From: Sphingobium sp.
GTDB lineage: Bacteria; Pseudomonadota; Alphaproteobacteria; Sphingomonadales; Sphingomonadaceae
Length of the DNA stretch: 64,000 nt
Reading direction: 5' to 3'
Assembly (NCBI GenBank): GCA_009360885.1
Contig: SPEL01000008.1
Location: 82,506-146,505, forward strand
Shown here: positions 1 to 64,000 of the stretch, in pieces
How positions within the stretch are numbered: the stretch's first letter is position 1
How the letters are laid out: every line of letters begins with the position of its first letter
The notes under the pieces: model-generated
Told to the model about the DNA's origin: nothing
Databases searched by the model: none
What the model saw: the letters and a program-made list of their open reading frames with translations, nothing else
Program-made: the position numbers and the translations under genes

Positions 1-1338
1 AAGGATCTGATTGGCATTGCCCAGACCGGCACGGGGAAAACCGCCAGCTTCGTTTTGCCAATGATTGATATATTGGCACAGGGGCGCAGCCGCGCTCGTA
101 TGCCACGATCACTGATTCTGGAACCCACGCGGGAACTGGCTGCGCAGGTCGCCGAGAATTTTGAGAAATACGGCAAATATCACAAGCTCTCTATGGCGTT
201 GCTGATTGGCGGCGTTTCGATGGGTGACCAGATCAAGGCGCTGGAAAAGGGTGTGGATGTGCTGATCGCCACGCCGGGCCGGTTGATGGATCTGTTTGAG
301 CGCGGCAATATATTGCTGACCGGTTGCGGCCTTTTGGTGATTGATGAGGCGGACCGGATGCTCGATATGGGGTTCATCCCCGATATTGAGTCGATTTGCA
401 CGAAACTGCCTGCTAATCGCCAGACATTGCTGTTTTCCGCGACTATGCCGCCGCCGATTAAGAAACTGGCGGATAAATTCCTGACCAACCCAAAATCCAT
501 TGAAGTGGCGCGGCCTGCAACGGCTTCTTCCAATATCGCCCAATGGCTGGTGAAGGTCGATTCGCGTAAGAAGCGTGAGAAGCTGCGCCATCTGTTGAAG
601 GCGGAAAATGTCACCAGCGCAGTGATTTTCTGCAACCGCAAATCGACCGTGCGTGAGCTCAATAAGAGCATGCAGCGTCATGGGTTCGCCAGCGGCGAGA
701 TTCATGGGGATATCGATCAGAGCGCCCGTATTGCGGAACTGGAACGGTTTCGTAAGGGTGAGGTGAATATATTGGTGGCGTCTGATGTTGCGGCCCGTGG
801 CCTCGACATTAAGGGCGTGTCCCATGTGTTCAACTTTGATGCGCCGTGGCACCCGGATGATTATGTTCATCGTATTGGCCGCACGGGACGTGCAGGCGCC
901 AAGGGCACTGCCTATACCTTCGTGACTAGCGATGATGGCGAAGCAATTGATAATATCCAGAAGCTGATTGGTACGAAGATCAATTGGCTGGATATGGGGG
1001 CAGACGAAGCCCGTGCCGCTGGTGATACCGTTGCTGTTAGCGAGAAAGCCGTTAAGAAATCTCGTAATCGTAAGGGTGAAAAAGCGGGGGCCGATAAAGA
1101 TAAGGTCGCCAGTGACAATCCCGCGAAAAGCGATAGCGATGATATAGCTGGCAAAGAAAAGCGCGGTAAGGACCGGCGGGATACTCGTGAACGGAACGAT
1201 GACCGGCGTGAAGATGAACGCGGCCCCCGGCGTCACCCTGATGTTGATGGAACATTGGAAGACGGCGCGTGGAATGGCCCTGTTCCAGCCTTCCTGAGCG
1301 TCGGCTTTAATGCAGATAACGATGGTGAAGACGCGTAA
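1..1338 (+). CDS. DEAD-box ATP-dependent RNA helicase, RhlE-like (5' end outside window)
   Basis: The reading frame is open from base 1, so the start lies outside the window. The visible part begins inside motif I (AQTGTGKT) and carries, in order, PTRELAAQ (Ia), TPGRLMD (Ib), DEADRMLDMGF (II), SATMP (III), ARGLDIKG (V) and HRIGRTGRAG (VI), so both RecA-like domains are intact. It should unwind or remodel RNA duplexes using ATP in the cytoplasm, in ribosome assembly or mRNA turnover. After motif VI comes a long charged Lys/Arg/Asp tail (about bases 1040-1250), typical of RhlE-type helicases and likely to bind RNA. The ATG at 55 is internal, not the start. The exact paralogue cannot be fixed. 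Confidence 0.95.
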   Translation, partial: KDLIGIAQTGTGKTASFVLPMIDILAQGRSRARMPRSLILEPTRELAAQVAENFEKYGKYHKLSMALLIGGVSMGDQIKALEKGVDVLIATPGRLMDLFERGNILLTGCGLLVIDEADRMLDMGFIPDIESICTKLPANRQTLLFSATMPPPIKKLADKFLTNPKSIEVARPATASSNIAQWLVKVDSRKKREKLRHLLKAENVTSAVIFCNRKSTVRELNKSMQRHGFASGEIHGDIDQSARIAELERFRKGEVNILVASDVAARGLDIKGVSHVFNFDAPWHPDDYVHRIGRTGRAGAKGTAYTFVTSDDGEAIDNIQKLIGTKINWLDMGADEARAAGDTVAVSEKAVKKSRNRKGEKAGADKDKVASDNPAKSDSDDIAGKEKRGKDRRDTRERNDDRREDERGPRRHPDVDGTLEDGAWNGPVPAFLSVGFNADNDGEDA

Positions 1339-1622
1339 TTCACATTGTTTTGAATGGTTGTAATTATGTGCCTGCCTATTTGAAGGGCGGCATTCATCCG
1401 GTGCCCTTTGCGGATTACTGGTAGTGAATCCGCAGTGGAAGATGTTGCTCTGTTATGGGCAGCGTGCTTTTCCAGCGTGTCGCTCATTTTGGCGGTTTGT
1501 AATCGTGATGACGTACTGAACCGGGTGAGAGAGCGGTTCTCCCTTACGAAACATTGATATTATGGATTATTCGGTCATTGGCCGGATATATTCTTTGATT
1601 ATCGATGTCGAAACCCGGACGC
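1339..1622. other. intergenic region between convergent helicase and minus-strand operon
   Basis: No supported gene. The main structure is an inverted repeat with an 8 bp stem (TGCGGATT at 1409-1416, AATCCGCA at 1427-1434) and a 10 base loop, 70 bases past the helicase stop. It has no T-run, so it is at best a weak terminator or a 3'-end stabiliser. A minus-strand reading frame across 1233-1487 overlaps the helicase end and looks like a shadow. Confidence 0.5.
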
Positions 1623-2066
1623 CTATTTCATTGCATTTAAATAAGAAGGGCGGCTTTTTTCGAGGAGGCCATCCTGATGCCTTTGGTTCATCATCTCCAT
1701 TGGGGGCGGTGGTGGCAGATGTATTCCCATAGCGTTTAATGTGCCCGCGCAGTGGACGATGTTCAGCGTCAGCGCCATGTCGCTATGGAAAGAGCGCGTA
1801 TAGCCCAACACGCGCTGGCTTTGTGCCAGCCAGCCCAGCAGACTGAGTTCATCCATGGAGAGATAAGGTGCGCCGGGCTTTTGAATGACCAGTCCGTTTT
1901 TAGCCGCAAGCCCCCTAAGGCGTGAGAATTGCGCGATATAGATGTCGGTTTCGCTATTGTCGTCCCCTCGCATCATCCGCACGACCCGTTGTTCAACTCC
2001 GGAACGACGCCGAAGGACAAGGCGTGTGAAGCGTAGCCTGCCTGCCCTGATCTTCTCTTGTTTCAT
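1623..2066 (-). CDS. unrecognised 147-residue protein, last gene of a sigma/FecR/receptor operon
   Basis: I do not recognise the family. The ATG at 2066 overlaps the stop of the upstream methyltransferase in an ATGA, which points to translational coupling and makes this start better than the longer one at 2096. The N-terminus is basic (KIRAGRLRFTRLVLRRR), the middle is a mixed helical stretch (SMDELSLLGWLAQSQRV) and a run of five prolines lies near the C-terminus. There is no signal peptide, membrane segment or metal-binding motif. Its place suggests a job linked to the methyltransferase or to the receptor's cargo. Confidence 0.7.
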   Translation of the reverse strand: MKQEKIRAGRLRFTRLVLRRRSGVEQRVVRMMRGDDNSETDIYIAQFSRLRGLAAKNGLVIQKPGAPYLSMDELSLLGWLAQSQRVLGYTRSFHSDMALTLNIVHCAGTLNAMGIHLPPPPPMEMMNQRHQDGLLEKSRPSYLNAMK

Positions 2067-3358
2067 GGGGCAGATCCTCCCAATGCTGTGCCACATTCAT
2101 CGACAATCTTCAGGGTGATGCCATTGTCGGTGAACCATTGCGCTAATGCGCTGGTCCTTGCATTTTCGGGGGTCATCAGGGCTTTTGCCGGATGCACTAT
2201 TTCTTGCGTCATCAGCAGTTGCAGGGTCTGGAGCAACAAGCCCGTCTGCCCGGCATATGCCGGAATCTGGGTCAACTCAGCGAAGGATTTTGGGCCTGTT
2301 GCAAGAGAATGTAGCAAGGGTGAGAGGATTTCCTCTGTCCCTTCAATGGTGCCTATCGGTGTTGAAAAGGAAACCGGGCCTTTTGTGGGGGCGTCAGGCA
2401 TCAGGTGAAAGAGAATCTTATTGATCTGCTTAGCGAAAGACTGATCGGTGCAGGGGTGGGGTTCTTTCTGAAAAAGGTCCATCCTCTGGTGGCTGCCCCG
2501 CGCCATATCTTTGAGGGTTTCCGACAGTGGTGGAATTTGAGTCTGCCTGATTATCCCTTGCAAATTGCCGGGTATGGAAAGCGAAGGATCAAGATTACCG
2601 AAAATATCTGCACTGCCCAGATAGCCCAAACCAGCTTCCCCAATCTGGCTGTGAACATCCACCGAATGTTGCGGGTTCCAGTGATCGGTCAGAAATTCAT
2701 GCGCGAGATGGGCCGGATTCTTTTGTTCCAGATTATCGAGATGCTTCAGCATGGCAGGCTGGTCATTGAATAATCCTCTGTTACTCAACTGTCGCAACAG
2801 CTTTAACCCCATTTGTACCCGCTGAGATGAAGAACCGGGAATGTGGTGGGAAAAGACATTCAGCACATTCTGAAATGCTGTTAGTTCTGTAGAACCGGGA
2901 TGGCACATATAATGGAGATAGAAGAGACCGCCCGGTTTCAGGCTGGCAGTGACATTAGCGAGCAGGGCGTTCTTATGGTCTGGCGCTATCCATGACCACA
3001 CGCCATGGGACGCCATGAAATCAAATTTTTTATGGTTGCTGCGGAGAAATTCAGCAAAATCAGCATGAATGAATTCGATATTTGCAAGTCCGCAGGATAT
3101 CGCTGCAGTGCGGGCTATTTGCAGATGCTGCTCATTGAAATCTACGCCGATGAAATGGCCATTGGGGTGGCAGGCTGCTGAAACGAGGAGATTCGTGCTT
3201 AGGCCGCAGCCCAGTTCGCAGAAGGTGAAGTGGGAGGCCGTATCCGGCGCAGAAAATCCCTGAAAATGGGCGGTGGCTGATAGCCAGACCGGCTGCATTT
3301 CCTTATGAAAAAACGCAGGATAACTGACGTCCGTTGTATAGCCGTCAGTTCTGTTCAT
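2063..3358 (-). CDS. SAM-dependent methyltransferase with C-terminal methyltransferase regulatory domain
   Basis: A 431-residue protein. Residues about 45-110 hold a class I methyltransferase fold: motif I FCELGCGLSTN, the acidic loop GVDFNEQHL and HADFAEFL. The following part (about 200-300, with FLTDHWNPQHSVDV) resembles the MethyTransf_Reg domain seen in this family. The N-terminal stretch with YPAFFHKEMQPVWLS is also usual for it. Substrates of the family are mostly unknown. It lies 64 bases after the TonB receptor in the same operon, with a strong hairpin between them, so it may modify a compound taken up by that receptor; this is inference. Its ribosome site is AAGGAAGAAAG, a few bases before the ATG. 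Confidence 0.85.
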   Translation of the reverse strand: MNRTDGYTTDVSYPAFFHKEMQPVWLSATAHFQGFSAPDTASHFTFCELGCGLSTNLLVSAACHPNGHFIGVDFNEQHLQIARTAAISCGLANIEFIHADFAEFLRSNHKKFDFMASHGVWSWIAPDHKNALLANVTASLKPGGLFYLHYMCHPGSTELTAFQNVLNVFSHHIPGSSSQRVQMGLKLLRQLSNRGLFNDQPAMLKHLDNLEQKNPAHLAHEFLTDHWNPQHSVDVHSQIGEAGLGYLGSADIFGNLDPSLSIPGNLQGIIRQTQIPPLSETLKDMARGSHQRMDLFQKEPHPCTDQSFAKQINKILFHLMPDAPTKGPVSFSTPIGTIEGTEEILSPLLHSLATGPKSFAELTQIPAYAGQTGLLLQTLQLLMTQEIVHPAKALMTPENARTSALAQWFTDNGITLKIVDECGTALGGSAP

Positions 3359-3381
3359 GGTCTTTCTTCCTTATGCTGTGC

Positions 3382-3409
3382 GGCCCGGTAAAGTCAGCTT
3401 CACCGGGCC
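3382..3409. repeat. perfect 8 bp intercistronic hairpin between receptor and methyltransferase
   Basis: GGCCCGGT (3382-3389) pairs perfectly with ACCGGGCC (3402-3409) around a 12 base loop. It lies between the receptor stop (3423) and the methyltransferase start (3358). No T-run follows on the minus strand, so it fits an mRNA-stabilising or attenuating hairpin better than a full terminator. It could keep receptor mRNA high and lower the two downstream genes. Confidence 0.7.
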
Positions 3410-3422
3410 ACTTATGTTAGGG

Positions 3423-5783
3423 TCAGAAAGTGACGTTTAATGACGTGCTGAAGCGGCGGCCATCCAGAACATAGGAAAAACCGTCTTCAGGCGTTACCTT
3501 TTTGTTGGTGAGGTTATAGATGCCCAGATTTATCCTGACGTTCCTCTTGGCCTTATAAACGAAACCAGCATTATAGAAGGTGTAGGGCGGGTATCGGAAG
3601 TCATTCGTTCCTGATCCGCTGGAATTTGTGGTACGGCCAGATGTCTTACCACGATAGTTTAACTGCCCCCACAGCTTCCACGCATCACTAGCATCCCAAT
3701 CCAGCGACGCATTGAACATATGTTCGGGTATGTCGTTGAGGGGTTTCCCCTTATTGGCACCGGATGTTTGTTCGGTTTCTGAATAGGTATAGCTGTGGCG
3801 ATAGCGCAAGGTATCGATTATTTTCCAATCGACCGTCCATTCAACGCCCTGCAACTGTGCCGAATCGACATTTTCATAGGTCGTATAACCGAATTGATGC
3901 GCGGGGTATGTGACGCCACCATATTGGCATACGACATTTTGTGCGCAGATGCGGCCAGTGCGCAGCAGCTTATCCTCAAAATCGCTTCTATATGCGGTCA
4001 GACTGCTGGAGATGCCTGCCTCGCGGTTAACATAGCTGGCGCCCAGTTCATAGTTTACGGTTTTTTCCGGCTTCAGATCGGGGTTGCCGATGATAACGCC
4101 GCCCATTGATGTGCTGCCGAAATCCGTCGCGGCGGAGCGCAGGCTGGGCACTTTATAGCCCGTTGTTACACCGCCCTTAAGGGTCAGGTTATCCGTTGCG
4201 GTATAGACGGCATAGGCCTTCGGGCTAAAACGAGTGCCGAAATTCTCGCTGTGATCGACGCGCCCGCTGAGCAACAGGGAAAGATCGTCGATGACTTCCC
4301 AATTATCCTCAAGGAAAGCCGCATATTGCTTGCGATCCATTGTGACGACATCGGTTGGCACAACAAAACCGGGAAGGTTCAGGCCATTGGTGGCACCATC
4401 CTCTAGCTTTTCATGGAAATAATTGAAGCCGCCCACGATTTTGTGACGAGACAGGGACAAGGCTGCCTGCGTATTGGCCACTAGCGTATCAAACGAAATG
4501 CCATATCCTGTCGTCGCGTTAATGCGCGTCGGGTTGGATGACGTGTCATAGTTGATGTAGCTGTTCCAGATCAGCTTGCCATAATTACCCTCGTGGGTGA
4601 GGAAGTAATTATCGCGCAGGGATTTAGAATAGCTGGCCGCCGCTGTTGCAGCCAGACTTTTCCCCGGTGTGGCGGTGCGTTCCTGTACGGTATGCCCGGC
4701 CCCTGCTGTAAATGTGTTCGCATCATCTAAGCGGAGGCTCAGCTTGGCACCAACGTTCCGGCGCTTAAACTCAGGGTCGGAAGCTGCGCTATCGCCCCCG
4801 CCAACGAAGTCAGCCTCATCCTGATAGCGCATCCCACCGGTAAGCTGGAGCGACAAACGATCCTTCAGGATAGGAATGTTGAGTGCAAGGCTGGCGTTGA
4901 TGCCATCATTGGTCACGTCATTGCCGGGGCCAGCCTTTATATATTCCGTCGTAAAGCTACCACCAAAGTCGTTCATGACCTTTTTGGTGATGATGTTGAT
5001 AACGCCGCCAATGGCGTCAGAGCCGTAAAGCGATGATGCAGGGCCGCGGATAACCTCAATACGGTCGATGGATTCCAGCGGAGGCAAGAAATTGATCGGG
5101 GTGCCCGCCTGTCCGCCGTTCAGACCAAAGGCCTGGTTATCCTGTACTCGTTTGCCGTCAATCAGGAACAGCGTGTAATCGGCGCTCATCCCGCGCATCA
5201 TGATGGATTGTTCGACACCGCCACCCTGAATATGGACCCCCGGCACGTTCATCAGAACGTCGGTCACATCAGTAAAGGAACGCTGTTTGATTTCGTCCGC
5301 CGTGATGACAGAGATGGAGGCTGGGGCGTTCTGGATATTCAGCGCATAGCCGGTTGCCGTGACAACGATGTCCGGGTCGGCAAGGACGCTTTCCCTTGAC
5401 TGTTCACGCGGTGGCGGCCCCCGCCGCCCACGATCAGCCCGCAGGGAACCAGCCAGAGCGGTAACCCGAAAACCTCCTTTGCCGTCCGGGGAAGCGGTCA
5501 GGCCGCTGCCGTCTAGCAAGGTCTTCAGGGCCTGTTCTGGTGTATAATTGCCGTTTAGTCCCGCTGTGCGTTTGCCGCGAACCTGCGTGGAATCAACAGC
5601 AATCATGATGCCTGCCTGACGCCCGAGCCGGGCAATGGCGGAACCGAGTGAACCAGCAGATATATCAAATGTGCGTGTGGCGGATGCCTGTGTCTGGGCA
5701 TGGCCCGCCCCGGTTGTGCCAGCAGCGGCAGTGAACGCAATCGCTGCTGCCCCCCATAGCATATGCTTGTGAATTATACGCAT
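3423..5783 (-). CDS. TonB-dependent outer-membrane receptor with N-terminal STN signalling domain
   Basis: About 786 residues from the ATG at 5783; a longer start at 5813 would put ten residues before the basic start of the signal peptide (MRIIHKHMLWG...), so it is rejected. After cleavage near GHAQ comes an STN (secretin/TonB short N-terminal) domain of about 75 residues (FDISAGSLGSAIARLGRQAG), then a TonB-box-like DIVVTATGY, a plug domain (IMMRGMSADYTLFLIDG, VIRGPASSLYGSDAIGG) and a 22-strand barrel ending in aromatic Phe. The plug resembles the CirA/BtuB group. STN domains pass the ligand signal to FecR, which is encoded just upstream. The substrate is probably an iron chelate, but this is not certain. 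Confidence 0.93.
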   Translation of the reverse strand: MRIIHKHMLWGAAAIAFTAAAGTTGAGHAQTQASATRTFDISAGSLGSAIARLGRQAGIMIAVDSTQVRGKRTAGLNGNYTPEQALKTLLDGSGLTASPDGKGGFRVTALAGSLRADRGRRGPPPREQSRESVLADPDIVVTATGYALNIQNAPASISVITADEIKQRSFTDVTDVLMNVPGVHIQGGGVEQSIMMRGMSADYTLFLIDGKRVQDNQAFGLNGGQAGTPINFLPPLESIDRIEVIRGPASSLYGSDAIGGVINIITKKVMNDFGGSFTTEYIKAGPGNDVTNDGINASLALNIPILKDRLSLQLTGGMRYQDEADFVGGGDSAASDPEFKRRNVGAKLSLRLDDANTFTAGAGHTVQERTATPGKSLAATAAASYSKSLRDNYFLTHEGNYGKLIWNSYINYDTSSNPTRINATTGYGISFDTLVANTQAALSLSRHKIVGGFNYFHEKLEDGATNGLNLPGFVVPTDVVTMDRKQYAAFLEDNWEVIDDLSLLLSGRVDHSENFGTRFSPKAYAVYTATDNLTLKGGVTTGYKVPSLRSAATDFGSTSMGGVIIGNPDLKPEKTVNYELGASYVNREAGISSSLTAYRSDFEDKLLRTGRICAQNVVCQYGGVTYPAHQFGYTTYENVDSAQLQGVEWTVDWKIIDTLRYRHSYTYSETEQTSGANKGKPLNDIPEHMFNASLDWDASDAWKLWGQLNYRGKTSGRTTNSSGSGTNDFRYPPYTFYNAGFVYKAKRNVRINLGIYNLTNKKVTPEDGFSYVLDGRRFSTSLNVTF

Positions 5784-5870
5784 TATAGCCCCCAATAATT
5801 TCGGTTTCTGCATGGGGGACGGATGAGAATTTTAAACGGCTCATAAAAATTTGGGAAAATGAAAAAGAAT

Positions 5871-6839
5871 TTAGCGCCGCCGCGTGACGGTGATTTCGCC
5901 ATCCTCATGATAGCGGACCATAATATCGGCGGTGCTGGCCATGCCATCCAGCGTCTGACCTGCATTGAGCAGCGGGAAGCTGCCTGTAACCCTTATCCCG
6001 CGTAACGACGCGGCGTTAAAACGGATCGGACGTTTACGATAACGATTGAGTTGGTTAATTATTTCGACGACTTCTGTGTCGTCGGCTTCCAGCCATTCAT
6101 TCGCTCCAATGCCCCCTGCGGTGCCTATCGACATTCCGGAGGAAATCTTTGTGCTTGTGATGCCCGCCTGCTGCCCCGCCGCCAGAATAGTGCATCCATT
6201 CGGCATGGCTGGTTTCTCTGGGCATATCCGAACGCGGGATTCGATGACGGCAACCTGAGTATGATCTGCTTCGCGCCGAACAATGAAGCTGGTGCCAAGT
6301 GCAGTCGCGCTGCCATGCTGTGTCTTGATGATGAAGGGCAGGGGCTGGTCGCTATCAACTTTTGCCAATATCTGGCCGCGTATCAGGCGTATTTCTCGCT
6401 TTTTGCCGTTCATATAGACATTCAGGGCGGCATCAGAGCCTATCATTATCTCGCTGCCATCGTTCAGCACGACAGTGCGGATATGTCCTGATTTTGTCTG
6501 GTAATCGGGGAAAAGATCATGGACATAATTGCTTTGTATTGCTGCCCAGCCCGCAAAAGCGACAAAGGCGATGCTCAATATTGTCCCTATGCTTTGGTTC
6601 CGTCGCCGTTTCAGTACTTGCCGCAGCGCGTCTCGTTCAAATTTGTCGGTTTCTGTGACGCGTTTATCAAAGTCGCGCATGCGTTCAAGTGTGCGCAGGT
6701 GCAGGGGGTTGAGAGCGCACCATGCTTCAAATTCATTATATTGCTCATCCGTCATATCGCCGGAATCAAGCAAGGCCGCCCAATAAGCGGCCTGTTCAAC
6801 CACATCCGATGTGGAATTTGGTGGCGAGCTTCGGGTCAC
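5871..6839 (-). CDS. FecR-family anti-sigma / signal transducer
   Basis: A 322-residue protein with a GTG start directly after the sigma factor stop. An N-terminal DUF4880-like segment (AAYWAALLDSGDMTDEQYNEF) would bind the sigma factor in the cytoplasm. One membrane segment follows at about 88-108 (GTILSIAFVAFAGWAAIQ). The periplasmic FecR domain starts at VVLNDGSEIMIGSDAALNVY. A C-terminal secretin-like STN part (IIEQLNRYRKRPIRF-type) would contact the receptor's STN domain. It should relay receptor occupancy to the sigma factor. Gene order sigma-FecR-receptor is the classic arrangement. Confidence 0.93.
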   Translation of the reverse strand: MTRSSPPNSTSDVVEQAAYWAALLDSGDMTDEQYNEFEAWCALNPLHLRTLERMRDFDKRVTETDKFERDALRQVLKRRRNQSIGTILSIAFVAFAGWAAIQSNYVHDLFPDYQTKSGHIRTVVLNDGSEIMIGSDAALNVYMNGKKREIRLIRGQILAKVDSDQPLPFIIKTQHGSATALGTSFIVRREADHTQVAVIESRVRICPEKPAMPNGCTILAAGQQAGITSTKISSGMSIGTAGGIGANEWLEADDTEVVEIINQLNRYRKRPIRFNAASLRGIRVTGSFPLLNAGQTLDGMASTADIMVRYHEDGEITVTRRR

Positions 6840-7349
6840 TCAGTCGGCATAAGCTGCGGCATAGCATCGTGCATAAGCAAGCGCGATATGCCGCTTTACC
6901 GTGGCCAGAGAGATGTCGAGCTGCTGTGCGATTTGCTTATGTTCCAGCCCTTCGATGCGTCGAAGCAGAAAGGTTTTCCGGGCCTGAGCGGGAAGGGCAT
7001 CCAATATCTGAAGAATGGCATTCAGCAATTGGCTTGCCTCGGTGATGCGTTCCGGGGTGATCGTTTCTGTGTCTGACTGGGCTACGGCCCATGCCGCGTT
7101 CAGGGCGCGCTTCACCTCTCTTGACCTTATATCGTCTATCAGCAAGCGTCGGGCAATGGTGGCAAGATAGCTTCGTGGGGAATCTGGTGCGACGGCCTGT
7201 GGTCGTGCCAACAACCGGCAAAAAGTGTCATGAGTGAGGTCGGCCGCGCGCTGCGGGCATTTTGTATGACGACGCAGCCAGTCGTTTAACCAGTGGGCAT
7301 GAGATTCGTAGAGCAATTCAATGTTACGATTTGCCGTTACTGCATTCAC
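6840..7349 (-). CDS. FecI-like ECF RNA polymerase sigma factor
   Basis: A 169-residue protein with sigma region 2 (DLTHDTFCRLL, YLATIARRLLIDDIR) and region 4 with a helix-turn-helix (EHKQIAQQLDISLATVKRHIA). It should direct RNA polymerase to the promoter of the downstream receptor when FecR is signalled. It is the first gene of a five-gene minus-strand operon. The region upstream holds a large inverted repeat (7480-7539) that may act in its control. Confidence 0.93.
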   Translation of the reverse strand: MNAVTANRNIELLYESHAHWLNDWLRRHTKCPQRAADLTHDTFCRLLARPQAVAPDSPRSYLATIARRLLIDDIRSREVKRALNAAWAVAQSDTETITPERITEASQLLNAILQILDALPAQARKTFLLRRIEGLEHKQIAQQLDISLATVKRHIALAYARCYAAAYAD

Positions 7350-7479
7350 TTCATGCCCCCTGATTACACCATTTGCGGCAATAGATGCGCCGCCGAATCC
7401 GCTACCATGTGAATAACGCTTATGATAGTCATTCGCAATATATAATCAGCCAGTAAAATGCAAGACGGCACCCTGATGT

Positions 7480-7539
7480 GGTGGGTTTGAAATATGCCTC
7501 ATTATAACGGCCAGGCGCGGTGCATATTTCAAACCCACC
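7480..7539. repeat. perfect 18 bp inverted repeat with 24-base spacer
   Basis: GGTGGGTTTGAAATATGC at 7480-7497 is an exact reverse complement of 7522-7539. Two wobble pairs and one normal pair extend it outwards. The spacer is 24 bases. It is far too long to be chance and has no T-run. It could be an operator, a cruciform, a palindromic repeat element or a structured leader RNA. It lies about 130 bases upstream of the sigma factor start. Confidence 0.85.
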
Positions 7540-7732
7540 GTACTGGAATCGTAAAGTTACTGGTGCCCTTAGGTGGGTGAGCGGTGGCAATAGTTGGCCG
7601 CAATAAGTGGTTTGGTGTTTATGGCCGGGATGCTGATGGGAATGCAGGCTGGCATCAATTATGGGACGGAGTCATGGAGCTCTGACCTGCCCGACCATGA
7701 ATATCATTGTCTGACGCGGCGGAATTAGGGCA

Positions 7733-7761
7733 ATAGTCATAGCCGGTTTGCATTCTATAAT
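7733..7761 (+). promoter_or_regulatory. candidate promoter of gamma carbonic anhydrase
   Basis: A perfect -10 hexamer TATAAT lies at 7756-7761, about 25 bases before the ATG. The -35 position 17 bases upstream (ATAGTC) matches poorly. This would give a short leader holding the ribosome site GAGGGGG. Confidence 0.4.
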
Positions 7762-7785
7762 GCGCGAAACGAAGAGGGGGACTCC

Positions 7786-8316
7786 ATGCCATTATATGAA
7801 TTTGAAGGGCAGGCACCGACATTGCCAGAGGATGGATCGGCATGGGTTGCGCCGTCGGCTGATCTGATCGGTGATGTGCAACTGGGCAAGGATGTGAACA
7901 TATGGTTTGGCGCGGTTATTCGTGCGGATAATACGCCCATTGCCATTGGCGCGCGCAGTAATGTGCAGGAACAGGTCGCCATGCATAGCGACCCCGGTAT
8001 TCCCTGCACAGTGGGGGAGGGGGTTACCATTGGCCATCAGGCCATGCTCCATGGGTGTACCATTGGCGATAACAGCCTGATTGGCATGGGCGCGATCATC
8101 CTCAACCGGGCGATCATCCCCGAAAATTGCATTGTTGGCGCGGGGGCATTGGTGACAGAAGGCAAGACGTTTGAGCCGGGCAGCCTGATTGTAGGAAGCC
8201 CTGCCAAGGCCATCCGGCAACTGGATGAAGCGACCATTGCCATGCTGCGCCTGTCTGCGGAGAGCTATGCGGCGAAGGCAAAGAAATATGCGAAAGGTCT
8301 GCGCCGGGTGGATTAG
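7786..8316 (+). CDS. gamma-class carbonic anhydrase family protein
   Basis: A 176-residue left-handed beta-helix protein built from hexapeptide repeats (VGEGVTIGH, IGDNSLIGMGAIILNRAIIPENCIVGAGALV). The three metal-ligand histidines of the gamma carbonic anhydrase group are present at about 67, 84 and 89. It probably hydrates CO2 or has a metal-bound hydratase role; many members lack strong activity. Ribosome site GAGGGGG sits just before the ATG. A link to the CO2-forming formate dehydrogenase 23 kb away is only a thought. Confidence 0.9.
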   Translation: MPLYEFEGQAPTLPEDGSAWVAPSADLIGDVQLGKDVNIWFGAVIRADNTPIAIGARSNVQEQVAMHSDPGIPCTVGEGVTIGHQAMLHGCTIGDNSLIGMGAIILNRAIIPENCIVGAGALVTEGKTFEPGSLIVGSPAKAIRQLDEATIAMLRLSAESYAAKAKKYAKGLRRVD

Positions 8317-8394
8317 TCCGGCGCGCTTTGTTTGCGAGGGGCGCGGGCTATTAATCGCCTGAGTCCATACGGTTTAAGTCACGGCTATGAATTA

Positions 8395-8430
8395 TTCCCT
8401 TCTGCCTCTGAGCGTCGAACCAGAAGGGAA
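8395..8430. repeat. perfect 10 bp hairpin between convergent genes
   Basis: TTCCCTTCTG (8395-8404) pairs perfectly with CAGAAGGGAA (8421-8430) around a 16 base loop, in the gap between the carbonic anhydrase and the hydrolase, whose genes converge. It may end or protect one or both transcripts. No T-run follows on either strand. Confidence 0.65.
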
Positions 8431-8451
8431 GAGGTCAGCTATGCGTGGATC

Positions 8452-8470
8452 ACGTCATCGTGGATGACGT
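8452..8470. repeat. second hairpin, 8 bp perfect stem with 3-base loop
   Basis: ACGTCATC (8452-8459) pairs with GATGACGT (8463-8470) with a GTG loop, 18 bases before the stop of the convergent hydrolase. Together with the hairpin at 8395 it probably forms a bidirectional 3'-end structure. Confidence 0.65.
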
Positions 8471-8487
8471 CACCCCGAAAATACGCA

Positions 8488-9363
8488 TCACAGATATTGG
8501 GCAAATGTACTGAGCATCCTGCCCCATGCTTTTTCGGCCTGCTCCTTATCATAAACCGGCGAATCCAATGTGCACCAGCCATGCATCGCCGGGTACACCT
8601 CCATCTCTACGGGCAGATTGGCATTTCTGGCGGTTTCAAACAGCGTGTCTTTGTCCTTCGGGGCGCGTTCATCATCATTGTGCGCAATGGCGAGGAGAAG
8701 GGCGGCCTTGATCTTGCCAAATTGCGCATGGGGGCTGTCGGGCGTGTCATTGACCATGCCGGAGCCATGAAAGGATGCCGCCGCGCCAACGCGCTCTGGC
8801 CGAGCGAGGGCGGTGCGAATGGTGAAGGGGCCACCCATGCAATAGCCGCTCGTGCCGATTTTGCGCGTGGTATCGACCTCCTTTTGCTGGTCCAGCCAGT
8901 CGATAAACGCGCCTGCATCGCTGATGGTACGCGCCGGGGTGATGGCTTCGCGCATCGGGGTGATTTTGGCGCTTCCCTCTGGTGTTCGCCATTGGGCAAA
9001 GCTGGTTAATATGGGGGCGGGGGCATTGCGATAATATTGGTTGACCGCCAGCACTGCATAGCCAGATGCCGCGAGGCGTGTCGCCATGACTTCATAGGCT
9101 TCGCGCAGGCCAGCAATATCGGGCCAGAGGATGACGGCGGGGTGTTTTCCGGTGCTGGGGGCAACAAAAAACGCATCCGCCATACCATCAGGGGTAGGGA
9201 TGTTGATCGTGCGTGATGCGGTCAGGGCGCCAGCGGCTTGTGCCTGTCCCGGCAGCATCGCCCATAGCGCAGACGCTGCTCCCGCAGCGCCAAATGTGCG
9301 GCGGTCAAGCGGGTGACGGTTCATCCAGTCGCGGGCTTCTTTCTCGGTCAGCTCATCGCACAT
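8488..9363 (-). CDS. dienelactone hydrolase family protein with twin-arginine-like leader
   Basis: A 291-residue alpha/beta hydrolase. The triad typical of dienelactone hydrolases is visible: Cys at about 175 in TSGYCMGG, Asp at 230-231 (AHNDDE) and His at 261 (AMHGWC). The N-terminus has LDRRTFGAAGAASALWAM, a twin-arginine-like export signal with cleavage near AQA. That suggests a folded periplasmic enzyme, unlike the cytoplasmic classical enzyme. It follows fghA by about 90 bases on the same strand and may be part of the same transcript. The substrate is unknown. Ribosome site AGGAGCG precedes the ATG. Confidence 0.88.
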   Translation of the reverse strand: MCDELTEKEARDWMNRHPLDRRTFGAAGAASALWAMLPGQAQAAGALTASRTINIPTPDGMADAFFVAPSTGKHPAVILWPDIAGLREAYEVMATRLAASGYAVLAVNQYYRNAPAPILTSFAQWRTPEGSAKITPMREAITPARTISDAGAFIDWLDQQKEVDTTRKIGTSGYCMGGPFTIRTALARPERVGAAASFHGSGMVNDTPDSPHAQFGKIKAALLLAIAHNDDERAPKDKDTLFETARNANLPVEMEVYPAMHGWCTLDSPVYDKEQAEKAWGRMLSTFAQYL

Positions 9364-9454
9364 GGCGCGCTCCTCTGCATCAATCGGGATTAACGCAGAG
9401 GATAGAGCATATCATCCGCACCGCAAGCATTGTTCGCCTCGACCGTCCTTCGCT

Positions 9455-10309
9455 TTACCCTTTCAGGCGCTCAGCATGCCAGGCTATATGATCCGCCATG
9501 AAGGTGGATATGAAATAATAGCTATGGTCATATCCCGGCTGCAACCGGATGGTGGCAGGCTGTCCTGCGCGATCGCAGGCTTCGCGTAGCAAATGGGTTT
9601 TAAGCTGTTCTGTCAGGAAGTTATCGCCTTCGCCCTGATCCACCAGCAAATCCGGCAGGCGCGCGCCGCCGTCAATCAACGCACAGGCATCATATTCTGC
9701 CCATGCTGCCTGATCGGCACCCAAATAGCCACCCAGTGCCTTATGACCCCATGGGCAGTTTATCGGTGATACAATTGGCGAAAAAGCCGAAGTAGAGCGG
9801 AACCGCCCCGGATTGCGCAGGGAAATGGTCAATGCGCCATGGCCGCCCATGCTATGCCCGCTGATGCCTTGCCGTTCCATATCGACCGGGAAATGCTGCG
9901 CCACCAGTTCGGGCAGTTCCTTTTCGATATAATCGCGCATTTTATAATGGGCGCTGAAGGGGGCTTGCGTCGCGTTTACATAGAAACCCGCACCAAGGCC
10001 AAAATCATAGGCACCCTCTGCATCATCCGGCACGTCATTGCCTTGCAAATCCGGCCCGCGCGGAGATGTGTCCGGCGCGATGAAGATAATCCCAGCCTCT
10101 GCGCAGGCACGGCGGAACTCGCCCTTTTCCGTGACATTGGCATGGGTGCAGGTGAGGCCAGAAAGATACCAGAGGACCGGTAGCTTCGCGCCTTCTGCAT
10201 GATCCGGCACGAAGACGGAGAAGGTCATCTCCGTCCCCGTTGTGGCGGAGGCGTGCTTGTATACGCCTTGCGTGCCGCCAAAGCTCTTATTGGTGGAGAC
10301 TGTTTCCAC
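9455..10309 (-). CDS. fghA: S-formylglutathione hydrolase
   Basis: Cleaves S-formylglutathione to formate and glutathione, the second step of glutathione-dependent formaldehyde oxidation, in the cytoplasm. The GTG at 10309 is chosen because AAAGGGATGAA lies just before it and the length (284 residues) fits the family; the longer frame starts inside the VOC gene. Catalytic Ser at about 153 (GHSMGG), Asp at 229 and His at 262 (GYDHSYYF) are all present, as is the family segment LSGLTCTHANVTEKG. It lies in one group with adhC and the VOC gene. Confidence 0.95.
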   Translation of the reverse strand: METVSTNKSFGGTQGVYKHASATTGTEMTFSVFVPDHAEGAKLPVLWYLSGLTCTHANVTEKGEFRRACAEAGIIFIAPDTSPRGPDLQGNDVPDDAEGAYDFGLGAGFYVNATQAPFSAHYKMRDYIEKELPELVAQHFPVDMERQGISGHSMGGHGALTISLRNPGRFRSTSAFSPIVSPINCPWGHKALGGYLGADQAAWAEYDACALIDGGARLPDLLVDQGEGDNFLTEQLKTHLLREACDRAGQPATIRLQPGYDHSYYFISTFMADHIAWHAERLKG

Positions 10310-10329
10310 TTCATCCCTTTCTTTGGGGT

Positions 10330-10722
10330 TTATTCCTTGGGGCCGACATTGGGTGCATAGGCGCAAATCTTGTTGCCATCCGGGTCTCGCAGATAGGCAC
10401 CATATTGGTTGCCGGGTGAATTGGGGCGAAAGCCCGGCTCACCTTCTGATGTGCCGCCCGCCGCGACGCCATTGGCATGAAAGGCATCAACAGTGGCATA
10501 ATCCGCCGCGATAAAGCCCAATGTGTGGCCGTTGCCGAAGGTTGCGGGTTTGCCATCAGCAGGCGGCGCGATGATAACGGTGAAGCTGTGATCCGCCTTT
10601 GCATATAACAGGCCGGTCGGAATGGTTATTGCTTTTGAATAGCCCAGTAATGGCAGAACGGCATCGTAAAAAGCACGCGACTTTTCAATGTCATTGGTAC
10701 CGAAATAGACGTGACTGAACAT
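10330..10722 (-). CDS. VOC (glyoxalase/bleomycin resistance) family protein
   Basis: A 130-residue protein with the vicinal-oxygen-chelate fold: MFSHVYFGTNDIEKSRAFYDAVL at the start and YLRDPDGNKICAY at the end. Most members bind a metal and act on small electrophiles or glutathione adducts. It lies between adhC and fghA in an operon for glutathione-based formaldehyde removal, so a role with a glutathione adduct is plausible. Ribosome site AAAGGA precedes the ATG. Exact function is unknown. Confidence 0.85.
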   Translation of the reverse strand: MFSHVYFGTNDIEKSRAFYDAVLPLLGYSKAITIPTGLLYAKADHSFTVIIAPPADGKPATFGNGHTLGFIAADYATVDAFHANGVAAGGTSEGEPGFRPNSPGNQYGAYLRDPDGNKICAYAPNVGPKE

Positions 10723-10747
10723 TGAAGTATCCTTTTCCGGTTGGATA

Positions 10748-10786
10748 GGCCGGCGGATATACCCTATTATTGGGTTCCGGCCGGCC
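10748..10786. repeat. long intercistronic hairpin between adhC and the VOC gene
   Basis: Outer arms GGCCGG (10748-10753) with CGGCGGA pair with TCCGGCCGGCC (10776-10786), and inner arms ACCC (10761-10764) and GGGT (10772-10775) enclose a 7 base loop. A 3 base bulge separates the two stems. It sits in the 74 base gap after adhC. No T-run follows on the minus strand, so partial termination or mRNA protection is likely. Confidence 0.6.
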
Positions 10787-10796
10787 CTTTATAGTA

Positions 10797-11909
10797 TCAG
10801 AACACCACGACGCTGCGGATGCTCTTGCCTTCGTGCATCAGGTCAAAGGCAGTGTTGATCTCTTCCAGACCCATCACATGGGTAATCATCGGGTCGATCT
10901 CGATCTTGCCCTGCATATACATATCAACGATTTTCGGTACATCGGTGCGGCCCTTCGCCCCGCCAAAGGCTGTGCCGCGCCAGTTGCGACCAGTGACGAG
11001 CTGGAACGGGCGGGTTTCGATGGTCTTCCCGGCCTCGGCCACGCCGATGATGATGGACGTGCCCCAGCCGCGGTGGCAGGCTTCGAGCGCAGTACGCATG
11101 ACATCGGTGTTGCCGGTGGCATCAAAGGTGTAATCCGCGCCGCCGTCGGTCAGTTCAATGATCTTCGCGACAACATCTTCGCGGCTCAGGCCCTTGCTGT
11201 TGAGGAAGTGGGTCATGCCGAAACGGCGGCCCCATTCTTCGCGGTCCGGGTTAATATCAACGCCGATAATCTTGTTGGCACCAGCAAGGCGTGCGCCCTG
11301 AATGACGTTAAGGCCGATGCCGCCAAGGCCGAAGATGACGACATTATCACCCACCTGCACCTTGGCCGTGTTGATGACCGCGCCAACGCCCGTCGTCACG
11401 CCGCAGCCGATATAGCAGCTCGACTGGAACGGGGCGTCCTCACGGATTTTCGCCACCGCGATTTCGGGGAGGACGGTGAAGTTTGAGAAGGTCGAGCAGC
11501 CCATATAATGATAAATGGGCTGACCCTTATAAGAAAAACGGGTGGTGCCGTCAGGCATCAGGCCCTTGCCCTGCGTGGCGCGAATGGCGGTGCAGAGGTT
11601 GGTCTTGCCCGAAAGGCAGCTTTTGCACTGGCGGCATTCGGGGGTGTAGAGCGGAATGACATGGTCGCCCGGCTTTACGCTGGTAACGCCCGCGCCGACT
11701 TCACGCACAATGCCCGCGCCTTCATGGCCCAGAACGGACGGGAAGATGCCTTCGCTGTCGAACCCATCCAGCGTATAGGCGTCGGTGTGGCAGATGCCTG
11801 TGGCCATGATTTCGACCAGCACTTCGCCAGCTTTCGGCCCTTCGAGGTCCAGTTCAACGATTTCCAGCGGTTTCTTCGCCTCAAAGGCAACGGCGGCACG
11901 GGTCTTCAT
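10797..11909 (-). CDS. adhC: S-(hydroxymethyl)glutathione dehydrogenase / class III alcohol dehydrogenase
   Basis: Oxidises S-hydroxymethylglutathione, formed from formaldehyde and glutathione, to S-formylglutathione with NAD. The ATG at 11909 has AAGGAG upstream and gives 370 residues, the family length; the longer frame would overlap the divergent LysR gene. Catalytic zinc ligands Cys40, His62 and Cys169 and structural zinc ligands Cys92, 95, 98 and 106 are present, as is the NAD-binding FGLGGIGLN. It heads a formaldehyde-detoxification group with the VOC gene and fghA and faces a LysR regulator across 90 bases. Confidence 0.97.
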
Positions 11910-11999
11910 TATAAATTCTCCTTCATCACCACCTTTACGAGAGGGAATGATTTGCAATAAAGACAATGAAAAGCAATTCACTGTTGCAGAAATGGAATA

Positions 12000-12887
12000 A
12001 TGACCAATCGTTGGCATGGCATAGATGAATTTGTGGCGGTGGCGACGACCGGCAGCTTCGCCAGTGCGGCTAATGTACTACATATGCCGACATCCACCGT
12101 AAGCCGCGCCATTGCCCGGCTGGAGGAGCAAATTCGCGCTCCGTTATTTTATCGCACGACGCGTCGGGTGACGTTGACGGAGAGCGGGCGGCTATTCCTC
12201 GATCATTGCCGCCGCATCATTGATGAGCGAGAGGAAGCCTTCGCCGCGATCAGCCATTTGCGCGAACCGGGCGGCGAACTGCGCATCACCTGCTCCACCG
12301 CATTGGGGGAGGGGTTCGTCGCGCCAATCGTGCAGCGTTTCTGCATGGACTGGCCGCAGATCAGCATCACGCTGGACCTCAGCAATCGTTTGGTGGATTT
12401 AATTGGCGAGGGCTATGATCTGGCGATCCGCACCGGAGACCTCAGCGATAGCCGGATGGTCAGCACGAGAATCGCGTCGCGCAGGCTTTATAGCTGCGCT
12501 GCGCCGGATTATCTGGCGCGGGCCGGAACACCGCAGAGCATAGAAGAGCTAGCGGATCATCAATGCCTGATTGGTAGCGGCGCTACATGGCATTTTGCGG
12601 TCGATGGGGCGGGGCGCAGTTTTCGCCCGCGTGGGCGCTGGCGCTGCAACAGCGGCACGGCGGTCGTCAGCGCCGCGGTGGCGGGTATGGGGATATGCCA
12701 GCTTCCCGAATCCTATGTTTTGCGCCATCTGGCGGCGGGGGAATTGGTGGAAATATTGCCAGAACATCGCCGTAAGGAGGAGCCCATATGGGCGGTTTAC
12801 CCCGAAAGGCGCCATTTGATGCCCAAGGTGCGGTTGCTGGTGGACCGGCTGAAGGAGCAATTGGGGCCAGCATTGGTGGCGGTATAG
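12000..12887 (+). CDS. LysR-family transcriptional regulator, divergent from adhC
   Basis: A 295-residue LysR-type regulator. The winged helix lies at residues 5-60 ([42 protein letters not shown]), followed by a periplasmic-binding-like effector domain ([17 protein letters not shown]). It faces adhC across a 90 base gap, the usual position for a LysR protein that controls its neighbour. Formaldehyde or a glutathione adduct as effector is inference. It could also be one of the many LysR proteins of the DsbA/CrgA-like subgroup acting elsewhere. Confidence 0.92.
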
Positions 12888-12971
12888 CGGGAGCTATTGG
12901 CTGGATGGCGGCTGGATGGCAGATGGCTGCGGGGCTTGACCCTGCACGCGCTGCGGCCTAGCCATTGCGCG

Positions 12972-15353
12972 ATGAAGCGCGGATTTACCCTTTTCATGCT
13001 GATGCTGGCTGTGCTGGCGCTGATGGTTCCTGTCGGTGGGTCTGCTGGATGGGCCATTGCGCAGGGCGCAACCAATAGCACGCAGGGCGCGACCAATAGC
13101 ACGCAGGGCGCGACCAATAACGCGCAGGGCGGGGGAGGCGGGATATCGTCTTTGCCTTCGGCGGCTGGGCCGCTTTCCTCCGGCGCATTTAATTCCGCCA
13201 TTCCGCATATCTCCGCCCGGCTGGAGGCGGAGACACTATCCCCCGCCGCAGGTGGCCGCGTGACCCTTGCCTTTGTCATGGAGCCAGAAAAAGGCTGGCA
13301 TGGCTATTGGGCCAATCCGGGTGATGCTGGTAAGGCGATGGAGTTGGAGTGGGGCCTGCCAAAGGGCATGGTTGCTGGTGAATTGCGCTATCCGGTGCCG
13401 TATGGTTTGTTGGTCGCGGGGCTAATGAACCATGTCTATAAGGGCCGTTATGCGCTGCTGACGGACCTTGATATTCCCGTAGGCCTTCCTGTCGGCACGA
13501 AGCTGCCGGTGCGGGTGAAGGCGCAGTGGCTTGCCTGTTCCGATACGGTTTGCGTGCCGGAACAGGCTGATCTGGCGCTTGATCTGGTGGTGGGGCATCC
13601 GGATACGCAGCAAGATAATGCCAGTTTTGATGAGTATCGCCGGATGTTGCCGCGCCCTCTTGGTGGGACTGCGCATTTTCAGGCGACGGAAGCTGGAGGC
13701 TTGCGCATCGCCATTCCGGTGCCAGCGGGCGCGAAGCTGAGCGACCTGCATTTCTTCCCCTTAACCCAAGGCATGAAAAACCACGCCGCGCCGCAAATCA
13801 TCCGTCGATCGGGCGATTCTGTGGTGGTCGAACTCCCTGATTTCGCGTTGCCTGCGAATAAGACCATCGAGGGTGTGCTGCGTATCGGGCCGGAACAGGG
13901 CATCGCCATTGGCGCGCAGGCGGGGGATGTAGCCCCCATTGACGGCGCGAATCTCGCCGCCGGTGTGGATGGCGCGGAGGAGGGAAGCGAGAAGGGGCTT
14001 TTCTCGGCTGATCTTTCCCGCAGCCTGTCAGAAAAAATCGCGGCGGGTGAAGTGTCGCTGATCCGTGTGGCGCTATTGTCTTTCCTCGGTGCCTTATTGG
14101 GCGGGCTTATCCTCAACATCATGCCCTGCGTGTTCCCTATCCTCAGCCTGAAGGCGATGAGCCTGCTGCGGTCTGGCGCGGCGGCGCAGACTAAGGATGG
14201 TAACAAGCGGGCGCGCCGCGAAGCATGGGCCTATGCGGCAGGGGTGATCCTGAGCTGCGTGGCGCTGGGCGGTATCGTTCTGGGCCTGCGGGCGGGCGGG
14301 GAAAGCGTCGGCTGGGCGTTTCAATTGCAAAGCCCGGCGGTCATCGTGGTTTTGCTGGCGCTCAGCCTTGCGATTGCGATGAACCTTGCCGGTCTGTTTG
14401 CCCTCTCACCGGTGTCGGTTGACGGCACGCTGGCGACGAAACAAGGCCTTGCGGGGGATTTCTGGAGCGGCGTTCTCGTTGCATTTGTTGCGACGCCCTG
14501 TACCGGCCCCTTCATGGCGACGGCGCTGGGGACAGCGTTTCTGCTGCCTCCGCTGGCTGCGCTGGCGATATTCGCGGGGCTAGGCGTGGGGCTGGCGCTG
14601 CCGTTTCTGCTGCTCGCTTATATTCCGGCCCTGCGCGCTAAAATGCCGCGCCCGGGGCTGTGGATGGAGCGGGTGCAGCGCTGGCTGGCGGTGCCGATGG
14701 CGCTGACGGCGCTCGGCCTGCTGTGGCTGCTCTATCGGCAGGCGGGGGCAATGGGGCTGGCCATCGGGGTAGCCGTTGCGCTGGTCATCGGGGGCATATT
14801 GGTCCTGTTAGGGCGGCGGCAACGCGCTGATACCGCCGCCAATGGGGTGCAGGGTGAACTTGCGCTGATCTGCGCCGGGCTATTGGCGGTCGCGGTTGGC
14901 GCGGCGGTGTTAGGGCCAATGGCGCGTTCGTCTGACCACGCAAACCTCTCCGGCATGGCATGGAGCGAAGCCGCTCTTGCTACGGCGCGGGGTGGTGACA
15001 TGCCGGTTTTCCTCTACTTCACCGCTGACTGGTGCCTTAGCTGCAAGGTGAATGAGGCCGCCGCGATTGATAGGGCAGAGGTGCAGTCGGCCTTCGAAAA
15101 GGCCGGAGTGCAGGTGATGGTCGGCGACTGGACGCGGGGTGACCCGGATATTACGCGCTTTCTGGAGGAACATGGCCGCTCTGGCGTTCCGCTATATTTA
15201 TGGTATCCGGCGGGCGGCGGAGAACCAAAGGAGCTGCCGCAGATCCTCACCCCGGATATGCTGAGGGGCCTCGCGGAGGCATCCGCAACCAATGAAGTGG
15301 AGGCATCCGCAACGAATAAAGCCGAAGCCTCCGCCCCGAATGAAAAAGGATGA
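12972..15353 (+). CDS. DsbD-like thiol:disulfide interchange protein with low-complexity tails
   Basis: About 793 residues from the ATG at 12972 (MKRGFTLFMLML signal peptide); the frame also opens at 12897 without a good start. Domains in order: a signal peptide, an N-terminal DsbD-like periplasmic domain with the pair in ACSDTVC, a multi-membrane-span core with buried Cys in IMPCVFPILS and ATPCTGPFM, and a C-terminal thioredoxin domain with DWCLSCK. It should carry electrons from the cytoplasm to periplasmic thiols. Oddities are three 7-residue QGATNST repeats just after the signal peptide and three 8-residue EASATN repeats at the C-terminus. TlyA follows five bases later. Confidence 0.92.
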   Translation: MKRGFTLFMLMLAVLALMVPVGGSAGWAIAQGATNSTQGATNSTQGATNNAQGGGGGISSLPSAAGPLSSGAFNSAIPHISARLEAETLSPAAGGRVTLAFVMEPEKGWHGYWANPGDAGKAMELEWGLPKGMVAGELRYPVPYGLLVAGLMNHVYKGRYALLTDLDIPVGLPVGTKLPVRVKAQWLACSDTVCVPEQADLALDLVVGHPDTQQDNASFDEYRRMLPRPLGGTAHFQATEAGGLRIAIPVPAGAKLSDLHFFPLTQGMKNHAAPQIIRRSGDSVVVELPDFALPANKTIEGVLRIGPEQGIAIGAQAGDVAPIDGANLAAGVDGAEEGSEKGLFSADLSRSLSEKIAAGEVSLIRVALLSFLGALLGGLILNIMPCVFPILSLKAMSLLRSGAAAQTKDGNKRARREAWAYAAGVILSCVALGGIVLGLRAGGESVGWAFQLQSPAVIVVLLALSLAIAMNLAGLFALSPVSVDGTLATKQGLAGDFWSGVLVAFVATPCTGPFMATALGTAFLLPPLAALAIFAGLGVGLALPFLLLAYIPALRAKMPRPGLWMERVQRWLAVPMALTALGLLWLLYRQAGAMGLAIGVAVALVIGGILVLLGRRQRADTAANGVQGELALICAGLLAVAVGAAVLGPMARSSDHANLSGMAWSEAALATARGGDMPVFLYFTADWCLSCKVNEAAAIDRAEVQSAFEKAGVQVMVGDWTRGDPDITRFLEEHGRSGVPLYLWYPAGGGEPKELPQILTPDMLRGLAEASATNEVEASATNKAEASAPNEKG
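13061..13123 (+). repeat. three tandem 21-base repeats inside the DsbD-like gene
   Basis: Units at 13061-13081, 13082-13102 and 13103-13123 read as GCAGGGCGC(A/G)ACCAATA-(G/A)C-type copies, each coding QGATNST-like residues. Because the unit is 21 bases, changes in copy number stay in frame and alter only a linker after the signal peptide. Confidence 0.85.
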
Positions 15354-15358
15354 ATTAA

Positions 15359-16102
15359 GTGGCCGCGAAAATCAGGGTAGATCAGCTTCTGGTGGATCGG
15401 GGGCTGGTTGAGAGCCGCAGCCGCGCTCAGGCGCTTATCCTTGCAGGGCTGGTCTATCATGGTGAGCAAAAGGTGGCGAAGGCCGGACAGCAGGTGGCAC
15501 CTGATGTTGCGCTGGATGTGCGGGGGCGGGACCACCCATGGGTGTCACGCGGTGGGGTGAAGCTCGCCCATGGGCTGGAGCATTTCGGCTGGGACATAAC
15601 TGGCGCCATCGCGATGGATGTCGGCAGTTCCACCGGCGGCTTTACCGATGTGATGCTGACTAAGGGCGCGGCGAAGGTTTATGCGGTCGATAGCGGCACC
15701 AATCAGCTCGCGTGGAAGCTCCGCACGGATGACCGGGTGATTGTGCATGAACAAACCAGCGCCCGTATATTGACGGCAGAGCATATCCCGGAACCCATTG
15801 ACCTCATCGTCTGTGACGCGAGCTTCATCGCATTATCCAAGGTGTTGGAACGCCCGATGAGCTTTGCTGCGCCGGGTGCGCGTCTGCTCGCCCTCATTAA
15901 GCCGCAATTTGAGGCCGGGCGAGAGGAAGTCGGCAAAGGTGGCGTCGTGCGCGACGCTGCCATTCACGAACGGGTCTGCGCAGAGGTGCAGGACTGGGTC
16001 GCAAATACACAGGGATGGGAGGTTGAGGGCATTACTACCAGCCCGATCACTGGCCCGGAAGGCAATGTTGAATTTCTGATTGCCGCCCACAACCCTGCCT
16101 AA
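15359..16102 (+). CDS. tlyA: TlyA-family 16S/23S rRNA 2'-O-methyltransferase
   Basis: A 247-residue protein with a GTG start, five bases after the dsbD-like stop. Residues 1-60 form an S4 RNA-binding domain (IRVDQLLVDRGLVESRSRAQALILAG). Residues about 80-240 form an FtsJ-like methyltransferase with the SAM site AMDVGSSTGGFTD. The family methylates ribosomal RNA riboses; some members were called hemolysin A. The ribosome site is weak (GAATTAA), consistent with coupling to the upstream gene. Confidence 0.93.
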   Translation: MAAKIRVDQLLVDRGLVESRSRAQALILAGLVYHGEQKVAKAGQQVAPDVALDVRGRDHPWVSRGGVKLAHGLEHFGWDITGAIAMDVGSSTGGFTDVMLTKGAAKVYAVDSGTNQLAWKLRTDDRVIVHEQTSARILTAEHIPEPIDLIVCDASFIALSKVLERPMSFAAPGARLLALIKPQFEAGREEVGKGGVVRDAAIHERVCAEVQDWVANTQGWEVEGITTSPITGPEGNVEFLIAAHNPA

Positions 16103-16359
16103 ATATATCGGCATTATTCCGGCTGACGGCGCGCAGCACTATGCCTTTCTGACTAATTATATATTGCCCGTTGCCTGAGAGGGATAATTATCTTGCGGTG
16201 CAATGTGAATCTGTGTTCACCTTCTTTTGTGGGCATTAGGATTCGACAGACGTGTCTTTGCGGCATCTAAGCTCGTTTTCAGGCGGCCCATATAGAGGAG
16301 CTATGGTTAACGGTTAACGCGCAACAGGGGCGCCATTTTACAGGCAGAGGGTGTTGGCA
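16103..16359. other. intergenic region before tspO
   Basis: No gene seen. It holds a near-palindromic GGTTAACGGTTAACG at about 16306-16320 and the ribosome site AGAGGG at 16345-16350. No convincing promoter or structure was found. Confidence 0.4.
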
Positions 16360-16923
16360 ATGAAAGATAATGCGCCGCAGGGGATAGCCTCTCAGGCACA
16401 ATTACGTCTGTCTTATGTGCGTTGGGCGCTGGTGACGGTGCCATCCATAGTTTTCCTTGGCTTTCTCTCTGGCCGGGCGGCCAATAGCGGCTATGGCAAT
16501 CCATGGTTTGCAGCGCTGGAAAAGCCCGCAATCATGCCGCCTGGATGGGTTTTTCCAGTGGCATGGACTGCGCTCTATATCCTGCTGGGTCTTGCACTGG
16601 CGGTCATCCTCCATGCACGCGGGGCACGGGGGCGGGGCATCGCTATCGCTTTGTTCATGGTGCAGATGATCGGTAATTTGCTGTGGTCACCGCTCTTTTT
16701 CCGCCTGCATATGGTGACGGAGGCCTTGTGGTTGCTGATCGGTATATTTGTTGTTTCCGCGATAACGGCATGGCTGTTTGCGCGCATCCGCCCGGTTGCT
16801 GCCATATTGCTGCTGCCATATCTGCTTTGGCTTACTTTCGCGGGGGTTCTTAATTACCAAATTGACCAGTTAAACCCGGATGCGCCAACTGTGGTTGTAC
16901 CATCGTTCAAAACCCGTATATGA
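16360..16923 (+). CDS. tspO: TspO/MBR family membrane protein
   Basis: A protein of about 187 residues with five predicted membrane segments and the family pattern of Trp-rich loops (ALEKPAIMPPGWVFPVAWTALY, LLWSPLFF). ATG at 16360 fits the ribosome site AGAGGG nine bases away better than the GTG at 16351, which has none. TspO proteins bind tetrapyrroles and act in oxygen- or stress-linked regulation in alphaproteobacteria. It stands upstream of ubiK in the same direction. Confidence 0.92.
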   Translation: MKDNAPQGIASQAQLRLSYVRWALVTVPSIVFLGFLSGRAANSGYGNPWFAALEKPAIMPPGWVFPVAWTALYILLGLALAVILHARGARGRGIAIALFMVQMIGNLLWSPLFFRLHMVTEALWLLIGIFVVSAITAWLFARIRPVAAILLLPYLLWLTFAGVLNYQIDQLNPDAPTVVVPSFKTRI

Positions 16924-16956
16924 ACATATCCATATTATGTGAGTATCGAGGCTGTC

Positions 16957-17196
16957 ATGCAGAGTGAAAACCGTTTCTTTGACGATCTGGGCCGGGTGAT
17001 TAATGGTGCCGCAGGTACATTGGCCGGTCTGGGGCGGGAGCTGGAGGCCAATGCCCGTGAAAAGACCAAGCAATGGGTCAGCGGTGCGGATTTTGTCAGC
17101 CGTGAAGAATTTGAGGCGGTTAAGGCGATGGCTGCTACGGCCCGCGAAGAAGTAGAAGAGCTGAAAAAACGTCTCGCTGCGCTGGAAGGCAAATAA
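16957..17196 (+). CDS. ubiK: UbiK-family ubiquinone biosynthesis accessory protein
   Basis: A 79-residue protein starting MQSENRFFDDLGRVINGAAG, with a heptad-rich coiled coil at the C-terminus (EEVEELKKRLAALEGK). UbiK helps the ubiquinone ring-modifying complex and binds lipids; older annotation calls it a BMFP domain protein. ATG at 16957 with GAGG upstream is preferred to the GTG at 16939. It forms a plus-strand run with ybjN-like and proC, a gene order found in alphaproteobacteria. Confidence 0.88.
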   Translation: MQSENRFFDDLGRVINGAAGTLAGLGRELEANAREKTKQWVSGADFVSREEFEAVKAMAATAREEVEELKKRLAALEGK

Positions 17197-17402
17197 GGGC
17201 AGCGAGAGACGGCGCCGCACCTGATAAATGGCCTGCGTATCGGCTGGCTGAAGGCGGGGGAGAGCGTTATCCACATATATGTTGCTATTCGGGCGGATGG
17301 CTGGTTGCGCTTTTGCGCTGACCGCGCCATGCAGGCCCGGTGTGCAGGGCGTCTGGCCATCAGGTTCGGACGGCGCGGGGAACAGAAAAGCAGGCCAATG
17401 CC

Positions 17403-17909
17403 ATGATAGAAAATGATGAGTTCGAGCAGGATGAGCATGATGCTGAACCGCTGGACATGCTGGCCCGTTTTTTCGAGGCGAATGACTGGACCTTCCAGTA
17501 TAATGGCGAAGACGAGATCATAGCATCCGTTCAGGGAAGTTGGACGCAATATGAATTTCGCGCCATCTGGCGGGCGGAAGATCAGGTTCTGCAATTGCTG
17601 GCGCTCCCTGATATTCGCGTGGCAGAGGATATGCGCGCCACCGTTTATGAGGCATTGGGCCTGATTAACGAGCAACTCTGGCTTGGCCATTTCGAACTAT
17701 GGTCCAGCACGGGCATTGTCCTGTTCCGCCATGGTGCGCTCATCAGCGGTAATGACAGCATGAATTATGAACAGGCGCAGCTTCTGGTTGAGGTCGCACT
17801 GGATGAGTGTGAACGTTTCTACCCGGTGTTTCAGTTTGTTTTATGGGGCGGAAAAACCCCGACAGAAGCGATTGCCGCCAGCATGATTGAGACCAGAGGA
17901 GAGGCGTAA
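17403..17909 (+). CDS. YbjN domain-containing protein
   Basis: A 168-residue acidic cytoplasmic protein with the YbjN fold (MLARFFEANDWTFQYNGEDEIIASVQGSW, LPDIRVAEDMRATVYEALGLINEQLWLGHFEL). ATG at 17403 is used because the earlier in-frame start has no ribosome site and lies in a stretch of unlike composition. The biochemical role of YbjN proteins is not settled; they affect stress response and motility in enterobacteria. It ends two bases before proC. Confidence 0.85.
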   Translation: MIENDEFEQDEHDAEPLDMLARFFEANDWTFQYNGEDEIIASVQGSWTQYEFRAIWRAEDQVLQLLALPDIRVAEDMRATVYEALGLINEQLWLGHFELWSSTGIVLFRHGALISGNDSMNYEQAQLLVEVALDECERFYPVFQFVLWGGKTPTEAIAASMIETRGEA

Positions 17910-17911
17910 AC

Positions 17912-18733
17912 ATGGCCGATTTGGCTGATTTCTCTCGTCCGCTGTTTCTGGTGGGTTGTGGCAATATGGCGGGCGCGATGCTGTCCCGCTGGATGGAAGC
18001 AGGCCTGCGTACGGACGCTGTGACAGTGTTGCGTCCTAGCGGTAAACCGGTGGCGGATGGCGTACGGGTTATTGCCGCATGGCCAGACCGGCTGCCTGAT
18101 AATGCCTTGGTTATCCTTGGTATGAAGCCGCAGCAACTGGGCGATATAGCGCCGTCTTTGCGCGGTCTGTGGCGCGATGATCTAACCCTGCTTTCCTTGC
18201 TGGCCGGGGTGACGGTGGGGCAGCTTGCCGACGTCGTGGCGTCGCTGGAAACAGCCGTGCGGGTAATGCCCAATACGCCGGTGGCGCTAGGCAAGGGTGT
18301 GTGTGCCCTTTATGCCGATGGTGCGCTGGATACGGCGCGGCGACAGGTGGTGGATCAGCTTTTTGCGCCATTGGGCCTCGCGGAATGGATAGCGGATGAA
18401 GGGCAGTTTAATCTGGTAACGGCGCTGACAGGCTGCGGCCCGGCCTATCTTTATCGCTTTGTTGATGCGCTGACAAAGGGCGCGACGGCTCTTGGGCTGG
18501 AGGCAGCGCAGGCGCAGCGTTTCTCCATCGCGATGGTGGAGGGTGCAGCAGCCCTTGCGTCGCAAGCCGATGTTGACCCGGCGACTTTGGCGGATCGTGT
18601 TGCCAGTAAAGGCGGCATGACGCGTGAAGGGTTGAATGTTATGGATGAGGGGCAGCGGATAGAGCAGCTAATGCTGGAAACGCTGCGCGCGGCGCAAGAC
18701 CGAGGCGAGGAACTGGCCAGACTAGCTGGGTGA
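17912..18733 (+). CDS. proC: pyrroline-5-carboxylate reductase
   Basis: Catalyses the last step of proline biosynthesis, reducing pyrroline-5-carboxylate with NAD(P)H. A 273-residue protein with the Rossmann start FLVGCGNMAGAMLSRWM and the family dimerisation signature GCGPAYLYRFVDALTKGA (about residue 175). It starts two bases after the YbjN-like gene, so the two are co-translated. A second copy elsewhere cannot be excluded. Confidence 0.96.
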   Translation: MADLADFSRPLFLVGCGNMAGAMLSRWMEAGLRTDAVTVLRPSGKPVADGVRVIAAWPDRLPDNALVILGMKPQQLGDIAPSLRGLWRDDLTLLSLLAGVTVGQLADVVASLETAVRVMPNTPVALGKGVCALYADGALDTARRQVVDQLFAPLGLAEWIADEGQFNLVTALTGCGPAYLYRFVDALTKGATALGLEAAQAQRFSIAMVEGAAALASQADVDPATLADRVASKGGMTREGLNVMDEGQRIEQLMLETLRAAQDRGEELARLAG

Positions 18734-18834
18734 TACAAGCCCTGTCCTATTGAAATGGGCCATATTGGTTTGGGCCATGTTTAAATAGACTATGCTGAGA
18801 TAGGCGTGACGGTGATGCGAAAGGCAGGAATGGG

Positions 18835-18850
18835 AAAGGCATGGGCCTTT
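18835..18850. terminator. short hairpin between convergent proC and marR-like genes
   Basis: AAAGGC (18835-18840) and GCCTTT (18845-18850) form a 6 bp stem with a 4 base loop, 14 bases from the stop of the minus-strand marR-like gene. Its A/T ends resemble a small bidirectional terminator, but the T-run is short. Confidence 0.35.
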
Positions 18851-18863
18851 ACATGCTCCTGTT

Positions 18864-19358
18864 TCAAAGATGCTCCCTCAATGCGGCAACCATCTTACGG
18901 TCCTGATCGGGAATTAAGCCCTCCAGTACATGCCAGAAACCGGTGACAGATCCTTGCCCGGCCTGCTGATAGGCCGCCGCCATCCGGCTACGCAGCCCGT
19001 CAAATAATTGCATTTCGAGGTCTAGCCCTGCGGGTGTCAGGCGCAGCAATTTCTGCCTGCGGTCCTGCTCACCGGGATGGCTCTCCACCAAAGAACGCTC
19101 AATCAGTTCATTCAGCACCCGGCCCAGCGATTGCTTGGTGATGGCAAGCAAAGCGAGCAATTCGCTGACCATCAGATCAGGCTGGCGCGCTATAAAATAC
19201 AGCGCACGGTGATGGGCGCGGCCCAGCCCCTGTTTCGTGAGAATCGCATCAACCGAACGAGTGAGGTTTCCATAACCGAAATAGAGCAGCTCAATGCCAC
19301 GGCGGATTTCGTCTTCCCGCAAAAAAAGCGGGGATGCTGCTGAACCGGGAGGAATCAT
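18864..19358 (-). CDS. MarR-family transcriptional regulator
   Basis: A 164-residue winged-helix protein with the MarR layout (LTRSVDAILTKQGLGRAHHRALYFI, LLALLAITKQSLGRVLNELIERSLVE, DRRQKLLRLTPAG). It probably represses a nearby or distant gene in response to a small phenolic or electrophile. It stands alone, converging with proC and divergent from the tRNA-Gln gene, so its target is not evident. Confidence 0.9.
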   Translation of the reverse strand: MIPPGSAASPLFLREDEIRRGIELLYFGYGNLTRSVDAILTKQGLGRAHHRALYFIARQPDLMVSELLALLAITKQSLGRVLNELIERSLVESHPGEQDRRQKLLRLTPAGLDLEMQLFDGLRSRMAAAYQQAGQGSVTGFWHVLEGLIPDQDRKMVAALREHL

Positions 19359-19549
19359 GACGCACGGATTTGGTCCTTTTGCGCTCTCTTGGCAAGCTTT
19401 AAGCGTTCGGATGATCCATCATCAGCAATATTGTTGCCCCCAGAATGCAGAATAATGCAAATGCCATATTCCCTTTCGCGCAACAGACGTTATATGCCCA
19501 CCACAGGCACATGGTCGATCCGCCAAATCAGGCGGTGTCAATGTGATGC

Positions 19550-19624
19550 TGGGGCGTCGCCAAGCGGTAAGGCAGCGGCTTTTGATGCCGCCATGCGCAG
19601 GTTCGAATCCTGCCGCCCCAGCCA
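19550..19624 (+). tRNA. tRNA-Gln (anticodon TTG)
   Basis: A complete cloverleaf: acceptor stem TGGGGCG (19550-19556) with CGCCCCA (19614-19620), discriminator G and encoded CCA at 19622-19624. The anticodon stem is GCGGC/GCCGC with loop TTTTGAT, so the anticodon TTG (19582-19584) reads CAA and CAG. The T-arm is GCAGG-TTCGAAT-CCTGC. Glutamine is the only fit. Confidence 0.97.
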
Positions 19625-19915
19625 GTTTTGTTGATTGCATCAATGCATGATTCCACCAGATTGATAGAAGAACGCCCTGTAAACAGGCCAGCCATCAATG
19701 CTCATGGCTGCGTTTATATTGCCCGAACCATCGGCAGATGAACCATAACGGAATCGCCAGCAGGGTCATCATTAGCCAGACATGGCCGATATGGACAAAG
19801 CTGAAGAAGCCGTTTTGGCGTACGCATGCCCCGCTATGCCCAGAGCGGTGAAGGCCACGTTACGTCTGGCCTTGTGAATGAATGTGGCAATGAGGGAGGA
19901 GGTGCAAATTCCCCT
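19625..19915 (-). pseudogene. possible frameshifted small membrane protein
   Basis: On the minus strand two overlapping frames look protein-like: one gives IATFIHKARRNVAFTALG and the other FSFVHIGHVWLMMTLLAI followed by a basic tail ending at about 19691. The second has no usable start codon before it and would join the first only through a frameshift near 19815. The hydrophobic stretch with Trp residues looks like a membrane segment. No family is recognised, and it may simply be chance. Confidence 0.25.
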
Positions 19916-21091
19916 TCAGGCGGCTTTGGTTGTTTCTTCGGTGCGCTGGGCATAGCTGGCGAATAAATGTGCGAAATGATCGTCCATGCTTTGCACCATT
20001 GTGGCGCTTTGTCGGGCGCTCTGTTGGTGCAGATGCGGGCCGGATGTGATGAAGCGGCTGATGGCGCTCGCCAATGCGCGGGGGGAGCGGGCCTTATACA
20101 TCTCCCCTTGTCCGACGATGAACTGATCGGATGCGCCGCCTTCATCCGGGATGATAAGGGGGAGGCCGCTCGCCTTTGCCTCTGCTGCGACCATGCAAAA
20201 TGTTTCGGCCTCACACCCATGGACCAGCGCATCGGCGCTCGCCAGCACGGAGGCAACTTCCTGCCGGTTGGTGATGGGGGCGGCAAGGTGAACATGCGGA
20301 TTATTGGCGGCGGAGCGGACGATGGCGCTCTGCTGTCGTCCGTTGCCGAAAAGGATGAAACCAACCTCATGCTGATAGCCTGCCGCCGTCACGGCCTCTA
20401 TCACCATGGGCCAGCGTTTCTCGGCGGAATGGCGGCCCAGCCCCAGCAGCAATGTCGCCTGTTCCGGCAGGCCGCAGCGGGCGAGCATCCGTGCGCGCAG
20501 TTCCTGGCTGCGCAAGTCCGGGGAGAACAGCCCCGGCGTAACGCCCATCGGGATAGTCTGCACCTTATAGACGCCGCCAGCGGAAAGGCGCGCCGAGAGG
20601 CTGGCACTGGCGCTAACGACAATATCAAACTGGTCATTCAGCCGCCGCAAATGACGCCAGAACCAGTCAAAGCCCCGGTCGATCACATCCCGCGACGCGA
20701 CCGGGCGGAACCAGCGATAGGCATAAGCCGATAGCGGGTCTGCATGCATCACCAGAGAGCGCAGCGCATGGCCGCGCCAGCGGGCGACCATATTGGGGCT
20801 GCTCCATGGCGAGGATGCCTCGACCACATCGGGGGCGAGGCGGTCCAGCAGAGTGTGCAGCGCTGTTTCATCCGCGAAATAATGATAACGCGGGTCAAGC
20901 GGGAAACGCGGGGCGGCAACCGTCATAATGCATCCGGCGGCGCTTTGTTGAACCACCGCATCCCGTTCCCCCGGTGCGATGATGATGACTTCCTCCCGCC
21001 CCGGTCGTGCGGCCTGTAATTTCCGCTCAACATAGGTTTTTACGCCGCCCCCCTGCGGCGTGTAAAAGGCGCAGACATCAACGATACGCAT
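19916..21091 (-). CDS. GT4-family glycosyltransferase
   Basis: A 391-residue glycosyltransferase with the GT-B fold. The N-terminal part has YTPQGGGVKTYVERKL, and the C-terminal nucleotide-sugar site contains LGLGRHSAEKRWP and CEAETFCMVAAEAKASGLPLI, the EX7E-like motif. It should transfer a sugar from a nucleotide donor to a lipid or glycan in the cytoplasm. It is the last gene of a five-gene minus-strand cluster for surface glycan or glycolipid synthesis. Confidence 0.9.
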   Translation of the reverse strand: MRIVDVCAFYTPQGGGVKTYVERKLQAARPGREEVIIIAPGERDAVVQQSAAGCIMTVAAPRFPLDPRYHYFADETALHTLLDRLAPDVVEASSPWSSPNMVARWRGHALRSLVMHADPLSAYAYRWFRPVASRDVIDRGFDWFWRHLRRLNDQFDIVVSASASLSARLSAGGVYKVQTIPMGVTPGLFSPDLRSQELRARMLARCGLPEQATLLLGLGRHSAEKRWPMVIEAVTAAGYQHEVGFILFGNGRQQSAIVRSAANNPHVHLAAPITNRQEVASVLASADALVHGCEAETFCMVAAEAKASGLPLIIPDEGGASDQFIVGQGEMYKARSPRALASAISRFITSGPHLHQQSARQSATMVQSMDDHFAHLFASYAQRTEETTKAA

Positions 21092-21096
21092 GGGGC

Positions 21097-21606
21097 TTAA
21101 TCCTCTATCGGGCCGAAGGAAATCAGCCCTTTGCGGTAGTTCATGATGATATTGGCTTTGGTGGGGCCATTGCCGATGGCCATGCTGGCGGTGGCTGCCC
21201 TAGGTTTGGAGCGGCCCAGTTTCGGATTGCCGCTAAAACCTATGCCGTCAGTGGACAGGCCAAATTTTCGGTTGGAATCCCGGTCATGCAGCAGGCTGAG
21301 CGCATAATTCCCCGCAGAAGGCGCGCGGATGCATATTTGCACCGGGCCAGATGCCGGAACGCCAATTTCCACCCGGCGGAACGTCTTGCCCACATTGATG
21401 AGGACATTGTCATCGGCTAGAAAATCCGTGTCATTGGCGGGGTATAGCTCCAGCTTCAGCCTGCCGCGCCGGTCTTTGAGGCCCGTGACGGTGATGATGG
21501 CTGCCGGGCTGCTTTCGCCGGGACGGCATTGCCCTTCCGCTTTACCCAGATCAGGGGAGGAGGGGACCGGCGCCCCGGCCAGAAGGATCGCTGCTATCAG
21601 CATCAT
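21097..21606 (-). CDS. DUF2141 domain protein, secreted
   Basis: A 169-residue protein with a short signal peptide (MMLIAAILLAGAPVPS) and the DUF2141 core (VTGLKDRRGRLKLELYPAND, YALSLLHDRDSNRKFG). The function of the family is unknown; it is exported and often lies in sphingomonad glycan loci. Its ATG overlaps the stop of the upstream membrane protein in an ATGA, so translation is coupled. Confidence 0.82.
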   Translation of the reverse strand: MMLIAAILLAGAPVPSSPDLGKAEGQCRPGESSPAAIITVTGLKDRRGRLKLELYPANDTDFLADDNVLINVGKTFRRVEIGVPASGPVQICIRAPSAGNYALSLLHDRDSNRKFGLSTDGIGFSGNPKLGRSKPRAATASMAIGNGPTKANIIMNYRKGLISFGPIED

Positions 21607-22556
21607 TTCACGCGACCTTCTTCGATCAGGGCGGTGATACCCAATATGCCACCCACCAGCAGATGCGCGCCCAATATCAGGCTGGCCATCAGGGTGATGG
21701 CGGCGACAATTTGCTGGTCAAAACCCACCAGAACGACCGCCAGCCCTGCGAAAACCACATCCTTATTCGGCAGGAATGGCAGGCGGGAAAGCAACTGCCG
21801 GGCGGTAGACAGGAGGAGCCACAGGCTGAGTGCTACGCTGGGCAGCAGCAAATGCCACATGATAGCGGTCAGCACGGTGGATAGGATGATGCGGACCATA
21901 TGCATCGCCGCAACAAACCATAATTCTGGCCTCGGCAGGGTAAACAGCCTCTTGCGCAACAGCATTGCCGCAATGGAGGAGCCAAGGATGAACAGAGCAG
22001 ATAGCAGGAAGGCGGTGCTATCTATCCCCAGATGTAATGAGCCGATGAACGGAGCAGAGAGCAGTACCATCATCAGGGTAAAGATATTGCCGGTGATGGC
22101 ACTCAATATCGTTACATCCTTGATTGCGCCAAATGGGGCGGCGGTAATCTGGGCGTTGCGCCGTGCCCAGCTATAGAAATATACCTCCCCCAGATAACCG
22201 AGAAGGATTTCGTTGCTGACCAGCTTGCGTAATAAGGCGGCGAAACCGCCTGCTGGTAATGACCATAAGCGGCGAAAAATGATCCATTCACAGGCTGGGC
22301 TGATGAGATAAGCCGCCGCGAATATGACCCAGAAAAAGGGAGAAGACGGGACCAGAGCCAGCAGCGAATGCAAATCCAGATGGCGAAGCTGATAAATGAC
22401 AACCGCGAGGATGAGAATGGAGGTGAGAGGGCCGACCCATCTGGTCCAGTTCTGGCCTTGCTTCACCAGCGGGGCTGGGTCAATGAAGGGAGCGATGCCA
22501 TCTGCATTATCAATGGGCGGGGGGGAAGGAGCCCCTGCTGCTGCATAATTGCTCAT
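21603..22556 (-). CDS. lysylphosphatidylglycerol synthase-like / UPF0104 integral membrane protein
   Basis: A 317-residue protein with about eight hydrophobic segments (WVGPLTSILILAVVIYQL, FFWVIFAAAYLISPACEW, LGAHLLVGGILGITALI). It matches the membrane part of MprF/AglD-type proteins without the catalytic domain. Such proteins act in lipid-linked glycan or lipid transfer. It is coupled by ATGA overlaps to both neighbours, GT4 upstream and DUF2141 downstream. Confidence 0.8.
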   Translation of the reverse strand: MSNYAAAGAPSPPPIDNADGIAPFIDPAPLVKQGQNWTRWVGPLTSILILAVVIYQLRHLDLHSLLALVPSSPFFWVIFAAAYLISPACEWIIFRRLWSLPAGGFAALLRKLVSNEILLGYLGEVYFYSWARRNAQITAAPFGAIKDVTILSAITGNIFTLMMVLLSAPFIGSLHLGIDSTAFLLSALFILGSSIAAMLLRKRLFTLPRPELWFVAAMHMVRIILSTVLTAIMWHLLLPSVALSLWLLLSTARQLLSRLPFLPNKDVVFAGLAVVLVGFDQQIVAAITLMASLILGAHLLVGGILGITALIEEGRVK

Positions 22557-23893
22557 GATGCGTCATTTCCCCATTGGGCGTTTGGGCGTGGTTGTTTTGA
22601 TGGCAAAGTGGCAGGGATTGCCGTGGCCGGAATTGCAGCAGTAGGGAGTGTTATGGCGGAGGCTTGTCTGGCCTGTGGATGGGCGCGAAGCATGCTCTCG
22701 ATAATGCCCAGATAATATTGCGCGGCCTGTTCAATGGTGAAGCGCTTTGCCTGATCGAGGCTGGCTTGCATGTCTTGCGATGACGGGCGCGCCTGTGCGA
22801 TGGCGGCGGCCAGTCTCGCGGCATCACCAATGGGAACAAGCTGACCTAACGCGCCCTGCCTCAGCAGTGCAGGCATGGACCGGCTGCAATTGGTGGCGAT
22901 GATGGGCAGGCCAGCTGCCAGCGCCTCTACTATCACCGCGGGGACGCCTTCATAATCGGATGACAGCAGGAATATATCATATTGGGGAAGGAGCCGTGCA
23001 GGGTCGCTGATATAGCCCCGGAATGTCACGCGCTCCGCCAGGTTCAGGCGCTGAGCCAGAGCCTTCAGCGCCCTCCGATCCGGCCCGTCACCGATGATCG
23101 TCAGATGGTCATTTCCATTTGCACCCAGACTGAAGGCGCGCAGCATCAGGGCAATGTTCTTCTGCGCAGATAGCCTGCCGACCGAGACAAAATGCCTGCC
23201 ATCAATGCGAGTGTGAATGGGGGAGGCGCTGGGGAGCGCAGTAGGTGTATGGGCATCCGCCACATCATCCTTAAGGGAGCGAATAAGGGAATTATCGGGG
23301 GAAGGCGAGCAATCGGAGGAAGGCGCGGGAGTGCGTAATTGCTCAATCAGCGCATCAGATAAAGCAGGGTCTGGGATGATACTGATCTTGCTGAGCGGTA
23401 CGCCCATTATGGTATGAATTTCGTCGGTCATCGGTTCTTCCATGCCGATGATATGGTCGAGATAGCGGGCCTGAAACTTCAACCAGAAATGATAAGGCGC
23501 ACGCTGCCAAAGGGGTTGATCGCGCCGGTCAAGATCATTGCTGATCTTGGCGATGATGAGCGGGCATTGGCGGCCTAATATCAGCTTCATCGCCACTGCG
23601 ACGATGCTATAACTATTGCCTGCGCAGAATAAGACATCCGGTCGCTGCTGGCGGATGATGCGGGGTAGGGTTGCGATCATCCACAATGTTTCCCACCGGG
23701 CGGTAGAAATCATCGGCTGGTCGGGGGTGATATAGTCCAGTTCCGCGCCAACATCCTGCGCCATGGCTCCGTCCCTACGGCCCAGAAAAAGCGGCGCATC
23801 CATGCCTTTTTCGCGCCATTGGCGGACTAGCCGCAAGGCAATGCGTTCCACCCCGCCCGGTTCAAAGCTATGGAGAAAAGTAAGGATCTTCAT
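22553..23893 (-). CDS. GT4-family glycosyltransferase with extended C-terminus
   Basis: A 446-residue GT-B glycosyltransferase. It starts MKILTFLHSFEPGGVERIAL and has the donor-site sequences SVGRLSAQKNIALML and SSDYEGVPAVIVEALAAGLPII. A linker of about 60 residues in the middle (PAPSSDCSPSPDNSL) and a Pro/Ala tail (AAIPATAIPATLPSK) are unusual. It acts in the same glycan or glycolipid pathway as its neighbours; acceptor unknown. Confidence 0.9.
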   Translation of the reverse strand: MKILTFLHSFEPGGVERIALRLVRQWREKGMDAPLFLGRRDGAMAQDVGAELDYITPDQPMISTARWETLWMIATLPRIIRQQRPDVLFCAGNSYSIVAVAMKLILGRQCPLIIAKISNDLDRRDQPLWQRAPYHFWLKFQARYLDHIIGMEEPMTDEIHTIMGVPLSKISIIPDPALSDALIEQLRTPAPSSDCSPSPDNSLIRSLKDDVADAHTPTALPSASPIHTRIDGRHFVSVGRLSAQKNIALMLRAFSLGANGNDHLTIIGDGPDRRALKALAQRLNLAERVTFRGYISDPARLLPQYDIFLLSSDYEGVPAVIVEALAAGLPIIATNCSRSMPALLRQGALGQLVPIGDAARLAAAIAQARPSSQDMQASLDQAKRFTIEQAAQYYLGIIESMLRAHPQARQASAITLPTAAIPATAIPATLPSKQPRPNAQWGNDAS

Positions 23894-23896
23894 CCT

Positions 23897-24658
23897 TCAC
23901 GCTCCCCCGATGAGGTCGCTATAGCGCGATATTTGGTGTGACTGGCTGAGCGTGCCCACGGCGCGGTCAATACTGGTCATGATGGCGGGGACGGTAACAT
24001 CACCGGGATGCACGCCAATGCGTGCTACCCGCGCCCAGCGCAAGGCGGGCGGCAATATCCGTGCCGCTAGCAAAGAAGAGGCGATCCGGCCCCTGCTGCG
24101 GCTCGCCCATGTCAGCACCGGGCTGCGGGCGATGACGCGGCCTGTTGTGGGTTGCCATATCTTCATATGGTCCTCCGCCAGCGCAAAGCCGCAATCCGCA
24201 AGAGCCGCCAGCGCGCCCGGCCCATAGAGCCATGCTGGGGCGATGAATCCGGCGAGGGGACGCCCGCTAATATCCTCCAGCAGTGCCTTACCATCGCGCA
24301 TCAAGGTGCCAGCGCTTTTACGGTCCAGCCCCAGAAATTCGCCTTCTCCCGCCGTCATATGCTGTGCGCGAATGCGGTCGAAACGGCTTTGATGGGCCGT
24401 TGGGTCACGATGGAACCAGCCATGAAGGAAAATATCCGCCCCACTTTCGGCCCATCCACGTAGGCGGGATGCATAAGCAGAACCGGGGTGAATAGGGGCT
24501 TCCCCCCAATGATTGGGGACAACGAGCAGAGCGATTTTGCCTGCATCGCCAAAGCGCGCCAGAAGATCATGGAGCCTGTCTGTCGCGCTTTCTGACCTTG
24601 GGCCAACATCGTGGATGCTCAGGAGCAGCCGCCTGATAGGCCGGGGAGCTATGCTCAT
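23897..24658 (-). CDS. DUF2334-type polysaccharide deacetylase
   Basis: A 253-residue deacetylase-like protein of the carbohydrate esterase 4 relatives: SIHDVGPRS for the metal-binding Asp, HGWFHRDPT for the metal-binding His pair, FIAPAWLYG and IGVHPGD for the catalytic His. No signal peptide is visible, so it may act on a cytoplasmic lipid-linked sugar. It is the first gene of the five-gene cluster and starts three bases before the second gene. Confidence 0.88.
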   Translation of the reverse strand: MSIAPRPIRRLLLSIHDVGPRSESATDRLHDLLARFGDAGKIALLVVPNHWGEAPIHPGSAYASRLRGWAESGADIFLHGWFHRDPTAHQSRFDRIRAQHMTAGEGEFLGLDRKSAGTLMRDGKALLEDISGRPLAGFIAPAWLYGPGALAALADCGFALAEDHMKIWQPTTGRVIARSPVLTWASRSRGRIASSLLAARILPPALRWARVARIGVHPGDVTVPAIMTSIDRAVGTLSQSHQISRYSDLIGGA

Positions 24659-24970
24659 ATCCGGCCTGTTGGAACAAAGGGGGCGGTGTCACGGGGGGAT
24701 CGCCAGTCGGAAACTGCTGGGCCATACCGAAAATGCCATGACAAACCGGCAGCGTTCGGCATAGTAAATGATGAAGGCAAACCGGACGCTCTCATAATAT
24801 CCGGGGGCTTTACTGTAAGCCTATGTAGGAATGATGACAGCGTGGCAGTGTCTGCCGCGATAATGGATGAACGGGCATGGTTCGTGTTGGCCGCTACACA
24901 GGCGGGGTTGGGGCGCATAGCATAGCAAATTATCAGCTTTGCGCAGAATATGGGGATTGGGAATCAGAGT
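24659..24970. other. 312-base divergent intergenic region
   Basis: This lies between the minus-strand deacetylase and the plus-strand dsbB-like gene. No gene, tRNA or strong inverted repeat was found. It should contain the promoters of both operons, but no clear -35/-10 pair could be picked. Confidence 0.4.
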
Positions 24971-25390
24971 ATGAATCAAATCATCACAGGCATATCCACC
25001 GCGGCGCTGAACCGAAAAATTGTCGGTTATTTCGTGCTGGCCGTTGTACTGTTTACTTTGACGGTTGATGTGCTGGGCCTTGTGCATCCCTGCCCCTATT
25101 GCCGGACGGAACGTGCCGCGCTGGGTATCTTGTCGATCATCCTTCTAACGCCCTATCATCACATGGTTGCGGCCCGCTATCTGGCGGCTTTGGCTGGTGT
25201 CTATGGTCTGATTGTCGGGGTGATGCAGAATTTCAACCATGTGAAGAAAATCAACAAGGGCGAATTTGACTGGTTTGCCTTGCGCTTTGACCATCCGTGG
25301 ATATTGTCCGGGTTGGCCGTTATGGCGATGATCTGGCTCTTGTTTCTGATTTTTGAACTTGCGAAACCATCCGCTGGCTCTGACACATAA
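24971..25390 (+). CDS. DsbB-like disulfide bond formation protein with only one Cys pair
   Basis: A small protein of about 139 residues with four membrane segments and a CPYC pair (HPCPYCRTERAALG). DsbB proteins reoxidise DsbA using quinone and normally have a second periplasmic Cys pair. The sequence after CPYC contains no cysteine at all, so this one could use a different electron path or partner. ATG at 24971 is preferred to that at 24950, which lies only 21 bases upstream. It is near the DsbD-like gene, 10 kb away, but not in its operon. Confidence 0.75.
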   Translation: MNQIITGISTAALNRKIVGYFVLAVVLFTLTVDVLGLVHPCPYCRTERAALGILSIILLTPYHHMVAARYLAALAGVYGLIVGVMQNFNHVKKINKGEFDWFALRFDHPWILSGLAVMAMIWLLFLIFELAKPSAGSDT

Positions 25391-25423
25391 CGGCTTACGC
25401 CCCTCAATAGGCCTGACCAGATT

Positions 25424-25813
25424 ATGCCGCACCCTATTGCCCTCAAAATCAAGATTCAGCTGTATTGCGGGGATGAGATTGCAATGGGGCCGGGTAAGGC
25501 GGATCTGCTGGAGGCTATAGTGGAGCATGGCTCCATCTCTGCGGCTGGGCGGGCACTGGGGATGAGCTATCGCCGGACATGGATGCTGGTGGATGTGATG
25601 AACCGCACATGGCGGGACAGGCTGGTGGAGACTGTGGCAGGAGGCAGCCGTGAACGCGGTGCGCGGGTGACGGAAACCGGCCTTGCGGTGCTGGCGGCCT
25701 ATCGTGCTATGCAGGCGGCTGTGCGGGGCGCGGTGTCCCCCGTTGCCGATGCCGGACTGATGAAGTTGCTACGCGCAGAGCCTTTGCCGCAGGATATCCA
25801 CAAGCGCGCCTGA
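25424..25813 (+). CDS. ModE-type winged-helix DNA-binding protein without molybdate-binding domain
   Basis: A 129-residue protein that matches the N-terminal DNA-binding half of ModE (GKADLLEAIVEHGSISAAGRALGMSYRRTWMLVDVMNRTW, TETGLAVLAAYR). The C-terminal Mop domains that bind molybdate in full ModE are missing. It lies 33 bases after the dsbB-like gene on the same strand and 5 kb before the molybdenum-dependent formate dehydrogenase operon. A molybdate- or redox-linked role is plausible, but how it senses anything is unclear. Confidence 0.82.
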   Translation: MPHPIALKIKIQLYCGDEIAMGPGKADLLEAIVEHGSISAAGRALGMSYRRTWMLVDVMNRTWRDRLVETVAGGSRERGARVTETGLAVLAAYRAMQAAVRGAVSPVADAGLMKLLRAEPLPQDIHKRA

Positions 25814-25879
25814 CCCGTGGCGAGCTTTATGTGCAGTGTTGCAGAGGCTATGCGCAGGGGGCATGCGCGGCGTATCGGC

Positions 25880-26869
25880 CTATAGAGGCTTTCCACAGGC
25901 GCTGTCTGGCCGTGATAATTGCGGGTTTTTCATCAGATTTGTACCGGTCAGGCTGCGGAGAAATGCTGTTAATGCCGGCATATCATTGTCGGTGATTTGG
26001 GTGCCGGGATGACGGCGTATCGCGTCTTCCATCGTCGGGGATGTGCCATCATGCCAATAAGGGCCAGTGAGTGCGACATTGCGCAAAATGGGTGTGCGGA
26101 ACCGCCCCGCATCGTCTGCGCGGCCCGTTTGTTCGATCAGGCCGGGATCAGCGCTTTTCGCTGGTTCCAGCCGATGATAGTTCGCATCGGTGAAATTCGG
26201 ACCTTTATGACAGGCTGCACATCCTGCGTTTTTGAATGTGACCATGCCCTGTTTCGCCAGAGGGGATAGGGCGCTGTTTTCCCCCGTTAAATGCCGGTCA
26301 TAGGGGCTGTCATAGGATATCATCATGCGCTGAAATGCGCCCAACGATGCCGTAACGCTGGTAAAATCAATCTGGCCTTTGCGTTCAGGAAAGGCCTTGC
26401 GGAACATCTGGCGATAGCATTTGTTGGCGTTCAATCGCCGTGTTAGCTCGGCCTCCATATCCTTCATCCCCATCTCCAGCGGGTTTTCGCCGGTAAGGGG
26501 GATCATCGCTTGCTTCTCCAACGTCGTGGCGCTGGGGTCGGCATAAGTCAGGCGGGGCAGCCATGCGACATTGGCGAGGCCGGGCACATTGCGTTTGCCG
26601 GGCGTTTCATGCACGCCGGGTCGGGTCATATTACCATCGGCAAAGCCGCGCCTCTGCTCATGGCAGGATGCGCAGGACAAAGTACCATCCACCGAAAGGT
26701 CAGCATCGTAAAAGAGCAGGCGCCCCAGTTCCACTTTTGCGGCGGACATGGGATTATCAGCGGGCAAAGCGGGCGGCGCAATATATGCGGGGATGGGCCA
26801 TTGCCAGCCGGAAACGGAAACTCCCGCCGTTGTCAGCAGCGCGCCTGCTGCCAGTATGAGGGTTTTCAC
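25880..26869 (-). CDS. di-heme cytochrome c peroxidase / MauG family protein
   Basis: A 329-residue secreted protein with a signal peptide and two CXXCH haem motifs, at residues 66-70 (CASCH) and 217-221 (CAACH). It belongs to the bacterial cytochrome c peroxidase/MauG family, which reduces peroxide or oxidatively modifies a partner protein in the periplasm. It follows a small secreted protein by 10 bases and faces a TonB receptor, a layout recalling metal-uptake loci. The exact partner is unknown. Confidence 0.9.
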   Translation of the reverse strand: MKTLILAAGALLTTAGVSVSGWQWPIPAYIAPPALPADNPMSAAKVELGRLLFYDADLSVDGTLSCASCHEQRRGFADGNMTRPGVHETPGKRNVPGLANVAWLPRLTYADPSATTLEKQAMIPLTGENPLEMGMKDMEAELTRRLNANKCYRQMFRKAFPERKGQIDFTSVTASLGAFQRMMISYDSPYDRHLTGENSALSPLAKQGMVTFKNAGCAACHKGPNFTDANYHRLEPAKSADPGLIEQTGRADDAGRFRTPILRNVALTGPYWHDGTSPTMEDAIRRHPGTQITDNDMPALTAFLRSLTGTNLMKNPQLSRPDSACGKPL

Positions 26870-26879
26870 GGCAATATTT

Positions 26880-27428
26880 TCACGGCAGCTTGGTCACTAA
26901 TGCTGTGATGTTATTCGTTCCATTCCCGGCAATTTGCAGGACATAGTCACCGGGGGTGAGGGCGTAATCTACCATTTTACGAATGCCGGTGCAGGCCGGC
27001 CCGCGACCATGGTTGACGGATTGAGCGGATTTTCCGTCCTTCACCACATCCACCCATGCCCCGGCGCCGAGTGCAACGCGCCATGTCCCGGCTTCTTTCA
27101 CCGTGAAACTGGCGAGGCCGCCATGGCTGACGGAACCGCCCGGTTTTTCAGGACGCAGTGGATATTTGACGGACGGCGTGGGCAGCAGGGAAAGAGTGAA
27201 CGCCTGCCCCGGCGTGATCTTTACGGATGTTGCCGACTTGTTGTCCTTTGCGCCCTTTAATGCGGCGGGTGTGGCCCATGATTCCATGCCTTGCGGCAGG
27301 GGGGTGGGCTGGTCACATGTCTGCGTATCCGCATGATTATGTGCCATCATATCCTGAGAGAATGCAGGGCCAGCCATCAGTGACAAGGCACCGGCGCAGA
27401 CAAAAAGCATGGGCGATAAACTGGACAT
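26880..27428 (-). CDS. small secreted protein with His/Met-rich N-terminus, partner of the di-heme peroxidase
   Basis: A 182-residue protein with a signal peptide ending near PAFSQ. The mature N-terminus (MMAHNHADTQTC) has Met and His residues suited to copper or other metal binding. The rest is a beta-rich domain (FTVKEAGTWRVALGAGAWVDV, YALTPGDYVLQI) with a second Cys (GPACTG). I do not recognise a named family; similar proteins are sometimes mislabelled as homogentisate dioxygenase, and no such active site is visible here. ATG at 27428 is preferred to earlier in-frame starts that have no signal sequence. Confidence 0.7.
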   Translation of the reverse strand: MSSLSPMLFVCAGALSLMAGPAFSQDMMAHNHADTQTCDQPTPLPQGMESWATPAALKGAKDNKSATSVKITPGQAFTLSLLPTPSVKYPLRPEKPGGSVSHGGLASFTVKEAGTWRVALGAGAWVDVVKDGKSAQSVNHGRGPACTGIRKMVDYALTPGDYVLQIAGNGTNNITALVTKLP

Positions 27429-27453
27429 GAAGGCTTTCCTCTGCGGTGTAACA

Positions 27454-27473
27454 CTATATATGGCGCGATATAG
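27454..27473. promoter_or_regulatory. short inverted repeat in the divergent promoter region
   Basis: CTATAT (27454-27459) and ATATAG (27468-27473) form a 6 bp inverted repeat with an 8 base spacer, in the 79 base gap between the divergent secreted-protein gene and the TonB receptor. It could be an operator shared by both. The match is short and could be chance. Confidence 0.3.
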
Positions 27474-27507
27474 CGAATCGGATAACCATAGAGAAGGGGA
27501 AATATTG

Positions 27508-29658
27508 ATGCGCCGGACATTCGCGCTCTTACTGACATCTGCCTGTGCTATTGCGCCACTAACCGTGGCATTCGGTGCCCATGCCGAAGAAGCTGCCTCA
27601 TCATCGACGGATGATCGTTTTGCTCTCGGCCAGATTGTGGTGACAGCGCCGCGTCCCGAAGGGATTGCCATTAACGGTAGCACCCTGTCTTCAGATGCAA
27701 TTTATGTGTTCAGCCGTAATTCGCTGGATGATGCCGTTAACATAATGCCGGGCGTTTCCGCCGGGAATAGTGGTGGTACGCGCAATGAGCGGCTGATTTT
27801 CGTGCGCGGATTTGACCGGTTCCAGGTGCCGCTCTCTATCGATGGCATCCGCGTTTATTTGCCAGCCGATAACCGCCTCGATTTTGGCCGCTTTCTGACG
27901 ACCGACATCGCCGAAGTGCAGGTCGCCAAGGGCTATGCATCGGTGCTGGATGGTCCGGGCGCAATGGGTGGGGCGATTAACCTCGTCACGCGTAAGCCCA
28001 CCAAGGAGCTGGATATTGATGTGCGTGGCACGATCAATCTGGATGATGATGTCGATTATGCGGGCTATTCCACATCCGCGATGATCGGCACTAAGCAGGA
28101 TAAATGGTATGCGCAGGCCAGCTATGCCCGCAGCTTTACCGACCATTGGAACCTTCCCAATGACTTTACCGCCCGCGTACCAGCGCAGGAAGATGGCGGT
28201 GAGCGCGATTTCTCCCGCACCCGTGACTGGCGCGCCAATATTAAGCTTGGCTTCACCCCCAATGCGACCGATGAATATGCGATCAGCTATACAAAGCAAG
28301 ATGGCTCCAAGGGTGCCCCGCTGCACATCAGCGATACGGTAACAACGCCGCGTTACTGGGATTGGCCGAAGTGGGAAATCCAGAATCTCTATTTCCTCTC
28401 CACCACCGCATTGGGAGATCGCGCGACCCTCAAGACCCGCGCTTATTATAATCAGTTTGATTCCATGCTGCGCTCTTTCAATGATCGCACACAAACCACG
28501 CAAAGCCGTGGTTATGCGTTTGATAGCCCTTATTGGGATAAGGCATGGGGCGGGTCTGCCCAGCTTGATTTCAAGGCAAGCGAGGCTGATACGCTGCGCC
28601 TTGCATTCCATTATCGCCATGATGAGCATGTCGAGGCGCAGACTGGCTTTGGTACTGGTGTTGGTGTCGTCGAACCAAAACAGACCCAGTCAGAGAACAC
28701 CTATTCCTTCGCGCTGGAAAATGAACTTGCGATCACCGATGCGCTGCGTTTCACCATTGGCGGCAGCTATGACTGGCGTGAATTAAACCGCGCCGAAGAA
28801 TATGGTTCGCCACTTGGTACCGATGGGCCAGCGACATTGTTTAGCTATCCGAAGCGTAATGCCGATACATGGAATGCACAGGGTCGCCTCGACTGGCAGG
28901 TGGATGATGCACTATCGCTGCATGCTAGTGTTTCTTCGCGCGCCCGTTTTCCGACCATCTTTGAACGGTTCAGCCAGCGTTTTCAGCAGGCCATTCCTAA
29001 TCCGGATCTGAAGGCCGAACGCGCCACCAATGTTGAAATTGGCGGTAGCTGGGCTGGCGAACGTGTCAGCTTTGAGGCGGCTGCATTCTATAGCCATGTT
29101 GAAGATGCGATCTTCGGTGTTCAGGTGTCGGGTTATCCCTGCACCGCGTCCACCACGCCGCCTGCAACGCCAACTCCGGGCTGTGAACTGCGTAATATGA
29201 CGCAGAGCCGCAATGTCGGCAGCGGCGATTATTATGGTGTCGAATTCGCCGGTGCGGTTACGATCCTGCCGGGCGTTGACCTCGGCGCCAATTACACATG
29301 GGTAAAGCGTGATCTGACCTATCGTGGCAGCGGCAATTTCCGCATGACCGGGGTGCCGACGCATAAGGGCTTTGTCTATCTGAACTGGGCCGTTACGGAC
29401 CGTTTGAAGATCGTACCGAATGCCGATCTGGCATCGAACCGCTGGACATTGTTCACCGCCACCCCGGCGGGGCAGGCGGCCCGTTATTACCGTACCGGCG
29501 CTTATGCGAATATCGGCATAAGGGCGGATTATGCGGTGACGGATCAGATTGAGCTGGGCGTCGGTGCCAAGAATCTGCTGGATGATTATTATGTGCTGAC
29601 CGATGGTTTCCCGGAACAGGGGCGGTCATTCTTTGCCAGCATCCGGGTGAAATATTAA
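27508..29658 (+). CDS. TonB-dependent outer-membrane receptor (metal-type locus)
   Basis: About 716 residues from the ATG at 27508, which has GAAGGGGA upstream; the longer frame to 27409 overlaps the divergent gene. Signal peptide, then a TonB-box-like QIVVTAPR, a plug domain (RGFDRFQVPLSIDGIRVYL, VAKGYASVLDGPGAMGGAIN) and a barrel ending ASIRVKY with aromatic C-terminal Tyr. It has no STN domain. The paired peroxidase and His/Met-rich protein suggest a metal or metal chelate as cargo; that is inference. Confidence 0.9.
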   Translation: MRRTFALLLTSACAIAPLTVAFGAHAEEAASSSTDDRFALGQIVVTAPRPEGIAINGSTLSSDAIYVFSRNSLDDAVNIMPGVSAGNSGGTRNERLIFVRGFDRFQVPLSIDGIRVYLPADNRLDFGRFLTTDIAEVQVAKGYASVLDGPGAMGGAINLVTRKPTKELDIDVRGTINLDDDVDYAGYSTSAMIGTKQDKWYAQASYARSFTDHWNLPNDFTARVPAQEDGGERDFSRTRDWRANIKLGFTPNATDEYAISYTKQDGSKGAPLHISDTVTTPRYWDWPKWEIQNLYFLSTTALGDRATLKTRAYYNQFDSMLRSFNDRTQTTQSRGYAFDSPYWDKAWGGSAQLDFKASEADTLRLAFHYRHDEHVEAQTGFGTGVGVVEPKQTQSENTYSFALENELAITDALRFTIGGSYDWRELNRAEEYGSPLGTDGPATLFSYPKRNADTWNAQGRLDWQVDDALSLHASVSSRARFPTIFERFSQRFQQAIPNPDLKAERATNVEIGGSWAGERVSFEAAAFYSHVEDAIFGVQVSGYPCTASTTPPATPTPGCELRNMTQSRNVGSGDYYGVEFAGAVTILPGVDLGANYTWVKRDLTYRGSGNFRMTGVPTHKGFVYLNWAVTDRLKIVPNADLASNRWTLFTATPAGQAARYYRTGAYANIGIRADYAVTDQIELGVGAKNLLDDYYVLTDGFPEQGRSFFASIRVKY

Positions 29659-29743
29659 TTTTACCGACATAAGAGATAGCGGGGGATATTCACCGGATAT
29701 TCCCCTCTATCCCCGGCGGCGGCATTCTCTTATAACTGGGGGG

Positions 29744-30661
29744 ATGCAGACGCGGCTGGTTGAATATTTCATAGCATTGGAACGGGAAGGGCATTTCGCC
29801 CGCGCCGCGGCCAGTTGCAATGTGTCGCAGCCCACCCTGTCATCCGGCATATCCGCGCTAGAGGCGCAGCTTGGCAAACGCCTCATCCTGCGGGACCGGA
29901 AATATGCGGGCTTAACGCCGGAGGGAGAGGCGATTCTCCCCTGGGCGCGGCAACTCGTCGCCGCGACAGAAGCGCTGGGGCAGGCCGCTGAAACCGCGCG
30001 GGGGCCATTGACGGGTGAATTACGGCTGGGGGTTATTCCTGCGGCCATGCCCGCAATTGGTGAACTGGCCGAGGCGTTGCTGGCGCGCTATCCCGGTATC
30101 ACTATATCGGTGCGGGCGCTGACATCGCGCCAGATTGAGCGGGAGCTGGCCGCATTTGAGCTGGATGCGGGTGTGACTTATCTCGATTTTGCGCCGCCCG
30201 CCCATATGCTGATGGTGCCTCTCTACCGCGAAAGGCTGATGCTGGTTTCTGCCAAAGGAAGCGTGGGGCTGAAGACAATGACGGAGGATAGCCCACAGTG
30301 GGAGGACATCATCCGTCTGCCGCTGTGCCTGCTGCATCAGGGGATGCAAAACCGCCAGATATTGGATGCGCGGCTGGCGGGGCGTGGTCTGGCGTTGCGT
30401 CCATTGGTGACGGCGGACAGCTATGTTGCCCTCCTTGGTCTGGTTCAGCAGGGGCGGCTGCATTCCATCATCCCGGATAGCCATAAGGCCCTGCTGGATG
30501 GATTGGCATGGGCGGATATCCGGCCTTTACCCTTGCTGAATGAGGAAGAAAATCGGGTCGGCGTGATTATCCCGGACCGCACACCCATGGGGCCGCTCGC
30601 CCATGCAATATGGAGTGTAGCGAGTGAACTGCGCCTGTCCAATGGCTTTTCTGTTGTCTGA
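29744..30661 (+). CDS. LysR-family regulator upstream of formate dehydrogenase operon (FdsR/OxyR-like)
   Basis: A 305-residue LysR-type regulator (ALEREGHFARAAASCNVSQPTLSSGISALEAQLGK) with an effector domain. It lies 108 bases upstream of the fds genes, on the same strand, and a LysR gene at this place is comparable to the formate dehydrogenase regulator of other bacteria. It could instead be an OxyR-like factor; the two Cys expected of OxyR were not evident. Effector formate or peroxide is inference. Confidence 0.88.
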   Translation: MQTRLVEYFIALEREGHFARAAASCNVSQPTLSSGISALEAQLGKRLILRDRKYAGLTPEGEAILPWARQLVAATEALGQAAETARGPLTGELRLGVIPAAMPAIGELAEALLARYPGITISVRALTSRQIERELAAFELDAGVTYLDFAPPAHMLMVPLYRERLMLVSAKGSVGLKTMTEDSPQWEDIIRLPLCLLHQGMQNRQILDARLAGRGLALRPLVTADSYVALLGLVQQGRLHSIIPDSHKALLDGLAWADIRPLPLLNEEENRVGVIIPDRTPMGPLAHAIWSVASELRLSNGFSVV

Positions 30662-30677
30662 TAGAAGCCATCTATCA
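30659..30677. promoter_or_regulatory. 6 bp inverted repeat at the end of the LysR gene, ahead of fdsG
   Basis: TGATAG (30659-30664) and CTATCA (30672-30677) are perfect reverse complements around 7 bases. The left arm overlaps the regulator's stop codon. It could be a LysR-type binding site for the fds promoter or a short 3' structure. Confidence 0.35.
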
Positions 30678-30769
30678 ATCATAAATTTCTTCGATTTGAC
30701 CTGAAACCCCGTATAACAGCAAAATATGCTGATAGGTTGCCGCCAAATATAATCAGACGGCTATATATA

Positions 30770-31243
30770 ATGAACGGGATAAACGGGCAGATGGATGAAG
30801 TGATAGAGGCGTGGACCACGCGATATGGCGCAACGCGTGACCAGTTGCTGCCTATGCTCCATGCCATTCAGGAAGAAGCAGGCTATGTGGATGATGCGCT
30901 GGTCCCGGTGATTGCCAAGGCGCTCAACATCAGCCGCGCCGATGTGCATGGCGTCATCACCTTCTATCATGATTTCCGCCGCACCCCGCCGGGCAAGCAT
31001 ATGGTCAAAATTTGCCGCGCTGAAAGCTGCCAGTCTCGTGGTGGCGCGAAAATAGAGGCTGCCGCAGCACAGCGTCTCGGCGTGGCGATGGGTGAAACCC
31101 GCGCTGACGGGCAGATCAGCCTTGAGGCGGTATACTGCCTTGGCCTGTGTGCTACTGGCCCCAATGCGATGGTTGATGGCCGCCCGATTTCCCGCGTGGA
31201 TGAAAAAGTGCTGGATCGTATCGCGCAGGAGGTTGCAGCATGA
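30770..31243 (+). CDS. fdsG: NAD-dependent formate dehydrogenase gamma subunit (NuoE-like)
   Basis: A protein of about 157 residues carrying a thioredoxin-like [2Fe-2S] domain like NuoE. The four cluster cysteines are in CRAESC and CLGLC. It passes electrons in the soluble FdsGBA formate dehydrogenase. The start is uncertain: ATG at 30770 or 30791 (MDEVIEAWTTRYG), neither with a strong ribosome site; a TTG at 30737 is also open. Its TGA overlaps the ATG of fdsB, so translation is coupled. Confidence 0.93.
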   Translation: MNGINGQMDEVIEAWTTRYGATRDQLLPMLHAIQEEAGYVDDALVPVIAKALNISRADVHGVITFYHDFRRTPPGKHMVKICRAESCQSRGGAKIEAAAAQRLGVAMGETRADGQISLEAVYCLGLCATGPNAMVDGRPISRVDEKVLDRIAQEVAA

Positions 31244-32859
31244 GCGGCGCGAACGAGACGAATAAGGCGAAGGTCTATATCAGCCGTGACATGGCCTCTG
31301 TCGCCCTTGGCGCGGATGATGTTGCCCGCGCCTTTGCCGATGCCGGGTGCGACGTCGTCCGCACCGGATCACGCGGCCTTTTCAACATCGAGCCATTGGT
31401 TGAAGTGGAGACGGCGCAAGGGCGTATCGGCTATGGTCCGGTCTGCGCCGATGATGTTACCACCGTGCTGGATGGCAGCCACGCCAACCGACTGGGTAAA
31501 GTGGAGGAGCTTCCCTTTTTCGCCAGCCAACAGCGGTTTACCTTCGCGCTGTGCGGTGTAATTGATCCTGTCAGTCTGGATGATTATGCGGCTAACGGCG
31601 GCTGGAACGGCCTTATGCTGGCGCGCAGCATGGCTCCGCAGCAGGTGGTTGATGCGGTGAAGGCATCCGGCTTGCGCGGGCGCGGCGGTGCGGGTTTCCC
31701 CACCGGCATTAAGTGGCAGACAGTGCATGATGCTCCTGCAGGCGATAAATATGTCGTTTGCAATGCCGATGAAGGCGACAGCGGCACTTTCGCCGACCGT
31801 ATGCTGATGGAAGGCGACCCTTATTGCCTGATCGAGGGTATGGCGATTGCGGCCTATGCTGTGGGTGCGCACCACGGCTATATCTATACCCGCAGCGAAT
31901 ATCCCTTTGCCATTGATACGATGAAGGAGGCCATCAGGCGCTCTGCTCATATCATCGCACCCTTTACGCTGGAGGTGCGCGACGGTGCGGGCGCTTATGT
32001 GTGTGGTGAGGAAACGGCTCTTCTCGAAAGCATAGAGGGCAAGCGCGGGCAAGTGCGGGCCAAGCCGCCGCTTCCGGCGCTGGAGGGGCTGTTTGGGATG
32101 CCCACCGTCATCAACAATGTGCTGTCCATCGCGGCGGTGCCGTTCATCCTCTCCAAGGGGGCGGAGGCCTATGCGAATGTGGGCTTTGGCCGGTCCCGTG
32201 GCACCATGCCGGTGCAGATCGCGGGCAACGTCAAAAATGGCGGCCTGTATGAAATCGGCTTTGGCATTACGCTGGGCGAATTGGTGATGGATATTGGCGG
32301 TGGCACCGAAAGTGGCCGCCCGGTTCGCGCCGTTCAGGTGGGTGGGCCATTGGGTGCCTATTTCCCGCCGGAAATGTTTCATCTGCCGTTCGATTATGAG
32401 GAATTTGCGAAAGCTGGTGGCCTCATTGGTCACGCAGGTATCACCGTATTTGATGATACGGTGGACATGGCCCATATGGCGCGCTTTGCGATGGAATTTT
32501 GTGCGGCGGAAAGCTGCGGCAAATGCACGCCCTGCCGCATTGGTTCGACGCGCGGGGTGGAGGTGATGGACCGCATCATTGCCGCCCGTGACGAACAAAC
32601 CGCCGAAACCGCATCCCTCGGAGGAGGCGCGGGCTATCTGGCGAAGGCGCTTTATTCGCGTTCGCCTAGCCGCATCGATACCGGCATAGAGGCGCAGACG
32701 CAGTTGCTGCGCGATCTTGCCGATACGATGAAGTTTGGATCTTTGTGCGCTCTTGGTGGGTTTACCCCTTATCCGGTGCTGAGCGCTCTTGATTATTTCC
32801 CCGAAGATTTTGGCGCGCCGGGAACGGATAACGCGCCCCATAAAGAAGCAGCGGAGTAA
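31240..32859 (+). CDS. fdsB: NAD-dependent formate dehydrogenase beta subunit (NuoF-like)
   Basis: A 539-residue flavoprotein that reduces NAD. An N-terminal ferredoxin/thioredoxin-like part of about 100 residues is fused to the NuoF core. FMN site GLRGRGGAGFPTGIKW (145-160), NADH site NADEGDSGTF (175-184), and [4Fe-4S] ligands at 426, 429, 432 (SCGKCTPC) and about 503 (SLCALGG) are visible. The ATG overlaps the end of fdsG. A 507-residue frame on the opposite strand is only its shadow. Confidence 0.96.
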   Translation: MSGANETNKAKVYISRDMASVALGADDVARAFADAGCDVVRTGSRGLFNIEPLVEVETAQGRIGYGPVCADDVTTVLDGSHANRLGKVEELPFFASQQRFTFALCGVIDPVSLDDYAANGGWNGLMLARSMAPQQVVDAVKASGLRGRGGAGFPTGIKWQTVHDAPAGDKYVVCNADEGDSGTFADRMLMEGDPYCLIEGMAIAAYAVGAHHGYIYTRSEYPFAIDTMKEAIRRSAHIIAPFTLEVRDGAGAYVCGEETALLESIEGKRGQVRAKPPLPALEGLFGMPTVINNVLSIAAVPFILSKGAEAYANVGFGRSRGTMPVQIAGNVKNGGLYEIGFGITLGELVMDIGGGTESGRPVRAVQVGGPLGAYFPPEMFHLPFDYEEFAKAGGLIGHAGITVFDDTVDMAHMARFAMEFCAAESCGKCTPCRIGSTRGVEVMDRIIAARDEQTAETASLGGGAGYLAKALYSRSPSRIDTGIEAQTQLLRDLADTMKFGSLCALGGFTPYPVLSALDYFPEDFGAPGTDNAPHKEAAE

Positions 32860-32865
32860 GCCCAG

Positions 32866-35712
32866 ATGACCTTCACCCGCGAAACTGACCACGGAACACC
32901 CGCCGCCATCAACACCGGCAAAACGGTCAACGTGACCATTGATGGTCAGAGCGTCTCCATGCCCGAAGGCACCAGCATCATGCGCGCGGCCTCTCTCATC
33001 GGTGGTTCTATCCCTAAATTATGCGCAACCGACCATGTAAAGAGTTTCGGCTCCTGCCGTCTTTGTCTGGTTGAGGTGGAGGGTCGCAATGGCTTCCCGG
33101 CATCCTGCACCACGCCGGTGGCGGAAGGCATGGTCGTGCGCACCCAGACAGAGCGGCTGAAGCAGCTTCGCCGGGGTGTGATGGAGCTTTATATCTCCGA
33201 TCACCCGCTCGATTGCCTTACCTGTGGGGCCAATGGTGACTGCGAGCTTCAGGAACAGGCCGGCGCCGTGGGCCTGCGGGATGTGCGCTATGGCTATGAT
33301 GGTGCGACGAATATGGGGCAGGCTAAGGACCAGTCCAACCCCTATTTCGATTTTGACCCCAGCAAGTGCATTGTCTGCTCTCGCTGCGTGCGGGCGTGCG
33401 AAGATGTGCAGGGGACGTTCGCCCTCACTATCGAGAATAAGGGTTTTGAATCGAAGGTCTCCCCATCGCAGGGTGAGGCTTTTCTGGGGTCTGAATGCGT
33501 ATCCTGCGGGGCGTGCGTTCAGGCTTGCCCGACAGCATCCCTCATCGAGAAAAAGGTGGTGGAGGTCGGCACGCCTGACCGCAGCGTTGTGACCACCTGC
33601 GCTTATTGCGGCGTGGGTTGCACCTTCCGCGCCGAGATGCGCGGCGAAGAACTGGTGCGCATGGTGCCATGGAAAGAGGGGAAGGCCAATCGCGGCCATA
33701 GCTGCGTCAAGGGCCGCTTCGCATGGGGCTATGCCCAGCATCAGGACCGTATCCTTAACCCGATGATCCGCGAAAGCGTCGATCAGCCATGGCGCGAAGT
33801 GTCATGGGAAGAGGCCATCGCCCATACCGCGTCAGAATTCCGCCGGATACAGGCGAAATATGGCGTGCGCAGCATTGGCGGCATTACATCCAGCCGGTGC
33901 ACCAATGAGGAAACCTTCCTCGTGCAAAAGCTCATCCGTCAGGGCTTTGGCAATAACAATGTCGATACCTGTGCGCGGGTGTGCCATTCGCCCACCGGCT
34001 ATGGCCTCAGCCAGACATTCGGTACGTCGGCAGGGACGCAGGATTTCGACAGCGTGATGCAGTCCGATGTCATCCTCGTCATCGGTGCGAATCCGACGGA
34101 TGGCCACCCGGTATTCGCCAGTCGCATGAAGCAGCGTCTGCGTCAGGGCGCGAAGCTGATCGTAGTCGATCCGCGCCGGACGGACCTTGTAAAATCCCCC
34201 CGTATTGAGGCGGAGCATCATCTGCCGTTGCGCCCCGGCACCAATGTTGCGGTGATGACGGCAATGGCGCATGTTATCGTCACCGAAAAACTCTATGACG
34301 AAGCCTTCATCCGTGAACGCTGTGATTGGGACGAGTTTCAAGACTGGGCGGATTTCGTATCAGAATCCTCTCGTTCTCCCGAAGCTGTTGAGCCACTGAC
34401 CGGCGTGAACCCGCAGGAACTGCGCGCAGCCGCGCGTCTCTATGCCACCGGCGGTAATGGCGCGATTTATTACGGCCTTGGCGTGACGGAGCATTCGCAA
34501 GGTTCCTCTACCGTGATGGCCATTGCGAACCTTGCGATGGCAACCGGCAATATCGGGCGCGAAGGCGTTGGGGTTAACCCACTGCGCGGCCAGAATAATG
34601 TGCAGGGTGCCTGTGACATGGGCAGCTTCCCGCATGAATTTTCCGGCTATCGTCATGTGTCGGATGATGCGACGCGCAGCCTGTTTGAAAAAACATGGGG
34701 CGTTGAACTGTCCGCCGAACCGGGCCTGCGCATTCCCAATATGCTGGATGCGGCAACCGATGGCACATTCAAGGGCCTGTTTGTGCAGGGTGAGGATATT
34801 TTGCAATCCGACCCCAATACCCATCATGTTGCTGCGGGCCTCGCGGCGATGGAATGCGTGGTGGTGCAGGATTTGTTCCTCAATGAAACCGCCAATTATG
34901 CGCATGTGTTCCTGCCGGGTTCGACCTTCCTTGAAAAGGACGGAACCTTCACCAATGCCGAACGCCGCATACAGCGGGTGCGCAAGGTGATGGCACCGCT
35001 TAACGGCTATGCCGACTGGGAAATTGTGCAATTGGTTGCCCGCGCTATGGGCCTCAACTGGGATTATACGCACCCGTCGCAGATCATGGATGAAATTGCG
35101 GCGCTCACCCCGACCTTTACCGGCGTGCATTATGATCGTCTGGATGAAGAAGGTTCGCTCCAGTGGCCCGCCAATGATGCAGCCCCTGATGGTACGCCTA
35201 CCATGCATATTGGCGGTTTCGTACGCGGTAAGGGCAAGTTCGTCGTTACCGATTATGTGCCGACGGATGAGAAAACCGGCCCGCGTTTCCCGTTACTGCT
35301 GACCACCGGGCGCATCCTCAGCCAATATAATGTCGGCGCGCAGACACGCCGCACCGACAATACCGCATGGCACCCTGAAGATTTGCTGGAAATCCATCCG
35401 CTGGATGCTGAAAATCGCGGCATTAAGGAAGGGGATTGGGTCAGCCTGAAAAGCCGCGCAGGGGAAACCACATTGCATGCCCATATTACCGAGCGTGTTG
35501 CGCCAGGCGTCGTTTATACGACTTTCCATCATCCGGATACGCAGGCCAATGTCATTACCACCGATTTCACCGACTGGGCGACCAATTGCCCGGAATATAA
35601 GGTGACGGCGGTTCAGGTGAACCTGTCTAACGGGCGGCCCAGCGACTGGCAGCAGGATTATAATGAGCAGGCTCGGATGAGCCGCCGTATCGAGACGGAG
35701 GCGGCGGAGTAA
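32866..35712 (+). CDS. fdsA: formate dehydrogenase alpha subunit, molybdenum catalytic subunit
   Basis: A 948-residue soluble molybdopterin oxidoreductase that oxidises formate to CO2. Iron-sulfur ligands visible: [2Fe-2S] C53, C64, C67, C81; His113 with C117, C120, C126; [4Fe-4S] C168, C171, C174, C178; C211, C214, C217, C221; and C245, C248, C252, C280. The molybdenum ligand is a cysteine, about 373, in ARVCHSPTG, so no selenocysteine is needed. The molybdopterin-binding domain and C-terminal dinucleotide-binding domain are complete. It starts six bases after fdsB. Confidence 0.97.
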   Translation: MTFTRETDHGTPAAINTGKTVNVTIDGQSVSMPEGTSIMRAASLIGGSIPKLCATDHVKSFGSCRLCLVEVEGRNGFPASCTTPVAEGMVVRTQTERLKQLRRGVMELYISDHPLDCLTCGANGDCELQEQAGAVGLRDVRYGYDGATNMGQAKDQSNPYFDFDPSKCIVCSRCVRACEDVQGTFALTIENKGFESKVSPSQGEAFLGSECVSCGACVQACPTASLIEKKVVEVGTPDRSVVTTCAYCGVGCTFRAEMRGEELVRMVPWKEGKANRGHSCVKGRFAWGYAQHQDRILNPMIRESVDQPWREVSWEEAIAHTASEFRRIQAKYGVRSIGGITSSRCTNEETFLVQKLIRQGFGNNNVDTCARVCHSPTGYGLSQTFGTSAGTQDFDSVMQSDVILVIGANPTDGHPVFASRMKQRLRQGAKLIVVDPRRTDLVKSPRIEAEHHLPLRPGTNVAVMTAMAHVIVTEKLYDEAFIRERCDWDEFQDWADFVSESSRSPEAVEPLTGVNPQELRAAARLYATGGNGAIYYGLGVTEHSQGSSTVMAIANLAMATGNIGREGVGVNPLRGQNNVQGACDMGSFPHEFSGYRHVSDDATRSLFEKTWGVELSAEPGLRIPNMLDAATDGTFKGLFVQGEDILQSDPNTHHVAAGLAAMECVVVQDLFLNETANYAHVFLPGSTFLEKDGTFTNAERRIQRVRKVMAPLNGYADWEIVQLVARAMGLNWDYTHPSQIMDEIAALTPTFTGVHYDRLDEEGSLQWPANDAAPDGTPTMHIGGFVRGKGKFVVTDYVPTDEKTGPRFPLLLTTGRILSQYNVGAQTRRTDNTAWHPEDLLEIHPLDAENRGIKEGDWVSLKSRAGETTLHAHITERVAPGVVYTTFHHPDTQANVITTDFTDWATNCPEYKVTAVQVNLSNGRPSDWQQDYNEQARMSRRIETEAAE

Positions 35713-35717
35713 GGGAT

Positions 35718-35954
35718 ATGAGCCACGACGACAGCGAGATCATGTCCACCGGCGACCGGTTGATTTATATGGCCAACCAGATTGCGAAAAACCTTGCGGC
35801 GCGGGGCGATGAAGAGGCGATAGGGATTACCGCTGACCACATTAAAGCCTATTGGGACCCATTGATGCGTAGCCGTGTTGCGGACTTGCTTGCCCAGCGT
35901 TCCGACGAATTCTCGCCTATCGCGGCGGAGGCGGTGCGCCGGATACATTCTTGA
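35718..35954 (+). CDS. fdsD: formate dehydrogenase delta subunit
   Basis: A 78-residue protein (MANQIAKNLAARGDEEAIGI, HIKAYWDPLMRSRVADLL) matching the small FdsD subunit of NAD-linked formate dehydrogenases. It probably helps assembly or stability of the complex. It begins five bases after fdsA with TAAGGG as ribosome site, and its stop overlaps the fdhD start. Confidence 0.92.
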   Translation: MSHDDSEIMSTGDRLIYMANQIAKNLAARGDEEAIGITADHIKAYWDPLMRSRVADLLAQRSDEFSPIAAEAVRRIHS

Positions 35955-36760
35955 ACGAAGATAATCTGTTGCATGATGTTACCTGCAAGCTGACGTTTAA
36001 CCGCCTGACGCCTGATGGTTGCGAGCAGGTGGTTGAGCGGCCTCTGGCAGAAGAAGTACCAATAGCGGTGGAGTTTAACGGCATTGGTTACGCCGTGCTG
36101 ATGGCGACGCCGGATCATATTGATGATCTGTTATTGGGTTTTGCGCTGGCGGAACGGCTGATCGGGCCGGGGGATGCTGCCTTCGCGGTGGAGGCCCACC
36201 GAACGGAGCAGGGCGTGATAGCCCGTGCTAATCTGTCTGTTGACCGTGTAGATAGCTTGTTTGACCGGGTGCGGCATAGGGCGTCGGAATCCTCCTGTGG
36301 CCTCTGTGGCATTGAAAATCTGGAACAGGCAATACGTCCTTTATCGCCCGTAACGGCGCGGTCAGAGGCCAGCCGGGCTGCGATTTTCCGGGCGTTGGGT
36401 GATTTGCGTGGGCATCAGCATTTGAACGCCGCAACCGGGGCGGTCCACGCGGCGGCCTGTGTATCGGCGGATGGAGCAATTCGGTTGGTGCGGGAAGATG
36501 TCGGGCGGCATAACGCCTTTGATAAGCTGATCGGTGCGATGAAACGGGCCGACATAGGTTGGGATGGCGGCTTTGCTTTGCTGTCGTCGCGCTGTTCTTA
36601 TGAACTGGTGGAAAAGGCGGTGCTGGCGAATTGTCCGTTGCTCGTCACTATATCCGCGCCCACGGCATTGGCGACGCAAAGGGCAGAGGATGCGGGCCTG
36701 CCCATTATCGTTCTGGCGCGTAGCGATGCTGTGCTGGCGCGCGGGGCCGAGGTGCTGTAA
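35951..36760 (+). CDS. fdhD: FdhD / FdsC sulfur-transfer protein for formate dehydrogenase
   Basis: A 269-residue protein that carries sulfur from a cysteine desulfurase to the molybdenum cofactor of formate dehydrogenase, which is needed for activity. The conserved CxxC pair is at 116-119 (SSCGLCG), and GAVHAAA and VREDVGRHNAFDKLIG are family hallmarks. It uses a TTG start at 35951 inside a TTGA overlap with fdsD; no ATG in frame fits. Its place after fdsD, not between fdsA and fdsD, differs from the fdsGBACD order known elsewhere. Confidence 0.93.
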   Translation: MNEDNLLHDVTCKLTFNRLTPDGCEQVVERPLAEEVPIAVEFNGIGYAVLMATPDHIDDLLLGFALAERLIGPGDAAFAVEAHRTEQGVIARANLSVDRVDSLFDRVRHRASESSCGLCGIENLEQAIRPLSPVTARSEASRAAIFRALGDLRGHQHLNAATGAVHAAACVSADGAIRLVREDVGRHNAFDKLIGAMKRADIGWDGGFALLSSRCSYELVEKAVLANCPLLVTISAPTALATQRAEDAGLPIIVLARSDAVLARGAEVL

Positions 36761-36770
36761 GGGGAGCGCC

Positions 36771-37025
36771 ATGGCACAGCAGAAGATTTATTTTTTTGGG
36801 CGACTTGCCGAGCAATTAGGCCGCAGTCGTGAAGTGGAGATGGTGGAGGAACCGATCACCATCCGTGATTTGCGTGTTGCCCTTGCCGCGCAGGCGGTGG
36901 ATTTCGCCGATGCCTTAGTTGACCCGCGTGTTCGTGCCTGCGTGGATGGTGTGATTGTTACCGATGATGCGCTGGTGCGCGCTGGGCAGGAAATCGCCTT
37001 CATCCCGCCCTTGTCGGGGGGCTGA
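36771..37025 (+). CDS. moaD: molybdopterin synthase small subunit
   Basis: An 84-residue ubiquitin-like sulfur carrier ending in Gly-Gly (PPLSGG), which is thiocarboxylated and donates sulfur to make molybdopterin. It starts 10 bases after fdhD. The chosen ATG at 36771 begins MAQQKIYFFGRLAEQLG; the upstream frame to 36564 lies inside fdhD and is rejected. Confidence 0.95.
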   Translation: MAQQKIYFFGRLAEQLGRSREVEMVEEPITIRDLRVALAAQAVDFADALVDPRVRACVDGVIVTDDALVRAGQEIAFIPPLSGG

Positions 37026-37029
37026 GGAT

Positions 37030-37506
37030 ATGGCCATCACTATTCGCCTTGAGCCAGAAAATCTGCAACCGGATGCCGAATTGCGCGCTTTCATCACCAG
37101 CTTGAACGGTGATGGTGCGGTCGTCAGCTTTACCGGCCTGATGCGCCCGACCAGCAAGGAAGGGGAGGCGTTGACCGGCCTGTTTCTTGACCATTATCCC
37201 GGCATGACGGAACGCAGCATTTCTGACATAGCCACGGATGCGGCGGCGAAATTTGCGGTAGAGGATATACTTATCATTCATCGCTGCGGCCTAGTGCTTC
37301 CCGGTGCGGCGATTGTGTTTGTGGCGACGTCCTCCCCCCATCGTCGGGCGGCGTTTGAGGCCGCGGATTATCTGATGGACCGCCTCAAAAGTGATGCTGG
37401 TTTCTGGAAACGCGAAGACACGGCCACGGGTTCGCACTGGATAGAACCAACGGCGCAGGACGCCAAAGACAAAGAACGCTGGAGCAACATACATGCCGGG
37501 AATTGA
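37030..37506 (+). CDS. moaE: molybdopterin synthase large subunit
   Basis: A 158-residue enzyme that joins with MoaD to turn cyclic pyranopterin into molybdopterin. The conserved VVSFTGLMR, HRCGLVLPGA and KREDTATGSHWIEP with its catalytic lysine are visible. ATG at 37030 has GAGG four bases before it and follows moaD by four bases. The 3' end overlaps moaB/mog by 14 bases. Confidence 0.95.
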   Translation: MAITIRLEPENLQPDAELRAFITSLNGDGAVVSFTGLMRPTSKEGEALTGLFLDHYPGMTERSISDIATDAAAKFAVEDILIIHRCGLVLPGAAIVFVATSSPHRRAAFEAADYLMDRLKSDAGFWKREDTATGSHWIEPTAQDAKDKERWSNIHAGN

Positions 37507-38029
37507 TGAAAGTCTGCAATTTTACCCCCTCAATATCGCGGTTCTGACGGTTTCCGATACGCGGGATGAGGCAAGCGACCGTAGCGGGGCGCTGTTGGTG
37601 GAGCGGCTGACCGGCGCGGGGCATGTCCTTGCGGGCAAGGCGATCGTCACCGATGATGTGGACGCCATCCGTGCGCAGGTGAAGGTGTGGGTGGCGGATG
37701 AGGCGGTTGATCTCGTCATCAGCACCGGCGGCACTGGTTTTGCCCCACGCGATGTGACGCCAGAGGCGGTAAAGCCACTGTTCCGCCGTGAAATGGATGG
37801 GTTTTCGGTGGTGTTCCATCAGGCCAGCCTTGGCACAGTCGGCGTTTCCACCTTGCAATCCCGCGCCTTTGCGGGGCAGGCGGAGGACACCTTCGTATTC
37901 TGCCTGCCGGGTTCGACCGGCGCGTGCAAGGATGGGTGGGATCTCGTCCTCTCGCTGGAACTGGACAGCCGCTATCGCCCCTGTTCTCTCGCGGGGCAGA
38001 TACCGCGTCTACGGCATCTGTGCGCATGA
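37493..38029 (+). CDS. MogA/MoaB family molybdenum cofactor protein
   Basis: A 178-residue protein with the MogA/MoaB fold: [18 protein letters not shown] and [16 protein letters not shown] are the substrate-binding loops. It adenylates molybdopterin before molybdenum insertion by MoeA. It overlaps moaE by 14 bases and moaC by four, so translation is coupled. Whether it is moaB or mogA by name cannot be told, but the function is the same. Confidence 0.93.
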
Positions 38030-38529
38030 GCAGACTGACGCATCTGGATGAGGCGTCCCGTCCCCGCATGGTTGATGTGGGGGATAAGGATGTGACCCGG
38101 CGCACGGCAGAGGCGCGGGGGCGACTGCGGTGCAGCGCAGAGGCTCTGGCGTTGGTGCTGGCGGGGAAGGCCCCCAAGGGCAGCGTCATCAATACGGCAG
38201 AAATTGCGGGCATCATGGCTGCCAAGCGCACGCATGAGCTGATCCCGCTCTGCCATCCGCTCGCCTTATCGGGCGTCAAGCTTGTGATAGAACCGGATGA
38301 GACTTTGCCCGGTTTTCATGTGCGTGCCAGTGTCAAGCTGACCGGAAAAACCGGGGTGGAGATGGAGGCGCTAACCGCGGTCAGTGTCGCGTGTCTTACC
38401 CTCTACGATATGTTAAAAGCGGTCGATAAGCATATGATAATAGAGAATATTGATGTGATTGCAAAATCCGGTGGCCGCTCTGGTGACTGGACGGTTGATG
38501 ACAATAATATGGCTGCGACCTCATGCTGA
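38026..38529 (+). CDS. moaC: cyclic pyranopterin monophosphate synthase
   Basis: A 167-residue enzyme that forms cyclic pyranopterin phosphate from the MoaA product. It shows [33 protein letters not shown] and the C-terminal KSGGRSG. ATG at 38026 overlaps the moaB/mog stop; the longer frame to 37924 has no ribosome site. Ends inside the start of moeA. Confidence 0.96.
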
Positions 38530-39707
38530 ATTATGAAGAAGCCCTCGCGCTCGTGGTTGACCTCGCAAAGCCTCTGGGCGCGGAGGATGTGTCTTTGTCC
38601 TCCGCCAATCGCCGGGTGCTGGCCGCGCCGCTCATTTCACGGGTTTCTTCCCCTCCGGCGGATGTTTCCGCTATGGATGGCTATGCTGTGCGTGACGCTG
38701 ACCTTGCCGAAACACGGAGCTTCCGCCTGATAGGCGTATCCTATCCCGGCACGGGTTTTGCGGGGAGTGTGGGGCAGGGTGAAGCCGTGCGTATTTTCAC
38801 CGGCGCGCCTATACCCGATGGCGCTGACCGTGTGCTGGTGCAGGAAATCATCACGCGGGATGGCGATGATGTTCAGGTGACGGGGGAATGGGGAAAAGCC
38901 CGCCATATCAGGCTTATGGGCAACGACTTTAAGGCCGGTGATGAGATATTGCCTGCTGGTTGTCCCCTCAACGCGCGCTCTATCGTCGCGGCGGCGGGGG
39001 CAGACCGGGCGGTGCTGAGCGTGTGGCGGCAACCCAGAGTAGCGATCATTGGCACCGGTGATGAACTGGTGGAGCCGGGCAGCGCCGCTGAAACAGCGGG
39101 GCATATCCCCGACAGCCTGTCTTATGCTATTGCCGCTTTTGCCGAGGAACAGGGCGCAGTTCCCGTCAGCCGTCAGCGCTGCGGCGATAACCCGGAAATG
39201 ATGAAGGCCATGGCCGCGCAGGCGTTGGCGCAGGCCGATGTGGTCGTCATTACTGGCGGCGCATCGGTGGGGGAAAAGGATTTTTCCAAAGGGGCTTTTG
39301 CAGCTTTGGGCGCGGAGATGATTTTCTCTAAGGTAGCAATCAAACCCGGAAAGCCGGTATGGCTGGCGCGGGTGGGGGATAGGCTGGTGCTTGGCCTTCC
39401 CGGCAACCCGACATCGGCGTTGGTGACGGCGCGGTTGTTCCTCGCGCCGTTGCTGGCGGGATTGGGCGGGCGTGACCCCAATGGGGTGACTTTATGGCGG
39501 TCCGTCCCTGCCGCGCAGTCTTTGCCCGCAGGCGGTGACCGTGAAACCTTCGTTCGGGCTATCCTCGCCGATGGCAAAGTCTCTGCACTCCGCAATCAGG
39601 ATAGCGGGGCGCAACAGGCATTGGCGCAGGCCGGGGTGTTGATACGAATGGCGGTGGATGCGCCGCCCGTCGCAGCGGGCGAAACCGTGCAGATATTGGA
39701 CCTATAA
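38523..39707 (+). CDS. moeA: molybdopterin molybdotransferase
   Basis: A 394-residue enzyme that inserts molybdate into adenylated molybdopterin. Hallmarks are [14 protein letters not shown] near residue 45, [26 protein letters not shown] and [11 protein letters not shown]. It overlaps moaC by 7 bases. It acts with the MogA/MoaB protein encoded two genes upstream. Confidence 0.96.
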
Positions 39708-39725
39708 GGGGCAGGGCAAAATATC

Positions 39726-40466
39726 ATGGATCCTATTACGCTTATCAGCATCATGGTCTTGTTCGCTTTGGCGGCGGCCCTTTATTCCAGCGTCGGCCAT
39801 GGCGGGGCATCGGCGTATCTCGCCATCATGGCGTTGTTCGCGATACCGGCGATGACGATGCGCCCCACGGCGCTCACCATGAATCTGCTGGTCGCGGGGT
39901 TCGCCACCTATCGTTATGTGAAGGCGGGGGAATTTAACCCGCGCCTGTTCCTCTCCTTTGCGGTGACGGCGGTGCCTTTCGCCTATCTGGGCGGCACCAT
40001 CCATATTCCGCCGGAAATATACCGTCCGCTGGTGGGTATCGTGCTGTGGTGTGCGGCGCTGCACTTGCTGTTCAAATCCCGCATCATTGCGGGGCGTCCG
40101 GGCAAGATTCCGCCTCTCTATATTACCCTGCCAGTCGGGGCGGCTCTGGGCTTCCTTGCCGGGTTGACGGGCACAGGTGGCGGGATATTCCTCAGCCCGA
40201 TCATCCTCGTGCTGGGATGGGCGCAGCCGCGCGTGACATCCGGCGTGGCGGCGGCGTTCATTCTTGTGAACTCCATCGCCGGGCTCGCGGGCAACGTGGC
40301 GGCTATTCAATCTTTGCCGCCTGAACTGCCCTATTTCCTTTTTGCTGCCGGTGCGGGTGCATTGCTGGGTGTATGGCTGGGCGTGCGGCGCCTGCCGCAG
40401 CATCAACTGGCGCAATTATTGGGGCTGGTGCTGCTGGTCGCGGGCTGGAAGCTGCTGTTTACATGA
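39726..40466 (+). CDS. TauE/SafE family membrane transporter, embedded in the cofactor operon
   Basis: A 246-residue membrane protein with about eight hydrophobic segments (ALAAALYSSVGHGGASAYLAIMALF, GAALGFLAGLTGTGGGIFLSPIILVLG) typical of the TauE/SafE family, which exports sulfite or sulfonate-related anions. It starts 18 bases after moeA and its stop overlaps the mobA start, so it is expressed with the cofactor genes. Substrate here might be sulfite, formate or molybdate-like anions; none is shown by the sequence. Confidence 0.88.
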   Translation: MDPITLISIMVLFALAAALYSSVGHGGASAYLAIMALFAIPAMTMRPTALTMNLLVAGFATYRYVKAGEFNPRLFLSFAVTAVPFAYLGGTIHIPPEIYRPLVGIVLWCAALHLLFKSRIIAGRPGKIPPLYITLPVGAALGFLAGLTGTGGGIFLSPIILVLGWAQPRVTSGVAAAFILVNSIAGLAGNVAAIQSLPPELPYFLFAAGAGALLGVWLGVRRLPQHQLAQLLGLVLLVAGWKLLFT

Positions 40467-41041
40467 CACTGGCGGTGGTCATTTTGGCGGGCGGAGACGG
40501 CGCGCGCATGGGCGGGGATAAGCCCTTGCGCCTGCTGTCTGGCCGTAGCCTGATGGACCATATGATAGACCACGCCCGTAAATATTCCGCGACCGTTGCT
40601 ATTTCCCTGCGTCATCAGGGGCAGTTTGCGGTGCCGGATGATGTGGCCATTATCGAGGATAGAGAGGGCGAAGGGCCGGTGGCGGGTCTGATGGCGGCGG
40701 GCCGGTTTGCGCAGGATGCTGGGTGCGATAGGGTGCTGACTCTCCCTTGTGACACGCCCTTTGTTCCCGACGATCTGGTTGAGCGGTTGTCGGCGGCGCT
40801 CTCTCCCGTTCATAATGCTGCTTTGGCAATGAGCGGCGGGAGGCTTCACCCGGTTTGCGGCCTGTGGCGTAGTGATGCATTGGCGCAGGCGGAAATGGTG
40901 CCGGGCGGGGCGCTAAGGCATTTCGCTGCGCAACTGGGCTATGCTATAGCGGAATGGAACGCGGAACCTTTTGACCCTTTCCTGAATATAAATCATCAGG
41001 ATGATTTGGTGATAGCAGAGCGCCTATGTCGAACCAATTGA
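40463..41041 (+). CDS. mobA: molybdenum cofactor guanylyltransferase
   Basis: A 192-residue enzyme that attaches GMP to molybdopterin to make the guanine-dinucleotide form that FdsA-type enzymes use. The nucleotide-binding start LAVVILAGGDGARMGGDKPL and TLPCDTPFVPDD are characteristic. ATG at 40463 overlaps the stop of the transporter gene by four bases. It overlaps moaA by 16. Confidence 0.95.
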   Translation: MTLAVVILAGGDGARMGGDKPLRLLSGRSLMDHMIDHARKYSATVAISLRHQGQFAVPDDVAIIEDREGEGPVAGLMAAGRFAQDAGCDRVLTLPCDTPFVPDDLVERLSAALSPVHNAALAMSGGRLHPVCGLWRSDALAQAEMVPGGALRHFAAQLGYAIAEWNAEPFDPFLNINHQDDLVIAERLCRTN

Positions 41042-42015
41042 TAGATGGCTTTGGCCGCCATATCACTTATGTGCGCCTGTCGGTGACGGACCGTTGCGAT
41101 TTGCGCTGTCGCTATTGCATGTCCGAAAAAATGCAGTTCGTGCCGCGTAATGAGCTGCTGAGCCTGTCCGAATTGGCGGACCTCTCTGCCATCCTTATCG
41201 GGCGCGGGGTGCGCCGTATTCGCCTGACGGGCGGGGAGCCACTGGTCCGGCGTAATATCCTCAAGCTGGTGGAGGATATTGGCGCGCATATCGGGCAGGG
41301 GCTGGACGAAGTCACTCTCACCACTAATGGCACGCAATTGGGGGCTATGGCTCAGCCCCTCTACGATGCCGGGGTACGGCGGGTGAATGTCAGTCTGGAT
41401 AGCCTGAAGCCCGAACAATTCCGTATGATTACCCGCAATGGTGATCTGGCACAGGTGCTTGCGGGCCTTGATGCGGCGGGGCAGGCTGGGCTGAAGGTCA
41501 AGATCAACATGGTCGCCCTCAAAGGTATGAATGAGGATGAGATAGAGCCGATGCTGCGCTGGTGCGGTGCGCAGGGGCATGAACTGACCCTCATAGAGGC
41601 AATGCCGCTGGGCGAAACTGGCGAGGACCGGACCGACCATTATATGCCGCTGGATGCGGTGCGGGATACTTTGGCGCGCCAGCATATGCTCGTACCGACG
41701 CTTCATCGCACGGGTGGTCCGGCGCGCTATTATGATGTGCCGGAATTGGGGACGCGCATTGGCTTCATCACGCCCCATAGCAATAATTTCTGCACAGGTT
41801 GCAACCGCATCCGCATTACCGCGACCGGCACGGTATTCGGTTGTCTGGGGCAGGACCAGCAGATTGACCTGCGCGATATCATGCGCAGCGAAGGCGTCGA
41901 TGGCGTTAACCGGATATTGGATGCGGTGATGATCGCCAAGCCCAAGGGGCATGATTTCGACATTGGCACCAATCGCCCAGCCGTGGCGCGACATATGAGC
42001 GTTACGGGCGGTTAA
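41026..42015 (+). CDS. moaA: GTP 3',8-cyclase, radical SAM
   Basis: A 329-residue radical-SAM enzyme for the first step of molybdenum cofactor synthesis. The N-terminal cluster is bound by C24, C28 and C31 (CDLRCRYC), the C-terminal cluster by C256, C259 and C273 (NFCTGCNRIRITATG...C). The C-terminal Gly-Gly is present. It is the last gene of the operon; a small hairpin lies 70 bases downstream. Confidence 0.97.
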   Translation: MSNQLIDGFGRHITYVRLSVTDRCDLRCRYCMSEKMQFVPRNELLSLSELADLSAILIGRGVRRIRLTGGEPLVRRNILKLVEDIGAHIGQGLDEVTLTTNGTQLGAMAQPLYDAGVRRVNVSLDSLKPEQFRMITRNGDLAQVLAGLDAAGQAGLKVKINMVALKGMNEDEIEPMLRWCGAQGHELTLIEAMPLGETGEDRTDHYMPLDAVRDTLARQHMLVPTLHRTGGPARYYDVPELGTRIGFITPHSNNFCTGCNRIRITATGTVFGCLGQDQQIDLRDIMRSEGVDGVNRILDAVMIAKPKGHDFDIGTNRPAVARHMSVTGG

Positions 42016-42086
42016 TTTAGATTCTCGGCGTCCATAATAAGTGCCGGTTCCTTTTTCATCTCATCAAAAGATTATTTTTCTGCGAG

Positions 42087-42104
42087 CCCCTGTCAGATCA
42101 GGGG
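42087..42104. terminator. hairpin downstream of moaA
   Basis: CCCCTG (42087-42092) and CAGGGG (42099-42104) form a 6 bp stem with a 6 base loop, 70 bases past the moaA stop. No T-run follows, so it is a possible but not certain end of the long fds-moa transcript. Confidence 0.4.
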
Positions 42105-42161
42105 GTGATAAGTCGTCTTCATGGTAATGCATCAAAATGCGAGACATGAAGGGGTGAATAA

Positions 42162-43205
42162 ATGTCTATGCAGAAATATTATTTTTCATATTTTGGTAAT
42201 TTTTTCAACAAAAATGAAATAAAACTGAAAAATTCACATACTATAAATGTAAATTACATCCAATATTTTGGGTGGATTGTGTCAATTTCTATATTGATGT
42301 CTGCAATATCCTTTCATTCTGCTTTGGCGCGTGAGAATGCTGCTGGTTCGACACGTGGCGCATTGCTGGAACGTCGCCTCGCCGGGCCGGATGGCTCCAT
42401 CATGGTGGTGGCGCATCGGGGATGTTGGAAAGGCAGTTCGGAAAACAGTCTGGATGCTATTCGGGCCTGTATCGCTGCTGGTGTTGATATGGTGGAGCTG
42501 GACGTGCGAGCAACGCGGGATGGCACCCTCATCCTGATGCATGACGCCACGGTTGACCGCATGACTGACGGTACCGGCAAGGTCGAGGACATGGACTGGG
42601 CCGACCTTAAAAAGCTGCACCTGCGTCAGGGGGGAGGCAAGGACGCGCCCCTGACCAGCCGCCATATACCGACATTTGAGGAAGCCCTTCGCGCGGCGAA
42701 GGACAAGATATTAATCAATGTCGATGCGAAGATTTTGCTCTCTTCGACCATATTGCAACAAATTGATGTGGTGGGCAGCCGCAAGCAGATATTGTTCAAG
42801 GCGGAGGCGCCTTATGCTCGCCTGATGGCCGACGCGCCATGGGTGCAGACCTTGCGGTTTCAGCCGATTTTGCGCGAACCCAACATCAAGGTGGACCCCG
42901 CTGGCAATATCGCCGCTTATGACCCGATCCGCCCTGTCAGCTATGAAATCGACGTGAAGAACCGTGCTTTCACCCCATTACTGACCAAGGCGATACAGGA
43001 CCGTTGCGCGCGCTATTGGGTCAATAGCCTGTCGGGAAGAATTTATGATGACCGGGATGCCGTCACCAACCCGGATGCTGTCTGGGGCGAGTTGGTTCGC
43101 CTTGGGGTGAATGCTATTCAGACGGATGAGCCGATCCTCCTCAAAAACTATCTGAACCGCACCGATGCGCGGGGCCAGCAATGCGAGCCTGCTCCCGTCG
43201 GTTGA
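42162..43205 (+). CDS. secreted glycerophosphodiester phosphodiesterase with unusual N-terminus
   Basis: A 347-residue hydrolase that frees glycerol-3-phosphate and an alcohol from glycerophosphodiesters. The catalytic pattern is visible: VVAHRGCWKG, MVELDVRATRDG and LMHDATVDRMTDG. The first 36 codons are strikingly AT-rich (KYYFSYFGNFFNKNEIKLK), unlike the rest, and precede a hydrophobic signal (WIVSISILMSAISF, cleavage near SALA). The long leader may be misannotated or a recent addition. A TonB receptor follows 66 bases later. Confidence 0.88.
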   Translation: MSMQKYYFSYFGNFFNKNEIKLKNSHTINVNYIQYFGWIVSISILMSAISFHSALARENAAGSTRGALLERRLAGPDGSIMVVAHRGCWKGSSENSLDAIRACIAAGVDMVELDVRATRDGTLILMHDATVDRMTDGTGKVEDMDWADLKKLHLRQGGGKDAPLTSRHIPTFEEALRAAKDKILINVDAKILLSSTILQQIDVVGSRKQILFKAEAPYARLMADAPWVQTLRFQPILREPNIKVDPAGNIAAYDPIRPVSYEIDVKNRAFTPLLTKAIQDRCARYWVNSLSGRIYDDRDAVTNPDAVWGELVRLGVNAIQTDEPILLKNYLNRTDARGQQCEPAPVG

Positions 43206-43271
43206 AGCCACGATACCGCAATAATTTCCCTTCCTTTTCCGTAATTTTCATACTCTGAAGGACCATTTACC

Positions 43272-46025
43272 ATGAAATCTATATCCTCTTTGTGCTGCGC
43301 CGTTGCAGGCTCAGCGCTCGCTGTCGCTTGCCTTGTCGGTTCTGCCCATGCGCAGGCCAATACCGCCCCTGCCGATGAAGACCAGACCTCTGCCGAGGTC
43401 GCGCAGGGGGACGGCTCGATCATCGTTTCCGGTTATCGCACATCCAACGCCGCCGCGATTGAGGCAAAGCGCAAGGCCATCGGCATCAGCGATTCCGTCG
43501 CGCAGGATCAGGCCGGTTTGCTCCCTGACCTCACCATTGCACAGGTGGCGCAGCGTATACCTGGCCTTGCCCTTGTTCCCGATTTCGCAACGGCGGATGA
43601 TCGCTCACCTGATCTGGCGGAAAGCGTGATGATCCGTGGTATCGGTTCCGGCTATAATCTCGTGACGATTGACGGCCTGCCGCTGGCCTCCACATCGCAG
43701 GACAGCCGCGGAGCGCGGATCGAGCTGCTGCCGCCCTCCTTTGTGGGACGGGTGGACGCCATCAAGACCATGACCGCCGACCGTGACCCCCATGCCCTGT
43801 CAGGACAGCTTGACCTCATCACCGCCAGCGCCTTTGACATTGGCAAGACATCTTTGGTCATGCGGGCGTCGCTGGGTGATAATAGCACGGCGGGTAAGCT
43901 GGATGTGGATCAGGGCCAGAATCTGCGCACGGACGCGACCTTCAGCACGTTATTTGGCGGCAATAAAGATTTCGGCATTGTGGTGTCGGGGTCTTATGCC
44001 CGGTTTAATTCCAGCAATTATGACGAGAAACCCGGCGCTGTTTCCTCCAGCTATATTTTATTTGATAAGGCGGGCAAAAAACTGTCCGATTATAATGATC
44101 TCAGTAACACCAACGGCTATTCAACGGCAGCGCGCAACCAGATTTTCGTTTATGATGATAAGGTGACGCGCGCATCCGGCGTGGTGAAGCTGGAATATAA
44201 CCCCGGTACATCCACTTATGCTTCGCTTTACACGGGCTATTTCTATCAGAAAGAGGATGAGGTTCGGAACGAATATCTGGCGACTGCCGACACAGGAACG
44301 GCACCCACGAATTTCACTGCGACATCAGGCACATGGGCGAAAGGGCGCACGTCGCTCGGCTATTCGCATCAGCCGCAAAAGCGCGAAACCTTCGTTGTGT
44401 CGGGCCTTGTCGATCAGGGGCTGGGTGATAGCCTGAACCTACATCTGCGCGGCACCCATTCGCGGGCGCGGCTCAACACCATTCGTGACCGGTCAAAGTT
44501 CAACACCGCCAATAACATTGCCGGTTCCGCTTTTTCTTATGATATCAGCGCAGGCCAGCCGGTGCTGAACTTCGCCAACCCCGCCTTTGTCAATGACGCC
44601 GCCAATTATGTACAGAGCTATATTCAGCACATCACCCAGCGCGCCAGCCAAAATCTCAGTTATGTGGGCGCGAATATCGACCATAATTTCGATGCCGATG
44701 ATCGCGGTTTCGGGTTCAACATTGGCGCGAGCTTCCAAAGCACCGATCAGGCCTTTGATAAAAATCAGGTCAGCGGCAAGGTGAATGGCGAAAATGGTGT
44801 GGCAATCAGTGCCGTCAACATGTCCAAATTCGTGCGGCCAGTGCGTTTGAGGACTACCGATTCCCGCGTCGATTATCTGCTGATCGATGATGCAGCCTAT
44901 CGTGCGACATGGCAGGCGCAGGGGCCATCCAATCTTGAGGATAATAGCGGCGGGGACATCGATAGCGATTATGACCTGAACGAGCAGGTCATGGGCGCTT
45001 TTGCCGAGGCCAATTACCGGACCGATAATTTCAACCTGCGCGGCGGCCTGCGGTTCGATTCAACCGTCAACAAGGTTGACCTGTTTGCATATGACGAAAA
45101 CCTGCCTGAAATCGCCAATAATGACGGCGCGAGCTATGTGCCTACCAAACGCCGGGCGAGCTATAATTATTTGCTGCCATCCCTTATCGGCAGCTATGAT
45201 TTCGGCCATGGGCTGATCCTGCGTGGGGGCTATAGCAAGACCATTGGTCGCCCGAATTTCTCTTATTATGCGATTAGTGAATCCATCAGCGTGCCGGATG
45301 ACAGCGAAGATGACATAATCAGCATCACGCGTGGTAATGAGGATTTGAAACCGCGCACGTCGCATAATTTTGATGCATCGCTGGAATGGTATCCAACCCG
45401 TGGCAGCATGGTTTCGGTTGCTGCTTTCTATAAGGATATCAAGAACCTCGTCTTCATTCAGAATTACGAAATTGCTGATTATGAATATAATGGCGCGCGC
45501 TATACCGCCCGCGTCACGACGCCGATGAACTCGCAGAGCGCATCGCTGAAGGGTATCGAAATCTCCGCTCGTCAGGATTTTCAGGATCTCGCCTCCGGCT
45601 TCCTGCGTAACTTCGTGCTGTCTGCCAACGCAACCTTCATCAAGGGGCGTCAGACGGTCATTCAGGCGGACGAATCATTGCGGCGCGTCAATGGTCTGGA
45701 AGGGCAACCCAAATTCCTCGCCAATGCGACGATTTCCTATGAAACATCGGTTTTTGGTGCGTCGCTCGCTTATAATCATGTCGGGGATTATCTGAAATCC
45801 ATCAGCGAAGAAACTCCGGTTTTCGATATTTTCAGCAAGAAACGCAGTGAGCTTTCTGCTCAGGTTCGTTTGAAATTGCTGGATAATGTGACCGTCATTG
45901 CCGAAGGACAGAACCTCACTAAGTCGGAAATCGAATATTTCCGTAAAATGCCGGGCGGCAATTTACTGGCGGAACGGGGCCAGAAGGGCCGGGTGTTCTG
46001 GATTGGCGTGAACACACGCTTCTGA
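43272..46025 (+). CDS. TonB-dependent receptor flanked by two glycerophosphodiester phosphodiesterases
   Basis: A 917-residue receptor with a signal peptide (cleavage near AHA), a TonB-box-like SIIVSGYR and the plug of the long TonB receptor class found in Caulobacter and xanthomonads (MIRGIGSGYNLVTIDGLPL). The barrel ends in VFWIGVNTRF. Both flanking genes are secreted GDPDs in the same direction, so the receptor should import glycerophosphodiesters or a bound product; the receptor itself gives no proof of the cargo. No STN domain. Confidence 0.92.
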   Translation: MKSISSLCCAVAGSALAVACLVGSAHAQANTAPADEDQTSAEVAQGDGSIIVSGYRTSNAAAIEAKRKAIGISDSVAQDQAGLLPDLTIAQVAQRIPGLALVPDFATADDRSPDLAESVMIRGIGSGYNLVTIDGLPLASTSQDSRGARIELLPPSFVGRVDAIKTMTADRDPHALSGQLDLITASAFDIGKTSLVMRASLGDNSTAGKLDVDQGQNLRTDATFSTLFGGNKDFGIVVSGSYARFNSSNYDEKPGAVSSSYILFDKAGKKLSDYNDLSNTNGYSTAARNQIFVYDDKVTRASGVVKLEYNPGTSTYASLYTGYFYQKEDEVRNEYLATADTGTAPTNFTATSGTWAKGRTSLGYSHQPQKRETFVVSGLVDQGLGDSLNLHLRGTHSRARLNTIRDRSKFNTANNIAGSAFSYDISAGQPVLNFANPAFVNDAANYVQSYIQHITQRASQNLSYVGANIDHNFDADDRGFGFNIGASFQSTDQAFDKNQVSGKVNGENGVAISAVNMSKFVRPVRLRTTDSRVDYLLIDDAAYRATWQAQGPSNLEDNSGGDIDSDYDLNEQVMGAFAEANYRTDNFNLRGGLRFDSTVNKVDLFAYDENLPEIANNDGASYVPTKRRASYNYLLPSLIGSYDFGHGLILRGGYSKTIGRPNFSYYAISESISVPDDSEDDIISITRGNEDLKPRTSHNFDASLEWYPTRGSMVSVAAFYKDIKNLVFIQNYEIADYEYNGARYTARVTTPMNSQSASLKGIEISARQDFQDLASGFLRNFVLSANATFIKGRQTVIQADESLRRVNGLEGQPKFLANATISYETSVFGASLAYNHVGDYLKSISEETPVFDIFSKKRSELSAQVRLKLLDNVTVIAEGQNLTKSEIEYFRKMPGGNLLAERGQKGRVFWIGVNTRF

Positions 46026-46125
46026 TCCTTAAGCCGATGATATGACAGGGAAAGGCGATATGGGCTTATGTGTCTCTTGCGCTTTTCCCTGTTTCGGGAA
46101 AATCAGAAATATTTCGAGGATGAGC

Positions 46126-46992
46126 ATGAAAATATATCATTTTCTGGCGTTATTGCTGTCTGTTGCTGCCCCTTCGGCCATGGCCGCGCCCATTTGCGGT
46201 GAAACGCCCCGCATTGCCGAATTACGCGCGGCTTGGGGGGATGCAAATGGTCCGCTGATGGTCGCATCCCATCGCGGCGGGCATATCCGCGCGCCGGAAA
46301 ATTCGCTGGCCGCCATTGATGAGGCGATAGAGGCCGGGGCAGATTTCATCGAGATTGACGTGCATGTAACCAGTGATGGCGTGCCTTATATACTGCATGA
46401 TCGCACCCTTGACCGGACCACTAATGACACCGGGCCGAGCGAAGAGGTGAGCTATGCCGAGCTACGCGCTCTGCGCCTGAAAGGGGGCGACACGCCGCCG
46501 CCAACTTTGCTGGAAATATTACGCCATAGCTGTGGCCGGGTGCTGATTGATCTTGATATGAAAACGGACCGCATCGCCCCTGTGGTGGCGGTTATCACCG
46601 GGCTGGGCATGGCCGATCAGGTGATGATGTTTGACGGCGATAGCAATGCGCTTCGTACTGCGCGCTCTATGGCCCCGGATATGCCGGTGATGACCCGGCT
46701 GCGTAAGGGGGAGAAGCTGGACGACATTAATGCGGGCCTTTCCCCGGTCGGTATTGTTCATGGCGATGAGGAAAGCCTGACGCAAGGCAATAGCGCGGCT
46801 ATCAAGGCTATATCTGCGCGGATATGGGCGAACAGCCTCGGCCCGGTCGATGAATTGATACAGGCTCGTTCGCCGAAAATATGCCCGGCGTTAAAGGCTA
46901 TGGAGAAGCAAGGCGTTTCGGTGATACAGACCGATTATCCGGCTGATTTGCGCTATTACATCGCGCAATGTGGCCTTGGGGAGAGCCGATAG
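46126..46992 (+). CDS. secreted glycerophosphodiester phosphodiesterase
   Basis: A 288-residue hydrolase with signal peptide MKIYHFLALLLSVAAPSAMA. Catalytic motif: VASHRGGHIRAPEN, FIEIDVHVTSDG and LHDRTLDRTTND. ATG at 46126 has GAGG six bases upstream; one at 46120 would sit directly on that site. It follows the TonB receptor by 100 bases and converges with the next receptor gene. Likely a periplasmic or outer-membrane lipoprotein-free enzyme that feeds the receptor's cargo. Confidence 0.92.
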   Translation: MKIYHFLALLLSVAAPSAMAAPICGETPRIAELRAAWGDANGPLMVASHRGGHIRAPENSLAAIDEAIEAGADFIEIDVHVTSDGVPYILHDRTLDRTTNDTGPSEEVSYAELRALRLKGGDTPPPTLLEILRHSCGRVLIDLDMKTDRIAPVVAVITGLGMADQVMMFDGDSNALRTARSMAPDMPVMTRLRKGEKLDDINAGLSPVGIVHGDEESLTQGNSAAIKAISARIWANSLGPVDELIQARSPKICPALKAMEKQGVSVIQTDYPADLRYYIAQCGLGESR

Positions 46993-47035
46993 GGCGGGTT
47001 CCGGGCCTGACCAGCCATCTGGCCGCCAGACCTAA

Positions 47036-50032
47036 TTACTGACGGCCAAAGTTCCAGTTAATGCTTAGGCGGAAGGTGCGGGGGATGGAATAGCTGTCCT
47101 TCAGCCACCTTGCATCGGGGCCGGTCAGGCTGGTCAGCCGTTCCTCGGTCACATTGGCGATATCGAATATCATGCTGAGGCTAGGACCGAAATGATAGCG
47201 CGCCTGAAGGTCAAACTGACGGCGCGGTGCCCAATATATGTCCTGCCATATGGTGTCGAGTTGCAGACTGCGCAGCGCCTTGCCAGACCAGTTCATCGCG
47301 CCGCGTACCTCAAAACCGCTATTGCTATAGAAAACGCTGATGTTCCGGATTTCAGAGGGTTGGCCGATTAATCGTTTGACGGTTCTGCTGGTCCCTGCCG
47401 AAACTGGAACGGTCAGCGCACCTCTCAGCCATGTCCAGTTCGCGTTGAAACCGACATGGCGCAGAACCGGTGATATTATGCCCAGCGAGCCAATGGCTGC
47501 GTTGAGTTCCAGCCCGGATATATGCGCTGCCGTCGCATTGGCGGGGCGCGTTACCTCTGCCCTGTTATAATAGACCCCGTTCAGCGAATAGCCAAATGTG
47601 GTGGCATCGAATATCTCATCATCTATCGCCTTATGAAACAAGGCGGCAGAGAGCATGCCATCCATCGCACGGGGCAATGTCCATTCGGCGCTAATGTCGA
47701 AATTGTTGGATATGCGGGGTTTTATGTTGGGGTTGCCGAGGCTGACCATCACGCCGGGCGTATTCGGATCGTCTAAGTTTGCATCGCTGCTAAATTCCAC
47801 CGATGATCGCGGTGCATAGGCCTCATAGCCGGGGCGGCCTATTGTTCGGCTATAGGCGGCGCGCAGGCGCACATCCTGAGCGGGCTCATAATTGACCAGC
47901 AGCGACGGCAGCAAGTGATTATAATGAGAAGATGTTGTGATGGGCGACCAGAGGTCATCAATTTTTATAGCGCCCATTGTCCGGGTTGCTGTGCGTTCCA
48001 TCCGCACCCCGCCTGTCATTTCCAATGGCCCGCTGGCATAGCGCAGCATCGCATAGCCAGCCCCTATATTTTCCCTGTGGATGAAATTATCCTGATGATT
48101 ATCATCTTCGCGGTCGGCAAGGGTGATGCTGGCGCTATTATCATTGAATATCTGCCAAGCCTTTGCCGGGTCAATGACCAGTAGGGACAGGCCGCTATGG
48201 TTATAGCGCATAGGAGCGGTGCTGACGAAACCTGCGTCGGCCAGCGTTAATCCCCGATCTGACGTGGTATAATGGGCATTGCGATACACATAGGAATAGC
48301 GGGTTTTTGTCCATGCTAGGCCGCTGGCGAAACCGATGCCTTCATCCTCCGCGTCCATATTATGGTGCCAGTCTGCGCGCAGAGCGTTGATGGATGATTT
48401 TGCCTCACGGTTGCGATGCCGCCAATAATTGGCCTGATAAAGCGAGAGGTCATAATAAGCATCTGCGGGAATAGAGAAGCTATGCTGAAAACCCGACGTG
48501 TCATAATCAAAGGCCAGCCTGTTTGTCCCGGTGGTGGTGCCTTTCTCGTTCATGGTCGCGGTATATTTGATCATGTCATAGGCTTCCCTCATAGTCGCGC
48601 GGGAAATGCCGCCGCGCAGGCTAAGCTGATCTTTCTCCCCGGCCTGCCAGTCCGCATTGAATTGCAATATTCGTGTTTCATTGCGGGTGGTGCCGTCACG
48701 ATAACCGACCTGAACGGATGCCGCATCAAAATGCCCCGATGTTGCTGTTTGCCGGGTGAGGGTGGCGTCATCGGCGTCAATCACCACCTCATTACGGGTA
48801 TAACCATCGATGAAGCGATAATCCCCGATCAGGGCGGAGAGCTGGAGGTCATCAAGGTCAGCCTCTGCGCTGGCTGTGACGCTCCATCTTTTGCGCCTGC
48901 TCTCATTATACCAATATTTGTCCTGTCGCGGCACGGCTATGCCGTTGCTCAGGGATATATCGGTGACTCTGCGGCCCTCATCATCATAAAAATTCAGGAA
49001 ACCGCTGTCGCTGGTGCCATGCACGTCGCTGTTATTTTCGAGATGTTGATAGCTGGCGGAGAGAACAAAGCCGATGCGGCCATCCGGGCCGAAGCTGTCG
49101 CTGATAATTGCTGAGGCATGGTCCCCCAATTTGGCCTGAGAGCGTATCTGCCCGCGCTGACTGAGGCTGGAAAGGCCGCCCTCGGCAGAGAAAAACGGCT
49201 TTCCGCCATTGTCGAAGGGACTGCGAATTTGAAGGTCGATTGCGCCGCCAATGGCGTTGGGGTCGAGATCAGGAGTGAATGTCTTAATTACGAGCAAACG
49301 GCTGACCAATGATGCGGGCAATATATCCAGCCTTACGCCCCGACTAGCGCTGTTGGAAATAGCGTCTGGAATGCCCGTTGAGGCAACAGGCAGGCCGTTG
49401 ATGGTAACATTATTATAGGCTTGTGTGAGGCCGCGTACCACCGGCGCAATGGGCACATCGCGGGGGTGTTCATTATCGGCAATGGGCAGGACCGATATGC
49501 CGGGGATGCGCCGCATCGTATCGACAATTGCAGTATCTGGCAGGCGGCGCACTTCGTCGCTAGCGACAGCATCAACGATATTACGTTCCTGTTTTTTGAT
49601 ACGAAGCGCAAGTTGATCGGCAATGCGCTGGCCGATGACGATCAATGGGGTTGCCTCTACCGCAGTTGGGCGGGGCAGGGGGCGCGGACGTTCCGCGTTA
49701 TTCTGTGGTGTGATGGCAGGCGGAGGGTAGGGATGCTTCGGCTTGCCCAGCGCCATGATTAGCACAACGCCGCCCCTGCGCCGGGCGGTAAGGCCGGTGC
49801 CGCGCAGCAAAGCCTTCAGCCCTTTGTCTACCGACATTATGCCTTTGACGCCTTGGGTCTGGCGGTTTTTCAGCACATCCGGGTCAGCGATGAGTTGCAG
49901 CCCGGTGGTGCGTGAAAATTGTGTCATAGCCGGTGATAATGGCCCCGCCGGAATGGCAAAAGTGACGGTTTGCGCGGTGGCAGGCGTTACCGAACAGGCC
50001 AACAAGGCAAAGGCGACATAATATTGACTCAT
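47036..50032 (-). CDS. TonB-dependent receptor with STN domain, in a sigma/FecR operon
   Basis: A 998-residue receptor with a signal peptide, an STN domain (FAIPAGPLSPAMTQFSRTTGLQL, about residues 25-90), a linker with PPPAITPQNN, a plug (VVRGLTQAYNNVTINGLPV) and a long barrel. STN domain and neighbours mean it signals through FecR to its own sigma factor. The gene converges with the GDPD cluster and may sense a related substrate; that is inference. Ends NWNFGRQ, with a penultimate pattern less aromatic than usual. Confidence 0.92.
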   Translation of the reverse strand: MSQYYVAFALLACSVTPATAQTVTFAIPAGPLSPAMTQFSRTTGLQLIADPDVLKNRQTQGVKGIMSVDKGLKALLRGTGLTARRRGGVVLIMALGKPKHPYPPPAITPQNNAERPRPLPRPTAVEATPLIVIGQRIADQLALRIKKQERNIVDAVASDEVRRLPDTAIVDTMRRIPGISVLPIADNEHPRDVPIAPVVRGLTQAYNNVTINGLPVASTGIPDAISNSASRGVRLDILPASLVSRLLVIKTFTPDLDPNAIGGAIDLQIRSPFDNGGKPFFSAEGGLSSLSQRGQIRSQAKLGDHASAIISDSFGPDGRIGFVLSASYQHLENNSDVHGTSDSGFLNFYDDEGRRVTDISLSNGIAVPRQDKYWYNESRRKRWSVTASAEADLDDLQLSALIGDYRFIDGYTRNEVVIDADDATLTRQTATSGHFDAASVQVGYRDGTTRNETRILQFNADWQAGEKDQLSLRGGISRATMREAYDMIKYTATMNEKGTTTGTNRLAFDYDTSGFQHSFSIPADAYYDLSLYQANYWRHRNREAKSSINALRADWHHNMDAEDEGIGFASGLAWTKTRYSYVYRNAHYTTSDRGLTLADAGFVSTAPMRYNHSGLSLLVIDPAKAWQIFNDNSASITLADREDDNHQDNFIHRENIGAGYAMLRYASGPLEMTGGVRMERTATRTMGAIKIDDLWSPITTSSHYNHLLPSLLVNYEPAQDVRLRAAYSRTIGRPGYEAYAPRSSVEFSSDANLDDPNTPGVMVSLGNPNIKPRISNNFDISAEWTLPRAMDGMLSAALFHKAIDDEIFDATTFGYSLNGVYYNRAEVTRPANATAAHISGLELNAAIGSLGIISPVLRHVGFNANWTWLRGALTVPVSAGTSRTVKRLIGQPSEIRNISVFYSNSGFEVRGAMNWSGKALRSLQLDTIWQDIYWAPRRQFDLQARYHFGPSLSMIFDIANVTEERLTSLTGPDARWLKDSYSIPRTFRLSINWNFGRQ

Positions 50033-50126
50033 CGCAGGCCCGCCATGGCCGATATTGCGGGTATCAGCTCAGTCCGATTCTCCCGGATACCCGTATCTGC
50101 TGGCGGCATAACAGGCATCAGGCCGG

Positions 50127-51173
50127 TCATGACTGGTCAAGTATATAGGCGCGGCCAGTGTCCTCAACCCGGAAGCCATAAAGAATTGCGAGATTATCCA
50201 GCACTATATCTGGCTCGGACAAGTGAAACCGTCCGGCCACCCTTTTATTCAGCAGGCGATTATCCCTGACGATAATGGCTTTATCAGACCAGCGTTCCAG
50301 CCGGGGGATGATCTGCGACAAAGGCATGTCGCTGACCTCCAGCCAGCCATTTTGCCATGATGTCGCGGCTGTCGCCTGATAGCGGGCGGGCGCAGATAAT
50401 TGGCCATTGGCAAGGGCCGAGCGGTGTGAAGCACCTACTAGAACATGGCTGGGTGAACTGGCCGCGGCTGAGGAGGGGGCGTCAAACCGCACCAGCCCGC
50501 GCTCGACCTCCAGATCGACCTGTTCGGCGTTGATGGCAACGTCAAAGCGCGTACCCAGCACCGTTACCCGCCCATCCCCGGCGGTGACAGTGAAGGGATG
50601 ATCCGGGTTATGGGTCACGTCAAACAGGGCCTCGCCAGCCTCCAGCGTGACCTCTCGCCGCCCGGGGGCGATTTTCACGCTGACCCGGCTGGCCCCATTC
50701 AGCTTGATGGAGGAACCATCGGCGATGCGGATGTCGCGTATCTCACCGACCTGTGTCTCATAGCTTTGCGCGGGCGTCAGCGCGTAACGGATATGGGGCC
50801 ATGACAATGCCAGCGCGGCGACACATGCCGCCGCCAGAGCGGAGAGGGCGATGCGGCGGGATGCCTGAGGGCTGCGCCATCCGGGGGATGACCGGTGTTG
50901 GTCCTTGTGCCGGTGCGCCCTGCGCTGCGGCCTGTTATCCGGCGTTGGATTGGTAATCTGGAGGCTTTCGTGCAGACGGCTTTCGTGCAGACGCGCGCCT
51001 TTGGCGATATCCCCGTCCATCAGTGTCGCCTGAAGTGCGGCAAAGCGCTCCTGCCTGCCCGGTGCACCGGCCAGCCATTGGGCAAACGCCACTTCATCGA
51101 CCGGGCCATCCATATGGCGCACGACCCAGAGAGCAGCTTCTTCGTCTTCCTGATCTTCCACTCTGTTACTCAA
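50127..51173 (-). CDS. FecR-family anti-sigma / signal transducer
   Basis: A 348-residue protein with the N-terminal DUF4880-like segment (EEAALWVVRHMDGPVDEVAFAQWL), a membrane segment (RRIALSALAAACVAALALSW, about 105-122), the periplasmic FecR domain (IRIADGSSIKLNGASRVSVKIAP, LFDVTHNPDHPFTVTAGDG) and a C-terminal STN-like end. Its ATG overlaps the sigma factor stop by four bases. Long basic linker HRHKDQHRSSPGWR between the N-terminal part and the membrane segment is notable. Confidence 0.92.
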   Translation of the reverse strand: MSNRVEDQEDEEAALWVVRHMDGPVDEVAFAQWLAGAPGRQERFAALQATLMDGDIAKGARLHESRLHESLQITNPTPDNRPQRRAHRHKDQHRSSPGWRSPQASRRIALSALAAACVAALALSWPHIRYALTPAQSYETQVGEIRDIRIADGSSIKLNGASRVSVKIAPGRREVTLEAGEALFDVTHNPDHPFTVTAGDGRVTVLGTRFDVAINAEQVDLEVERGLVRFDAPSSAAASSPSHVLVGASHRSALANGQLSAPARYQATAATSWQNGWLEVSDMPLSQIIPRLERWSDKAIIVRDNRLLNKRVAGRFHLSEPDIVLDNLAILYGFRVEDTGRAYILDQS

Positions 51174-51691
51174 TCATGTGGCCTTTGCTGGTCCTGCATT
51201 TGCCCTTCCAGTGCGGATAGTCCCTTGTGCAGGGTCAGCAATGCGCGCGCAACATGGGCATCCACCGCCGCCGGGCTGATGGAGAGGGCGGTGGCAACCT
51301 CACGCGCGGACATACCGCGCAGGCGCCGCATAATGAAGGCTTCGCGCCGTAATTCGGTCATTTGCGATAATATTTCTGATACCTGTTCCATTCTTTCCCG
51401 GCCCAGCAGTATTTTTTCCTGTGATGGGTCATCGGCGGCGATATCAAGCTGTTCGGGCAGGGTTTCTTCGGCTCTGCGCTTTTGAAAGCGGGAACGGTCA
51501 ACAATCAGATTATTAGCGATTTTACGCAGCACGCCCCCCATATTTCTGATGGAGTCGGGTTGATATTGGGCAAGGCGTAGAAAGCTGTCCTGAACAACAT
51601 CTTCGCTGGCGCTATGGTCGCCCAGATGCCGATAGGCGAAGCGATACACATCCCCTCGGAACAGCCGATAAACCGACTCATCAAATTGCAC
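51170..51691 (-). CDS. FecI-like ECF RNA polymerase sigma factor
   Basis: A 173-residue sigma factor with region 2 (RFAYRHLGDHSASEDVVQDSFLRL, MGGVLRKIANNLIVDR) and region 4 (LRGMSAREVATALSISPAAVDAHVARAL). It heads the operon with FecR and the STN receptor, and is the second such set in the window. A ribosome site lies just before its ATG (GAGGCAG). Confidence 0.92.
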   Translation of the reverse strand: MQFDESVYRLFRGDVYRFAYRHLGDHSASEDVVQDSFLRLAQYQPDSIRNMGGVLRKIANNLIVDRSRFQKRRAEETLPEQLDIAADDPSQEKILLGRERMEQVSEILSQMTELRREAFIMRRLRGMSAREVATALSISPAAVDAHVARALLTLHKGLSALEGQMQDQQRPHD

Positions 51692-51793
51692 GCCACTGCC
51701 TCCCCTTTACGAGTTGGTGTCCGCCTATGCGTGAGTCATTACAGTTTCATGGCGTTTTCGTCGGGCAATCGCACCAATGGTTAAGTAGCGGGA

Positions 51794-52300
51794 TTAACGG
51801 AGGGCTGGAATCTCAGGGATGATGACTTCGCATCCCGTTTTCACGCGGTCGAGCGCCATCAATGTCCGATAGCTGGCAACATCATCATTTTCAGCGAACA
51901 GGCGGCGGGTCAGCGCCTCATAGCTGCGCATATCCGGTGCGATGATGACCAGTATGAAACTTGTGCCGCCGGTGACATAATAGCATTGCTGAACCTCTGG
52001 CGTATCGCGAAACAGCTTTTTAACGGGATCAACCGTCCGCGCTTTTTCATTGCATAGATGGACTTCGACAATGGCGGTAATGGTGAGGGGAAGGCTGTCC
52101 GGTTCGACAATCGCGACGTTGCGGCTGATGATGCCTGCGCGCTCCATCGCTGCAATTCGGCGCTGCACAGCGGCGGCAGACAGGTTGACGATTTCGGCAA
52201 TTTTGCGCTGCGGCATTTTATTGTCGCGCTGAATAAGGCGCAGGATTGCCCGGTCAAAGGAATCAATCTGCCGGGGGAAAGGAGAGGGCGAATGGGCCAT
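51794..52300 (-). CDS. Lrp/AsnC-family transcriptional regulator
   Basis: A 168-residue protein with an N-terminal helix-turn-helix (DRAILRLIQRDNKMPQRKIAEIVNLSAAAVQRRIAAMERAG) and a C-terminal RAM ligand-sensing domain (CYYVTGGTSFILVIIAPDMRSYEA). It responds to amino acids and probably controls the divergent EamA transporter. ATG at 52300 is taken; the long frame to 52531 would overlap that gene. Confidence 0.92.
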   Translation of the reverse strand: MAHSPSPFPRQIDSFDRAILRLIQRDNKMPQRKIAEIVNLSAAAVQRRIAAMERAGIISRNVAIVEPDSLPLTITAIVEVHLCNEKARTVDPVKKLFRDTPEVQQCYYVTGGTSFILVIIAPDMRSYEALTRRLFAENDDVASYRTLMALDRVKTGCEVIIPEIPALR

Positions 52301-52435
52301 AAGCGAGTATTTGTTGCATTTGATGCCCAAATCAAGAGCGCAAATCTCATCTGGATGATGATATTCCGCACTGGTTAGATGTAAAGGGCGAAGCGGGTGG
52401 AACATATTATCATACGCATGGGCCGCAGCAGCAAT

Positions 52436-53356
52436 ATGGCGAAGGGAATCGCCTGCGGTGCTGGTGCGGGGGCGTTGTGGGGGCTGGTGTTCCTTGCGCC
52501 TGAACTGGCGAGGGATTTCACACCGCTGCAACTCGCTGTTGGCCGTTATTGTGCCTATGGCCTGATCGCAATGGCCCTGATTGCGCCGCGCTGGCCAATG
52601 ATCCGCTCGAAGATTACACGGCGTGAGGGCTTTGCGCTGGTCTGGCTCGCGCTATCGGGGAATGTTGTTTATTATATTTTGCTGTCATCGGCGGTGCAGA
52701 AGGGCGGTATTGCGATGGCCTCTCTGGTCATTGGATTCCTGCCCGTTGTCGTCACGATTGTTGGCAGCAGGGAGCATGGTGCGGTGCCGCTGCGTGTTCT
52801 GGCACCGTCTTTACTGCTATGCTGCGCCGGGGCGGTCTGTATCGGATGGCAGGCGATTATGGCCCCCGTATCTGGCACGCCGGGCGAAGCTGTGCAGGGT
52901 TTTTTCCTGGCCGTTGGCGCGCTGATTTCATGGAGCGCTTATGCGATCGGGAATAATCGCTGTCTGGAACGTCTGAGCGATATTTCCGCCCATGACTGGA
53001 GCCTGCTGACGGGTATGATGACAGGGGCGCAGGCCATGGTCCTCATTCCCATAGCGATGATGTCGTCGTCCATTGCCCATAATCTGGGGGCGTGGCTGCA
53101 TTTCGCGGCAATTTGCGCCGGTGTGGCGGTTTTGGCGTCGATCATGGGTAATAGTTTGTGGAACAGAGCGTGCCGGTTGCTGCCGCTCACTATGGTGGGG
53201 CAGATGGTCCTGTTTGAAACGCTCTTTGCCCTTATTTACGGCTTTATATGGGAACAGCGCCTGCCGACTATGCTGGAGTTGGCGGCCTTTGCATTGGTGG
53301 TGATGAGCGTGCTGAGTTGTATCGCTGTCCATCAGAAACATCAGCGAACTAGATAA
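52436..53356 (+). CDS. EamA/DMT-family transporter
   Basis: A protein of about 306 residues with ten hydrophobic segments in two EamA repeats (GAGALWGLVFLAPELARDFTPLQLAVGRY, GVAVLASIMGNSLWNRACRLLPLTMVGQMVLFETLFALIYG). The family exports amino acids or other metabolites. The divergent Lrp regulator across 135 bases fits an amino-acid exporter. Start is uncertain; ATG at 52436 or 52418, or GTG at 52397, all lack a strong ribosome site. Confidence 0.88.
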   Translation: MAKGIACGAGAGALWGLVFLAPELARDFTPLQLAVGRYCAYGLIAMALIAPRWPMIRSKITRREGFALVWLALSGNVVYYILLSSAVQKGGIAMASLVIGFLPVVVTIVGSREHGAVPLRVLAPSLLLCCAGAVCIGWQAIMAPVSGTPGEAVQGFFLAVGALISWSAYAIGNNRCLERLSDISAHDWSLLTGMMTGAQAMVLIPIAMMSSSIAHNLGAWLHFAAICAGVAVLASIMGNSLWNRACRLLPLTMVGQMVLFETLFALIYGFIWEQRLPTMLELAAFALVVMSVLSCIAVHQKHQRTR

Positions 53357-53431
53357 GACCAGGCCCCACAAAGCAACCTTATATCAATTAAGCGATAGGC
53401 ACAGATGCTTTCCTGCGGCTATGGTCTGGTA

Positions 53432-54457
53432 ATGATTAACAGACGTTTGATTATGGGTGGCATGGGTGCGGCTTTTGCCGGACTGGCCTTGCCTCAATCC
53501 GTTATTGCCCGGCCTGTTATAAGGCCCCCGCGCCTGCGGCAGGGCGACACCGTTGGCCTCATCGCTCCGGCGAGTTCGGATGATAACCCGTTGCATCTGG
53601 AAATGGCGCTGAACACGGTGCGCGGCATGGGGCTGGTGCCAAAGCTGGGGCGGCATGTGATGGATCGTCATGGCTATTTATCCGGTACGGATCAGGCCCG
53701 CGCGGCGGACATAAATGCGATGTTTGCCGATGATGAGGTACGGGCCATTTTTTCGGTTCGGGGTGGCTGGGGCAGTGCGCGGATTTTGCCTTTGCTGGAT
53801 TGGGATATGATCCGCGATCATCCCAAATTGCTGGTGGGGCTGAGTGATGTGACGGCGCTGCACCTTGCCTTTGCGGCAAAAACAGGGTTTGCAACCATCC
53901 ACGCGCCCAATGTTAGTAACCGTTGGAACGAGATTAGCTGGAACAGTTTCTGGCGGCTGGCCTTTACCGGCGAAACGCCGCTATTGGGTGGGGCGCAGGG
54001 GCAGGACATTCTGCAGGATCGCTGGCGTACCACTGCTATCCGCTCTGGTAAGGCGCAGGGCCGGTTGCTGGGCGGTAACCTGACTGTGCTTTCCACGATG
54101 ATGGGGACGCCGTGGCTCCCTGATTTTGATGGTGCTATCCTGTTTCTGGAGGATGTGGGGGAGGCGGAATATCGCATTGACCGGATGCTTAATCAGCTTG
54201 CTCTGGGCGGTGTGCTGGGCAAGCTCGCCGGTGTGATATTCGGGCAATGCACGCGCTGTACCAGCAACTACCCCGATTATGCCGGATTTACCTTGCCGGA
54301 TATATATGGCCAATATTTTGCGCCTCTTGGGGTTCCTGCCTTTTCCGGGGCTAATTTCGGTCATGTCAGTAATCAGTTGTGCCTGCCTTCCGGCGCGGTG
54401 GTGGAGATGGATGCCGATGCGGGCACGATCCGCTCCTTGCATCCTATCGTAAGCTGA
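53432..54457 (+). CDS. LD-carboxypeptidase, S66 family, with Tat-like leader
   Basis: A protein of about 341 residues with the S66 serine peptidase layout: VRGGWGSARILPLLDWDMI and KLLVGLSDVTALHLA around the catalytic Ser, LEDVGEAEYRIDRMLNQL around the Glu, and FGHVSNQLCLPSG with the His. It trims the terminal D-Ala from cytoplasmic or periplasmic muropeptides or related microcin-like substrates. The start MINRRLIMGGMGAAF and cleavage near VIA suggest a twin-arginine signal, so the enzyme is likely exported, unlike cytoplasmic LdcA. ATG at 53432 is chosen. Confidence 0.9.
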   Translation: MINRRLIMGGMGAAFAGLALPQSVIARPVIRPPRLRQGDTVGLIAPASSDDNPLHLEMALNTVRGMGLVPKLGRHVMDRHGYLSGTDQARAADINAMFADDEVRAIFSVRGGWGSARILPLLDWDMIRDHPKLLVGLSDVTALHLAFAAKTGFATIHAPNVSNRWNEISWNSFWRLAFTGETPLLGGAQGQDILQDRWRTTAIRSGKAQGRLLGGNLTVLSTMMGTPWLPDFDGAILFLEDVGEAEYRIDRMLNQLALGGVLGKLAGVIFGQCTRCTSNYPDYAGFTLPDIYGQYFAPLGVPAFSGANFGHVSNQLCLPSGAVVEMDADAGTIRSLHPIVS

Positions 54458-54520
54458 TTGTGATATGTGGCATTTTTGCACCGCATCAGCGGGGCTTTGC
54501 TCGGCGCAATGCTGTTGTGC

Positions 54521-54576
54521 TTGACACTGATAGTCATGATATTATTGCGAGCGATTATTAGTAACATATGATCGCT
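54521..54576 (+). promoter_or_regulatory. candidate promoter and operator ahead of siderophore-type receptor
   Basis: TTGACA at 54521-54526 is a good -35 site; the -10 at 54543 (TATTGC, 16 base spacing) is weak. Overlapping downstream is an inverted repeat AGCGAT (54550-54555) and ATCGCT (54571-54576) with a 15 base spacer. This could bind an iron-responsive or other repressor. No classical Fur box is seen. Confidence 0.35.
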
Positions 54577-54659
54577 AGTGGGAATATGTGGGGTCCGATG
54601 AAGGATGTCATCATGGTAAATAGCCCCCGTGGAACGGTCATATTTCAGGGATTTGCGCT

Positions 54660-56897
54660 ATGACTATTTCCTCATCCTTCTCTTCCGGGCTGCGCGTTGC
54701 ATTGCTGTTTTCGGCATCGGCTTTGCCCGGTGCGGCCTTTGCACAGGGCGCGCCAGCTGATAGCGAGGCAGGGCGGGATGACATCATCGTCATCGCAACC
54801 GGGCATAGCGTTGCTGGCACATCATCCCGCACGGATACGCCGATTATTGAATCGCCGCAGACCATCTCCATCATCAATGACAAGGAAATGGAATTGCGCG
54901 GTGTGCAGACCGTGTCGGAAGCAGTCGCCTACACCGCTGGCGTGCTTTCAGAGGCAGGCGGTATGGATAGTCGGGTGGATGAAATCACGCTGCGCGGTCT
55001 GGGTGCTGGCGGCTTTTCTACCAATAACAGCTTCATTGATGGCCTGCGTCTGCCTTCTGGCGGGCAGTGGACGCGTATTGCCTTTGATCCTTACGCCCTT
55101 GAGCAAATTGAGGTTTTGAAGGGGCCGTCCAGCATTCTCTTCGGCCAGTCCGCGCCGGGTGGGGTCATCAATATGGTGTCCAAACGCGCTAATGCCGAAG
55201 GCCGCAAGGAAGTGGTGCTGTCTGGCACGGGCTTTAACGAACTGGGCCGCTGGAACTATCAGGGTGCGGTAGATGTGGGCGGTGCGCTGAACAGCAATGG
55301 CACAGTGTCCGCGCGTGTCGTTGGGCTGGCCCGTGATGGCAAGGGGGCGTTGCAGGGCGTTTCTAACAGCCGTTATTATATTTCTCCCTCCATCACATGG
55401 CAGCCCAATGAGGATGTGGAGCTGACCTTGCTCGGCCAGTATCAGCGCGATGAGGGCGGATCGACCTTTCAGTTCCTGCCGATGACCGGCACGCTGAATC
55501 CCAGTAATGGAAAGCATATCGAAAATGATGCTTTCATTGGTGAGCCGGACTGGAATGTTTTCGACCGCAACCAATATTTGCTGGGGGCTTTCCTGAAGGC
55601 GCAGCTCAACGAAAATCTGCGCTTTGTAGCCAATGCCCGCTATACCAAGGTCGATACGCTTTATCGTGCCATCGTTTTGTCTGGCGATACTCTGACGGCT
55701 TGCCCTGGCAACATTCCAGGATGTGTGGTGGGGGCAACGGTTGGACGGCGCGGCGTGCAGGGCGTGGGAGACAGCACGGGCATCGCCATCGATACCCATG
55801 TACAGGGCACCTTCCGCACCGGCGCGCTCGAGCATATGGTGGTTGCAGGGCTTGATTTTTCCTCAACCGACTGGTCGCACAACCGTGATAATGTGACGCC
55901 CGCGCTGGTTCTGCCGATCCTCAATATCTTTGATCCGGTTCATCGCGGGGCGGCTAACTTCGCGTCATCGCTGGCCAGTGGCATCCATACCAACACCCAG
56001 AATGACCAGACGGGCATATTCCTGCAGGATACGATCTCCATCGGTGGGCTGCGCCTCACCATTGGGGGGCGTCAGGACTGGGCCTATGATGAGACGCTCG
56101 ATACCATCAGCAACTATCTCTATAGCACCAAAACCAAGGATTTCACATGGCGGGCAGGGGCGGTTTACCTGTTTGATAACGGTCTCGCCCCCTATTTCAG
56201 CTATGCGACCAGCTTCCAGCCGGTGACGGCAGACCCGACCAGCAATATTGTAGTCGGGCAAGGGTTCAAGCCGATGACCGGCGAGCAATGGGAAGGTGGC
56301 CTGCGCTATCAGCATGGCAGCAAGGCCTATTTCACCCTGAGCGGCTATGAAATCACCCAGCAGAATATGGTTTCCTCCATTGGTGGGGCGCGCTGCGGGC
56401 AGTATAATGTGCTTTGTAATGCGCAGACCGGTGAGGTTCGGTTCCGTGGCGCAGAGTTTGAGGCCCGCGTGAACACGAATGTCGGCGTTACCATATTGGG
56501 CAGCGTGACCCGGACATGGACGAAAATTCAGGAATCCAGAACGGTCAGTGAAATCGGCAATCGGTTCCTGAACACGCCGGACTGGATGGCGTCGGCCTTT
56601 GTCAGCTATAGCTTCAAGGGGCTGCTGGATGGCTTTGGTCTGGGCGGTGGTGTGCGCTATGTGGGCGAGAGCTTTGGCGACAATGCCAATACATTCGCTA
56701 TCCCGGATCGCACCTTATTTGATGCGATGCTGCGTTATGATTTCGGCCCGTCCAGCGGCGCGCTCAATGGCATGTCTTTCTCTGTCAATGCCCGTAATCT
56801 TAGCGATAAGCGCTATGTTTCGACCTGTACGGCGACATCTGGCTGCTATTATGGCACCGGACGCACCGTGACGGCGCGCCTTAGCTATCGTTGGTAA
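54660..56897 (+). CDS. TonB-dependent siderophore-type receptor
   Basis: A 745-residue receptor with signal peptide MTISSSFSSGLRVALLF (cleavage near FAQ), a TonB-box-like DIIVIATGH, a plug (LRGLGAGGFSTNNSFIDGLRL, VLKGPSSILFGQSAPGGVIN) and a barrel ending ARLSYRW. The plug and lack of an STN domain resemble the FhuA/FoxA ferric-siderophore group. It stands alone on the strand, 200 bases after the LD-carboxypeptidase. Iron is the likeliest cargo. Confidence 0.92.
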   Translation: MTISSSFSSGLRVALLFSASALPGAAFAQGAPADSEAGRDDIIVIATGHSVAGTSSRTDTPIIESPQTISIINDKEMELRGVQTVSEAVAYTAGVLSEAGGMDSRVDEITLRGLGAGGFSTNNSFIDGLRLPSGGQWTRIAFDPYALEQIEVLKGPSSILFGQSAPGGVINMVSKRANAEGRKEVVLSGTGFNELGRWNYQGAVDVGGALNSNGTVSARVVGLARDGKGALQGVSNSRYYISPSITWQPNEDVELTLLGQYQRDEGGSTFQFLPMTGTLNPSNGKHIENDAFIGEPDWNVFDRNQYLLGAFLKAQLNENLRFVANARYTKVDTLYRAIVLSGDTLTACPGNIPGCVVGATVGRRGVQGVGDSTGIAIDTHVQGTFRTGALEHMVVAGLDFSSTDWSHNRDNVTPALVLPILNIFDPVHRGAANFASSLASGIHTNTQNDQTGIFLQDTISIGGLRLTIGGRQDWAYDETLDTISNYLYSTKTKDFTWRAGAVYLFDNGLAPYFSYATSFQPVTADPTSNIVVGQGFKPMTGEQWEGGLRYQHGSKAYFTLSGYEITQQNMVSSIGGARCGQYNVLCNAQTGEVRFRGAEFEARVNTNVGVTILGSVTRTWTKIQESRTVSEIGNRFLNTPDWMASAFVSYSFKGLLDGFGLGGGVRYVGESFGDNANTFAIPDRTLFDAMLRYDFGPSSGALNGMSFSVNARNLSDKRYVSTCTATSGCYYGTGRTVTARLSYRW

Positions 56898-56921
56898 GTT
56901 TTTGATATAAAATCAGATAAG

Positions 56922-56977
56922 CAGCGCTTATCCCGGTTTAATCTAAGGTAGTGACTTTGGGGCCGGGGTAAGCGCTG
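56922..56977. terminator. 15 bp stem-loop after the siderophore-type receptor
   Basis: CAGCGCTTATCCCGG (56922-56936) pairs with CCGGGGTAAGCGCTG (56963-56977) over 15 positions, one of them a G-U pair, with a 26 base loop. It lies 24 bases after the receptor stop. A T-rich stretch TATCTTTATGCTTTT follows, so a transcription terminator is plausible, though the loop is long. Confidence 0.55.
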
Positions 56978-57167
56978 TATCTTTATGCTTTTGCTGATAT
57001 TCCATCATATTCACCTGAGTGTGCTTTCCCGGTCATAGGGATCACCACCCGGAATAGGTGACATATTGTGCGATTTGGCTATGGCCGCGCGAACCATGAT
57101 AGCGATAGAGCGCTTGTTAATTGGGTAAGCGCATCGACTGGCTCGACGACAAGGTGGCGCGGCCCTT

Positions 57168-58700
57168 TCACTGCAAATAAATGGCCGCGGCGATGAGCGC
57201 GGCGCCCGCTATGATCGCCCCAGAAATCCAGCGCACATCCGACGAATGCGTCGAATGCTTGTCCTGTTGAGGTCGCTGTGGTGCGGGTTCTGCCTCCAGC
57301 CTCCGGATTGCCGCCCGCAGTAGCCGAGGTGCATCGTCGCCGATCCGTGCCACTTCCCACGCCAGCGCCTGAAGAAGCGGCATCCAATGATCCGGCGAGA
57401 GGCGTGTGGCGGCGATCCGCAGCGACGATCGACGGATAGCCGCCGACAGATCGAAGTCAGGCTGGATGCCGGAGAGTACGCCGTCGATCGTCACTAACGC
57501 TTTGAACAGCAACAGTAGGTCGGGTGGCATGGTCATGCCCTCATCGCGCATCAGCGACAGGAAATCGGTGACCATCGCGCTCAGCACCAGTCGTCCGCCA
57601 CCATGGCGTGCGATCAGGCGCTCCGCGGCGGCCTGAACGCGCTCACGCGGAACCTCGCCAACGGATGACCAGATCGTCAGCACATCCGCAAGTCGCGCTG
57701 GATCGCCTTGGTCGAAACTCTGCACGAAGCTGATGAACTCCTCCCGCCGGCGCGGCGACACATGGCCGATCATCCCCAGATCGAGCAGAGCTATGCGATT
57801 GCCGGGCAGGCAGAGCAGATTGCCAGGATGCGGGTCGCCGTGGAAACGGCCGTTCACCAGCACCATGTCCAGCACGATATCCGCGCCGAGCACGGCGATG
57901 GCGGCGGGATCGATTCCTGCGGCTCGCAGGGTGCTCTCGTCGCGCGGCGGCACCCCCTCGACATAATCCATCACCAACAGGGTTTCCGACGTCCATTCCC
58001 AATGGATCACCGGCACTGTCACCCGATGTTCGCGCGCGAAGTCGGCTCGCAGCCGGTCCGCGTTGCGGCCCTCCGTTGTGAAATCGAGCTCTTCCAGCAC
58101 CGCCGCCGCGAGTTGGCGCATCATTGCGGCTGGCGCGAAGCGCCGAACCTCGGCGTTCGCTTGTTCCGTCACGCTGGCGAGCTGCGCGATCAGCCGCAGA
58201 TCGGCTTCCATGCTCGGGCGGATACCGGGGCGACGAATCTTCAGTACGACAGGGCGTCCGTCATGCAGCGTGGCGCGATGGACCTGCGCCATCGAGGCGG
58301 CGGCCAGCGGCTGGGTATCAAAGCTGGCGAACGCGCTCTCCGGAGGCTCGCCCAGTGCCTCTTCCACCGCCGGACGCAACTCCTCAAACGGCAGTGTCGG
58401 CGCGCGGCTGTGGAGCTGTTCCAGTTCCGTGATCCATGCGGGAGGAAGGAGATCGCCGCGTGTCGCCAGTATCTGCCCCAGCTTTACGAAGGTCGGACCG
58501 AGTGCCTCGATCGCAAGACGGGTCCGTTGTGGCAGGTCCGGCGCATCTTGCTGATCGACCGATCCGCGCTCTAGCCCAAGCCGAGCCAAGACAACGCCAA
58601 GTCCGAAGCGGGAGGCGACGCCAAGGATTTCCCTAAGGCGATTCCGATCACGGCTGGCAACGATCAGAGTCTGAAGCATGGGCATCCAGATACCAAGCAA
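57168..58700 (-). CDS. AarF/UbiB (ABC1) family atypical kinase paralogue
   Basis: A 510-residue protein, starting with TTG at 58700 or more likely ATG at 58685 or 58679. ABC1 family signatures are all visible: FVKLGQILATRGDLLP (KxGQ), AAASMAQVHRA (Ala-rich loop in place of a P-loop), VLKIRRPG, HGDPHPGNLL and LLDLGMIG. One membrane segment ends the protein (IIAGAALIAAAIYL). UbiB helps ubiquinone synthesis. No other ubiquinone gene lies beside it, and its base composition looks richer in GC than the flanks, so it may be acquired. Confidence 0.88.
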   Translation of the reverse strand: MLGIWMPMLQTLIVASRDRNRLREILGVASRFGLGVVLARLGLERGSVDQQDAPDLPQRTRLAIEALGPTFVKLGQILATRGDLLPPAWITELEQLHSRAPTLPFEELRPAVEEALGEPPESAFASFDTQPLAAASMAQVHRATLHDGRPVVLKIRRPGIRPSMEADLRLIAQLASVTEQANAEVRRFAPAAMMRQLAAAVLEELDFTTEGRNADRLRADFAREHRVTVPVIHWEWTSETLLVMDYVEGVPPRDESTLRAAGIDPAAIAVLGADIVLDMVLVNGRFHGDPHPGNLLCLPGNRIALLDLGMIGHVSPRRREEFISFVQSFDQGDPARLADVLTIWSSVGEVPRERVQAAAERLIARHGGGRLVLSAMVTDFLSLMRDEGMTMPPDLLLLFKALVTIDGVLSGIQPDFDLSAAIRRSSLRIAATRLSPDHWMPLLQALAWEVARIGDDAPRLLRAAIRRLEAEPAPQRPQQDKHSTHSSDVRWISGAIIAGAALIAAAIYLQ

Positions 58701-59193
58701 AACGATTCCTCATTTGCTATGTCTAGACTAAGAAACCATTGGCGCACAAGTTGGGCAGATACTGGGCAAATCCAATCGGTTTGGCACCGCCTCTCATATA
58801 CTTTCATGGCGGTTGGGACTGGAGCGAGCGCCCCATTATGAATGGTTGGTCAGTTTCCTCTCCTTGGCGGATCCAACTCGGCGAGTTGATTTTCTACAAA
58901 TCTGCTTCATTCGCAAGGCTTATGGCAGACGTCATATCCGGCCACAGGTGAAACCCAGTTTGGAATATCTGTTTTTGGGCGAAAGCCTGCCAGTGTTTGG
59001 GATTGTTTGAAATGACCGCAAAGTTCCAAAGCCAGTCAAGGCTATGCCGTGACAGCGTGATAACGAAAGGCAGGTTTTAGTGAGCCGTTTCGACTAGTCG
59101 AATGTCCGGAATTTTGGCGATTGCTGCAGCTTGCAGAGACCAAATTGTAGCCCGCCCATCAACATCCAAGACGGGCAGGCATAAATTCTAAAA
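58701..59193. other. 493-base non-coding stretch between the UbiB paralogue and the sulfatase
   Basis: No recognisable gene is present. Two reading frames of about 65-70 residues are open on the plus strand (58739-58951 and 58813-59010), but neither resembles any known protein and neither has a ribosome site. A 10 base palindrome CGACTAGTCG lies at 59091-59100. It marks the border between a GC-rich and an AT-richer gene and could be an old insertion scar. Confidence 0.45.
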
Positions 59194-60756
59194 TTAGAAT
59201 AGTTTGGGCGGTGCCCTGAAGAAGGAGGCTGGAAAGCCCGCTTGACCGGATTTATCCCTGTCACGCAAGTTAGCTCGAAAACCACCGTCAGCGCTCAATG
59301 GTATTTGCATACCGCGGGTATCTTCAAGGATAGCGAACATCTTATCACTCAGGCGTTTCGCCAAATCCTCATGCCCCGGTTCGGTCATAAGATTATGGTT
59401 TTCGCCGGGATCTGCGCTCAGATCATAGAGTTCATCCAGATCCCATATCCCGTGGAACCGGATATATTTATAGCGCTCCTCACGTAGCGCATGCACCGTT
59501 GGAGTTTGAGGGAAATTGCGTTCCCAATAATATTCGTACACAAATTCCTTACGCCATGGTGCCTTTGGGTCCTTTGCCAATGGCAAGATGCTGGAGCCCG
59601 CCATGTGGTCCGGTGCTTCTAGCCCCGCCGCTTCGAGCATGGTTGGCGCCATATCAATATTGGCAACGACCTGATTTATCACGCTACCAGCAGGGAAAAG
59701 TGACGGGCAACGCGCCAGCATGGGAACACGCATAGATTCTTCATAGGCGGCGCGTTTATCAATCAACCCATGCTCACCAAACATGAAGCCATTATCGCCC
59801 ATATAGAGGATAAGGGTATCATCCAGTTCGCCGCGTTCTTCTAACAGATCCATGATCCGGGCAATGCCTTCATCAACCGCCAACAGGGTTTCCATATAAC
59901 GCTTGTAATAATCGGCGATGTCGAGCGTGCCATGATAGGCATAATCAACACCGTGCCAGCTATTGCGCTGATTTTCGACCCACATGGGTCGACCCGGCAT
60001 ACCCGGCTTCATATTTTCGGGATAGCGGAAGGCCTCATTCGCATAGCGTCCCGCATGGCGTTCCGCCGGAATAAACTCAGCATGCACCGCCTTATGCGAT
60101 AAATGCATCATCCATGGCTTGTTTTTGTCGCGTTCCTTGAGCCACTCCAATGCATAATCTGTCAGCTCATCCGTAATATATCCCTTTTGGGGGACCTTCT
60201 TACCATTGATATTGAGGCCATCCTTGCTTGGTAAATAGCTTCCTTGCCCCTTAAAACTAATCCAGTGGTCAAAGCCTGGCTGGGGTTGATCACCTTCGTT
60301 CCCCATATGCCACTTACCAATGAAGGCCGTATCATAACCCGCCTTCTGCAAATATTGCGGGTAAAATATCAGGCCCGGCGGGATAGGATGATTATTATCC
60401 ACCACCTTATGCTGATGCGCATATAGCCCCGTCAAAATTGATGCACGAGAGGGAGAACAAAGAGCAGTGGTCACAAAGGCGTTGCGGAAGAACGTCCCCT
60501 CATGTGCTAAACGATCGAGCGTTGGCGTTTCCCCGAAACTCTGCGTTTTCAGGAAGCCCATGGCATCATATCGGTGGTCATCGGTTAAAATAAACAAGAT
60601 ATTCTTGGGTTTGGATTTGGGAATCCGCGGAAGTTGTAGCGATTTCGGGGCATCCGCCGCAGAAGCCGTAGAACTGCTTGCTAACCAAGAATAGAGCCCA
60701 AAAGCACCCCCGCTTCCTGCTAATAATACCCCGCGTCTATCGACTTTATCAACCAT
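59194..60756 (-). CDS. secreted sulfatase of the formylglycine type
   Basis: A 520-residue sulfatase. The signature CSPSRASILTG is at residues 100-110, so Cys100 is the residue converted to formylglycine. The metal ligands Asp59 and Asp60 lie in FILTDDHRYD, and DNGFMFGEHG is the C-terminal metal site. N-terminus VDRRGVLLAGSGGAFG is a twin-arginine signal. It removes sulfate from a glycan or aryl ester. It follows the TonB receptor in the same operon. GC content is visibly lower than in nearby genes. Confidence 0.95.
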   Translation of the reverse strand: MVDKVDRRGVLLAGSGGAFGLYSWLASSSTASAADAPKSLQLPRIPKSKPKNILFILTDDHRYDAMGFLKTQSFGETPTLDRLAHEGTFFRNAFVTTALCSPSRASILTGLYAHQHKVVDNNHPIPPGLIFYPQYLQKAGYDTAFIGKWHMGNEGDQPQPGFDHWISFKGQGSYLPSKDGLNINGKKVPQKGYITDELTDYALEWLKERDKNKPWMMHLSHKAVHAEFIPAERHAGRYANEAFRYPENMKPGMPGRPMWVENQRNSWHGVDYAYHGTLDIADYYKRYMETLLAVDEGIARIMDLLEERGELDDTLILYMGDNGFMFGEHGLIDKRAAYEESMRVPMLARCPSLFPAGSVINQVVANIDMAPTMLEAAGLEAPDHMAGSSILPLAKDPKAPWRKEFVYEYYWERNFPQTPTVHALREERYKYIRFHGIWDLDELYDLSADPGENHNLMTEPGHEDLAKRLSDKMFAILEDTRGMQIPLSADGGFRANLRDRDKSGQAGFPASFFRAPPKLF

Positions 60757-60810
60757 TATGCTCTCTCCGAACTATGCGCCGCTAACATTGTGACATTCAT
60801 GATGTGCATT

Positions 60811-63576
60811 TTAGAAATTCAGCCTGATACCGCCAAATATACGTCGACCTGCATCAAGATAATTAGCAGGAAGGCCGGTCGTATATTCTACTATTTCATC
60901 CCGATCTAAAATATTGACAGCTTCTAATACCAAGGATGCCTGCGGAATGATTTTCAGGCTGATGCTGGCATCCAATGTCCCGAACGAACGATTTCTACGT
61001 CCCATGGCGGGCGTTGCTGCCGCAGACGCCAAATAATCGCTGCGCCAGGAATAGGAAACGCGGGTACTAACCGGCCCTTTTTCATAATAGCCAATCAGGT
61101 TGTAATTATGCTTGGATGCAGCCGTTAACTGATTGGGATCGCTATTATCGATAAAGGTATAATTCACAATCGTGCCCAAACCATCAAAGGGTGCGGGCAA
61201 CCAAGTAAAGGCCTGCTGAAAGTATAGTTCCAACCCCTTCAAATTAACACCGGAACCATTCACCAACTGGCTAACGGTGAAATCTGTCTGGATACTAGTG
61301 GTGCCGGTGGTCCGAATATAAGAAACCGGCAGAGTTTGAATACTGGTTTCTCGCCGGATCAGGCTTTCAAGCTTTTTATAGAAAATCGATCCGCCAACCA
61401 GAGAATCCCGGCCGAAATAATATTCAACCGTTGCATCCAGATTATTGGACCGGAAGGGGTCAAGATATGGATTGTTACGGGTAACAGTCAAAGCATTCCC
61501 GTTGGCGGTAACGGTGGGAGAAATATCCGCAAGATTAGGCCGCGCAATCGTGCGTGACGCCGCGAAACGCAGTTGTAGCTGATCGTTCAGTTCATATTTC
61601 AGGTTGAGACTGGGAAGAAAATCCCAATAGCTGCGTGACACGCGAAGCGGTGCGGCGGATGGCACCCGTGTTGTCATCCCCGTTTCAACTTCAACCGATA
61701 TGCCATTGAGGTCAGGACTAACACCCACGGTGGTTTGCGCCGTTCGAACCCCACGCAAACCTATATTTCCGGTCAATCGACCGAAAGCGAGATCGGCGCG
61801 CCCATAAAGAGCGAATATCTTTTCCTTAACATCCAATATGCCTGTCGCATCATTTGTATAATTGCCAGCTGCAATCAGCTGCTCTTTGCTCAGGTTTTTA
61901 ACAAAGGAACGCGCATCAGAACCCAACCATTCTGATGGGAATAGACCGTTACCATTATAACTAGCTAAGAAAGAACCAGCACCAGACCGGATAGGGATCA
62001 TGAATGGCGCGGCGCTGAAGGAACCAGCCAACGGCCCGGCGGGCAATCCGCCATATAATTGCGAAACATTGGCGGCGGATACCGTCAGAGTTTTATTATC
62101 CGCATAAACGGCGCGATCCGTATATTTCACACCCGCCCGTAATGATGTGATGCCTTCGTCCGCCAGATCATAGCGCACATCCAACTTCACATCACGCAGC
62201 CGATCACGGGTTACGCGGTCCAGTTCACCGTTGAGGCTAAGTAAACGGAAATTATTAGGGTCCAGCTTACGCGCGTCAAAACCATCTAAATAGGTAATGC
62301 TGGGGATAGAATCGCCCGGTTTCGCGACAATACGCGTTGTTCCGTTAATGCTATCGGCAATGTTCAATGTGTTACGCGTTTGCCGCGAATATTGTGCTGA
62401 TCCTTCCAGAACGATTTTCCATCGCCCACTTTCGAATTTTCCGCCACCAACAATGGAACGGATATAGCCATCACGGTCCTGGTATCGGCCACCATTACGT
62501 AAATCGATATTGCTGACGGTGAAATCCGTTGCTGTCTCCACCCCATCCAATATCTCTGTGCTAGATGCAATAACACCACTAGCCCCTGCGAAATTCTGCC
62601 AGTTTTCCTGACGAATCGCACCAACTTTTACCTTGGTGTAAAAGGCATCTGCATATAGTTCCAGCTGGTCATTAGCGCGGAATTGAATCGAACCAATCGC
62701 ACTGAATCTATTGTTTTTCTCAGTGAACATATCATGGATGACCAAGCCGGGAATACGAACCAATCGGTTTGGCTCAATAATCCCATCGCCGTTGAGGTCA
62801 TCCCCACCACCGCCAAGGGGGATGCCTTGCGCCTCAGTTACGGTATTCCATCCGGTTTCAATTTGCTGAGTCTGCGGGCGACGCTGCGTAAAAGATGCGC
62901 CCAATGTAATACCCAAACGATTGTCCAGGAAACTGTCGGCATACAAACCTGATATTCGTGGCGATGCCTTACCGGAATTGCTTTCATGGGATGCTTGCGC
63001 AGAAAAGGATATGACCCGACGCCCAATATCAAGGGCACGAGGCGTTTGCACATTAACTGTGCCCGACAAGCCGCCATCCTCAATGTCCGCCGTGGGGGAT
63101 TTGTAAACTTCCAGCGTCCGCACAAATTCAGGCGGCAAAGTTGAAAAATCAAATGATCGTGAAAAACTGACAAACAGATCATTAATGGCATTGGGGACAC
63201 TGCGGCCATTTAAAGTGACCAGCGTAAAGGTGTCCGGCAAGCCGCGAATATTAACGCTGCGGCCTTCCCCGCGTGTCCGATTGATCTGGACACCTGTTAT
63301 GCGCTGAACGGATTCTGCAACGTTCACATCGGGGAATTTTCCTATGTCTTCGGCGCTAATCACATCGACGATAGTATCGGCATTCCGCTTCAACTGCGCG
63401 GCGCGTTCAATGCCGCCGCGAATGCCACTGACTACAATATCTTTGGATGAAGAACCCTCCTCTACATCGTCAACTGACGTCGCATCTTCTGCATACGCAT
63501 ATGGAACAGAGAGAAGAGCGGAAACCAAAGTTAGGCTGGAAACGCGCACGCGCCAGCCTTGCCGGAACAAGGACAT
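60811..63576 (-). CDS. TonB-dependent receptor paired with the sulfatase
   Basis: A 921-residue receptor with signal peptide, TonB-box-like DIVVSGIRG, plug (VNIRGLPDTFTLVTLNGRSVPN) and barrel ending FGGIRLNF with aromatic C-terminus. It is of the long TonB receptor type of xanthomonads and caulobacters. It starts the minus-strand unit with the sulfatase next, so the two likely take up and process a sulfated substrate. A tonB-like gene ends 260 bases upstream. Confidence 0.92.
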   Translation of the reverse strand: MSLFRQGWRVRVSSLTLVSALLSVPYAYAEDATSVDDVEEGSSSKDIVVSGIRGGIERAAQLKRNADTIVDVISAEDIGKFPDVNVAESVQRITGVQINRTRGEGRSVNIRGLPDTFTLVTLNGRSVPNAINDLFVSFSRSFDFSTLPPEFVRTLEVYKSPTADIEDGGLSGTVNVQTPRALDIGRRVISFSAQASHESNSGKASPRISGLYADSFLDNRLGITLGASFTQRRPQTQQIETGWNTVTEAQGIPLGGGGDDLNGDGIIEPNRLVRIPGLVIHDMFTEKNNRFSAIGSIQFRANDQLELYADAFYTKVKVGAIRQENWQNFAGASGVIASSTEILDGVETATDFTVSNIDLRNGGRYQDRDGYIRSIVGGGKFESGRWKIVLEGSAQYSRQTRNTLNIADSINGTTRIVAKPGDSIPSITYLDGFDARKLDPNNFRLLSLNGELDRVTRDRLRDVKLDVRYDLADEGITSLRAGVKYTDRAVYADNKTLTVSAANVSQLYGGLPAGPLAGSFSAAPFMIPIRSGAGSFLASYNGNGLFPSEWLGSDARSFVKNLSKEQLIAAGNYTNDATGILDVKEKIFALYGRADLAFGRLTGNIGLRGVRTAQTTVGVSPDLNGISVEVETGMTTRVPSAAPLRVSRSYWDFLPSLNLKYELNDQLQLRFAASRTIARPNLADISPTVTANGNALTVTRNNPYLDPFRSNNLDATVEYYFGRDSLVGGSIFYKKLESLIRRETSIQTLPVSYIRTTGTTSIQTDFTVSQLVNGSGVNLKGLELYFQQAFTWLPAPFDGLGTIVNYTFIDNSDPNQLTAASKHNYNLIGYYEKGPVSTRVSYSWRSDYLASAAATPAMGRRNRSFGTLDASISLKIIPQASLVLEAVNILDRDEIVEYTTGLPANYLDAGRRIFGGIRLNF

Positions 63577-63836
63577 GAGACCCCCTTAATATTATCTCGG
63601 ATAATTTCCGGTCAGGTGGTCCTGTCCCTCAAGGATCTATCTACTGATTTAATAGATTTAATATCCAATCAGTTTTTCTTATGTCCTGTAAAATCCTCGT
63701 TTGTTGCAACCCGTGATACTACGAAAACTCAGTATATTTCGTATAATCGTCGCGGCGTTAGTCATCCGCTTTAGACCGTGTTTAAAAGCTGCCCTTCGTT
63801 CATAGGAAGGGAAACCGCTTCAGCGCTACCCCCCCT
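63577..63836. other. intergenic region ahead of the sulfatase-linked receptor, with a 9-base tandem repeat
   Basis: The stretch is AT-rich and should hold the receptor promoter on the minus strand. A direct tandem repeat GATTTAATA lies at 63646-63654 and 63655-63663. A hairpin at 63792-63811 ends the upstream tonB transcript. Confidence 0.5.
63792..63811 (-). terminator. hairpin downstream of tonB-like gene
   Basis: CCCTTC (63792-63797) and GAAGGG (63806-63811) form a 6 bp stem with an 8 base loop. On the minus strand it lies about 26 bases after the tonB-like stop and is followed by CAGCTTTTAAAC, a short T-run. It is a plausible factor-independent terminator, though the T-run is only four long. 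Confidence 0.45.
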
Positions 63837-64000
63837 TCAGCGTGTTTTCATAAAGAACTCGACGGGGACCACCAGTTCGATGGTGTCGCCTTTCACATCC
63901 TCTGGGGGCTTAGGCAGCGGGGACGCGCGTTTAGGCAGCGCAACCGCCTCATCATCCAAAGAGCGGAACCCTGAGGATCGTTCAAGCCGCACCGACAGCA
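63837..64000 (-). CDS. tonB: TonB-like energy transducer, C-terminal part (5' end outside window)
   Basis: Reading in from the window edge on the minus strand, the frame gives a protein end SSGFRSLDDEAVALPKRASPLP, then KPPEDVKGDTIELVVPVEF and a stop at 63837. This matches the TonB C-terminal domain that contacts TonB boxes of receptors. Only the last 53 codons are inside the window. It should energise the receptor encoded next to it. The start and N-terminal membrane anchor are outside. Confidence 0.85.
   Translation of the reverse strand, partial: LSVRLERSSGFRSLDDEAVALPKRASPLPKPPEDVKGDTIELVVPVEFFMKTR

Follow-up and report, generated by a model that had tools for sequence, protein, structure and literature searches.

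The window, the whole stretch of 64,000 nucleotides analysed here, contains a gene trio consisting of a di-heme protein, a small secreted protein and a TonB-dependent receptor. The first two genes diverge from the third across a gap of exactly 79 bases, flanked by the ATG starts of the small protein (27428, − strand) and the receptor (27508, + strand). The small-protein and di-heme genes are separated by 10 bases and apparently form an operon, and a gene for a ModE-type regulator flanks the trio. The relevant features are:

25424–25813, + strand: ModE-type DNA-binding protein, 129 aa, helix-turn-helix domain only (TIGR00637 68.1 bits; PDB 2ijl 3.9e-18; Pfam HTH_1 only)
25880–26869, − strand: MbnH/MauG-like di-heme c-type cytochrome, GTG start (CCP_MauG 8.7e-46; TIGR04039 283 bits; PDB 6e1c 4e-66)
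26880–27428, − strand: small secreted protein of 182 aa, beta-sandwich fold (NCBIfam: no match; Pfam: none over cut-off; AlphaFold2 mean pLDDT 86.2)
27450–27477, no strand: putative ModE-type operator, dyad core 27452–27475 (16 of 20 bases of ATCGNTATATA-N6-TATATANCGAT)
27508–29658, + strand: TonB-dependent receptor, 716 aa (plug 4.9e-15, barrel 6.2e-39)
30737–35712, + strand: formate dehydrogenase fdsG, fdsB, fdsA, a molybdenum enzyme (NF004638 over cut-off; TIGR01591 947 bits, over cut-off)
35951–36760, + strand: fdhD (TIGR00129 144.5 bits, cut-off 140.9)
36955–37506, + strand: moaE (PF02391 107.5 bits, cut-off 23.4)
37924–38529, + strand: moaC (TIGR00581 over cut-off)
38523–39707, + strand: moeA (NF007960 284.5 bits, below cut-off 440; TIGR00177 over cut-off)
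40373–41041, + strand: mobA (TIGR02665 118.5 bits, below cut-off 151.85)
41026–42015, + strand: moaA (TIGR02666 355 bits, over cut-off 284)

Coordinates and domain searches agree with an earlier note on this DNA, which had described a MauG-type di-heme protein, a small secreted protein and a TonB receptor arranged around a 79-base gap. The ModE-type gene at 25424–25813, the operator in the gap and the downstream formate dehydrogenase and molybdenum-cofactor genes do not figure in that note.

A CCP_MauG domain (156.7 bits, Pfam cut-off 25.6) and a pair of CxxCH haem motifs (residues 66 and 217) assign the di-heme protein to the broad class of MbnH/MauG-type di-heme enzymes. The MbnH model TIGR04039 reaches 283.1 bits over residues 36–285, below its curated cut-off of 362.85, which places the protein outside MbnH itself; its nearest relatives by family models and PDB sequence match (6e1c) are MbnH-type enzymes. 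Plug and barrel of the receptor both exceed their Pfam cut-offs and identify it as a TonB-dependent receptor. The regulator matches the ModE DNA-binding model TIGR00637 over residues 21–106 (E 5.4e-19, below the cut-off of 98.5 bits) and PDB entry 2ijl, annotated 'Molybdenum-binding transcriptional repressor'. A Pfam search of its 129 residues found no molybdate-binding domain, and it is thus not a full-length ModE. DNA-binding-only ModE proteins are described for Desulfovibrio, where metal sensing is unclear (PMC545781, in excerpt).

The N-terminus of the small protein, judged by eye, is signal-peptide-like, in line with its earlier description as secreted. The further description as His/Met-rich does not hold: of the 158 residues of the mature protein, His and Met account for 4 each (2.5%), and the family alignment does not preserve the MMAHNH cluster. 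The same note had judged the protein unlike MbnP, and rightly so. When MbnP identity (TIGR04052, MbnP_like_WxW) was tried, no family matched at E up to 1, and the WxW motif is absent from all 24 relatives. Instead of the four conserved Cys of the partner protein MbnP, 22 of the 24 relatives contain two Cys and two contain one (counted after residue 20). A profile search of the PDB found no sequence similarity to solved chains. The fold bears a weak likeness to collagenase-type collagen-binding domains (E 7.3e-5, TM by query 0.43), from which we draw no functional meaning, and MopE/CorA entries are absent among the best 50 fold matches listed.

We scanned the window for the E. coli ModE consensus ATCGNTATATA-N6-TATATANCGAT, taken from PMC545781, which serves as an independent test of the operator, the dyad pattern derived from the gap site itself being circular. 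The sole site with at least 16 of 20 consensus bases lies in the 79-base gap and by this match is a putative ModE-type operator; the scan, with 1 match against 0.17 expected and an equal result in 16 of 100 shuffles, is weak on its own. Of 30 receptor loci, 29 retain the dyad when up to 3 mismatches are allowed, and across 22 distinct aligned stretches the mean top-base frequency is 0.85 within the operator compared to 0.61 and 0.60 in its flanks. At 0–1 mismatches, 25 of the 28 places listed for the operator pattern belong to this receptor type (18), to a second receptor family (5) or to modABC/modBC-like genes (2). With 2 mismatches allowed, the pattern turns up roughly as often as its reversed control, and in the window's own genome the E. 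coli core with 3 mismatches has 9 places, the control 20. A clear operator is absent from the gap in 3 of 24 trio-type genomes (G034, G081 and G068), and a search of the gap for a sigma-70-like promoter found none.

The earlier note had made its reading depend beforehand on recurrence of the trio in other genomes, and the trio does recur. The small protein is adjoined by the receptor in 30 of 33 loci, a count that includes the window itself (L001) and in which several named contigs duplicate strains under G handles, and the di-heme gene is also present in 26 of these 30; the arrangement is therefore more than chance. Examples of culturable species that carry the full set are S. wenxiniae and S. 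scionense (loci L027 and L032). We compared 61 genomes of the genus with respect to ModE and a trio-type small protein, defined at a score of at least 110 bits chosen to separate it from a stand-alone paralogue, which scores 60–80 bits and lies at mutL in locus L113. ModE is present in all 24 genomes with the trio-type protein and in 18 of the 37 without it (Fisher p 8e-6). In G079, a genome about 80% complete, receptor and small protein (94 bits) occur and ModE was not found; adding this genome and the truncated G070 changes the table to 25, 1, 17 and 18 (p 5e-5). Because the genomes are related, these Fisher values overstate independence.

The same type of operator occurs before modA and before two more receptor families in the genus. 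An earlier PWM scan placed 11 of 30 modA loci above the shuffle maximum, one of them (L118) with its site downstream of modA, and for this reason the modA test was confined to a 260-base stretch at the start of modA. It covered 30 of the 53 modA genomes and used a matrix built from trio operators only. At the 99% null level, 14 of the 20 genomes with ModE have a site upstream of modA, compared with 0 of the 10 that lack ModE (p 3e-4); when a site must outscore the best of 1200 random sequences, the numbers are 10 of 20 and 0 of 10 (p 0.011). Gene order links the systems directly in two genomes: G017 (L112) carries receptor, small protein and di-heme protein followed by modC, modB, modA and modE, and G068 (L194) carries modE and modABC followed by the small protein and a partial receptor. 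modE lies within about 2 kb of modA in 8 of 42 ModE genomes, and in the window's own genome (79.6% complete) modA and modB were not found. Gene order, the operator, its dependence and that of the trio on ModE, and the links to modABC and cofactor genes are computational observations. The formate dehydrogenase and cofactor genes downstream, including an fdsB ORF that matches NuoF models below cut-off, form the neighbourhood of the trio and may or may not belong to the module. Among the other named trio loci of 18 kb, a formate dehydrogenase gene was found in 0 of 12, and this link is therefore local.

We consider it probable that the trio is a ModE-controlled scavenging module of the cell envelope for molybdenum, or possibly tungsten. 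Four features point to molybdenum rather than copper or iron: the ModE-type gene beside the trio, the operator, the co-occurrence with ModE and the genes around the set. The idea of a metal-uptake module in the earlier note thus stays plausible, and its choice of copper or iron is probably wrong; the OprC-like receptor model leans the opposite way. Also weighing against the molybdenum reading are the DNA-binding-only regulator with its score below the ModE cut-off, the failure to find modA or modB in the incomplete genome of the window, the frequency of the looser operator patterns in the controls, the genome G079, the three trio-type genomes lacking a clear operator, the negative promoter search and the local nature of the formate dehydrogenase link. 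When molybdenum is plentiful, ModE would, we infer, occupy the palindrome in the gap and block the genes on either side, whereas under molybdenum scarcity the receptor and the small-protein/di-heme operon would be expressed. The cargo of the TonB-driven receptor, molybdate or a complex of molybdenum with a chelator, would be brought into the periplasm and from there taken over by an inner-membrane transporter, for instance ModABC. More speculatively, the small protein might help to handle or release the cargo in the periplasm, with the di-heme protein as its accessory oxidant, which either modifies the small protein or acts on the imported complex; how a ModE devoid of the molybdate-binding domain might sense metal is equally speculative.

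The gene set would also suit uptake of copper (or iron) by a module of the MbnT/MbnH/MbnP or CorA/CorB kind, with ModE next to it by chance or in a secondary role. The di-heme protein has its closest relatives among MbnH-type enzymes, pairs of this type often adjoin a receptor (PMC3621798, in excerpt), and CorA/MopE bind copper via a Trp oxidised to kynurenine (PMC3912023, in excerpt). The model of the receptor has a mean pLDDT of 69.8 and a poor plug; in a structure search its first 23 matches listed are the copper transporter OprC, at an identity of only ~15%. The copper site of OprC is built from Met, Cys and His, whereas the residues invariant across 27 receptors include 19 Arg and 2 Lys and no Cys or Met; the Arg residues, counted here without a baseline, would suit an anionic cargo. 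The copper receptor model TIGR01778 yields 47.3 bits at a cut-off of 472.45. Given also the ModE-type operator, the co-occurrence with ModE in 24 of 24 genomes, the adjacency of modABC, and a small protein that does not match the MbnP models and lacks sequence similarity to solved chains, we regard copper or iron uptake as unlikely.

A regulon is evidence of control and not of substrate. ModE could control the trio while the receptor imports something else required during molybdenum shortage, such as iron, heme or copper to equip substitute enzymes, or peroxide defence could be the role of the di-heme protein; the best NCBIfam models of the receptor, all below cut-off, are indeed those of heme and siderophore receptors. 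To this reading we assign a low probability, since the operator type is common to modA and two more receptor families, which fits one substrate class, and modABC abuts the set, whole or in part, in G017 and G068. That the module in truth imports tungstate and not molybdate appears very improbable, the adjacent genes being modABC by model, even though related systems take up oxyanions of both metals (PMC5517513, in excerpt). The neighbouring moaA, moaC, moaE, moeA and mobA serve both metals and therefore do not separate the two.

Known systems are compared here as described in excerpts of the papers cited. The likeness to methanobactin sets of receptor, di-heme protein and partner, drawn in the earlier note, is borne out by the gene set: as in MbnT/MbnH/MbnP (PMC3621798), a TonB receptor, an MbnH-like di-heme protein and a small secreted partner occur together, with partner and di-heme genes adjacent. 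The trio differs in the missing MbnP match and WxW, an MbnH score below cut-off, its ModE-type regulator and operator and its molybdenum neighbourhood, and no methanobactin biosynthesis genes were recognised by inspection among the window ORFs read. CorA/CorB and MopE/SACCP (PMC3912023) likewise combine a small exported protein with a co-transcribed MauG-like di-heme protein under repression by their metal, which is copper; the small protein of the trio shows no PDB profile similarity. In Caulobacter, a metal regulator governs TonB receptors (ZnuK, ZnuL, ZnuM) together with an ABC importer, but the metal is zinc, the regulator Zur, and the excerpt mentions no di-heme/partner pair (PMC4176598). 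ModABC/ModE (PMC545781) shares the operator architecture before modABC and, in Desulfovibrio, the DNA-binding-only ModE, but serves the inner-membrane step, and the motif differs in those Desulfovibrio. T6SS-ModA-IcmP of Pseudomonas aeruginosa (PMC8602904) provides an outer-membrane step for molybdate, in which IcmP is described as a metalloproteinase outer-membrane protein and not a TonB receptor. Molybdenum-siderophore complexes of diazotrophs are said to use outer-membrane receptors, but the excerpted text describes no ModE-operator receptor, di-heme protein or partner (PMC10780190). A literature search of titles and abstract openings, with partial coverage, found no report of a ModE-regulated TonB receptor. 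By text search, 'molybd' is absent from the sphingomonad receptor review PMC7142613 and from the TonB review PMC11658791; the silence of the latter says nothing, because 'copper' and 'nickel' are absent there too.

The passage of molybdenum across the outer membrane is usually left to porins. This step of molybdenum uptake is little studied and rarely asked about, and a ModE-controlled TonB receptor, if the proposed function is correct, would open it to experiment in Sphingobium strains that can be cultured. Of the many uncharacterised receptors of sphingomonads, one type would gain a function, MauG-like di-heme/partner pairs would be suggested for metals beyond copper, and the second and third receptor families with the same operator would offer more test cases.

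A more specific version of the ModE-controlled molybdenum importer we put forward with considerable doubt. The MbnH-like enzyme might oxidise Trp51, Trp125 or the Trp/Tyr at position 116 of the small protein to create a molybdate- or tungstate-handling site, which would make the trio a molybdenum counterpart of CorA/CorB and MbnP/MbnH. Trp51 and Trp125 are invariant in the 24 relatives, and position 116 is occupied by either Trp or Tyr.

The genes that the earlier note had grouped as a metal-uptake-like trio are read as a ModE-controlled module of the cell envelope that most likely serves molybdenum uptake. Re-reading the window confirmed the three open reading frames at the coordinates claimed and the 79 bases between the facing start codons of the small-protein and receptor genes; residue counting refuted the description of the small protein as His/Met-rich.

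25880-26869, minus strand: di-heme protein P0001, 329 aa, CCP_MauG match, MbnH model TIGR04039 matched below cut-off
26880-27428, minus strand: small protein P0003, 182 aa, no match in NCBIfam and nothing over cut-off in Pfam
27508-29658, plus strand: TonB receptor P0004, 716 aa, plug and barrel domains (Pfam)

The site at 27450-27477, within the divergent gap, agrees at 16 of 20 bases with the E. coli ModE consensus, given in an excerpt of PMC545781 as ATCGNTATATA-N6-TATATANCGAT, and is the only such place in the window. The open reading frame at 25424-25813 specifies a DNA-binding domain of ModE type (TIGR00637, E 5.4e-19, yet below cut-off) whose nearest solved chain is 2ijl, 'Molybdenum-binding transcriptional repressor'; a molybdate-binding domain was not found in it with Pfam. 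The same excerpt reports single-domain ModE genes in Desulfovibrio, with an unclear sensing mode. Immediately upstream of the ModE gene lies a DsbB-like membrane protein (24950-25390; PF02600, 24.2 bits, cut-off 22.1).

The dyad is retained in 29 of 30 receptor loci, allowing up to 3 mismatches, and mean conservation is 0.85 in the site versus 0.61 and 0.60 in its flanks. Genus-wide, the operator pattern at 2 mismatches was not commoner than a reversed control (judged by eye), the E. coli ModE core at 3 mismatches was not enriched in the genome containing the window, and the specificity of the pattern has limits. Among the 28 places listed with 0–1 mismatch, the trio receptor type accounts for 18, a second receptor family (TBDR2) for 5 and modABC or modBC-like genes for 2, leaving 3 without explanation (genomes G035, G020 and G078 contig 8). 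Good operator-like sites at G020 contig 18 ~2930 (stretch L146) and G078 contig 8 ~202853 (L148) have no module or mod gene close by among the query genes searched.

ModE occurs in 24/24 trio genomes versus 18/37 remaining genus genomes (Fisher 8e-6), and a site matrix trained on trio operators only (20 distinct sites) was scanned over modA starts in 30 of the 53 modA-bearing genomes. Sites were found at the 99% null level in 14/20 genomes with ModE and 0/10 without, and at a score higher than that of any of 1200 random sequences in 10/20 and 0/10; the motif therefore tracks this ModE, with kinship among the genomes weakening the formal p values of these associations. An exact operator site precedes modA-modB-modC-modE in G066; a single G017 stretch carries receptor, small protein, di-heme, modC, modB, modA and modE, and G068 carries modE, modABC, small protein and a partial receptor. 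Downstream of the receptor, the window carries, in order, a LysR gene, fdsG, fdsB, fdsA, fdhD, moaE, moaC, moeA, a TauE/SafE permease, mobA and moaA. Among the named trio loci, the 12 others that were searched yielded no formate dehydrogenase gene, and this link is therefore local. The permease within the molybdenum-cofactor cluster (39726-40466, PF01925) is a possible inner-membrane oxyanion permease; modA and modB were not found in this genome (2.93 Mb, 8 contigs, 79.6% complete).

Across 27 receptor sequences, 29 H/C/M/W/R/K/Y positions are invariant, including 19 Arg and 2 Lys and no Cys or Met, a raw count without baseline that is suggestive of an anionic cargo. This reading is countered by the predicted receptor model (pLDDT 69.8, plug poor), for which the copper receptor OprC occupies structure-match ranks 1–23, followed by FrpB and siderophore receptors, all at ~15% identity.

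The nearest solved chain of P0001 is 6e1c, 'Di-heme enzyme' (E 4e-66), which we take to be MbnH. The earlier note proposed that the di-heme protein modifies its small partner, and this would be reasonable given the copper precedent of a MauG-type enzyme acting on an exported partner, CorB/CorA, in an excerpt of PMC3912023. Among 24 small-protein relatives, W51, W125, H140, C146, R150 and K151 are invariant and C38 is kept in 23; Trp occupies position 116 in 18 of them, with Tyr there in 4 and Val in 2. Conservation of W51 and W125 for modification alone is disfavoured, because stand-alone paralogues (L019, L020, L033) keep both without a di-heme neighbour. The predicted small-protein model is a beta sandwich (pLDDT 86.2) with weak resemblance to its nearest folds, collagen-binding domains. 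A further stand-alone paralogue, at L113 8147-8677, lies 3' of a mutL-like gene (by eye); no receptor or di-heme relative was found in its stretch.

A search for the trio in other genomes, as the earlier note had suggested, showed the receptor adjoining the small protein in 30/33 loci, window included; the di-heme gene is present in 26 of these 30, and ModE lies inside the fetched stretch in 15/33, with many stretches short and several named contigs being repeats of strains. Of 13 named-genome loci, 8 are labelled Sphingobium and 1 further Novosphingobium, and on this basis the host is regarded as a Sphingobium-like sphingomonad. Among 61 genus genomes, 24 encode a trio-type small protein (at least 110 bits), with ModE within the fetched stretch in 13. 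The receptor accompanies it in 23/24 (partial in G068, missing in G075) versus 19/24 for the di-heme gene, which is missing in G014, G001, G075, G034 and G068 and interrupted by an insertion in G083. The more stable core therefore consists of receptor and small protein, with the di-heme gene evolutionarily dispensable. In stretch L104, a transposase-like ORF (6413-7411) breaks the di-heme gene (5934-8003), and operator, receptor and small protein are intact despite the break.

Beyond the genus, the small-protein alignment matched 38/296 genomes of the order, many matches being the stand-alone paralogue, and we fetched 20 regions for neighbourhood reading. G238 has ModE, di-heme, small protein and receptor together with a weak operator site; in G039, which belongs to a different family, ModE and receptor occur with two sites and a match to the small protein, and a di-heme gene is lacking. 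G271 carries small protein and di-heme gene and lacks both receptor and site; the site is also lacking in G214, which carries receptor and small protein. The module would be metal-regulated TonB uptake in a new form, with an MbnH-like side pair.

TBDR2 receptors with a ModE-type operator in front occur in L094, L095, L096, L097, L102 (receptor fragmented), L105, L145 and L151, and a third family, TBDR3, in L101. Both often adjoin a modE gene and are candidates for further putative molybdenum receptors. Elsewhere in the window, 42162-50032 holds two glycerophosphodiester phosphodiesterase-like genes (the second, 46042-46992, identified by eye) along with two large TonB receptors, of which one carries an STN domain, perhaps a locus for phosphodiester scavenging.
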